From Fuerstiella sp. (lineage in GTDB: Bacteria > Planctomycetota > Planctomycetia > Planctomycetales > Planctomycetaceae): a stretch of DNA of 37,984 nt. Where the stretch lies: the NCBI GenBank assembly GCA_029941865.1, contig JAPYTO010000038.1:1-37984 (forward strand), in the 5' to 3' direction. Below the pieces are notes generated by a model. That model was not told the origin of the DNA. It ran no database searches and saw only the letters and a program-made list of their open reading frames with translations. The position numbers and the translations under genes are program-made. Below, piece by piece: positions 1 through 37,984 of the stretch (position 1 is the first letter of the stretch; every line of letters starts with the position of its first letter).

Positions 1-191
1 TTCGCGGGTGGCGGCGAGTTTCGCGACGTCAGATCGGAACGCTGGGAATCGCCACAAAACTCGAAATGGCCGAGCAAACGTTGCACCACCTGATGGAAGA
101 CGTTGGTGTTGCAGTGACACCTGGACTTGAAGAACCGCCGACTCCCACAAGTCTGCCGGTTGTTCCCCCACCACCCGCAACGATCGAATAA
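1..191 (+). CDS. C-terminal end of an unrecognised protein (partial)
   Basis: The third forward frame is open from the window edge to TAA at 189-191, giving about 62 residues. The stretch contains a short amphipathic segment (LEMAEQTLHHLMEDVG) and a proline-rich tail ending VVPPPPATIE. I do not recognise the family. A hairpin plus T-run about 35 bases downstream is consistent with the end of a transcription unit on this strand. The start lies outside the window, so neither function nor full length can be judged, and the reading frame is supported only by the open run and the terminator. Confidence 0.45.
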   Translation, partial: RGWRRVSRRQIGTLGIATKLEMAEQTLHHLMEDVGVAVTPGLEEPPTPTSLPVVPPPPATIE

Positions 192-225
192 AGCGCAATG
201 AGATATCATGCCGGATACATCCGGC

Positions 226-256
226 ACGCCCGGTGGCCGACTTGCCCGGGCGTTTT
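226..256 (+). terminator. Intrinsic terminator after the partial first gene
   Basis: An 8-base perfect stem (acgcccgg at 226-233 with ccgggcgt at 246-253) and a 12-base loop are followed by TTT (254-256, TTTT counting the last stem base). A second small perfect hairpin (tgccgga / tccggca, 209-215 and 220-226, loop of 4) abuts it. Together they fit termination of the gene ending at 191. The remaining bases up to the radical SAM gene (257-556) show no gene I can support. Confidence 0.55.
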
Positions 257-556
257 CGCGGGACAGAGTGGTATGCATCTTCGTAGGGCCACGCCATCGT
301 CTCAAGCCAATCAATAAAGTAGGCCGGCATCCAGGAGCCACAGCGAGGCAGCTCCGGCAATGGAATGATCAGCGAAGTTATGCAGAACACGACCGGTCCT
401 GGCCTACGTTTGAAAAAAAGCGCATTGTGGTCAACACAATTCCGGCGTTCAGGCCCTCGCCGTGCGTGCCGTCGGACGACGCCGCGACTTTGTGTGACAT
501 TCCGATATACTGCCGACTGTTTCCTGTCAACGCCTTCCGTTTTAAACCGTCGCAGC

Positions 557-2122
557 ATGCCCGACATCGTCCTGGCAACGCTCAACGCCCGTTACTGGCA
601 CTCATCCTTTGGCCTGCGCTATCTGCTGGCAAATATGGGAGAACTGACGCCGGCGACGATTATTCAGGAATACGGAATCAACGATCGTCCCGTCGACATA
701 GTGGCGTCTATCCTGGCAGCACAGCCACGAATTGTGGGTTTGGGCATCTACATCTGGAATGTCGAAGCCGCGACGCACCTGGTGGCAGACCTGAAACGAG
801 TGCGGCCCGACATCTGCGTGGTGCTGGGCGGGCCCGAAGTCAGCTTCGAGACAGAATCACAGACAATCGTTGGCTTGGCCGACTACGTCATCACCGGCGA
901 AGCCGATCTGGAGTTCCCCGCTCTGTGCCGACGACTACTTGCCCAACAAGCGGGATCAGGTCTGCTCGCGCGGGAGAGTTCCGGCGCCTTGAATGATGAC
1001 CATGGCCCGCAAATTTTCCACGCTGCCGTTCCGCCTCTCGATGCGGTCCGAATGCCGTACGACCTGTACACGGATGAAGACATTGTTCACCGAGTCATTT
1101 ATGTGGAAGTGTCGCGAGGCTGTCCATTCACCTGCGAGTTCTGTCTGTCGGCGCTGGACATTCCGGTGCGGCTGTTTGACGTGGATCAGTTTCTGGCAGC
1201 GATGCAGTCGTTGCTGGATCGCGGAGTTCGCAGCTTCAAATTCGTCGATCGCACCTTCAATCTGAACATGCGAATCAGCAGCATGATACTGCAGTTCTTC
1301 CTTGATCGCCGCGAAGAAGGACTGTTTCTGCACTTCGAAATGATTCCCGATCGGCTGCCTGATTCACTGCGGGAATTAATCGTTCAGTTTCCCGACGGAG
1401 TCCTGCAGTTCGAAATCGGAGTGCAGACGTTCAACGACAACGTGGGCGAACTCATCAGTCGACGACAGGACAATGACAAACTGACCGACAACTTCCGTTT
1501 TCTGCGTCAGCAATCGGGAGTGCACATTCACGCCGATCTGATCATCGGACTTCCGGGTGAGAAAATCGAGAGTTTCGCCAACGGGTTTGATCGTCTTGTG
1601 GACCTTCATCCGCAGGAAATCCAGGTCGGAATTCTGAAACGGCTGAAGGGGACGCCAATCACACGGCACGACGAAGAATGGCAAATGGTTTACAGTGCCC
1701 AGCCGCCATTCGAGATTCTCAGCAATCGACTGATTGACTTTGAAATGATGCACCGATTGCGACGTTTTGCCAGGTTCTGGGGCATCGTTGCTAACAGCGG
1801 AAACTTCGTTCTTAGTTGCCCACTGATCTGGCAGGATCGCAATTCCGCGTTCTACAGCTTTCTGGGATTCAGTGACTGGCTGTTTGACGTCGAACAACGA
1901 TCGCACAATATTTCGCTGATTCGGCTGGCCGAAAGACTTTTTCAGTATCTCTGTCGCCACGTGGCGATCGAGCACGTAGCCGAAACAATCTGGGCTGACT
2001 ATGTCAGTACGGGGCGAAAAGACAAGCCGCGATTTCTTAGAGAATTCGACCTTGCTCCCCCACACGAAGTTGTTGAAAAAGACAGCCCCCCGCAATCCCG
2101 TCAGGCACGTCACGTGCGCTGA
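557..2122 (+). CDS. B12-binding radical SAM protein, DUF4080 type
   Basis: A 521-residue cytoplasmic protein. Residues 1 to about 150 form a cobalamin-binding-like Rossmann domain (start [20 protein letters not shown], then [10 protein letters not shown]). The radical SAM core follows, with the cluster motif C189-x3-C193-x2-C196 (CPFTCEFC) that binds the 4Fe-4S cluster and SAM. The remaining C-terminus matches the layout of DUF4080 proteins in the COG1032 group. The open frame extends upstream to 365, but the ATG at 557 is preferred because family members begin within a few residues of the NARY/I-HSS motif, and the upstream extension is low-complexity and basic. No clear Shine-Dalgarno is visible. 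The substrate is unknown. The gene stands alone between a terminator and a convergent sulfatase, so context gives no pathway. Confidence 0.88.
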
Positions 2123-2257
2123 TCCCGCGCGTCACGAAGTTTCCGCTCAAATGGCTCCCGCGTTTGACGCCTTTGTTGCTTCAGCATCAAGAGTCTCCCG
2201 TGATGAAAATCGTGAATAGACTCTCATGACGATGGACCAATTCAACGGAAGCATGCC

Positions 2258-2275
2258 AGGACAGCTTGCTGTCTT
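2258..2275. terminator. Small hairpin between convergent genes
   Basis: A 7-pair stem (aggacag / ctgtctt, one G-U pair, loop of 4) sits between the radical SAM stop at 2122 and the sulfatase stop at 2297. It could end transcripts from either side, but there is no T-run on either strand, so it is only a weak terminator candidate. Confidence 0.25.
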
Positions 2276-2296
2276 GCTCTCTATTACGTGAGTCGG

Positions 2297-3925
2297 CTAT
2301 TGGGGAACTGCGGCTTGCCACCCACGGTTCAGTTGACTGGATAGTTGCACAATGAGTTGTTTGTTCTTCTCCAGATTTGCGATATTGGTATTCTCGTCCG
2401 GGTCGGCCTGCAGATCATACAACTCGTTAGCCACGATCTCTTTCCTTGCGACGCCAGTGATATGATTCCAATTTCGCCATTGGACATAATGATATTTCGA
2501 GGTGACCATCGAAAAGCCCATGTACCGTCCACCGTCAGGCGTGATTCTCGGGGCTCGGTGAAATTGACTGAACGCAGCTGACTTCCATTCCTTTCTGCCG
2601 TCCAGCAACAGCGGCTTCAGGCTTGTGCCTTCCATGTCAACCGGGATGGGGATGTCCGCGACGTCACAAAGCGTCGGATAAAGATCGACCAGTTCTACGA
2701 GTGCCTCACATTTTTCACCTCGACCCGCAGCGCCCGGAACTCTAATCATCAACGGCACCTGCAGATCGATGCCGTAGTTTGTCTGTTTGCACCAGCTGCC
2801 ATGTTCGCCAAGTTTCCAGCCGTGGTCGCCCCAGACGACGACGATGGTATTCTTATCGAGTCCCAGATCGGCAAGGCCACTCATCAGTTTTCCAAGACAA
2901 GCATCCACGTAGCTGACCGAGGCGTAATAGCCATGCTTCAGCAACCGTGACTCGGCCTCAGTCAATCCGGCGACTGAAGGATGTTGGACGTGTTCGAAGT
3001 CGTAGCAGCCCTTCAACTCATAGGCCGAGTTCATGGCCATCACCGGCGCGTCCTTAGGCATAAACGGGTTGCTTGCCATTGAGAGCTTGTCGCGATCGTA
3101 CAGATCCCAATATTTTTTGGGCGCAACAAACGGCAGATGGGGGCGATAGTATCCGAGCGCGAGAAAAAACGGCTGCTCCTTTTCCTTCAGCCGACGCATG
3201 GTCTCGATCGCCAACTCCGTTTGGGCGCCGTCATAGAATTCGTTATCAGGTCCGTCAAACGATTCTGTCGCACGACCATACGCCCAGCCATCCCCATACG
3301 CTTTGGGTTTTTTCGCGAGGCGTCGCAGCCTGACCTGCGCCAACTCGGCATTCAACGCTTCATCGTGATAAAACGATTCCGGCTCACGATCAATCATCTC
3401 CGGCGTCATGTATTTTTCGGGTCGCAGGTCCGGCTCATCAAAGGAAACCAAATCCGGCATGAAGTTATGGAAAATCTTGCCCATCGAAACCGTGTAGTAA
3501 CCGTGCCGATGAAAATGCTGCGGAATTGTCACGACGTCCGGCAGATTGACCCTGAACTTTCCCCTCAAATCCCACACGTGACTGGTGTCGGGCCGCAGCC
3601 CCGTCATCACACTGGCTCGCGACGGGGCGCACACGGCGGCCTGGCAATAGGCCCGCATGAACGTGGTCGCTCCTCCTGCAAACCGGTCAAAGTTTGGTGT
3701 CCGTATTTCCTGATTGCCGTAGCAACCCAACTCAGGACGCAGATCATCGACAGCAACAAACAACACGTTGGAACGCGACACCACATCTGCACCGACCTGG
3801 TTCGACACCGCCCTGGCATCCACAACCACGTTTCCCGACTGTGCAACCAGTGGGCAAGCCACCCACAGTGATAGACAAACGGCAAGACCAAACATTCTCA
3901 GCTGTCGGTTACGATGCTGTCTCAT
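2297..3925 (-). CDS. Secreted sulfatase, iduronate-2-sulfatase-like
   Basis: A 542-residue exported sulfatase. An N-terminal signal peptide (basic RQHRNRQLR, hydrophobic FGLAVCLSLWVACPLVA) ends near residue 28. The sulfatase fold begins at NVLFVAVDDLRPELGCYG, where D60 and D61 are the expected metal ligands. The key motif is C99-A-P-S-R103, in which the Cys is matured to formylglycine, the catalytic nucleophile. A second metal-site segment reads WGDHGWKLGEHGSW. The overall wording (VDDLRPELGCYG, GEHGSW, early CAPSR) matches iduronate-2-sulfatase-like enzymes, which are expanded in planctomycetes and remove sulfate esters from glycans. The actual substrate is unproven. The gene follows the fructosidase on the same strand after about 200 bases and may share its transcript or have its own promoter there. 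Confidence 0.93.
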   Translation of the reverse strand: MRQHRNRQLRMFGLAVCLSLWVACPLVAQSGNVVVDARAVSNQVGADVVSRSNVLFVAVDDLRPELGCYGNQEIRTPNFDRFAGGATTFMRAYCQAAVCAPSRASVMTGLRPDTSHVWDLRGKFRVNLPDVVTIPQHFHRHGYYTVSMGKIFHNFMPDLVSFDEPDLRPEKYMTPEMIDREPESFYHDEALNAELAQVRLRRLAKKPKAYGDGWAYGRATESFDGPDNEFYDGAQTELAIETMRRLKEKEQPFFLALGYYRPHLPFVAPKKYWDLYDRDKLSMASNPFMPKDAPVMAMNSAYELKGCYDFEHVQHPSVAGLTEAESRLLKHGYYASVSYVDACLGKLMSGLADLGLDKNTIVVVWGDHGWKLGEHGSWCKQTNYGIDLQVPLMIRVPGAAGRGEKCEALVELVDLYPTLCDVADIPIPVDMEGTSLKPLLLDGRKEWKSAAFSQFHRAPRITPDGGRYMGFSMVTSKYHYVQWRNWNHITGVARKEIVANELYDLQADPDENTNIANLEKNKQLIVQLSSQLNRGWQAAVPQ

Positions 3926-4123
3926 TTCCGATTCTCACTCAGGAATCCGTGTTCATCAGTCCGGGGCGCTTCAGTTTACAAAACTTCGGTGAACAATCAT
4001 CGCGCCGCCAATCACTGCAACAAGCGGTCCACGGTATCTGCAGGCCTGGTTTCGATCAAGCGGTTGTTCGTCGCTTCGTCACTGTGGTTGCGAGGGTCCG
4101 GTTTCAGGACTCATTGATTCTTT

Positions 4124-5866
4124 TCAGTAATGTTCAGCACGGTGTGGTCGCGTAGCCCGTGGGAGTGTGGATCTCGTAAGCAGAAAGACGTTCGCCGCGG
4201 CCACAATTCCGCGTGATGCGCTGTCGGCGTTCCAAATTGACTTTAATTCGTGGGCTTCAAGGACGATCAGCTTCGCATTGCCGCCGCGAGCGGTCACTGA
4301 TATCTCGCCCCCGTTCAGCTTTGCAGGTCCGCCGCTGGTAATGAAGACTCTTCCGTCGTTGCCGATAATTTCCGTCAACGAACGGTCTGCCAGTACCTGG
4401 ATGCTGATCCTGCCGTTTACAGTCTGGAGCGGTGTGTCATTCAGCATCTGCGTTTTCACGTCGTATCTAATCGATCGACCCGGAAGCTTCAGGTCAATTG
4501 CCGATGCATCTCCGACTTCAACGACCAGGCGAACATCAAGCAGGTCGCTTCCGACACGCAAGCTCGCTGACTTGTCAGCCGTCAGCGTCTGCGAATCTGC
4601 TGTGTTGCTGATTGCTCGCAGGTCTTCTATTTCTTTGATCGGCTTGACGAACATGCGGATGCCGTCGTCGGACTTTCGTAGTGTCAACCGATGCGGAAAA
4701 CTGAAGTGCTGATTGTAGGGGCCCGGCGAGCTGATTCGGATCCAGCCCATCTGAATTCTGCGACCGTCGGGCGCATTGTCGAATGTCTGAGAGGCGTAGT
4801 ACGGCCCCCAGTGGACCTGATGCTTGCCTTCGTGTTCCGGAGTGAATGTTTTTCCGTCGAACGTGCCGACCGCGTATTTTGCGTCTGCGGCAAAGACGAC
4901 CCAGCGAGTGATCTGCTTGTCACCATCGACGGGCAACTCGAACAGTTCCGTGCACTCGAAGTAGCCGGGCAGATGGCTCTGCTCAGTCCATTCTCTGAGA
5001 TTCGTCGATGTGTAGAACGCAGCGTTACGTTTGTGTGCAGGATGTTCATCGTAGACCACCATGACCCAGTGGCCGCCGAGCGCCTTTGCGGTATTGTTCA
5101 GCGGTTCGTCGGTCTCGTCGTATTCGTACCAGATGACCTTCGGGTCGCGGCCCTTGTGTTTGACGACGGGGTTCTTCTCGTACCACTTAAAGCTGTTGCC
5201 GCCGTCGGTGCTGTAGGCAATGGACTCGCCGGCACCTGTGTCGGTCAGAAATGCAACGAGCGTGTTTTTTCCCCAGCCGGCCGTGTTGTTAATGTCGACC
5301 GTGGCCCCGCCGGAAAAACATGCACCGCGTGCCATCGTCTTTGGAAACAATTTATTGGGTTGTTGTTCCCAATGCAGCAGATCCTTGCTGATGGCATGGC
5401 CCCAGGTCATGTTTCCCCATGGCAGGGCAACCGGATTGTGCTGGAAGAAGAAGTGCCACAGACCGTCGTGGTAAACCATTCCGTTGGGGTCGTTGTTCCA
5501 GCCGACCTTTTGAGTGAAGTGGAACTGTGGCCGGTGCGGTTCCTGAAAAAAACTGTCCTCGCCAGGAACGGTGTTGGATTGTTGAATCAAAGCGAATCCT
5601 TCCTCGGTGACCCTGTTCGCGATGACGCGTGCTTTCTGCCCCTTATAAGCGTCGATCGTGAAGAACGCGTACCAGTCTGTTGTGTCGGCCGACGTGGCAA
5701 TATTTAACCCGTAATTGCGAATTTCCTGATCATCGACGAACAGCTGAATCTGACCGCTCGCTTTGCCTTTGTTTTGAATAGGGATGATCAGGTAGCGATC
5801 GTCAACGGTGAATGCCTTTTCCCGTCGCGCAAACGATGTTAGTTTCGGTTTCGTGTCGGTCTGCAC
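4124..5866 (-). CDS. GH32 fructosidase, catalytic part of a frameshifted gene
   Basis: This frame encodes the glycoside hydrolase family 32 domain (levanase, inulinase or sucrose hydrolase type). Motifs seen: WNNDPNG near residue 126 (the Asp nucleophile), GRDPK (transition-state Asp), and FECTELFELP (Glu acid/base), in the right order for a five-bladed propeller, followed by a C-terminal beta-sandwich region. The first residues (QTDTKPKLTSF) are not a natural start: no signal peptide is present, and the segment continues, one base out of frame, the domain encoded just upstream (5839-6396). Full-length protein would be about 756 residues with a signal peptide. If the frameshift is real, this part lacks export and probably a start. 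It lies downstream of a PfkB kinase and a sugar porter, supporting fructan or sucrose catabolism. Confidence 0.88.
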   Translation of the reverse strand: MQTDTKPKLTSFARREKAFTVDDRYLIIPIQNKGKASGQIQLFVDDQEIRNYGLNIATSADTTDWYAFFTIDAYKGQKARVIANRVTEEGFALIQQSNTVPGEDSFFQEPHRPQFHFTQKVGWNNDPNGMVYHDGLWHFFFQHNPVALPWGNMTWGHAISKDLLHWEQQPNKLFPKTMARGACFSGGATVDINNTAGWGKNTLVAFLTDTGAGESIAYSTDGGNSFKWYEKNPVVKHKGRDPKVIWYEYDETDEPLNNTAKALGGHWVMVVYDEHPAHKRNAAFYTSTNLREWTEQSHLPGYFECTELFELPVDGDKQITRWVVFAADAKYAVGTFDGKTFTPEHEGKHQVHWGPYYASQTFDNAPDGRRIQMGWIRISSPGPYNQHFSFPHRLTLRKSDDGIRMFVKPIKEIEDLRAISNTADSQTLTADKSASLRVGSDLLDVRLVVEVGDASAIDLKLPGRSIRYDVKTQMLNDTPLQTVNGRISIQVLADRSLTEIIGNDGRVFITSGGPAKLNGGEISVTARGGNAKLIVLEAHELKSIWNADSASRGIVAAANVFLLTRSTLPRATRPHRAEHY

Positions 5867-6396
5867 AATATGGTCGACATTGACGTGCCCCAGCCTCCGG
5901 TCGCGGTGTCCACGATCTGCAGCGTGATCGTTCTGCCTGCCAGTTCCTTCACGTCCCAGAACGCCGGAGTCAATTCCTCGCTGCCGCCAGCCCGCGTATT
6001 ATCGCCGGTGATCGTGTGCACGATCACATCATCGGCCAGCAGATTCATGCACGTTTCCCCGCGATGCCCCCCGCCACCCATCAGGAATGTCAGGTAGTTC
6101 CGTTCCACCTTGATTGGCGGCGATGTCAGCGTGCCGGTCGTGCGGTCTCCTTTGAGAAACGAGTTGACCAGTCCGTTGCCGTTGAACCCGCTGACATGCA
6201 TCTGCCCGGGCAACGTGCCTTGGGCCGGACCGACACCAAAGGCTTCGCCTTTCGCTTTCCACTTGCCGTAGGTGTCGCCTTCAAAGTCGGCCACAACGAT
6301 GTCGGGGCGAGCGGCATCCTGAGCAGCAGCGGATCCGACAAGCAGCGAGAGAAGACAAACGCATGGACGGCAGTACGTCACAAGTAACCGGTTCAT
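5839..6396 (-). CDS. Signal peptide and N-terminal domain of the split GH32 gene
   Basis: The ATG at 6396 is preceded by AGGAG with 7 bases spacing, so this is the true start rather than the upstream M at 6438. Residues 1 to about 26 form a signal peptide (MNRLLVTYCRPCVCLLSLLV, then GSAAAQ). The remainder is a beta-rich domain beginning DFEGDTYGKWKAKGEAFG and reaching GGWG. After that the frame runs into nonsense (TSMSTILCRPTRNRN) and stops. Shifting by one base in the G-run restores GGWGHVNVDHIVQTD and then the GH32 catalytic part. A related domain occurs at residues about 627-775 of the 1943-residue protein at 14120-19951. On its own this fragment would be a secreted, non-catalytic module. 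Confidence 0.82.
   Translation of the reverse strand: MNRLLVTYCRPCVCLLSLLVGSAAAQDAARPDIVVADFEGDTYGKWKAKGEAFGVGPAQGTLPGQMHVSGFNGNGLVNSFLKGDRTTGTLTSPPIKVERNYLTFLMGGGGHRGETCMNLLADDVIVHTITGDNTRAGGSEELTPAFWDVKELAGRTITLQIVDTATGGWGTSMSTILCRPTRNRN
5888..5891 (-). other. Frameshift site splitting the GH32 gene
   Basis: The gene strand reads ggctggggcacgtc with four G. Five G would give ggc-tgg-ggg-cac-gtc (GWGHV) and join both halves in one frame. The paralogous domain in the large protein reads GAWGHLNFD at the same place, showing what the intact frame should encode. Confidence 0.8.
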
Positions 6397-6466
6397 ATTG
6401 ACGCTCCTGAATTTGATGATCGACGCTATTTGGACCATGTCGGACGAATTGTTGCGCAGAGGCGCT

Positions 6467-6511
6467 GAGACGCAGAGGAAAAGTCCCCCTGACTCTATGA
6501 CTCTGCGTCTC
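6467..6511. repeat. 11-base inverted repeat between kinase and GH32 genes
   Basis: The arms gagacgcagag (6467-6477) and ctctgcgtctc (6501-6511) are perfect complements with a 23-base loop. The octamer cgcagagg also occurs twice in a row just here. No T-run follows on the minus strand, so it is more likely an RNA-stabilising or attenuating hairpin, or a dispersed repeat, than a terminator. Confidence 0.6.
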
Positions 6512-6534
6512 GCGTGAGATAATCTGTTTTGGCT

Positions 6535-7431
6535 TCATTTCGTTGGTAATGTTTCGGCTGCCTGCGAACGGGGGACGGCTCCGGAGTGGGCACAGGTTGC
6601 CGCTGCGATCACACATGCCTTGTGTAGAAGTTTGTCATGGGGTTCGTCACGCAAGACTCCCAGCAAAAATGCGGCCGTAAACGCGTCGCCGGCGCCGACG
6701 GTGTCGCGAACGGCTGTTGGAATTCCGGGATGCAGCAGGATTCCGTCGGCCGTCGCCAGCACCGCTCCTTCCGCACCTCGCGTCATGACAACAAGATGCA
6801 GGTTGTTCATGTTGAGTAGCTGACGAAGCTGCGCGTCAGGTGGATCGCCGATTTCAATTCCGCAGGCCGTGCAGACTTCCGGCAGTTCTTCTTCGCTGAG
6901 TTTCAGAATGCTGGCGTGCTGGACGGACTCGCGAATCAGTTCAGAATCAAAAAATGGCGGGCGAAGATTGATGTCCAGGACACGAGGGATCCCCGTGGCG
7001 CTTGCGGCTTTAATACATTGGCGGATCGTAAGACGCGACGCTTCAGACCGTTGCCCAAGTGTTCCGAAATAGACCGCGTCCGCTGCGAGCACCCGAGCCT
7101 CAAGTTGCCCGCTCCAGCCGAGGCGGTCCCACGCTGACCCTTCGTGAATCGTAAACGTTGGGCTGCCATCTGCATCCAGCTCGACGCTCACGGTGCCAGT
7201 GGCAGCATCGGGAACAACTTGTATCAGACTCACGTCAATCCCGTATCCCTGAAGTATGTCGACGGCCAGGCGTCCGTGCCGGTCTGCACCGACTGCGCTG
7301 ACCATCGTCACATCGCCACCGGAGATTGCCGCGTGACAGGCAAAGTTGGCCGAGGCGCCGCCAAACTGCTCGCCGTCCGGAAACAGATCCCACAGCACTT
7401 CACCGAGTGAAATGATTGCCGGTCGTTTCAT
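6535..7431 (-). CDS. PfkB-family sugar kinase, fructokinase-like
   Basis: A 298-residue cytoplasmic kinase of the ribokinase/PfkB fold. It starts with ISLGEVLWDLFPDG and GGASANFACHAA (substrate-binding region, PfkB signature 1 area) and carries the ATP-site signature DTVGAGDAF at 243-251, in which D249 is the catalytic base. The GEVLWD and GGASANFA wording is typical of fructokinases, which phosphorylate fructose released by a fructosidase. The ATG overlaps the TGA of the upstream sugar porter (ATGA, 7428-7431), so the two are almost certainly co-translated, and the GH32 gene follows about 140 bases downstream. Substrate is inferred from context plus motifs and could be another hexose. Confidence 0.9.
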   Translation of the reverse strand: MKRPAIISLGEVLWDLFPDGEQFGGASANFACHAAISGGDVTMVSAVGADRHGRLAVDILQGYGIDVSLIQVVPDAATGTVSVELDADGSPTFTIHEGSAWDRLGWSGQLEARVLAADAVYFGTLGQRSEASRLTIRQCIKAASATGIPRVLDINLRPPFFDSELIRESVQHASILKLSEEELPEVCTACGIEIGDPPDAQLRQLLNMNNLHLVVMTRGAEGAVLATADGILLHPGIPTAVRDTVGAGDAFTAAFLLGVLRDEPHDKLLHKACVIAAATCAHSGAVPRSQAAETLPTK

Positions 7432-8756
7432 TCGGCCATCCCCAGTTCGTGCTCGATTTGCTCCAGTGGACGTCCTTTTGTCTCCGGCACCATGGCCTTC
7501 ACCCAGACAAGCTGCAGGACCATCATGAGACAGAAGAAGCCGAAGACGTAGCCGGGCTCAAACAGTGTCACCATTGACGGAAAAAACAGCGTCAGCAGTG
7601 CGGCAAAAATCCAATGGGTAAAACAGCCCAGCGACTGCCCCTGAGCGCGATGTCGATTCGGAAAGATCTCCGAAATGAACACCCAGATGACGGCTCCCTG
7701 CCCCACAGCGTGCGCGGCAATGAACGCGAAGATGCACGCCGGGACGATGGCGAAGTTCTCTGTAAAGAAGGCCCACGCACAAAGTCCCAGCGATGCGATG
7801 TAGCCGAACGATCCGATGTAAAGCAGCGTTCTGCGACCAAGCCGGTCGATCAGCCACAGGCCGACAAATGTGAAGATCAAATTGGTCACACCGATGCCCA
7901 CCGACTGCAGCAAAGCCGCTTTCTCACCCAGGCCTGTGAGTTCAAAGATTCGCGGTGCGAAATACAGAATGGCGTTGATGCCGGAAAGCTGATTGAAGAA
8001 CGCAATCAGAAACGCCAGCCGGATGGGCGTCTTCAGACGGTTGCTCCAGAAACCGCCCGTGCTGGACGCTTCGTGGGCGACTGCCGCAATCTCATCCGCC
8101 TTTGCTTCGATCTCACTGTGCGCGGCGTCCGCATGGATCAGACGCAGCACTGCAACGCCGGCGGCACGATCGTCTTTTCGTCCAATCAACCACCGCGGAC
8201 TCTCCGGCAGACCGAAACACAACACGCTGTAGATCAATGCTGGAATTGCCTCAACACCCATCATCCACCGCCACGCGTTGTCACCGATGCCGCCAAGCAA
8301 CGTGTTGGAAACAAAGGCAATCAAAATGCCAAACACAATGTTGAACTGAAACATTCCGGCCAATCGGCCTCGATATTTTGGCGGAGCAATCTCGGAGATG
8401 TAAAGCGGTGCCGCGACGGTCGAGATGCCGACACCCAATCCGCCGATAAACCGAGCGACCATGAACGAATTCACATCGTTCGCCAGGGCGGACCAGACAG
8501 CGGAGACGAAGTACAAAAGGCCGATAGACAGCAGGGTCCTGGTGCGACCAAAGCGATCCGTCGGCAGACTCCCCAGCAGCGACCCGACGACCGTGCCCCA
8601 CAAAGCCATGCTCATCGCGAGGCCATGCTGGAAGTCGCCCAGTTGCCATAGCGACTGAATCGTCTTTTCCGCCCCCGAGATGACGACGGTATCGAACCCA
8701 AACAGGAATCCCGCGAGCGCCGCCGTCAGGGACCAGAAGAAAAGACGTTGATTCAA
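7428..8756 (-). CDS. MFS sugar porter (sugar:H+ symporter type)
   Basis: A 442-residue, roughly 12-helix major facilitator of the sugar porter family. Signatures in order: LAGFLFGFDTVVISGAE in helix 1, PTDRFGRTRTLL in loop 2-3, PESPRWLIGRKDD after helix 6, LIDRLGRRTLLYIG in loop 8-9 and VPETKGRPLEQIE at the C-terminus. The open frame goes up to 8936 with an ATG at 8795, but TTG at 8756 has GGAG 8 bases upstream and gives a protein beginning (M)NQRLFFWSLTAALAG, as expected for this family. The upstream residues are hydrophilic and unlike a membrane protein. It probably imports fructose or short fructans for the overlapping kinase gene and is the first gene of the catabolic operon. Confidence 0.92.
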   Translation of the reverse strand: MNQRLFFWSLTAALAGFLFGFDTVVISGAEKTIQSLWQLGDFQHGLAMSMALWGTVVGSLLGSLPTDRFGRTRTLLSIGLLYFVSAVWSALANDVNSFMVARFIGGLGVGISTVAAPLYISEIAPPKYRGRLAGMFQFNIVFGILIAFVSNTLLGGIGDNAWRWMMGVEAIPALIYSVLCFGLPESPRWLIGRKDDRAAGVAVLRLIHADAAHSEIEAKADEIAAVAHEASSTGGFWSNRLKTPIRLAFLIAFFNQLSGINAILYFAPRIFELTGLGEKAALLQSVGIGVTNLIFTFVGLWLIDRLGRRTLLYIGSFGYIASLGLCAWAFFTENFAIVPACIFAFIAAHAVGQGAVIWVFISEIFPNRHRAQGQSLGCFTHWIFAALLTLFFPSMVTLFEPGYVFGFFCLMMVLQLVWVKAMVPETKGRPLEQIEHELGMAE

Positions 8757-9125
8757 GATTCGTTCTCCGTCATGGTGATCGCGACTGCGTCCCATTGCGT
8801 CTGCGTAATTCGCTATAAAACTGATTGGTTTTGTAGTGTTTCTGTGGCAGATTACGATGAGTCCCGACCGGCTCTGTAGAAAACTTTCTATTCCTGGCCA
8901 GTACAACGCCTGGGCACAGACTCTCGATGCAGGCACATGGCTGGTTGTGTTTCAATTTCTCGGGCGGCGAAAGACGAGATCGGCTTTTCGAAGGAGCATT
9001 GCTGGCACTCTGCCTATGAAGAATACAGCATCACACTCCTCCTGGCCCTTCGACACTATTGTTTACCGAACCCTCGAAGCCTGCGGCGAGAAATGATCCT
9101 GATCCGAGAATGATCGTTGGGGGCG
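8757..9125. other. Spacer upstream of the fructan-type operon
   Basis: About 370 bases between the sugar porter start and the methyltransferase stop, both on the minus strand. No gene is supported. The porter operon promoter should lie here, but I see neither a convincing -35/-10 pair nor a strong operator-like palindrome. Confidence 0.4.
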
Positions 9126-9740
9126 TCACTTCGTTGCCGTTCCTCGGTACAGATAGCCTTGTGTCTTTGCAACTTGTTCAATGCAAAAGTTGTCCATATC
9201 TACCGCCTCGAACGGCTGTTGTAAAAATAGCCCCCCGATGTCAATTTCAAGGCGACACCCATCAGCGAACTTGCTTTGAAGCCACGTCAATCGCCGCTGC
9301 CATTTCTGCACTTCAGGATCGTCACTTAATCCATGCTCCAGAAAATAGAAGCGGCCCCCTGGTCGAAGCACGCGATATAATTCGCCCATTGCCTGCTGAA
9401 CGTCCGGGATGCTGCACAGCGTCATTGTGCTGACGATCGTGTCAAACGAGTCATCATCGAAAGGCAGTTCCTCGCTGCTGATGACCCGCTTGTCCACTTC
9501 AACTCCCGATTTTCCGATCCGTTTTTGTAGCATCCGATTCATGCCAGGGTTGGGATCAACCGTCGTGATTCTGTGAACGTGTTCAGGGTAGTGTTCCAGA
9601 TTGAGTCCGGTCCCAACACCGATCTCAAGAATTTCCCCACTGACATTGGCCAGCTGCTGCTGGCGATACTTCGTCCAGAACGGCTTATCCATGACGCAGT
9701 CATAGAAGCGAGGAAAGATGACATTCGAGTAGAAACCCAC
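9126..9740 (-). CDS. Class I SAM-dependent methyltransferase
   Basis: A 204-residue soluble protein with the Rossmann methyltransferase fold. Motif I is ILEIGVGTGLNLEHYP at about residues 37-52 (SAM-binding glycine loop), followed by VDPNPGM (ribose-binding acidic end of strand 2), LPFDDDSFDTIVSTMTLC (motif post-II/III) and ELYRVLRPGGRFYFLEHG. The layout resembles UbiE/METTL7-like small-molecule or lipid methyltransferases, but the acceptor cannot be read from sequence. It starts with GTG at 9740 with GGA upstream, and length is normal for a minimal class I enzyme. Neighbours on both sides are transporters with no obvious link, so it is probably a stand-alone gene. Confidence 0.88.
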   Translation of the reverse strand: MGFYSNVIFPRFYDCVMDKPFWTKYRQQQLANVSGEILEIGVGTGLNLEHYPEHVHRITTVDPNPGMNRMLQKRIGKSGVEVDKRVISSEELPFDDDSFDTIVSTMTLCSIPDVQQAMGELYRVLRPGGRFYFLEHGLSDDPEVQKWQRRLTWLQSKFADGCRLEIDIGGLFLQQPFEAVDMDNFCIEQVAKTQGYLYRGTATK

Positions 9741-9925
9741 GATATTTTTCCGTGACAGAGAAGTTGGTGTAGTTGGAAAGTCCGATCCTATGTCAGACCG
9801 ACTGTCGAGCCAACGCCAAGCGGATGCGAATCATCAACGACCGCACGTTCATTCAGAGCAGTGGTCGCCTGTTACTGTGTTCCTGCAGCTCGTTTAATCG
9901 CGTGGGCAGCGCCCCGCGTTTCGGA

Positions 9926-10159
9926 TTACAGGCAGGCGTAGATCAGGATCTGAATCAGCAATGCCACCGAAGCGCCGAGTTTCAGGTTTTCATCCCAGCG
10001 TTTTGCGCCGCCCGGTGGACACGTTGCGGACCGAGGAAGCCTGAGGACCCAAATCAGCAACGCAACCAGACTTGCCAGGAACAAAACGCGAATGGCAGGC
10101 AACGGGATTGCCTGCAGGCTTTGCCGCAGGAATTCGCCGAACCGATGCAGCGGAGTCAT
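9926..10159 (-). CDS. Small two-helix membrane protein coupled to a symporter
   Basis: 77 residues with two predicted membrane segments: IRVLFLASLVALLIWVL at about 23-39 and LGASVALLIQILIYA near the C-terminus, separated by a short polar, proline/glycine-containing loop (RLPRSATCPPGGAKRWDEN). Its ATG overlaps the TGA of the Na+/solute symporter (10156-10159), which implies translational coupling and roughly matched production. I do not recognise a family. Small partner proteins are known for some SSS transporters and other secondary carriers, so an accessory subunit is a reasonable inference, but nothing in the sequence proves interaction. Confidence 0.7.
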   Translation of the reverse strand: MTPLHRFGEFLRQSLQAIPLPAIRVLFLASLVALLIWVLRLPRSATCPPGGAKRWDENLKLGASVALLIQILIYACL

Positions 10160-11811
10160 GAGGTCCCTCCTTCTGTTGCTGTAGACGAATCAGCCGTCGA
10201 CGTCGCTCGCGAATGTCCACCAAATACGTACTTCAGCTTCTCTTCGGGAACCGGGCCACTCAACAGACTAAGCACCACTAACAGGACTGCAGTTACGGTA
10301 AACGCCCAAATGGAAAAGTACAGGAATGGTTCCTGAATGCGAAACAGCGGCTCCCAGCCCAACGCTGCATAAATCACCGGCTGATTCAACGCATACAGCG
10401 AAATGGAAGTGCCGATGCCACACAGCAGCGAAATCAAAGCGGCGTTTCCGGTAGCCCGTCGCCACAGAACTCCAATCAGTAGAACGGCGAACGCAGGTCC
10501 CTGAAAGAACGCCATCAATGTCTGAAAGATGGCGTAGAGCCCGGACTTTTCGCTCATCGCTGTCAAAAGAAATGCGAAGATCACTGCCCATGCGACCAGG
10601 GCAACCGTCGTGATACGCCCCACTTTCAACAGCCTTTCGTCGGACACGTCACGATCAACAAACCGTTTGTAGAAATCATTAGAAACGATCGTGGCCGCAG
10701 AGTTCAGGTACGAATCAATACTGGACATCAGCGCCGCCAGAAATGCGGCAACGAAGAGACCTCGCAGTCCGGCGGGCAACAGTACGCCAATGAGATTCGG
10801 AATGGCGGAGTCCCCGCTCTTCAGATCCGGCAGCAGGACCACAGCGATGAGCCCCGGTACGGCGACAATCAGCGGAATGATATTCTTCAGCAGGGCCCCC
10901 CAGATATACGACGCCTTGGCATCAAATTCGCTTCGCGCTCCGAGTGACCGTTGCACGATGGCCTGATTGCCAATCCAGTAGGCAGGGCTGAGGATCAGCG
11001 CCAGTCCAAAGTAAATCCCGGGCCAGGGGAACGGTGATTCGGTATCGGCCGGAAGAATCAGCGATGTACGTTCCGAGCTGGATTTCGCTGCGCCGACATC
11101 GTCAGTGACGATGGATGATTCGTTCACGGCCGCGGCTTCACGAGCATCCACTTCGGCCAGGCGAGCCCTCAGTTCTCCGACACCTCCGACCTCGATCAGT
11201 CCGAGAACGAGAATCAGCAGGCACCCCGCGATCATCACGGCGCATTGAATCATGTCGGTATAGACGACAGCGGCCAGACCGCCGACAAACGTATACCCGC
11301 CCACAAGAATCGCGGTGACGACAATGCATGCCACCTCGTTCCAGCCGAACACCGCCGACATCATCTTCGCCGACGCCAGCAGCATGATGCCCAGGTTGCA
11401 CGCCATGAACAGCAGCCAGCACACGGCCATGACTGACCGCACACCGACGTTGTAACGACGTTCCAGGAACTCCGGGACGGTGTAAACTCCGGAACGATAC
11501 AGAAACGGTATAAAGACAAAGGCCCCGACGATCATCGCCGGAACGCAGCCGATCCATTCGAAATTGGCAACGGCCAGACCATGGCTGAAGGCGGCGCCGC
11601 CCACGCCAATGATGTCCGTGCCGCCGATGTCGGTGGCGACCAGAGACATGCCAATGGCCCACCACGGCAGTCGCCTGCCGCCCAGGAAAAAGTCCTTCCC
11701 TGTTTTTATCCGCTTCCCGATCAGGACGCCCATCGCGATGGTACCTGCAAGGTACAGAGCGATGACCACATAGTCGGGCAGCGTCAGGGGAGTGGGAGCG
11801 GCAAGCAGCAC
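10156..11811 (-). CDS. Na+/solute symporter (SSS family)
   Basis: A 551-residue integral membrane protein of the sodium:solute symporter family. It opens with LPDYVVIALYLAGTIAMG, then GKDFFLGGRRLPWWAIGMSLVATDIG, the conserved region around helix 1-2 that shapes the Na+ site. YTVPEFLERRYN and GGLAAVVYTDMIQ are further family hallmarks, as is FLAALMSSIDSYLNSAATI. A polar loop rich in Asp/Ser (about residues 225-260) interrupts the helices and is longer than usual. It starts at GTG 11811 with a weak AGG upstream. The substrate is probably a sugar, sugar acid or similar (SGLT-like), but this is inferred. The stop overlaps the start of a 77-residue membrane protein. It is divergent from the CBM9-like gene across about 160 bases that should hold both promoters. 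Confidence 0.92.
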   Translation of the reverse strand: MLLAAPTPLTLPDYVVIALYLAGTIAMGVLIGKRIKTGKDFFLGGRRLPWWAIGMSLVATDIGGTDIIGVGGAAFSHGLAVANFEWIGCVPAMIVGAFVFIPFLYRSGVYTVPEFLERRYNVGVRSVMAVCWLLFMACNLGIMLLASAKMMSAVFGWNEVACIVVTAILVGGYTFVGGLAAVVYTDMIQCAVMIAGCLLILVLGLIEVGGVGELRARLAEVDAREAAAVNESSIVTDDVGAAKSSSERTSLILPADTESPFPWPGIYFGLALILSPAYWIGNQAIVQRSLGARSEFDAKASYIWGALLKNIIPLIVAVPGLIAVVLLPDLKSGDSAIPNLIGVLLPAGLRGLFVAAFLAALMSSIDSYLNSAATIVSNDFYKRFVDRDVSDERLLKVGRITTVALVAWAVIFAFLLTAMSEKSGLYAIFQTLMAFFQGPAFAVLLIGVLWRRATGNAALISLLCGIGTSISLYALNQPVIYAALGWEPLFRIQEPFLYFSIWAFTVTAVLLVVLSLLSGPVPEEKLKYVFGGHSRATSTADSSTATEGGTS

Positions 11812-11974
11812 AGTTGTTAGCCTGGCATGGAATATTACGGAACGACGAAAGTACCCAGGTTGACCTGCGACATGCTTTCAATGTGCCGGGCGATTGGGCA
11901 CAATCGAAGATTCAACGAATTCACGAACGTTCTGACAACAACGGCACCATAGCGTGAATCAACAGGAGATACGA

Positions 11975-12730
11975 ATGCATCAGCGGCCGACTCGTTTTGG
12001 AAAGCTCATCCTGATGTTGACTGTGGCTGCAGTCATGGTTCTGTCAGGACATGCGACAGCCGAGGACGCGGTTGCGACAGATGCGCCAAGGCTTACCGTG
12101 AAGAAGTGTGCGGACTTTAAAGTTACCGGAACGGGCGACGCAACAGCATGGCAGAAGGTCGAGTGGGTCGCGATGAATCGTCGGCCGACTGGCGAACACG
12201 AATACTCCACGCGCTTTAAGATGCTGTACTCGGACGCCGGTGTGTATGTGCTGTTCGACGGAAGCGACACGACTCTGACATCCACGATGAAGGAAGATTT
12301 CCTTGACCTGTGGAAGGAAGACGTCTTCGAGTGTTTTTTCTGGACGTCGGAAGATCATCCGGTGTATTTCGAATACGAAATCTCACCGTTGGGCTATGAA
12401 CTGCCGATTCTGGTGCCCAATCTCGACGGACGCTTTCTCGGCTGGCGGCCATGGAATTACGAAGGCACCAAAAAGGTTCAGAAAAAGGTTTCCGCGACAG
12501 GCGGTTCCAACGAATCGTTGTCTGCCGTCACCGGTTGGCGGGCTGAAGTGTTCATTCCTTACGAACTGCTGAAGCCACTGTGCAACGTACCACCGAAGTC
12601 GGGATCTCACTGGCGGGCGAACTTCTACCGCATGGACTATGACGGTGGAACAACGACCGCCTGGGACTGGGCTCGGGTGGGCCCGAGTTTCCACGAGTTC
12701 AAAAACTTCGGCACGCTTGTGTTTGAGTAA
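11975..12730 (+). CDS. Secreted CBM9-like carbohydrate-binding protein
   Basis: 251 residues: a signal peptide (FGKLILMLTVAAVMVLSGHATA) followed by one beta-sandwich domain resembling family 9 carbohydrate-binding modules (DOMON-like, formerly DUF1083). Recognisable stretches are the early GDATAWQKVEW, YSDAGVYVLFDGSD, DVFECFFW, YFEYEISPLG and the closing HEFKNFGTLVFE. The ATG at 11975 has AGGAG 7 bases upstream and is chosen over an in-frame GTG at 11954. No catalytic domain is attached, so it probably binds a glycan in the periplasm or at the surface. It lies 73 bases ahead of the amidohydrolase on the same strand and is likely co-transcribed with it. Confidence 0.85.
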   Translation: MHQRPTRFGKLILMLTVAAVMVLSGHATAEDAVATDAPRLTVKKCADFKVTGTGDATAWQKVEWVAMNRRPTGEHEYSTRFKMLYSDAGVYVLFDGSDTTLTSTMKEDFLDLWKEDVFECFFWTSEDHPVYFEYEISPLGYELPILVPNLDGRFLGWRPWNYEGTKKVQKKVSATGGSNESLSAVTGWRAEVFIPYELLKPLCNVPPKSGSHWRANFYRMDYDGGTTTAWDWARVGPSFHEFKNFGTLVFE

Positions 12731-12803
12731 TGGGTTTCCATCTGCAGGGGGCCTGAAGTCTCAACGCCCCTGTCGCATCGCTTCTGACATAACGAAGGTT
12801 GAC

Positions 12804-13946
12804 ATGGTCACTTCAAGACTGCAGTTCGGACTACTGTTCGTCATAGCCGGCACTTTGCTGCCAGGGCCCGACGCATTCGCCCAGAAAAAACCATCAGAAC
12901 CGAATGATACGCAGAGCATTCGAGAGCTGAAGTTACGGGACTGGGCACCCAGGTCGATGCTGAAGACAAAGGTCTCACGCGTCAACACGCCCGCATTTCC
13001 TGTCATTGATGTGCACAATCATCTTGGCGGAGGAGTAAAGACGCTTACCGCTGAAAGAGTGAAACGATACTTGAAGGAAATGGATGACGCCGGAGTGGAA
13101 ACGGTCATCAATCTGGACGGCGGCTGGGACGAGAAGCTTCAGGAAACGGTGGCGGCACTCGACAAGTCTCACCCAGGCCGATTCCTGACGTTCACACTGA
13201 TTAATCTGCGTGACTTCGAACAGGATGGCTGGACCGAACGCGAAACGGAACGACTACGAAAGAGTTTCGAGGCCGGTGCAAAGGGATTGAAGTTCCACAA
13301 GTCTCTCGGACTGTCGTACCGTGACAGAAATGAAAAGCTGCTGACGATTGATGACGAGCGATTGGATCCGATCTGGGCGCTGTGCGGTGAGATGAAACGC
13401 CCTGTGATGATTCACACTTCCGACCCGGCCGCCTTTTTCACGCCGCTGGATCGCTACAACGAGCGCTGGCACGAACTGAATGATCATCCCGGGTGGTTGT
13501 TTTACGGCGACCGCTTCCCGTCGCGGGAGGAACTGCTGGAACAACGTAACCGAGCCATCGCCAAACACCCCGAAACGACCTTCATTGGAGCCCACTTCGG
13601 CAACAACCCCGAGGACCTGGACACAGTCGGCAGGTGGCTCGATAAGTACCCCAACTTCTTCGTCGATATCGATGCACGTATTTCTGAGCTTGGTCGCCAG
13701 CCGTACAGCTGTCGCCGCTTCTTCATCAAGTACCAGGATCGCATCATGTTCGGCACGGACACCACACCGAAGGCCGACGCATATCGGCTCTACTATCGTT
13801 TCATGGAAACGGACGACGAATACTTCGATACGGCGGAGTCACACCATCGCCAGGGATTATGGAATATCTATGGCATTTTTCTTCCGGAACAGGTTCTTGA
13901 AAAAATCTATCGCACCAATGCAGCTCGGGTTCTGGGAATTCACTGA
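12804..13946 (+). CDS. Secreted amidohydrolase-2 family protein
   Basis: 380 residues starting at ATG 12804 (GAAGG upstream); the longer open frame from 12639 overlaps the previous gene and is rejected. A signal peptide (LQFGLLFVIAGTLLPGPDAFA) precedes a metal-dependent TIM-barrel of the amidohydrolase-2 (ACMSD-like) type. Metal ligands seen: H71-x-H73 (VIDVHNHLGG), the His in PVMIHTSDP, the His in FIGAHFG and the Asp in IMFGTDTTP. GLKFHKSLG provides a further conserved Lys/His strand. Such enzymes hydrolyse or decarboxylate small carbonyl substrates or lactones. The export signal suggests a periplasmic substrate, which I cannot identify. Confidence 0.85.
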   Translation: MVTSRLQFGLLFVIAGTLLPGPDAFAQKKPSEPNDTQSIRELKLRDWAPRSMLKTKVSRVNTPAFPVIDVHNHLGGGVKTLTAERVKRYLKEMDDAGVETVINLDGGWDEKLQETVAALDKSHPGRFLTFTLINLRDFEQDGWTERETERLRKSFEAGAKGLKFHKSLGLSYRDRNEKLLTIDDERLDPIWALCGEMKRPVMIHTSDPAAFFTPLDRYNERWHELNDHPGWLFYGDRFPSREELLEQRNRAIAKHPETTFIGAHFGNNPEDLDTVGRWLDKYPNFFVDIDARISELGRQPYSCRRFFIKYQDRIMFGTDTTPKADAYRLYYRFMETDDEYFDTAESHHRQGLWNIYGIFLPEQVLEKIYRTNAARVLGIH

Positions 13947-14119
13947 CGAAGAATCGGCGCACGAAATCACCGTCAGCAAATTGGCATGGTGTTGATGCTG
14001 TTCTACAGTGTTGTGTTGAAGTTTTCAGGCCATCAAATATTTCTAATCTCGTCGTACTCGCTGACGGGTTGTTTTCTGTTCAGCGACGAACATCTCCCCA
14101 CCTTAGGAATATTCTTACC

Positions 14120-17100
14120 ATGAATCCCACCTGCCAGTTCGTGTCCGGGCACTCCTTATTCGTTGCCTGTTGTCTCAGTTTTCTCGCCTCTGGAGCGGCC
14201 GCAGCCGACGAGTACGAGCTGCACTCATTTGAGCGTCAGCAACTGACCGATGTCTACTTTTCCGAAGGTGCCAACGCGGCCGACGTGAATGGCGACGGCG
14301 TTCCTGACGTTGTGTATGGGCCCTACTGGTTCGCGGGGCCGAATTACACAACGAAGCAGGAAATCTATGAGCCGGTGCCGCAGGACACCAACCGTTACGC
14401 CGACAATTTCTTTTCCTGGTTGTACGACTTCAACGGCGACGGCTGGAATGACGTGTTCGTCGTTGGGTTTCCTGGCACACCGGCCTATGTTTATGAGAAC
14501 CCAAAGGCAGACGGTTTCGGTGGCCACTGGAAAAAACATCAGGTGTTCGACTGGGTTTCCAACGAATCCCCGCAGCTGATGAACATCGTCGGCGACGAAC
14601 GGCCGGAACTCGTCTGCACGCGTGACGGATTCTTTGGCTTTGCGACCATTGACTGGGAAGAACCATTTGGCACATGGACATTCCACCCGGTGTCGGAACA
14701 GATTGCTTCCAAACGGTTTGGCCATGGACTGGGCATCGGCGACGTAGACGGCGATGGCCTGGCGGACATTATTCATTTTGGTGGCTGGTTTCAGCAGCCC
14801 GATAAGAACGCCGACCGTTCACGTTGGCTGTCGCATGAAACGTCGTTCAGCAAAGCGTACGGCGGAGCCGAAATGCATGTCTACGATGTCGATGGCGATG
14901 GCGACAACGACATCATTACCAGCCATGCGGCTCACGAATTCGGGCTGGGTTGGTACGAACATGTGACCGATGGTGACGACATCAGTTTCAAACACCATTT
15001 GATCATGGGATCACATCCCTCTGAGAACAAGTATGGCGTTCTGTTCAGTGAACTGCATTCCTTGAATCTGGTCGATATCGACGGCGACGGGCTGAAGGAT
15101 ATCGTGACCGGCAAGACGTACTGGTCACATCACGAACAGAGTCCGATGTGGGATGCGGGGGCTGTGACGTACTGGTTCAAGCTCGTCCGCAGCAAAGACG
15201 GTGTCGACTGGATCCCTCACAAAGCCGACGGTGAAGCGAGCATTGGTCGTCAACTGTCGATTGTCGACATGAACGCTGACGGGCTGCCTGACATCGTTGT
15301 GGGAGGCATGAAAGGAGCTCACGTTCTTACTCACAAAAAGACGTCCGTGTCGAAAGCGGTGTGGCAGGCAGCTCAGCCGAAAGTCTACGAAGGTGAAAAA
15401 CTTCCGTCGCTGGAAGGCGTCAAGGCTTCCCGTGGCCCAAAGTTGAAGCTTGATTCAAAGACCAGCAAGGCGATCGGCGCCATCGAAGCTGAGTCATTGA
15501 GAGTTCGAACAACAGGGGGGCAGGCACTGCCGCAGGACATGAGTAAGTTCAGAGACGACCAGTGGAGCAACAAGTCACAACTGTGGTGGACAGGTGGCCG
15601 CGTGGGTGACAAGCTGACTCTGGAACTGCCGGCGTTCACCGGAACGGTGGACGTCGACGTCGTGCTGACAATTGCCAAGGACTATGGCATCGTTCAGTTG
15701 TCGCTGGACGATCAACCACTTGGTGCCCCCATTGATCTGTTCAATGCCGACGTGGTAACAACGGGAATCCTTTCCTTCCCAAAGATCACGGTCAAAGGTG
15801 GCAAACACACGCTGACGGTGCTCATCGCGGGAACAAATCCCAAAGCGAAGAAGTCCTTCATGTTTGCGATGGACTATCTTCGAGTCAAGAAGTCCGACGG
15901 AACGTTTGTGGTGGGAATGCCGGCCGTTCAACGTTCTTCCAGCAGAATCACCCAGTCGTCGTCAGGCACCAGGCCTAAGTCGATGGCCGGTCGGGAACTG
16001 AATCTTGACTTCGAAACCGGCACTCTTGCTGACTGGACGGCCACGGGGAATGCCTTCGAAGGTCAGCCGATCCAAGGCGATACCGTCGCGCCGCGGCGAC
16101 CCGGCATGAAGAGTGCTCACGGAGGGGAATTCTGGATTGGTGGCTTCGAACACCACGAAGACGGTCGGATCGGCACGCTGACATCGGCCCCGTTTGTCGT
16201 GTCGCAGCCCTATGGCGCATTTCTGACAAACGGCGGGCAGGATGAAAAGACTCGAGTCGAACTGGTCCGCGGGGACACAGGTAAGGTGTTCTACGAAATT
16301 GCCGGCACGAACAGCGAAACAATGCGGCGTGTGGTCGTCGATCTGCGAGCACACGTGGGCAAAGAGATCAGGGTTCGACTGGTGGATGCCAGCACCGGCG
16401 CATGGGGGCATCTGAACTTCGATCAGTTCCGGCTGCATGAAAAGCGCCCCGCGAAACCAACGGCACCCATGATCCAGCTGGTGCAGGACGATTATCCACA
16501 CGCCGAATTGTCCGCCGCAGAAGCTGCAGCGGCGATGAAGCTGCCGGACGGATTTTCCGTGACGGTGGGTGCCGCGGAACCGGACGTGCAGCAGACGATT
16601 GCCATGGCGATTGACGATCGAAATCGCGTTTGGATTGCGGAAGCCTACGAGTATCCGATCCGCGCTAAAGGTGACGAAGGCCGAGACCGCATTCTGATCT
16701 TCGAGGACACGGACGGCGACGGAACGCTGGACAAGCGTAAAGTCTTCATTGAGGGGCTCAACCTTGTCAGCGGTCTGGAAGTTGGGTTTGGCGGGGTCTG
16801 GGTAGGTGCCGCCCCTTACCTGATGTTCATCCCGGACAGGGATGGCGACGACAAACCTGATGCCAAACCAAAGATTCTGCTGGACGGCTGGGGTTATCAG
16901 GACACGCACGAAACACTCAACGCGTTCATCTGGGGACCGGATGGCTGGCTGTACGGCTGCCACGGCGTCTTCACTCACTCCAACGTTGGCAAACCAGGGG
17001 CGTCCGACGAGGAGCGTGTGCCCGTCAACGCAGCCGTCTGGCGTTATCACCCGATCAGACACGAATTTGACGTGTTTGCTCACGGCACCAGTAATCCGTG

Positions 17101-19951
17101 GGGAGTCGACTTCAACGATCACGGACAGGCGTTTATCACAGCCTGCGTGATTCCTCATCTGTATCACATGGTGCAGGGCGGTCGCTATCAACGGCAGGGC
17201 GGTCAGCATTTTAACCCGTACACTTACCGTGATATCGTGACGATTGCCGACCACCTGCATTATCTGGGTGCAACTCCGCACGGCGGAAACAGCAAGTCAG
17301 ATGCGGCAGGTGGTGGGCACGCGCACGCCGGGGCCATGATCTACCTTGGAGATCGCTGGCCTCAGAAATATCGCAACCAGTTGTTCATGAACAACATCCA
17401 CGGACAGCGACTGAATGTTGACGTGCTGAAACCCAACGGTTCCGGCTATATCGGCAGCCATGGCCCGGATTTTCTGCTGACCGGTGATCAGGCGTCGCAA
17501 ATTCTGAATCTCCGTTACGGCCCGGACGGCAATGCATGGATGATCGACTGGTATGACATGCAGGCCTGCCATCGGCGAGAGTCCAGCGTGCACGATCGCA
17601 GCAACGGCCGCATCTACAAAATCAGCTACGGTGAGCCGACAATTGCCGAAGAGTTCGTCGACATGGCCAACCTGTCCGACGTGGAGCTGGCGGAAATGGT
17701 GCTGCAGCCCAACGACTGGTATGTGCGACACAGTCGCCGATTGCTGCAGGAACAAGCAGCAAATGGAGATGTCGACGTCGCCGCGCTAAAGCTGCTGGCC
17801 GGGGTGTTGACAATGCATCCGGAGGACACGCGTCGTCTTCGAGCCGCCTGGGCGTTGCACGTGGTCAATGAACTTTCGCCCAAACTGCTGGACGCCATGT
17901 TGGACGATGCCAGCCCGTACGTTCGTGGCTGGGCCGTTCAGCTGCGCATGGAGTCCACTCCGGCAGACCTTCTGCCACGACTGTTACCCAAATTTACGAA
18001 AATGGCCCGTAACGATACTTCGCCCGTCGTCCGTTTGTATCTCGCATCGGCGGCACAGAGGATGTCTCTCGAGCAGAGATGGTCGCTGCTGGAAGGACTG
18101 ACAAGTCATTCCGTTGATGCAACAGATCACAATCTGCCGCTGATGTATTGGTACGCTGCAGAACCGCTGGCTGATGTTGATGCCACCAGAGCTCTGTCGC
18201 TGGGCATGTCGGCAGGTGAGTCAATCCCACTGCTACGTGAGTTGATGCTGCGCAGAATCGGCAGCTCTGACAGTGACTCTTCATTGCATGTGCTTGTCAA
18301 AGGTCTCGGCGAGGCTAAATCGGAATCGCTGCAACTGACATTTTTGAAGGCGATTCGAACGGCCCTGCGCGGGCAACGGCGTGTGCAGGCGCCCGTCAAC
18401 TGGGCCGGTATTTCGTCGCACTTGTTACAGAGTGAGAGCCAGAGCGTACGCCTGCAGGCCACAGCTCTTGGTGTAACCTTCGGCGATCCGACGGCAATGA
18501 AAATGATGCGGAGTCAGATCGCGGACGTGTCGGCGGATGGCGATGCGCGTCTTGTGGCGCTACAGTCGCTGCTGGATGCAAATGATGGTGGCCTGGTCCC
18601 GACGTTACAGGGGCTCCTGAATGCGGACGCTCCTCTTCGCGAAGCGGCCATTCGTGGTCTCGCCCAATACGACGACCGCAGTATCGCGCCGGCTTTGCTG
18701 GCGAATTATGCCAGTTTCACCCCGGATCAAAGACGCATGTCACTGGGCACGCTTTGTTCCCGATCGAATTCAGGCATCTCTCTGTTGAAGGCCATAGCAG
18801 CGAATCAGGTGCCCGGCACGGACCTGACGGCTGATCTGGTGCGACAATTACAGTTTCTGAAGAACGATGAAGTCAACTCTCTGCTGGCAAATGTCTGGGG
18901 CACAGTTCGGGAAAGCGCAGCTGACAAGCTGGCGATGATCGTCGGTTACAAAGATCTCGTCGCATCTGATTCGCACCCCACAGCGGATACTGAACTCGGA
19001 CGAGCCGTTTTCGCCAAAACCTGTATGAAGTGCCACCTTCTCTACGGTGCGGGAAACAGGATCGGTCCGGATCTCACAGGATCAAACCGTTCGAACATCG
19101 ACTACCTGCTAAGCAATATCGTGGACCCGAGCGCTGTCATGGCGAAGGAATATCGTGCCACGATTATTTCAACGCTGAATGGCCGAGTCGTGACGGGCCT
19201 GGTGAAGGCGGAAGACAGCAAGTCGGTCACGATTCAGACGTCGGACGCGTTGGTTATCGTCCCGAAGGACGAGATCGACGAACGCATCGAAAGCGACAAG
19301 TCGATGATGCCGGACGATCAGTTGAAACAATTCTCTGAGCATCAGACCCGTTCGCTGATCGCCTATCTGCGAGGCAAACAGCAGGCTCCGATGTTGGCAA
19401 CGAAGGATAACGTTTCAGCGATCTTCAACGGCAAGGATCTGAGCGGCTGGTCGGGACGTGAAGGCCTGTGGTCCGTCGAAAATGGTGAGCTTGTCGGACG
19501 CACGGATGGACTCAGTCGCAACGAATGGATCGTCAGCGATTTGTCAGCGGATGATTTCCATCTGACCCTTGAGGTGAAGCTCATCGATAATGCGGGAAAC
19601 AGTGGTGTCCAGTTCCGCAGCCACGCCAAAGAAGGAGAAGTGTCCGGCTATCAGGCCGACGTCGGCCAGGGCTGGTGGGGAAAACTGTATGAAGAGCATG
19701 GTCGAGCTCTTCTCTGGAAGAAGTCCGGTGATGAACACGTAAACGTTGGCGACTGGAATACGTACGAAATCATTGCGGAACGCAATCACATTCGCACGTT
19801 CATCAACGGTCAGCCATGCGTCGACATGGACGATCCCGAAGGTGCCGTGCGGGGTGTTATCGCCTTCCAGCTGCACAGCGGAGGTAAGACCGAGGTTCGG
19901 TTTCGAAACATCCGACTGGAAGTTCTGGCTGTGGAAATCGAGACGGACTAA
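14120..19951 (+). CDS. 1943-residue mosaic: FG-GAP, PVC dehydrogenase, HEAT, cytochrome c, DUF1080
   Basis: Starts at ATG 14120 with a signal peptide (SLFVACCLSFLASGAAAA). Domains in order: FG-GAP/VCBS propeller, residues about 50-395, with six Asp-rich loops (DVNGDGVPD, DFNGDGWND, DVDGDGLAD, DVDGDGDND, DIDGDGLKD, DMNADGLPD); a beta-sandwich module, about 455-600; a second module, about 627-775, related to the N-terminal domain of the GH32 gene (GAWGHLNFDQF); the PVC-type membrane-bound dehydrogenase propeller, about 787-1177 (LPDGFSVTVGAAEPD, VWIAEAYEYP, GNAWMIDWYDMQACH); HEAT-like helices, about 1180-1600; cytochrome c with C1635-M-K-C1638-H1639; and DUF1080, about 1764-1943 (FNGKDLSGW), a concanavalin-like glycan domain. 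It is presumably periplasmic and may oxidise a sugar-type substrate while bound to a polysaccharide. This combination is longer than the usual dehydrogenase-HEAT-haem arrangement. It follows the amidohydrolase by 173 bases. Confidence 0.93.
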   Translation: MNPTCQFVSGHSLFVACCLSFLASGAAAADEYELHSFERQQLTDVYFSEGANAADVNGDGVPDVVYGPYWFAGPNYTTKQEIYEPVPQDTNRYADNFFSWLYDFNGDGWNDVFVVGFPGTPAYVYENPKADGFGGHWKKHQVFDWVSNESPQLMNIVGDERPELVCTRDGFFGFATIDWEEPFGTWTFHPVSEQIASKRFGHGLGIGDVDGDGLADIIHFGGWFQQPDKNADRSRWLSHETSFSKAYGGAEMHVYDVDGDGDNDIITSHAAHEFGLGWYEHVTDGDDISFKHHLIMGSHPSENKYGVLFSELHSLNLVDIDGDGLKDIVTGKTYWSHHEQSPMWDAGAVTYWFKLVRSKDGVDWIPHKADGEASIGRQLSIVDMNADGLPDIVVGGMKGAHVLTHKKTSVSKAVWQAAQPKVYEGEKLPSLEGVKASRGPKLKLDSKTSKAIGAIEAESLRVRTTGGQALPQDMSKFRDDQWSNKSQLWWTGGRVGDKLTLELPAFTGTVDVDVVLTIAKDYGIVQLSLDDQPLGAPIDLFNADVVTTGILSFPKITVKGGKHTLTVLIAGTNPKAKKSFMFAMDYLRVKKSDGTFVVGMPAVQRSSSRITQSSSGTRPKSMAGRELNLDFETGTLADWTATGNAFEGQPIQGDTVAPRRPGMKSAHGGEFWIGGFEHHEDGRIGTLTSAPFVVSQPYGAFLTNGGQDEKTRVELVRGDTGKVFYEIAGTNSETMRRVVVDLRAHVGKEIRVRLVDASTGAWGHLNFDQFRLHEKRPAKPTAPMIQLVQDDYPHAELSAAEAAAAMKLPDGFSVTVGAAEPDVQQTIAMAIDDRNRVWIAEAYEYPIRAKGDEGRDRILIFEDTDGDGTLDKRKVFIEGLNLVSGLEVGFGGVWVGAAPYLMFIPDRDGDDKPDAKPKILLDGWGYQDTHETLNAFIWGPDGWLYGCHGVFTHSNVGKPGASDEERVPVNAAVWRYHPIRHEFDVFAHGTSNPWGVDFNDHGQAFITACVIPHLYHMVQGGRYQRQGGQHFNPYTYRDIVTIADHLHYLGATPHGGNSKSDAAGGGHAHAGAMIYLGDRWPQKYRNQLFMNNIHGQRLNVDVLKPNGSGYIGSHGPDFLLTGDQASQILNLRYGPDGNAWMIDWYDMQACHRRESSVHDRSNGRIYKISYGEPTIAEEFVDMANLSDVELAEMVLQPNDWYVRHSRRLLQEQAANGDVDVAALKLLAGVLTMHPEDTRRLRAAWALHVVNELSPKLLDAMLDDASPYVRGWAVQLRMESTPADLLPRLLPKFTKMARNDTSPVVRLYLASAAQRMSLEQRWSLLEGLTSHSVDATDHNLPLMYWYAAEPLADVDATRALSLGMSAGESIPLLRELMLRRIGSSDSDSSLHVLVKGLGEAKSESLQLTFLKAIRTALRGQRRVQAPVNWAGISSHLLQSESQSVRLQATALGVTFGDPTAMKMMRSQIADVSADGDARLVALQSLLDANDGGLVPTLQGLLNADAPLREAAIRGLAQYDDRSIAPALLANYASFTPDQRRMSLGTLCSRSNSGISLLKAIAANQVPGTDLTADLVRQLQFLKNDEVNSLLANVWGTVRESAADKLAMIVGYKDLVASDSHPTADTELGRAVFAKTCMKCHLLYGAGNRIGPDLTGSNRSNIDYLLSNIVDPSAVMAKEYRATIISTLNGRVVTGLVKAEDSKSVTIQTSDALVIVPKDEIDERIESDKSMMPDDQLKQFSEHQTRSLIAYLRGKQQAPMLATKDNVSAIFNGKDLSGWSGREGLWSVENGELVGRTDGLSRNEWIVSDLSADDFHLTLEVKLIDNAGNSGVQFRSHAKEGEVSGYQADVGQGWWGKLYEEHGRALLWKKSGDEHVNVGDWNTYEIIAERNHIRTFINGQPCVDMDDPEGAVRGVIAFQLHSGGKTEVRFRNIRLEVLAVEIETD

Positions 19952-20032
19952 CAACCCGCCGAACGACCTTGCAGCAGAATACCTGGTCGTCGTCGCTTTG
20001 TTTGAGTTTGGATTTCCTTTATTTGACGACTG

Positions 20033-21064
20033 TCAAAACTCGCCCACGACGTGGCCGTCGTCCATGGTAAACAGGTTTTGGTAGATGTATCCGGGGCCGG
20101 GATCCGCCGCGTTGCTGTCACTGCCCGGCAATGGATTGCTGGCAATCGTCTCGCTGATGAATCGGACCGATCCATCAGCCAGGGCGAACTGAGCTCCTCC
20201 CGCGTGGGCAGACGAAGCCACTGCACGCGACTGATTCGTGTCTCCGGTCTGGCAATTCGTGGACGAGTCCAGACTACCTGAGAACGGAGTGTTGATTTCG
20301 CTGGCCGCTTCAAATCGTCTAGCCGCACCGGTGCCACACTGCTCGCCGCCAATCCAGATTGCGCCGATGCTTTTTCGATTTCCACCGGCAAGCAGTACGC
20401 GCTCTGCCACCAGCAGAGTGTTCGAGGTTCCGTCAGAGATGTCTCGAAAAACCGTGTTACTGTTCGTGTACATCAGATTGTGGCTGCCCACATAATTCGC
20501 CTTCGCGTTCATTTTGAAGAAGGGGTTCATCCGACCGCCGGGACAACTGGGGCAGACAAATGCCGCGAGGACGCGTCCTCCCAACGGATTCGACGAATTG
20601 TCGATGCTGTCGTAATTAGGGAAGCGGTCCGCCCCTTCGCTTTTCGAAACGTCCAGCTGATTCCAGAGAGTCGTCTGTTCCAGCTGCGGCAGGATCATCA
20701 CCTGCCAGCCCCACATGCCATCGAAATCGTTGGCCCTGCCATTGCCGCTGGTATCCCGCCCCGAAACGGAGCCAGGCGGCAGGCGCATGTAGATGTCGTG
20801 ATAGTTGTGCAGGGCCAGTGCGATCTGCTTGAGATTGTTCTTGCACTGAGTTCTCCTGGCGGCTTCCCGAGCGTTCTGAACGGCCGGTAACAGAAGGGCG
20901 ATCAGAATGGCGATAATCGCGATGACCACCAGTAATTCAATCAGTGTGAAACCATTCCCCCGGTATCTCCGAGCGAACAGCATGCCCCTGCCCGTGAACG
21001 GTGTCAAAGTTTCGGTGCTGGTTGTGAAGTCAGCGTCCATGACATTCAGTTTCTGATGGCGCAT
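20033..21064 (-). CDS. DUF1559 protein with prepilin-type leader
   Basis: 343 residues. A type IV pilin-like leader is cleaved at the G in RGNG|FTLIELLVVIAIIAILIALLLPAVQ, followed by AREAARRTQCKNNLKQIALALHNYHD, the signature of the very large planctomycete DUF1559 family. A C-terminal segment ALADGSVRFISETI is also characteristic. The protein is presumably processed by prepilin peptidase and placed in the cell envelope; its role is unknown. The first ATG (21064) gives an unusually long leader of 38 residues, whereas ATG 20983 (MLFARRYRGNG) gives an 11-residue leader as seen in most members. Neither has a strong ribosome binding site. It is convergent with the mosaic gene. Confidence 0.92.
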   Translation of the reverse strand: MRHQKLNVMDADFTTSTETLTPFTGRGMLFARRYRGNGFTLIELLVVIAIIAILIALLLPAVQNAREAARRTQCKNNLKQIALALHNYHDIYMRLPPGSVSGRDTSGNGRANDFDGMWGWQVMILPQLEQTTLWNQLDVSKSEGADRFPNYDSIDNSSNPLGGRVLAAFVCPSCPGGRMNPFFKMNAKANYVGSHNLMYTNSNTVFRDISDGTSNTLLVAERVLLAGGNRKSIGAIWIGGEQCGTGAARRFEAASEINTPFSGSLDSSTNCQTGDTNQSRAVASSAHAGGAQFALADGSVRFISETIASNPLPGSDSNAADPGPGYIYQNLFTMDDGHVVGEF

Positions 21065-21381
21065 GTAGGAATTCTGAAGAATTCAGTATTGATTGGGGAA
21101 CGACCGTCCTTGACGCTCGCACTGCCGCTGTGGCACTTGAATCCGCTCGGTTGAGTGGGTCACAAATCAGATTAACGGTGAATCGCCACAGCCCCTGGGA
21201 CACAGTATGTCGAGGTGCGAGAATAACATATCAGGTCGCCGCCGCAGCGGTCACGGAAAAGTGCGAATGTCTGCCGGATTGAAGTAATTCCGCAGTTGCT
21301 GCGATCAACGACCATATAGTGCCCTTATGTGTCCGAAGAGCGGTCACGCGTCCGAAGGATATTCGGCGGTCGTAAAGAGCG
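21065..21381. other. Spacer upstream of the DUF1559 gene
   Basis: 317 bases between the DUF1559 start and the symporter stop, both minus strand. The only structure noted is gaattc-tga-agaattc near 21070-21085, close to the start. No gene, repeat or clear terminator is supported. Confidence 0.4.
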
Positions 21382-23838
21382 TCAGTCCACGGAGGTCACG
21401 ATCCTGACCGCCTCGCACAAGACTCTGACAAGGACGCACGCCACGATGCCGCTGACGGTGTACAGATATCCATTTACATTTGTGAACGTCCACAGCGAGA
21501 ACATCACCATCGCCCCCACAAATGCACCCGTCAGAGCGCCAAATGCGTTCGCTCGACGGGTGAGCACTCCCAGCACGAACAGGCCGCCGAGGACGCCCAT
21601 AAACAAGCCAATGACTTTGAGGAAGGCATCGAACAACGACTTGATCTCCGGGTCCACAAAGATCAGGCCGAACAGCGTTCCGACGACTCCCATCAGAAAC
21701 GTGATCACGCGAGCGGCGTTCAGGTAGGACTTTTCCGTCCGGCACGCATCGAATGGTCGCATGAAGTCGGTGACGATGGTGGTCGCGGTGGAGTTCATGC
21801 TGGTCGAGACTGTGGACTGTGCTGCGGAAAAAATGCCCGCCACAATCAAACCGGCGATGCCGACCGGCATTTCGTTGGCGATGAACAGTGGGAAAATCTG
21901 GTCCGTCGTGATGGTCGGGTCCAGCTTGTCAGGGTGCGAGCGGTAAAACGCGAACAACGCCGTTCCAATGCCAAAGAACAGCAGCGTGGCAGGAATCGTC
22001 AGCACGGCATTTGTCCAGATGGAACGAGCGGCAAGTTTCTGATCCCTGGTGGTCATGTAGCGTTGCACGACGGCCTGATCGGCCGTGTAGGACGAAATGT
22101 TCTGACCCAATGCCCCAATAACCACGACCCACAGAGCAATCTGAGCGTTCGTCACATCCCAGTGGAGGTTGGCGAAGCGAAGCTTATCAGCATCCAGAGC
22201 GACCCGCAGCGAGCCGTCGAGGCCACCGTCGGCTCCCGAGATCAACAGAATGAGCGCCAGCAGTCCGCCTCCCAGCAGAACGAATGTCTGAATGGTGTCT
22301 GTCCAGATCACGGCTTCGATCCCACCCATCGTGCAGTAGATGATGCTGAGGACTCCCATCAGCAACACTGACTGCTGCGGAGTCAGCGGCGTAGCGACGG
22401 CCAGTGCCAACCCGGTCAGCGACATGACCACGGCCATGCGGAAGACGTGAAAGAGCGTAAAACTGGCAGACCCGAACAATCGCACGCAGCGGCTAAATCG
22501 CTTCTCCAGGTATTCATAGGCACTGGTCGCGTCGATGCGCCGGTAGAACGGCAGCGCGACATAGACGCCAACGACCGCCACCACAGGAATCATGAAGTTG
22601 CCAACGGCGTATACCCAATCCTGGGCAAATGCCTTCGACGGAATTCCAGTGAAGGTCAGCGAACTGAGCATCGTCGCGAAGATGCTGCAACCGGCAGCCC
22701 ACCACGGGATGTTCATGCCGCCTCGAAAGTAATCGTCGGTGTTCCTGTTCTTCCGAGCAAAGTAGACACCGACACCGACCATGGCCAACAGGTAGCCGAA
22801 CAGCACGCAATAGTTCACGGTGCCGAATCCACGTTTCTGAGCGACCGGGGCAACACTCCAGACAGAAGGCGTTCGTACCCGAGGCCGAACTTCTCCGCTG
22901 GCAATGACGATGCGGCCGTCCCACATGACCGGCACGGTGGTGACATGGTTCTGCGGCATGGCACCGGTTGACGTCCACGTGTCGGTAATCGTGTGATAGG
23001 CCAATGACTCTTTGGGAAACCCTGGATGTCGGTCCTGCTGTTCGTCTGCCTGGAAGAACAGTGAACCGTCGTCTCCACCGAGCACGAAGATGTGACTTTG
23101 CCCAAAGCCGATCCCTGTCCCCGCCAGCGCCGGGCGAGGCACGTCGGCGCGCCGCCGCCATTGACCGGCCTTTGGTGTGAATTCCCACACGTCCGTCAGA
23201 AATTCGACATTATCCTGGTCCTGCCGCCGACCGCTCATGACATACACGCAATCCTCGTAGCCATTGTGTTGACTGACGGTGATGTTGAAGGCCCGCGAAT
23301 CGCCCGGCCATGCAGGCAGTTGCTGCCAGACAAACGCACCGGAATCCACGTCGCTGCCGGCCGGGTTCGGCTTCTTTGACAGGTCCAGCGCCCAGAAGTT
23401 GTTCAGGGCAGATTCCAGACCGCTGTCACTTTGACCACCTGCCACATAGATCACATCGCCGACGACAACGGCCTGACCGTACGCACATGGCTGCGGCAAC
23501 GAAGGATATTCAACCCGCGTAACCTTTTGAGTCGCTGCGTCCCAGCGCAGTGCAAACACTTCTTTGAAGGTCGCGACACCGTCGTTGCCGCCGATGCAGA
23601 TGACGCCGTCGGGGGTGGACACCGCAGTCCCATAGCCAATCGGACCAGACAGTGTGCCGCCACTTTTCCATTCGTAACCACCGTCCACCTTCGTCAGGAC
23701 ATGAATCGTGTCGTGCCAGGTCTTGTCTTTGTCCCAGACCGGGCGAGCAAAGTTGGCGCCACCGGCCAAGATCAGAGCATCGTTGTGAACACCAACGAAG
23801 GGCCCCGCGACGCCCAGTTCGTCCGGTAGATCCGGCAA
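21382..23838 (-). CDS. Kelch (NanM-like) domain fused to SSS symporter; signal peptide cut off by TAG
   Basis: 818 residues from TTG 23838. Residues 1 to about 330 are a kelch-type propeller resembling N-acetylneuraminate epimerase/mutarotase ([47 protein letters not shown]). From about 340 ([16 protein letters not shown]) to the end is a sodium:solute symporter ([64 protein letters not shown]). Fusions of this kind are annotated in planctomycetes and suggest uptake of sialic acid or a related sugar with anomer conversion outside the membrane. Upstream, the same frame encodes a good signal peptide separated from the domain by one TAG at 23887-23889. The TTG start used here is therefore probably not the ancestral start and would leave the propeller without an export signal. 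Confidence 0.85.
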
Positions 23839-23886
23839 CGACTGCCAGTCCAGAGTCGTTGCTCCTGCAGCAGGACGGGCCTCATC

Positions 23887-23976
23887 CTAAGCGACCGCTG
23901 ACGCCGTCGACGCTACAATCGCGATGACGACGGGCGTCAGCAGTATCATTAACCGGGCAATGCGTTGATGGGACAA
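23887..23976 (-). pseudogene. Stranded signal peptide of the kelch-symporter gene, ended by TAG
   Basis: In the symporter frame, ATG 23949 encodes MILLTPVVIAIVASTASAVA and is followed directly by TAG, then [19 protein letters not shown] and the kelch domain. A TTG at 23976 with AAGGA 9 bases upstream would add a basic n-region (SHQRIARL), making an even better signal peptide. Changing TAG to CAG would give AVA|QDEARP, a textbook signal peptidase site. The ATG overlaps the TAA of the preceding ORF (TAATG), supporting it as an original start region. Confidence 0.7.
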
Positions 23977-24359
23977 GTCTGCAGGTCCTTTGGGCCTCGA
24001 GCCGTTCGATTCGTGGTTGTCACTTCGTGACGGGGTTCCGTCGCCCGAAGAATGATTCCAACATCTTCGAGTTTCTTGAATGTCCGGACAATGGTTCCGC
24101 TCTTAGCCTTGCGTCCCGTGGATTCTTCATGTGCAGCGCTAACCTCGTCCATGAGTTTTTTGGAGGCCACAATTGTGGCCTCCAGGAATCCGTCACATTG
24201 CACAGCGTCGTAGCCGACCATTTGTCTCTCGGTCAGGTCCACATAATCCGCTCCTTGGACCGCACCACTCCGAAACAGCACTTTTTCATCGTCATCCAGC
24301 CCCTGAATCACGCCGAAATTGGGGGCGTACGTGAGTTCAATGATCTTTCCTGATTTCAT
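23949..24359 (-). CDS. Unrecognised 136-residue protein, weakly cold-shock-like N-terminus
   Basis: The ATG at 24359 has GAAGG 7 bases upstream. The first about 55 residues (MKSGKIIELTYAPNFGVIQG, later KVLFRSG) recall the GxI...FGFI pattern of cold-shock/OB-fold proteins, but the aromatic RNA-binding motifs are not clear, so the assignment is tentative. The rest is polar and Lys/Thr-rich with no known motif and ends CPINALPG. Its TAA overlaps the ATG of the kelch-symporter leader by one base, pointing to an operon with translational coupling. No signal peptide or membrane segment is visible, so it is probably cytoplasmic. A regulatory role for the downstream transporter is possible but unsupported by motifs. 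Confidence 0.65.
   Translation of the reverse strand: MKSGKIIELTYAPNFGVIQGLDDDEKVLFRSGAVQGADYVDLTERQMVGYDAVQCDGFLEATIVASKKLMDEVSAAHEESTGRKAKSGTIVRTFKKLEDVGIILRATEPRHEVTTTNRTARGPKDLQTCPINALPG
24161..24184. repeat. 24-base perfect palindrome inside a coding region
   Basis: tggaggccacaa joined directly to ttgtggcctcca: twelve bases and their exact complement with no spacer, lying within the 136-residue ORF, where it encodes part of FLEATIVASKK. No T-run follows on either strand in a terminator arrangement. It is long enough to bind a dimeric regulator or form a cruciform or RNA hairpin, but could be a chance result of codon choice. Confidence 0.75.
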
Positions 24360-24537
24360 CTGAATACCTTCGCTCTAAACGCGTGAATCGATCAGTTTGA
24401 TTCGCAACGTGAATTCTTCAAGGTCGCCTTCCAAAAATCAATTTCAGCTGACGGTCAACTGCTGAAAGCCGGTCCTGCGGCCTCAACGAACGCACGACAC
24501 TTATCTGTGCAAACACTGGGAAGCTCACGGAAGGCGA

Positions 24538-25119
24538 CTACTGGCGATAGAACCGAATTCTCACTGTCTCCGCAGGACTGACGGAGACAACGTAGGTATC
24601 TGCATCGATTGGCGCAGGAGCCGCTCGACTGTGGGCTGCCTTCAGGTAGACCCACTTGTTGTCAGCGCGATACCGGGCCGAAATCTCATAAGATCTTGCT
24701 TCGTACGTTCGCAGCGAAGTGCGAAATCGGCGGAAACTGCTTTCCGGCGGGTATTCAACTGAATTGACCGTAACCCACACCTTGACATCGTCTGGTAGCT
24801 TTACCTGGATTTCAGCCATCCGTTTCGACATCGGCACGGTCTGTCGGTTGTGCACGTTCACTGCCGGCAACGTCAACGGCGGCGTTCGAGTTACGTACGA
24901 TGCTGCAGGCTTTGGCCATGTGTACGAAGGAATTAAGTGTGCTGTCTGAGGAACGCACCCACTCGTCGGCACATTGTCGGAAACTTTTGGAACATCTGGC
25001 ACTGGCACTGGCGACGGCAAAGTGGCATATTGCGAGTTGCGGAGTTCGCCTTCAGCCCGGACGCTGTATGAAGAAAGCAGCACCAATGCAATCAGGAGAG
25101 TAGAAAAGAAAAAACGCAT
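24538..25119 (-). CDS. Secreted TIGR03000-like planctomycete protein
   Basis: 193 residues starting at ATG 25119, with AGGAG 6 bases upstream. A signal peptide (MRFFFSTLLIALVLLSSYSVRA) is followed by a proline-rich spacer (PSPVPVPDVPKVSD). Then comes a beta-rich C-terminal domain beginning AEIQVKLPDDVKVWVTVN with SFRRFRT and YEISARY, which resembles the short TIGR03000 domain found almost only in planctomycetes. The function of that domain is unknown; secretion is the only firm inference. It precedes the cold-shock-like ORF by about 180 bases on the same strand. Confidence 0.78.
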   Translation of the reverse strand: MRFFFSTLLIALVLLSSYSVRAEGELRNSQYATLPSPVPVPDVPKVSDNVPTSGCVPQTAHLIPSYTWPKPAASYVTRTPPLTLPAVNVHNRQTVPMSKRMAEIQVKLPDDVKVWVTVNSVEYPPESSFRRFRTSLRTYEARSYEISARYRADNKWVYLKAAHSRAAPAPIDADTYVVSVSPAETVRIRFYRQ

Positions 25120-25707
25120 GGGTAGCTCCTGGGATGTTTGTCGCAGTCAGCCTGAGCCGATGGAAGCACGGGCACACGGCCCTAAGCGTGATCCAAATAT
25201 TACACTTGGTACGACTGCTATCAAATCCTAATTCTGATGAATCGCGTCTCATGGCTGAACTGGCTGTCCAACAGTGGCAGGCAGAACCCAATCGGTCTTA
25301 GCCGAAGAATCAATCCATCAGGAATAGCTGGCCCACGAAAACAAAGGGATAGCACGTGCAGTGACCAGCATCGCCGGGCAGTCGGCAGGACTAACAGAGT
25401 CACCGCGGCCTCCCGGTAGGTAAGACGACTGAAAGCACCAGCCACGTTAACTCGGCGAATACCAGAGAAGGTACTCGACATCGACTGCGTGTCCGTTTTC
25501 TGCAAGACTTGCCCGTCGTCACCTTTGCAAATGTCTGCCAGGGTGAGAACGCAGTGAATCGAATCCTCAATGCCGCATGGTCGCTGACGGATTCGAACTG
25601 ATACCCGCAGATTACTGGTCCGCTGTCGTTGGTATTTCTAAGCTGGCCAGCAGACCGTATCGAAGACGCGGAAAAACATCTCCATCGCTCCAGTAACTCC
25701 GAAGAAA
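25120..25707. other. Spacer between divergent genes, no gene supported
   Basis: 588 bases between the divergent TIGR03000-like gene (-) and the SGNH hydrolase (+). The short open frames here have no recognisable features, biased composition or ribosome binding sites. Promoters for both flanking genes should lie inside, but none can be pinned down. A tRNA-like fragment near 25589-25599 was examined and rejected. Confidence 0.4.
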
Positions 25708-27519
25708 ATGTCCCGACGACGTCGTCATAGAAATCTGCTGACACCGTGGCTGCTGCTGCCCGGTGGACTCATATTGCTTCCATTCCTTCTGTCCGATGCG
25801 GCAGGCGCGACCGCAGACCTGGTTCTGGTCATGCCTTTGCTGCATGTCATCGGAATCACGCTGATCTGGAATCGATGGGGCCGGCCGAAGGGGTGGTGGC
25901 GAATCGCTCTGGCCATCGCCGCCAACTTAACAGCGGCTGCTGTGCCGGTGCTGTTCTGGTTCGGTCTGTGGCGCTACGCCCTTCTATTGGCGGCCGGGGT
26001 CACGCTGCGCATGACCATCGCCGTGAGTGGGTTGTTCTGCGGCGGCGTGATTTTACTTTTGTGTGAAACCATTCGACGCGGAAAACTGCGGTGGCGAACC
26101 TGGGTGCCCGGCCTGCTGAGAATAGGATTCGCTGTGCTGCTGACGGTTCCGGTTCTGGAATTCACCGCCCTGCTGATTGAACGCAGCAAGTTTCAGCCGT
26201 TGCCCATGCCGGGCACTCTGGCGGCGGCAGCAGAAGGTGAGATTCGCATCGCTGCGGTGGGCGGGTCCACGATGCTCGGTTTTCCGTATGAACCGCATTA
26301 CAGCATCGGTCATGTGCTGGCGTGGCAGCTGCGGCAAATGTATCCGGAACACGAAGTCCAGCTTGAGAATCTGGCCGTCACAGGAGCGAATCTGGAACAG
26401 GCGCTGGCCCGACTGGGCGATCTGAAACAGAGGCCGGATGTGATCCTGGTCTATGCCGGACACAATCAGTTCTTCCACCGACTGGAGGAACTGAGTCTGG
26501 CCCGTGCGGCATCCTGGGGAATCATCGACGACTGGATGTCATTGTCTGCGGTTTTCCGAATCGTCAATCCGCTGCTGGCTCAGCAGATGATGGTGACGGA
26601 AACGCCTGACGGTAACGGACACCTGTGCGGCCGCACTATCTGTCCGGAACATTTATTGAAGACGCGACTGAAGCGTTATGCCCGTCAACTGGAAGACTTT
26701 TCCCGCTGGGCATCACAAAACGACATTGCGGTTGTGTTCTGTTCTCCGGTTGCCGGGGAGTCTGATTTTGAACCGAACCTTTCGTTAGGCGATCCAGGTG
26801 ACCTGGAAACGATGGCCGCGATCGAAGAACTGTGGTCGCAGGTTCGATCGTTGCAACAGAACAAGGAATGGACGGGTGCGCTGGATCTCTGTTCCCGCCT
26901 GATTCAGGAATACCCGGACGTTGCCGAGTTTCAATTTCGTGCGGGCGAATGCTGTCTGCAACTTGACAAAGCGGAGGCCGCACGCTCGCACTTCGAAAAC
27001 GCCATTAACATGGACCAGTTTCCGATCCGAGCGTTGGATTCGTATCGGGAGGCCGGACTTCAGGCTGCCAGACAGAACGGCGTGACGTGCGTGGATACTG
27101 AAGACGTTATTCGCCGACACTCGGAGCACGGACTGTTGGGTGCACAATCCTTTCTGGACGGAGTGCACCCCAATCTCAGGTCCACCTATTTGATTGGCCG
27201 GGCGGTCACCGATGCGGCCATGACGGCTGGTGCTTTCCATCGTCACGGCACACCGAATTCCCCGCACCGCCTGACGTTTGCCGAATCCATGCAGGACCAC
27301 AGCATCGAGAGCAACGTCCTGGCCGAAGCCTACGAAACGACAGTCGACGTGCTGAACCGATATTCAGATTTCAGGCCGTTCGATCGAGAACGACGGCTGA
27401 ATAAAGCGGCCGAGTACGCGGCGCTGGCGGCAAAACTGCGGGATCAGAATATCGTGCCGGGCGAGGACGGGACGGAGTCACTGGACGTCGAAGTGCAATA
27501 CCGGGGCTCTGATCGTTGA
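25708..27519 (+). CDS. Membrane-anchored SGNH hydrolase with TPR insert
   Basis: 603 residues. Residues about 12-155 contain roughly five or six membrane helices (LLLPGGLILLPFLL, LVLVMPLLHVIGITLIW, ALLLAAGVTL, GGVILLLCE, IGFAVLLTVPVLEF). An SGNH/GDSL-type hydrolase domain follows: block I VGGSTMLG with S187 as nucleophile, block III YAGHNQFF with N253, and block V DGVHPN with D484 and H487 completing the Ser-Asp-His triad. Between blocks III and V, residues about 370-440 contain TPR-like helices (LDLCSRLIQEYPDVAEFQFRAG, LDKAEAARSHFENAI). SGNH enzymes attached to membrane domains often de-acetylate or esterify envelope glycans, but the substrate here is unknown. The gene is isolated, and the inverted repeats after it may end its transcript. 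Confidence 0.85.
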   Translation: MSRRRRHRNLLTPWLLLPGGLILLPFLLSDAAGATADLVLVMPLLHVIGITLIWNRWGRPKGWWRIALAIAANLTAAAVPVLFWFGLWRYALLLAAGVTLRMTIAVSGLFCGGVILLLCETIRRGKLRWRTWVPGLLRIGFAVLLTVPVLEFTALLIERSKFQPLPMPGTLAAAAEGEIRIAAVGGSTMLGFPYEPHYSIGHVLAWQLRQMYPEHEVQLENLAVTGANLEQALARLGDLKQRPDVILVYAGHNQFFHRLEELSLARAASWGIIDDWMSLSAVFRIVNPLLAQQMMVTETPDGNGHLCGRTICPEHLLKTRLKRYARQLEDFSRWASQNDIAVVFCSPVAGESDFEPNLSLGDPGDLETMAAIEELWSQVRSLQQNKEWTGALDLCSRLIQEYPDVAEFQFRAGECCLQLDKAEAARSHFENAINMDQFPIRALDSYREAGLQAARQNGVTCVDTEDVIRRHSEHGLLGAQSFLDGVHPNLRSTYLIGRAVTDAAMTAGAFHRHGTPNSPHRLTFAESMQDHSIESNVLAEAYETTVDVLNRYSDFRPFDRERRLNKAAEYAALAAKLRDQNIVPGEDGTESLDVEVQYRGSDR

Positions 27520-27551
27520 GCACGAGTGCATTGTCAAATCCTGTTCTTGGG

Positions 27552-27618
27552 GTAGCCGAAGTCGCCTGACTTTGGACGTCATAGACAAGAACTTCCAAAC
27601 TCCGACGAGTTCGGCTAC
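27552..27618. repeat. Asymmetric inverted repeat, copy 1
   Basis: Two 25-base arms, 27552-27576 (begins gtagccgaagtcg) and 27594-27618 (ends gagttcggctac), match at 21 of 25 positions around a 17-base loop. The arm differences recur in copy 2 at 27688-27757, so both are the same element type in the same orientation. No open frame or target duplication is seen. It resembles a MITE- or REP-like element. Confidence 0.75.
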
Positions 27619-27687
27619 GGAACAACGCCAATTCTTAGACGTGACCACGCATTAGTCAGCATCCACATTAAGATTACTAATGGTGAC

Positions 27688-27757
27688 GGTAGCGGAAGTC
27701 GCCAAGACTTTCGGCGTTTCCCCTCGTTTGCCGAAACTCGTGGCGAGTTCCGCTACC
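27688..27757. repeat. Asymmetric inverted repeat, copy 2
   Basis: Two 28-base arms, 27688-27715 (begins ggtagcggaagtcgcc) and 27730-27757 (ends ggcgagttccgctacc), match at 25 of 28 positions with a 14-base loop. Lying between convergent genes, the RNA form would be a very stable hairpin and may end or protect transcripts from either side. It is diverged from copy 1 but clearly related to it. Confidence 0.8.
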
Positions 27758-27856
27758 AGTAAACTTAACATGGACAGACTATAGTTAGCCAACGCCACTT
27801 TGCGGCTCAACACACGTATTCGTCGGCGTTTGCGCGACATGTGAACGGCATGGCTG

Positions 27857-27891
27857 TAGCCGCCGTCGCCCCCCAAAAACACCGGCGGCTA
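27857..27891. repeat. 9-base inverted repeat near the DUF1501 gene end
   Basis: tagccgccg (27857-27865) and cggcggcta (27883-27891) are exact complements with a 17-base loop containing a C-run and an A-run. On the minus strand it lies about 80 bases after the DUF1501 stop. It may be a terminator-like hairpin or a third, unrelated repeat. The rest of the 449-base spacer (27520-27968) shows no gene. Confidence 0.5.
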
Positions 27892-27968
27892 GCGCCGAGC
27901 CGCTGACAGAATGTGGCGATGTCCAATCAGACATATGTGGCGCGCACGTCGCTTCTCTGCTGAACGAA

Positions 27969-29393
27969 TTATGTCAGCAGCTCATTGACCACACGACCGT
28001 GCACATCCGTCAGACGATACTCGCGGCCCTGAAACCGGAATGTCAGTTTTTCGTGATCAAAACCGAGTTGATTCAGCAGCGTGGCGTGAAGGTCGTGAAC
28101 GTGGACCTGTTCGTCGACAACACCAAAGCCAAGGTCATCCGTCTTGCCATAACTGTGTCCTGCTTTGAAGCCGCCTCCGGCGACCCACATCGTGAACGCG
28201 TTAATGTGATGATCACGGCCAGGTAGTGATTTACGCACTTCACCCATCGGCGTACGTCCGAACTCGCCGCCCCAGATGACGATGGTGTCGTCCAGCAGGC
28301 CACGCTGCTTCAGATCTTTGATCAACGCCGCGGAAGGCTGATCAACTTCGCCACAACGCTTGTCCAATGCCGAACCAATATTCTGACCCGGGTTTCCGTG
28401 GTCGTCCCAGTCCGTGTGATACAGCTGAACAAAGCGCACGCCGCGTTCGATCAGACGCCGGGCCAGCAGGCAGTTATTGGCATACGAATTGGCCCCGGGT
28501 TCGGCACCATAAAGATCCAAAATGTGCTTCGGTTCCGACCCGATGTCCATCAGCTCCGGAGCACTGGTCTGCATGCGATAGGCCATTTCATAGGCCCGCA
28601 TGCGGGTGGCGATTTCCGGGTCGCCGGTCAGGTCGAGACGCTGTTGGTTTAGATTCCCGACCAGATCAAAGAATTCGCGTTGCCGTTCCGAATTGATGCC
28701 GGCGGGACTGTTCAGATTCAAAATCGCATCGCCGGTTCCACGAAAGGGCACCCCCTGAAACGTCGTGGGCAAAAAACCGCTGGCCCACAAAGCGTTACCC
28801 GCTCGAGGACCGCGGGGGCCGGATTGCAGCACCACAAATCCCGGGTGGTTGTTCGATTCGCTGCCTAGACCATACGTCACCCATGACCCCATGCTGGGAC
28901 GTCCGGGCGTCTGGAAACCACTGTTCATGAACAGTTTCGCCGGACCGTGGTTGAAGACGTCCGTCACCATTCCTCGCACCATGCAGAGATCATCTGCGAC
29001 AGTGCCCAGATGCGGCAGCAGCTCGCTGACCTCCATGCCGCACTGACCATGGCGTCGGAATCGGCGTTCCGACCCCAGCAGAGTGGCTCCCTTTTTGATG
29101 AAGGCAAAGCTTTTCTCTTTGTCGAAGAAGGAATCCGGCGCGACCTCACCACTCATTTGCTGCAGTTGCGGCTTTTGTTCGAACAGTTCCAGCTGGCTGG
29201 GCCCACCCGCCATAAACAGATAGATAACCCGCTTTGCCTTCGCGGGAAAATGGCACTGTCGCGCAGATTCTGACTCGGTGGAACTTGCCGACGCCGTTTC
29301 CTGCGCCAGCAGATCCGCCAGAGCCATGGCTCCGACACCCACGCCGCAGTCGCGAAAAAAGTGACGCCGTGTGTTGTCACATTCGATATTCAT
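27969..29393 (-). CDS. DUF1501 protein (sulfatase-fold, Tat-exported)
   Basis: 474 residues. The N-terminus has a twin-arginine signal (TRRHFFRDCGVGVGAMALADLLA), so it is exported folded. The body is the DUF1501 domain, distantly related to alkaline phosphatase/sulfatases: KAKRVIYLFMAGGPSQLELFEQKP, GRPSMGSWVTYGLGS, FVQLYHTDWDDHG, VIWGGEFGRTPMGE, GRDHHINAFTMWVAGGG. It starts 17 bases after the DUF1549/DUF1553 gene and is certainly in the same operon. This pairing is one of the most repeated gene pairs in planctomycete genomes. The biochemical role is not established; a link to degradation of extracellular glycans or to envelope redox chemistry is an inference from family context. Confidence 0.95.
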   Translation of the reverse strand: MNIECDNTRRHFFRDCGVGVGAMALADLLAQETASASSTESESARQCHFPAKAKRVIYLFMAGGPSQLELFEQKPQLQQMSGEVAPDSFFDKEKSFAFIKKGATLLGSERRFRRHGQCGMEVSELLPHLGTVADDLCMVRGMVTDVFNHGPAKLFMNSGFQTPGRPSMGSWVTYGLGSESNNHPGFVVLQSGPRGPRAGNALWASGFLPTTFQGVPFRGTGDAILNLNSPAGINSERQREFFDLVGNLNQQRLDLTGDPEIATRMRAYEMAYRMQTSAPELMDIGSEPKHILDLYGAEPGANSYANNCLLARRLIERGVRFVQLYHTDWDDHGNPGQNIGSALDKRCGEVDQPSAALIKDLKQRGLLDDTIVIWGGEFGRTPMGEVRKSLPGRDHHINAFTMWVAGGGFKAGHSYGKTDDLGFGVVDEQVHVHDLHATLLNQLGFDHEKLTFRFQGREYRLTDVHGRVVNELLT

Positions 29394-29410
29394 GAAAGTT
29401 GATCCGGGGT

Positions 29411-32400
29411 CTATTCCCGAGTGACGAATTCATCGGCATTCATCAATGCTCGCGCGACGGCGGTCCATGATGCAGCGAATTCGGGGGGATACGAGTCTGC
29501 ATATTCTTTCGGAGCCACCTCCATGGCGGCTGTGGGATCGGCCTTGAACTGCGTTGCCTGCTGTTGCTGAAATTCAGCGACCAGCGTGGCCTCCGCGGTC
29601 GTGGGAGACCGGGCATAACAAACCCGAAACACCTCTTCGATGCGGTGTTCGTTGGCTGCCGCATCTGTACCGTTTGCAATATTCAACAGTCGATTGGCCA
29701 AACCCTGAGCCATCTCGAAAAAGGTTTTGTCGTTGGCCATCGTCAGCGATTGCAAGGGAGTGTTAGAACGCGGCCGCCGAGTGCAGACAGACTGAAAGTC
29801 CGGGGCGTCGAACGTTGTCAGCATTGGATATGGTGCGCTGCGGTAGAAATGGGTGTACAGGGCGCGGCGGAATCGATCGTCGCCGGCAGAGGTCGTCCAC
29901 GTTTTCTTTGTCTGGGTGAATGCGTAGACGCCTTCCGGTTGCGGCGGTCGCACGCTCGGGCCGCCGATCTTCGGACTTAACAGTCCGCTGGCGGAAAGGC
30001 CGATGTCGCGAACGATCTCGGCATCAACTCGCAGCCGATTCTGTCGACCGAGCAGCAGGTTTCTCGGATCAGCCTCATCCAGATCCAACCGCCGATGCGA
30101 CGCCTGCCGATACGTTGCCGAAGTGACGATCAATTCGTGCAGCGTTTTCAACGACCAGCCGGACGACATAAATTCGTTCGCCAACCAATCCAGTAATTCG
30201 GGGTGCGTTGGATAAGACCCCTGGGTGCCAAAGTCATTTTCTGTTTCCACCAGGCCCCGACCAAAGTAGCGCATCCAGACTCGATTGACGGTAACACGTG
30301 CTGTCAGCGGATTTTCTTTGCTGACCAGCCAGCGTGCGAGTTCCAGGCGATTCTGAGCATCGCCGGTCAGCGGTGGCAGCACACCGGGAACGTCGGGTTG
30401 CAGAAGTCCGGTGTCTTTGTCTTTCCGCAGAAAATCACCTCGAATGTGGATGTACGTTTCCCGTGCCTTGTCCAGTTCCCGCATGACCATCGTCTTGACC
30501 GTACGGCCCAGCCCGATTTTCTTCCGCAGCTCACTGACATGCGATGTTGCGCGGCGCTGTGCTACGTCCGCTTTGGTGAATTCGGCGGCGATCAGCTTCT
30601 TGTGTTCGGCCGTCCGTTTATCCGTGGCAACATCCAGCGCCGCCAGCAATTCTTCATGCAATACAGAAGCGGGCGCCGTGCTGGATGCGTCCACGGCAAA
30701 ACGACCAATATTGTAGTTCGCATTGACTTCATGCCGCAGAATCACCGTCAGAGAACCTGAGCCGAATGGCAGAGGCTCCGCAAACACAAGATGCGCCTCG
30801 TGCGGCGCGTTCATCTTCACGCCGGCGCGGGATCCTTTTCCGATGTTAATGGCCCAGCCAGACTTCGCGCTGCCGTTGATGATGTTGCTGACAGGATGTC
30901 CAGGCTGAGAATGGTCCGACTGAACATGGTTGATGGCCACAGGCTTGTCACCGACAAGGACCTCAACGCGCGACAGCACAAAATTGCCGTTCCCAGCATG
31001 GCCTGGACCGTTCTTCGGCAGACTGTCGTGAGGCAGGACTCGCAACCGCAGAGCAGCAACGGGATCATCTGTCGGCGGGAACCGCACGGTATACGTTTCC
31101 ATCGCTGCACCCTGCCCGGCGAGGATCGAATGATCATCCAACGTCTGCAGCTTCGCCCCGCCGGCCGCGTTCAGTTCGGTGGCGACCAGTGATTTCCAAT
31201 CGGCCCGCGGTTGCTCGGTGCGTGCGACCTGTATTGTCTGTTCCCATGCCGCCTGGCGTTTCGATTTCGTCTTCGTCAGTTTGGAAAACTCGGCTTTCGC
31301 ATCAACCAGCTCCGCCTGCAGTTCCGGATCAATGTTTTTCAGCAGCAGCTCGCCTTCGCTAACGTCCACCGTCGGGCCGACATTGTTCACATCAACCGTG
31401 TGATTGAAGAAGGCAAAAAACTGATAAAACTCTTGCTGGCTGATCGGATCAAATTTGTGGCTGTGGCATTGAGCACATCCGAGGGTCAGGCCCAGCCAGA
31501 CAGCTCCGGTCGTGTTGACTCTGTCGACAACCTCTTCATTGCGAAACTGTTCATTATCCGTGCCACCTTCCTGATTGATCAATGTGTTGCGATGAAATCC
31601 CGTGGCCACGAGTTGCGGCTTCGAGGGATCCGGCAGCAGGTCACCAGCAAGTTGTTCGATGGTAAAGCGATCAAAAGGCATGTCATCATTGATCGCACGG
31701 ATAACCCAGTCACGATACGGCCACATCACCCGATCACCATCAATCGTGTATCCGTGCGAATCCGCGTATCGAGCCTGATCCAGCCAGTATCGCCCCCAGC
31801 GTTCGCCGTAATGCGGACTGTTGAGCAAGTCCTGCACGAGCGCCCTGACAGCGGTCTCAGAATCCCCTGCGTAGTGCGCGGCAAACGAATCGACAGCACC
31901 GGGGTCCGGCAGAAGTCCGATCAAATCAAGATACGTGCGTCTGATCAGCGTGCGTGCAACAGCTGGCGGCGACGGACTCACCCCGTGTCGCTGCAGTTTT
32001 TCGAATACGAATCGGTCGATGGGATTCTGTACTTGCTGCGTCCACTGCGGGTCAACCGTCGGAGGCTCGACATCCGCAATGGGCAGAAACGACCAGTGTT
32101 CCTGATAGGTCGCTCCCTGATCGATCCAGGCTCGCAACAGAGCGATTTCGCGGGCGTTCAGACTCTTGCCCGTTTCCACCGGCGGCATTCGCTCGTCGGG
32201 ATCCTCAGTAAGAATCCGTGCCATCATGCTCGAGTGATCCGCCTGGCCTGCCACGATGGCCGCATTTCCATCTCGATCTGCGACGGCACTCTTGCGCTCG
32301 TCCAGCCGCAATTCCGCTTCCCGAGCTTCTGAATCCGGTCCATGACACTGAAAACACTTGTCCGAGAGGATCGGGCGGATGTCGCGATTGAAGTGAATGA

Positions 32401-32494
32401 CAGTTGCTGAGTCGTCAACTTCCTGCGCCGAGGTGGCGCTGACTGACGCCGGCAACAGGCAGAGCATCGCGATGATTGGAAGTCGACTGGTCAT
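29411..32494 (-). CDS. PSD1 and planctomycete cytochrome c domain protein (DUF1549/DUF1553)
   Basis: 1027 residues with a signal peptide (LPIIAMLCLLPASVSATSAQ). The planctomycete cytochrome c domain follows immediately: FNRDIRPILSDKCFQCHGPD with haem motif C47-F-Q-C50-H51, then LRLDERKSA and RMPPVETGKSL. The DUF1549 domain begins near NPIDRFVFEKLQRHGVSPSP and carries LLNSPHYGERWGRYWLDQARYADSHGY and QLAGDLLP. The middle holds a concanavalin-like or beta-rich insert. DUF1553 follows (LARWLVSKENPLTARVTVNR, FGRGLVETENDFGTQG) and ends with CTRRPRSNTPLQSLTMAND. It is exported, probably haem-bearing and periplasmic, and encoded upstream of its usual partner DUF1501. Reaction and substrate are unknown. 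Confidence 0.95.
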   Translation of the reverse strand: MTSRLPIIAMLCLLPASVSATSAQEVDDSATVIHFNRDIRPILSDKCFQCHGPDSEAREAELRLDERKSAVADRDGNAAIVAGQADHSSMMARILTEDPDERMPPVETGKSLNAREIALLRAWIDQGATYQEHWSFLPIADVEPPTVDPQWTQQVQNPIDRFVFEKLQRHGVSPSPPAVARTLIRRTYLDLIGLLPDPGAVDSFAAHYAGDSETAVRALVQDLLNSPHYGERWGRYWLDQARYADSHGYTIDGDRVMWPYRDWVIRAINDDMPFDRFTIEQLAGDLLPDPSKPQLVATGFHRNTLINQEGGTDNEQFRNEEVVDRVNTTGAVWLGLTLGCAQCHSHKFDPISQQEFYQFFAFFNHTVDVNNVGPTVDVSEGELLLKNIDPELQAELVDAKAEFSKLTKTKSKRQAAWEQTIQVARTEQPRADWKSLVATELNAAGGAKLQTLDDHSILAGQGAAMETYTVRFPPTDDPVAALRLRVLPHDSLPKNGPGHAGNGNFVLSRVEVLVGDKPVAINHVQSDHSQPGHPVSNIINGSAKSGWAINIGKGSRAGVKMNAPHEAHLVFAEPLPFGSGSLTVILRHEVNANYNIGRFAVDASSTAPASVLHEELLAALDVATDKRTAEHKKLIAAEFTKADVAQRRATSHVSELRKKIGLGRTVKTMVMRELDKARETYIHIRGDFLRKDKDTGLLQPDVPGVLPPLTGDAQNRLELARWLVSKENPLTARVTVNRVWMRYFGRGLVETENDFGTQGSYPTHPELLDWLANEFMSSGWSLKTLHELIVTSATYRQASHRRLDLDEADPRNLLLGRQNRLRVDAEIVRDIGLSASGLLSPKIGGPSVRPPQPEGVYAFTQTKKTWTTSAGDDRFRRALYTHFYRSAPYPMLTTFDAPDFQSVCTRRPRSNTPLQSLTMANDKTFFEMAQGLANRLLNIANGTDAAANEHRIEEVFRVCYARSPTTAEATLVAEFQQQQATQFKADPTAAMEVAPKEYADSYPPEFAASWTAVARALMNADEFVTRE

Positions 32495-32814
32495 GATTTG
32501 GTCGGATCGCCGGTGGGACTGTCAGGCAGGAATCGTCGTTCGCCGTGCGGCCACCGCTGCAGCGAGACGTAAATGAAGGCTGATGATTGTATCCGAATGC
32601 CCGGCTGCAATCAGCTGTTCTCCCGGAATTGCGATGAGATGCTGCGGAGCAAGGGGATTGGTTCGGACGCAACAACTCAATACGAAACCGGCACGTCGTC
32701 TGCACCACAGGCAATGTCGGCCATCGTGCTGCCACACGCCGCTGACCATGTACTTGTGGCCTGGGCCGGATTTGACGAGAATCCCGGCCAGTTCAATATC
32801 AATCCGAGGAATCC
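32495..32814. other. Divergent promoter spacer
   Basis: 320 bases between the DUF1549/DUF1553 gene (-) and the antiporter (+). Both promoters should be here. GAGGA at about 32804-32808 is a good ribosome binding site for the antiporter. No gene, repeat or clear operator is seen. Confidence 0.45.
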
Positions 32815-34497
32815 ATGCTCGCTGACGCCAACGTGTTACTGACCCTTGCGGTCATTCTTATCGCCGGAACCGTGTCTGGCAATCTGGCAAAGCTGCTGCA
32901 TTTGCCGTCTGTGACAGGACAGATTGTGGCCGGCGTCCTGATGGGAGCTTCGGTCTTTAACGTGCTGACCGAGGAAAGCCTGCATTCGCTGCAACCGCTG
33001 GTCGACTTCGCATTGGGGCTGATGGCTGTCGCCGTCGGCACTCATCTGAATTTCAGTCGCCTCAAAGTCGCTCGGCGCCGCTTGTTGATGCTGTTGCTGC
33101 TGGAAGCGACTCTGACGCCGCTGATTGTGTACAGCGGACTGATAATCTTTACGGACATCACGTCGTCAACAGCTCTGCTGCTGGCGACCCTTGCGATTTC
33201 CACGGCTCCGGCCACAGTGCTGGCCATTGTCAAGGAGACGGCGTCCAAGGGATCGTTCGTTATGACGTTGCTGGCTGGCGTCGCGCTGAACAATCTGGCG
33301 TGCATCATCCTGTTTGAACTCGCCAGAACAGTTGCCCGGACCGCCGTCGCTCCGAACGCCTCGGTCAACTTTATGGTCCCGTTGGGGGCGATCTGCCAAA
33401 GTCTGCTGCTGGGATTTGCAATCGGAGTTCTGTTAATTATCGTGACACTTCGAGTTGTTCGGACCGATCGATTGTCGGCGTTATCACTGATCGCCATTTT
33501 GTTAACGACTGGTCTGACGGAGTATCTGGAGTTGTCTGTGCTGCTGGCCTGCCTGTGTATGGGCATGACGCTGACCAATCTTACACCCGACAAAGAAGAA
33601 ATTGGGCACCAGGTTTTTGACAGTTTCGAAAGCGCGATCTTCGCCGTTTTCTTCACAGTCGCGGGCATGGAGCTTCGCTTCGAATCACTGGCGATGGGCG
33701 GACTGCTGGCGGTGATCGCGTTCGCAGGTCGATTGATTGGCAAGGTGACGGCCGGTCATATGGCCATGAGACTTGCCGGTGCAACACTGCGGTTTCGCCG
33801 CTGGATCGGGCTTTCGCTGATCCCCCAGGCCGGTCTGGCAGTCGGTTTAATGTTGCTGGTAACCGAAGACCCTGCCTTTGCTGCGATCCGCGAATTGTTC
33901 CTGGCCGTCGTGCTGGCCATGGTTCTGTTGAATGAAACGACCGGACCAATCCTGACTCGAATGGGGCTGAAGAAGTCCGGTGATTTTGGTCGTGACCGCG
34001 CTCGAATTCTGGACTTCCTTTCTGAGCACAACATCACAACCGAATTGGCAGGTCCGGACAAGCAGACCGCCATTCGGCAACTGGCCGCCCTGACTGTCGA
34101 CGTGCACAAGCTGTCAATCGATGCCGAGACGCTGTTTGAAGCCGTGATGGAAGGCGAACGACGCTCGTCAACGTGCGTTGGCGAAGGTCTGGCCCTGCCA
34201 CACGCTCGACTGGATGTGGGTGAAAAAATCATTGGAGCGATGGGGATCAGTCGCACGGGGCTTTCACTGGCGACGCCCGATCACCGTCCCGTACACTGTA
34301 TGGTCCTGATCATCACGCCGACATCAATGCCGGAACGCCACTTGGAGGTCCTGCAGGCTCTGGCCGCGTCCATTGGGCGAGACCGTTCCATTCAACAGCA
34401 ACTTTACCACATTGATTCGCCGGCGCATGCTGACGAACTGCTGCACCTGGATCAGCAGTTCGAGGACTGGAATTACTATCTGGAAGACGCAGAGTAG
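32815..34497 (+). CDS. CPA2 cation:proton antiporter fused to PTS EIIA domain
   Basis: 560 residues; GAGGA 5 bases before the ATG. Residues 1 to about 390 form a Na+/H+ exchanger-type membrane domain of the CPA2/KefB class with about 12 helices (LLHLPSVTGQIVAGVLMG, LVDFALGLMAVAVGTHLN, STALLLATLAISTAPATVLAIV, FDSFESAIFAVFFTVAGMEL). Residues about 400-545 are an EIIA domain of the fructose/nitrogen PTS type, with the phospho-acceptor H463 in the motif GEGLALPHARLD. In PTS-Ntr systems EIIA controls K+ transport, so phosphorylation of this domain could gate ion exchange directly. No HPr or EI gene is in the window, so the phosphate donor is unknown. It lacks the usual TrkA-N nucleotide domain of KefB. 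The following isomerase gene is 45 bases downstream, probably co-transcribed. Confidence 0.9.
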   Translation: MLADANVLLTLAVILIAGTVSGNLAKLLHLPSVTGQIVAGVLMGASVFNVLTEESLHSLQPLVDFALGLMAVAVGTHLNFSRLKVARRRLLMLLLLEATLTPLIVYSGLIIFTDITSSTALLLATLAISTAPATVLAIVKETASKGSFVMTLLAGVALNNLACIILFELARTVARTAVAPNASVNFMVPLGAICQSLLLGFAIGVLLIIVTLRVVRTDRLSALSLIAILLTTGLTEYLELSVLLACLCMGMTLTNLTPDKEEIGHQVFDSFESAIFAVFFTVAGMELRFESLAMGGLLAVIAFAGRLIGKVTAGHMAMRLAGATLRFRRWIGLSLIPQAGLAVGLMLLVTEDPAFAAIRELFLAVVLAMVLLNETTGPILTRMGLKKSGDFGRDRARILDFLSEHNITTELAGPDKQTAIRQLAALTVDVHKLSIDAETLFEAVMEGERRSSTCVGEGLALPHARLDVGEKIIGAMGISRTGLSLATPDHRPVHCMVLIITPTSMPERHLEVLQALAASIGRDRSIQQQLYHIDSPAHADELLHLDQQFEDWNYYLEDAE

Positions 34498-34542
34498 CCT
34501 GGATCGAATTGAATTCCTTGTGAGTTTGGAGGCCGGAATCAC

Positions 34543-35544
34543 GTGCAACAGAACACCATCAAGAGTTTACGCGACCTGAGTCAGTCTCGCTGCGACGGGC
34601 TACAGACGCGCCGCGGTCTGCTGCAATCCGGAATGTTCGGCCTGAGTTGCCTGATCGGGCCGGTGGTCGTCGGCGGCCAGCCGTCAGGCAGATCACACGA
34701 CGACCATCTGCTGCTGGGCTTCAGCACCTACGGCATGAAGTCTCTGAAAACCGAAGCGGCCATCAGTCACATTGCTCGCATCGGGTTTGATTCGGTGGAA
34801 ATCACGGTGTGGCCAGACTGGGACGCAGCACCAGCCAATATGTCAGCGACACGGCGTCGCACCGTGCGAACGCAGTTGGCGGACAGTGGATTGCGTCTCA
34901 CGTCATTGATGGAACACATCGCTCCGAGTGACAGCGACACACAGCACGCCGCGCATCGCACCCGTCTTGCCAGCGTTTTTGAACTTTCGGGAGATTTGTG
35001 TCCGGCGCAGCGGCCGCTGGTGCAGACCGTGCTCGGTGGCGGTCAATGGGAACAGAAACGTCAATTGCTGCGTGATCGCGTCGGTGACTGGCTTGACCTG
35101 GCGACCGAGCATCAGACGGTTCTGGCGATCAAGCCACATCGCGGTGGCGTCATGTCTCGCCCCGAGGAAGCTGTATGGCTGATCGAACAGCTCGGACAGT
35201 CCAAATACCTTCGTATTGTCTACGACTACAGCCACTACGCTTATCGAGACATGTCGCTGGAAGACACAGTGAGGACCGCTTTGCCCTACCTGGCTCACGT
35301 CGCCGTTAAAGATGCCGTCAAAGAAGGCGATCGGATCGTATTTAAGCTGCCGGGGCAGGCGGGCACAGTTCCCTACGCACAGCTGCTGAAACGCCTGTTT
35401 GAGGGTGGTTACCGAGGCGATATCAGCTGCGAAGTCAGCGGCATGGTCTGGAAACAACCCGGCTATGATCCCGTGGCCGCAGCAGAAGCCTGCTACCATT
35501 CCCTGGCTGGCGCCTTCGCTGAAGCGAAAGTGCCTCGACCTTAG
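34543..35544 (+). CDS. Tat-exported sugar phosphate isomerase/epimerase-like TIM barrel
   Basis: 333 residues from GTG 34543 (GGAG about 10 bases upstream). A twin-arginine signal is visible (TRRGLLQSGMFGLSCLIGP), so the protein should be exported. The rest is a xylose isomerase-like TIM barrel: LLGFSTYGMKS, HIARIGFDSVEITVWPDWD, LAIKPHRGGVMSRPEEAVWL, LRIVYDYSHYAYRD, VAVKDAVKEGDRIVF and GDISCEVSGMVW, where acidic and His residues at strand ends (VEITV, YDYSHY, CEVSG) form the metal site. Such enzymes isomerise or epimerise sugars or cyclitols (inosose-type). The exact substrate is unknown. A small hairpin with a T-run follows the stop. Confidence 0.87.
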   Translation: MQQNTIKSLRDLSQSRCDGLQTRRGLLQSGMFGLSCLIGPVVVGGQPSGRSHDDHLLLGFSTYGMKSLKTEAAISHIARIGFDSVEITVWPDWDAAPANMSATRRRTVRTQLADSGLRLTSLMEHIAPSDSDTQHAAHRTRLASVFELSGDLCPAQRPLVQTVLGGGQWEQKRQLLRDRVGDWLDLATEHQTVLAIKPHRGGVMSRPEEAVWLIEQLGQSKYLRIVYDYSHYAYRDMSLEDTVRTALPYLAHVAVKDAVKEGDRIVFKLPGQAGTVPYAQLLKRLFEGGYRGDISCEVSGMVWKQPGYDPVAAAEACYHSLAGAFAEAKVPRP

Positions 35545-35555
35545 TGAACGTGAGT

Positions 35556-35580
35556 AAACCTCGCCAGGAGAGGTTTTTAT
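35556..35580 (+). terminator. Possible intrinsic terminator after the isomerase gene
   Basis: A 7-base perfect stem (aaacctc / gaggttt, loop of 7) runs into a T-rich end (TTTTTAT), 12 bases after the isomerase stop at 35544. The stem is short and AT-edged, so termination may be partial. Confidence 0.5.
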
Positions 35581-35862
35581 TGTTCTTACGGACATACGCA
35601 CAGCTTGCCCAAACCCGCACGCAGTTTGGGGACTGGCATCGCCCATCAGATTTATAGAAGTGTTTCCAGACCAGATGGTCAGGTAGTGTTGCTATTACGC
35701 GCCCTTGCGGGTAGCGTCACCAGATCTGAGTTTGATACGGGCTCAATATTTGAGTCGTTTGGACCGTTTGGTGTGGTTTACAGTATTCTGGAAGGCGTTC
35801 GCGTCCGCTCTGGAGTTCTGCTGCAGCATTCCTCTTTTGATGAAATTCCGGTTTTCAAATTC

Positions 35863-35890
35863 AGCGTTTTAAACGCTGCCGTGTGGCAGC
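35863..35890 (+). promoter_or_regulatory. Overlapping, mutually exclusive hairpins in the RRM gene leader
   Basis: The first hairpin is agcgttt-t-aaacgct (35863-35877), the second gctgcc-gtgt-ggcagc (35875-35890). They share bases 35875-35877, so only one can be fully formed at a time. They sit about 45 bases before the ATG of a cold-shock-type RNA-binding protein, in a gene-free stretch (35581-35935) long enough for a 5' leader. A temperature- or protein-responsive switch is an inference only. Confidence 0.4.
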
Positions 35891-35935
35891 AACACAGGTG
35901 TTTTGGTAGCTGAAAAGCTCAAGGGTTTTGTGAGA

Positions 35936-36250
35936 ATGAGTAAGAATATTTTTGTCGGTAGTTTGGCATGGGCAACTACCTCCGAGGGACTGGAGCAGGC
36001 GTTTGCTCAATTTGGCGTCGTGACTTCGGCCAAGGTCATCAGTGACCGGGAAACCGGACGATCCAAAGGATTTGGATTCGTGGAGATGGAGTCTGGTGGC
36101 GACGAAGCCATTGAAGCTCTGAACGGTGCAGACATGGACGGTCGGCAGATCGTCGTTAACGAAGCTCGTCCACGCGAAGACCGCGGTGGCGGTGGTGGCG
36201 GTGGCGGTGGCCGAGGCGGCTACGGTGGTGGCGGTGGCGGACGCTACTAA
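35936..36250 (+). CDS. Glycine-rich RRM RNA-binding protein
   Basis: 104 residues with a single RNA recognition motif: RNP2 IFVGSL at 5-10 and RNP1 KGFGFVEM at 44-51, each with the aromatic residues that stack on RNA, on a beta-alpha-beta-beta-alpha-beta frame. Residues 84-104 form a Gly-rich tail (GGGG, RGGYGGGG, ending GRY) like that of plant and cyanobacterial cold-inducible glycine-rich proteins. The ATG at 35936 gives the usual MSKNIFVG start; the longer frame from TTG 35903 is rejected. It probably binds single-stranded RNA as a chaperone. The tail is coded by GGT/GGC triplet repeats prone to length change. It is flanked by structured RNA on both sides and closed by a clear terminator. 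Confidence 0.93.
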   Translation: MSKNIFVGSLAWATTSEGLEQAFAQFGVVTSAKVISDRETGRSKGFGFVEMESGGDEAIEALNGADMDGRQIVVNEARPREDRGGGGGGGGGRGGYGGGGGGRY

Positions 36251-36254
36251 GAAG

Positions 36255-36305
36255 CAGATTCCCTCAGGAATCTGAACGTACAGACGTTATTCCTGATTCA
36301 GGAAT
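36255..36305 (+). repeat. Two small hairpins after the RRM gene
   Basis: cagattcc-ctca-ggaatctg (36255-36274) has a perfect 8-base stem and a 4-base loop. attcctga-t-tcaggaat (36289-36305) is a perfect palindrome around one base. Both share the core attcc...ggaat and lie in the 3' untranslated stretch before the terminator. They may stabilise the transcript or bind the RRM protein. Confidence 0.55.
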
Positions 36306-36320
36306 CGACGTGATCAGCAA

Positions 36321-36356
36321 GGGTGGCGCGCCAATACGGCACGTCGCCCTTTTTTT
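36321..36356 (+). terminator. Intrinsic terminator of the RRM gene
   Basis: A 12-position GC-rich stem (gggtggcgcgcc / ggcacgtcgccc, two G-U pairs and one mismatch, loop aatac) is followed by seven T at 36350-36356. This is the strongest terminator in the window. From 36357 to 36836 no gene is supported; the stretch should contain the EF-hand gene's promoter. Confidence 0.8.
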
Positions 36357-36836
36357 GTCACGACTGGTCTGTCAACGGACGGTGGTACTGTACGCCGGCA
36401 AAACCCACGATCGTGGTGCTGGAGTTGGAGGCCGTTGGGGACAGCGCGGACAAACTCCGTCGTTTCCAGGCCGCATGCCTGAATAGCCTTTCAGACATTG
36501 AGAGTGCCGCTGCAGGACGTGCTGGGTCGGTACGCTGCTGACGCGGAAGTTTGCTTTCTGTTTGATCTGCCCTGACCGCGTGCACGTTAGCAGCGACATT
36601 TCCGGATATGCTGCCCGCTGCAGAATCGGCAACGGATTCCCTGACAGATACAACACGCAATGGCCGCTTCACTTTCATTCGACAACACCCCGTTTGGCGA
36701 TTTTGTGTTGATTCCGAACGGAAATCCGTTCACATTCTGATCATCGGCGGCCGTCTGTCCTCTGACAAATTGTGGCCGCACCGCTATCGCCCCGCCCTAT
36801 ATCTGCCCCGAAACGATCGCACTCCAGGAAAATCCC

Positions 36837-37847
36837 ATGAGGCTAGTCTCCACCGTCGCGATCTTTGCACTGCTGGTATTGTGTCTGCCGGGCGCAAATG
36901 CCCAACCGCCCAGCCGTGACGGGGGAAGAGGCGGAGGAGACCGAAGCCGCTTTGGAGGACGAGATTCCGGAGACCGAGGAAGTCGTGGCGGTCCGTCCGG
37001 AGGCTTCGGCAGTCCACTGGATCAAAACGGCGACGGACGCATCGATCAGAATGAACTGAATAATCTTCCTGAGGGCCTTCGGCGGGCGATGGAGTCTCGG
37101 GGCGTAAAATTGCAACCAGGCTTGTCGGTGGAAAACTTTGGCAACAGCATGCGGCAGCAATTCGAAAGAAGCCGTGACAGAGGTGGTGAGACACCCGGTG
37201 AGCGTCGCCCGGAGGACCGTCCTGATGAACGATCGAGCGGAAACAGGTCTCAGTACAAGCCGCCTGCTCCATTTCGTGCCCGGCAAACGGCACGATTAAC
37301 CGTCGACCTGCCCCCCAAATACAGCGAACTGGATACGGACTTTGATGGTCAGGTGGGGCTGTACGAATGGATTACAGCTCGACGTGAGAACCTGCAGCAG
37401 TTCGATGACATCGACATCGACGTTGATGGTGTGCTGACACCCAGAGAACTCAAGCTCTATGACGAAGTCTCTTCCGGTGGAAGTCCGCAACTGGCCTCAT
37501 TTAAACGACCTCGCGTGACCATCATCGGTGGGCCGCACGCCACATCAGTCGCCAGAAGCAGCAAGGGGCGTAACGGCAAGTCACACCTGTCGGAAGAAGC
37601 CAGAGAAAAGCACGCGGACTTTGCGAGCACAAAGGCGTTCCCGTACATCGACGTCAACAAAGACGGCAGGATCACAATGGAGGAACTGCAACGCGACGAA
37701 AAGACCAAACGCATCATCCCCATGTTCGAAAAAGCGGGGATTCGGGTCGAATCGATGTCGCAGCAGGAATTCATGGACCGCTGGATGAGAGCTCAGGAAT
37801 TCTATGCGGCGCAGAAGGCTGAAGGCCAGGACGACAGGAAGCGGTAA
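36837..37847 (+). CDS. Secreted four-EF-hand calcium-binding protein
   Basis: 336 residues starting at ATG 36837 with AGGA 9 bases upstream. A signal peptide (RLVSTVAIFALLVLCLPGANA) is cut before QPPS. A low-complexity Gly/Arg/Asp region (about 25-58) follows. Four EF-hand loops are visible: D62-Q-N-G-D-G to E73, D166-T-D-F-D-G to E177, D193-I-D-V-D-G to E204 and D272-V-N-K-D-G to E283, each with the acidic residue at position 12. A second charged segment (about 110-140) separates the first loop from the others. It probably binds Ca2+ in the periplasm or outside the cell. EF-hand proteins of this kind are common in planctomycetes with unknown partners. Nothing is supported from its stop to the window end. 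Confidence 0.85.
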   Translation: MRLVSTVAIFALLVLCLPGANAQPPSRDGGRGGGDRSRFGGRDSGDRGSRGGPSGGFGSPLDQNGDGRIDQNELNNLPEGLRRAMESRGVKLQPGLSVENFGNSMRQQFERSRDRGGETPGERRPEDRPDERSSGNRSQYKPPAPFRARQTARLTVDLPPKYSELDTDFDGQVGLYEWITARRENLQQFDDIDIDVDGVLTPRELKLYDEVSSGGSPQLASFKRPRVTIIGGPHATSVARSSKGRNGKSHLSEEAREKHADFASTKAFPYIDVNKDGRITMEELQRDEKTKRIIPMFEKAGIRVESMSQQEFMDRWMRAQEFYAAQKAEGQDDRKR

Positions 37848-37984
37848 AGACGGCCCGTACCGAAGGGCAGTATACGTCGATCGCAACCAACAGGCCACAA
37901 TCGATGCGTGCAGAGTCCATGCCCAACCTACGGGTGTGATCGGTGATCCGCAGTTGATTTTTAGCGGGGTGGAGGAAAACGGGG

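Follow-up and report, generated by a model that had tools for sequence, protein, structure and literature searches.

The window (the whole 37,984-nt stretch analysed here) encodes a real, intact and secreted mosaic protein of 1943 residues, in which an FG-GAP propeller and two beta-sandwich modules precede a PVC-type dehydrogenase propeller, a HEAT-repeat solenoid, a haem c domain and a PF06439 (DUF1080) domain. This architecture is widespread among planctomycetes. We tentatively propose, with a probability of about 0.4, that the protein is a polysaccharide-bound, haem-linked enzyme that would first oxidise sugar chains and then cleave them.

Domain architecture of the mosaic protein

The gene reads from an ATG at 14120 to a stop codon at 19949-19951 without internal stops, and an alternative TTG start at 14069 would give an N-terminus 17 residues longer. 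Pfam and NCBIfam searches of the protein (Table 1) match FG-GAP_3 (E 4.6e-19, in four stretches), DUF7133 (residues 799-1170, E 4.1e-65), TIGR02604 (residues 811-1171, E 1.2e-112; 377 bits against a cut-off of 122.2), HEAT_2 (E 3.6e-7), the haem-domain family TIGR02603 (residues 1622-1751, E 6.9e-32) and PF06439 (residues 1767-1933, E 2.3e-36; 126 bits against a curated cut-off of 26.8). The layouts of two AlphaFold2 models, covering residues 27-799 (mean pLDDT 89.9, pTM 0.72) and residues 790-1943 (mean pLDDT 87.5, pTM 0.79), agree with these domain calls.

Table 1. Features of the mosaic gene and of the two genes upstream of it in the window
Feature	Residues	Coordinates	Strand	Evidence
Secreted CBM9-like protein, not a conserved partner		11954..12730	+	Pfam, locus comparison
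Secreted amidohydrolase (PF04909), not a conserved partner		12639..13946	+	Pfam, genome comparison
Whole mosaic gene	1943 residues + stop	14120..19951	+	Open frame
Signal peptide, Sec-type	1-29	14120..14206	+	By eye
FG-GAP/VCBS beta-propeller, six canonical Ca-type loops	35-415	14222..15364	+	Pfam, AlphaFold2, Foldseek
CBM84-like (xanthan-binding MiXBM-like) beta-sandwich	441-596	15440..15907	+	Profile search, AlphaFold2, Foldseek
Module B beta-sandwich	623-796	15986..16507	+	AlphaFold2, locus comparison
PVC-type dehydrogenase propeller, DUF7133/TIGR02604	799-1171	16514..17632	+	Pfam, NCBIfam, AlphaFold2, hhalign
His930	930	16907..16909	+	Invariant in 48/48 of alignment
Gln1127	1127	17498..17500	+	Aligned with Arg of E. 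coli YliI
HEAT-repeat alpha solenoid	1186-1612	17675..18955	+	Pfam, AlphaFold2
c-type cytochrome domain, TIGR02603	1614-1756	18959..19387	+	NCBIfam
CxxCH haem motif	1635-1639	19022..19036	+	Invariant in 48/48
Met1730, likely axial haem ligand	1730	19307..19309	+	Invariant in 48/48
PF06439 3-keto-disaccharide hydrolase (DUF1080) domain	1765-1936	19412..19927	+	Pfam, Foldseek

These matches and models bear out the modules and their order as listed in an earlier note made from the sequence alone. The six loops that it assigned to the FG-GAP propeller lie at residues 55, 103, 208, 256, 319 and 383, and the two beta-sandwich modules ahead of the dehydrogenase are backed by the AlphaFold2 model, the first of them also by its match to MiXBM. 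A degenerate seventh loop, seen by eye near residue 158, would make the FG-GAP domain a seven-bladed propeller. The description of the chain as a secreted, single-chain redox protein with substrate-binding domains is likewise supported: C1635, C1638, H1639 and M1730 are each invariant in 48/48 homologues, and the CxxCH motif with this conserved distal Met marks a cytochrome of the His/Met type, M1730 being the likely ligand.

Distribution of the architecture in relatives

The relatives compared are 79 loci, fetched from the best 80 of 235 confirmed places picked by similarity to the query, and counts among them describe this selection rather than prevalence. All but one come from planctomycete or unplaced records (78), the exception being L050, which is labelled Pedosphaera. 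PF06439 lies, whole or partial, in the dehydrogenase frame in 71/79 loci, a count that includes domains cut by contig ends (e.g. L013) and weak ones (L063, 24% identity; L069, 37%); it is absent from three loci (L021, L036 and L074), and five more are cut by contig ends. The FG-GAP propeller is fused ahead of the dehydrogenase in 41/79 loci and behind PF06439 in four (L039, L048, L053 and L060), and it occupies a separate adjacent frame in another four (L034, L050, L052 and L057, the last of which looks like a broken frame); it was not found in 26/79, and four are undecidable. Because FG-GAP is fused in front in 41 loci and PF06439 is in frame in 71, the mosaic is neither a product of chance nor an assembly chimera.

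The other front modules differ in how they travel. Module B accompanies the dehydrogenase in 70/79 loci, and the CBM84-like module is present in 32 of the 41 front FG-GAP fusions and in none of the other arrangements among the 79 loci. Since the propellers behind PF06439 share merely 31-34% identity with the window propeller, they may be separately acquired relatives rather than the window unit relocated. A tree of 48 cores (quick search, SH-aLRT only) gives at least 11 changes among the four arrangements, the class without FG-GAP including loci where a distant FG-GAP gene would escape notice. Alignment A1 consists of the window and 47 of 64 usable loci, and alignment A2 of the window and 31 of 35.

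At the genome level, 58 genomes were compared, 57 of them relatives and the other that of the window; at least 29 encode a chain running from a whole or partial dehydrogenase to the end of PF06439. This figure is a lower limit, with 12 candidates scored per genome among the matches listed; the chain of G020 has one internal stop, and G057 holds a chain from HEAT to PF06439 only. Within the window's genus, the dehydrogenase-PF06439 chain is found in 4/8 genomes. Recurrence in relatives rules out that the architecture is unique, and the novelty suggested for it by the earlier note is weakened, as the same domain order recurs and the flanking genes are not conserved. Among the open-licence papers listed in literature searches, none describes the architecture in its title or abstract, and no assay of a protein with this architecture was found.

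The PF06439 domain and its candidate chemistry

PF06439, formerly DUF1080, is currently named 3-keto-disaccharide hydrolase in Pfam. Among the structures that Foldseek matches to the core model are ones whose PDB titles read 3-keto-glycoside eliminase/hydratase (8rr2, 9fbe) and 3-keto-2-hydroxy-glucal-hydratase (8tda, 8v31), and the closest solved domain to that of the window is the N-terminal domain of BT3469 (4jqt). Bacteroides BT2157, described as a 3-ketotrehalose hydrolase (PMC9007349), and its relatives (3osd, 8rr2, 8tda, 9fbe) have the PF06439 fold in common with the mosaic, but the window domain belongs to another subtype: its conserved patterns, compared by eye, are Q-x-D and QxHxGG against E-x-Q and QDHG of BT2157-like enzymes, and are not shared as aligned. 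The window domain nevertheless has a polar cluster of its own (Q1845, D1847, E1858, E1859, R1862 and H1919), each residue of which is retained by 45 to 48 of the 48 sequences. Putative active-site residues are named in a figure of PMC9765024.

A functional parallel comes from Caulobacter, where the DUF1080 protein CCNA_01705 is important for lactose utilisation and is proposed to be a 3'-ketolactose hydrolase acting after the periplasmic lactose 3-dehydrogenase LacABC; the same paper reports a lactose phenotype for none of 10 DUF1080 genes in Pedobacter (PMC9007349). By analogy, the mosaic would follow the same oxidise-then-cleave logic, with extracytoplasmic glycoside oxidation likewise thought to feed a DUF1080 protein. 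The Caulobacter system divides the steps among separate proteins, whereas the mosaic combines a PVC-type propeller and a built-in haem in a single chain. Because such a dehydrogenase shares the chain with PF06439, the 3-keto substrate could be supplied in-chain, and PF06439 alone is the reason for placing the oxidation at C3. The lactone-type product suggested in the earlier note is without support; PF06439 points to 3-keto-glycosides instead.

Another possibility, which we consider somewhat unlikely, is that the protein is a haem-linked sugar dehydrogenase that oxidises polysaccharides or their ends for respiration, all its other modules, including a CBM66-like PF06439 domain, only binding glycan. 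CBM66 structures match the core model at TMt 0.72-0.75 against ~0.5 for the eliminase/hydratases, a measure that favours the shorter CBM66 chains. The subtype without BT2157-type patterns, the overlap of CBM66 and DUF1080 annotations in Thermogutta (PMC5673643) and the three loci without PF06439 point the same way. The conservation of the polar cluster speaks against this reading, as do the single-domain DUF1080 protein THTE_1561, which is reported as an endo-glucanase/xanthanase (PMC10881899), and the Gfo/Idh/MocA neighbours described below, which fit keto-sugar chemistry. Given THTE_1561, the PF06439 family may also hold chemistry other than 3-keto hydrolysis.

The dehydrogenase propeller and its cofactor

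Of the soluble PQQ sugar dehydrogenases (YliI, sGDH and AA12), YliI shows remote, partial homology to the mosaic propeller: hhalign aligns the two over 219 columns (probability 90, E 1.6e-6). The YliI Arg, which we take to be a PQQ ligand by analogy with sGDH, is mostly replaced by Gln: the Gln1127 column reads Q in 33, R in 9, L in 2, M in 2, V in 1 and I in 1 of the 48 sequences, and the position two residues further on is L, I or V in 48/48. The PQQ-ligand arginines of soluble sugar dehydrogenases are not conserved at the aligned positions in these 48 sequences. By eye, the His930 motif resembles what is presumably the catalytic-His segment of PQQ sugar dehydrogenases, a segment that lies outside the hhalign alignment. 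Many polar residues of the propeller, His930 included, are invariant in 48/48 and dozens are near-invariant, so an active site is likely.

PqqC and over-cut-off PqqE are both absent from 57/58 genomes, including the window's own, which is 90.5% complete. The sole matches to both lie on contig C724 of G015, which shows that the search was capable of detecting these genes. Every one of the 58 genomes has PqqE matches below the cut-off, as does each of the 14 control genomes; these matches probably represent other radical-SAM proteins. On these comparisons PQQ is a doubtful cofactor; either it would be scavenged from outside or the cofactor is something else.

It is quite unlikely, in our view, that the dehydrogenase propeller itself is a glycosidase, working by transient oxidation or another mechanism with the haem as an accessory. 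Such activity has been reported for Lac161_ORF7, a protein with TIGR02604, HEAT_2 and a CxxCH domain from a cosmid assigned to Chthoniobacter, which was made in IPTG-induced E. coli BL21(DE3)pLysS, with haem c maturation genes unmentioned in the excerpt, and which after purification hydrolysed lactose with a Km of 1.8 mM (PMC5342196). The many invariant polar residues of the propeller would also suit a glycosidase. The Km, however, is close to that of LacZ and E. coli BL21(DE3)pLysS is lacZ-positive, so LacZ carry-over is possible. We have downgraded this one report from proof of glycosidase activity to weak evidence.

Sibling dehydrogenases in the same genome

The core order of the mosaic is the same as that of TIGR02604/DUF7133-TIGR02603 proteins, and the earlier note was right to call the dehydrogenase-HEAT-CxxCH core a known planctomycete type. 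Other PVC-type dehydrogenase-HEAT-haem c proteins have this order, the haem motif and the propeller family in common with the mosaic; what sets the mosaic apart is its C-terminal PF06439 domain and its front unit of FG-GAP propeller and CBM84-like module. We count at least 28 frames above the TIGR02604 cut-off in the window's genome, from a listing of 53 match rows that also includes pieces of a single frame and rows below the cut-off. Besides the frame of the window, 26 of these were fetched and 24 were scanned, leaving out L098, L101 and contig C211. Eleven of the 24 carry an extra Pfam module. These modules are ThuA (L100, L109, L110 and L111), GDSL esterase (L104, L107 and L111), sulfatase (L108), a ceramidase-like module (L082 and L095, the former also with a weak polysaccharide deacetylase), NPCBM (L088), PA14 (L107), F5/8 C (L104 and L109) and, in one sibling, FG-GAP (L090). 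PF06439 was found in 0/24, and L095, L108 and L111 are cut by contig ends ahead of any haem motif. On contig C41, a PF06439 fragment stands in front of a below-cut-off TIGR02604 match in one 1147-residue frame that is cut by the contig end.

Neighbouring genes

We scanned 53 of the 69 same-strand nearest neighbours; the other 16 are mostly short ORFs but include the piece of the broken L057 frame and ORFs of 1178 aa (L020) and 230 aa (L040). The commonest families are Gfo/Idh/MocA (6), the beta-lactamase fold (4) and DUF1559 (3); MFS_1 was matched by 2. Gfo/Idh/MocA proteins account for 6/53 neighbours, compared with one at most among 108 distant control ORFs (Fisher p 0.005 taking 1). The control is a loose match, its 108 ORFs having been drawn from 347 that lie beyond 3 kb on either strand and its figure coming from the first 25 of 146 families, and related loci among the counts are non-independent. 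Two kinds recur. The L024 type stands shortly before the core, in the same orientation, in L024, L029, L062, L069 and L078, and in L052 the order is L024-type Gfo, FG-GAP gene and core; the L009 type stands shortly before the core, also in the same orientation, in L009 and L049 (94% alike). In all, of the 59 loci whose upstream flank exceeds 1.5 kb, 8 have a Gfo gene of one of these kinds shortly before the core or before the separate FG-GAP gene that goes with it, and 51 have neither kind at that position. The L024 type is likewise found ahead of the separate FG-GAP protein of L119 and ahead of a sibling dehydrogenase in the window's genome, the ThuA-DUF7133 fusion of L100. Weaker paralogues (25-29% to the L009 type) occur in L002, L003, L006, L008, L012, L018, L055 and L058, where they are encoded on the other strand or at a distance of several kb.

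The 60 listed PDB relatives of the Gfo proteins include sugar 3-ketoreductase, 1,5-anhydrofructose reductase, DgpA and inositol dehydrogenases, among others. These matches, mostly over the NAD-binding half, do not fix the substrate; the neighbours fit keto-sugar chemistry. Immediately after the core, L062 and L078 each have an ORF on the same strand (gaps of 14 and 0), and both ORFs belong to a single MFS-like cluster.

The earlier note had also suggested that the CBM9-like protein, the amidohydrolase and the mosaic could act together in a pathway for an oxidised sugar or lactone-type product, which we regard as very unlikely. The three window genes are adjacent on the same strand and both flanking genes look secreted, but the proposal does not hold as a conserved unit. 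Strong matches to both occur in 1/79 loci (L011), where they are non-adjacent to the mosaic, and neighbour absence is weak evidence in the many short-flanked loci; L037 has a weak amidohydrolase match (E 2.6e-5). The window amidohydrolase is matched in 21/58 genomes, with at least 67% identity in 6 (its own included), and among the loci and genomes compared it was seen beside the mosaic only in the window. The spacing of ~6 kb in L011 and G003 speaks for the pathway, although these are probably the same genome, since each combines a mosaic frame of 1999 residues with an amidohydrolase that is interrupted by a stop. Against it, G004 and G008 carry the amidohydrolase and mosaic genes at widely separated places of one chromosome, and G035 carries them on different contigs. 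Because L011 holds CBM9 and amidohydrolase in one 628-aa frame, a frameshift splitting such a fusion in the window was considered; it was dropped, the amidohydrolase frame having its own signal-peptide-like stretch by eye.

Amidohydrolases of another family recur near related genes. An Amidohydro_3 protein with a beta-lactamase-fold domain follows the free-standing FG-GAP gene of L113, and related proteins are encoded downstream of the L028 and L061 cores (69-71%) and upstream of that of L005 (31%).

The front unit

The module at residues 441-596 resembles the xanthan-binding MiXBM (CBM84, 7ehg) in both sequence and fold (profile E 4.4e-6; Foldseek TMt 0.78), but at 22% identity, and xanthan is a candidate ligand. 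MiXBM is PDB 7EHG, listed with the Microbacterium xanthan lyase MXL, whose binding module is placed in CBM84 (PMC10881899). The top Foldseek match of the FG-GAP front half is aldos-2-ulose dehydratase (4a7y and 4a7k, E 6e-14), the 7-bladed propeller of which is classed as VCBS (PMC8023676); the TM-score over the multi-domain model is low (0.33), and the likeness is one of fold only. Module B shows no similarity to the GH32 protein of the window (4124-5866), part of which had been considered as its possible relative.

The FG-GAP and CBM84-like modules are also encoded on their own, as a separate protein. In L112, L113, L114 and L117, frames of 639, 583, 621 and 588 residues align to window mosaic residues 1-24 through 589-599 with 56-64% identity, a 416-residue frame of L118 matches the window FG-GAP propeller, and frame length hints at a free-standing protein of this kind in G008 and G054. 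For this reason, the most plausible view of the long mosaic is that two secreted proteins, each found on its own elsewhere, are fused in it. Integrin-like adhesion is possible as the role of FG-GAP but is not preferred: the least likely reading of the whole protein is an adhesin-like or regulatory surface protein with integrin-like binding propellers and vestigial redox chemistry, for which the resemblance of the FG-GAP repeats to integrin alpha in a PDB profile search speaks, while the invariant haem residues (48/48) and the dozens of near-invariant propeller polar residues argue for a working redox protein.

Proposed function and implications

In the oxidise-then-cleave enzyme that we propose, the FG-GAP propeller and the CBM84-like module would hold the chain on its glycan, and the PVC dehydrogenase propeller would oxidise a sugar hydroxyl, most likely at C3. 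Electrons would pass to the built-in haem c, whose residues are present, and on to the respiratory chain. The PF06439 domain, by its family membership, may then split or hydrate the resulting 3-keto-glycoside, and the keto-sugar could be imported and reduced in the cytoplasm by a Gfo/Idh/MocA enzyme.

A more elaborate version, which is rather unlikely, assigns a catalytic role to the front propeller as well. The protein would then be a single-chain, non-hydrolytic polysaccharide-cleaving surface machine, with a CBM84-like anchor, a non-PQQ dehydrogenase, an electron-exporting haem, a PF06439 eliminase/hydratase and an FG-GAP propeller acting on the keto-sugar like aldos-2-ulose dehydratase. 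In that case it would belong to a modular class of planctomycete proteins that join the same kind of redox core to different sugar-trimming enzymes (ThuA, SGNH esterase, sulfatase, deacetylase), which act before or after the oxidation.

Of most interest are the cofactor question and the sibling dehydrogenases fused to ThuA, esterase or sulfatase modules. With PQQ synthesis genes missing from nearly all the genomes compared, the assumed cofactor of PVC dehydrogenases is called into question, in a family that has at least 28 frames in one genome and a single biochemical report found among open-licence papers. The PF06439 fusion and the Gfo/Idh/MocA neighbours point to a specific, testable substrate class, the 3-keto-glycosides. 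If the proposed function is true, respiration and glycan cleavage would be directly coupled within a single secreted chain, with no classical hydrolase involved.

Fusions and neighbors in related loci

The CBM9-like domain and the amidohydrolase, which are encoded by two genes in the window, lie in one frame at L011, a relative locus of the mosaic protein, and the amidohydrolase match there continues beyond a stop, up to position 3735. The corresponding frames are 664 residues in genome G004 and 648 residues in G008, and these lengths suggest that both genomes also carry the fusion.

L100 and L108 are among the dehydrogenase siblings of the mosaic in the window's own genome. The Gfo/Idh/MocA protein of L100 shares 77% identity with that of L024, another relative locus. 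The L108 frame, with the first half of the dehydrogenase, is truncated by the contig end. Relatives of the fusion at L113 (69-71% identity) lie downstream of the mosaic core, at 0.15 kb in L061 and 1.9 kb in L028.

PqqC together with an over-cut-off PqqE was found in only one of the 58 genomes (G015), where both lie on contig C724, about 0.5 kb apart.

Coordinates of the observed genes and gene groups
Locus	Coordinates (strand)	Content
L011	1795-3678 (+)	CBM9-like domain + amidohydrolase, one 628-residue frame
L100	2070-7721 (+)	ThuA-DUF7133 fusion; Gfo/Idh/MocA gene immediately upstream
L108	746-3298 (+)	sulfatase (PF00884 + SGSH_C) + first half of DUF7133 dehydrogenase, single frame
L113	2963-7623 (-)	stand-alone FG-GAP-CBM gene, then Amidohydro_3 + beta-lactamase-fold fusion
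Window	4124-11811 (-)	GH32, PfkB kinase, sugar-porter MFS, SSF symporter
Window	21382-23838 (-)	NanM-like cyclically permuted mutarotase + sodium/solute symporter, single 818-residue frame
Window	27969-32494 (-)	PSCyt1-PSCyt2-PSD1 protein adjoining DUF1501 protein

Other genes of the window

The pairing of DUF1501 with PSCyt1-PSCyt2-PSD1 proteins is common in planctomycetes. The mutarotase part of the 818-residue frame is a Kelch, N-acetylneuraminate epimerase-like domain, and the frame is a sugar epimerase fused to what is likely its transporter. GH32 is a fructan/sucrose hydrolase family, and the same-strand group that contains it may serve the use of sucrose or fructan.
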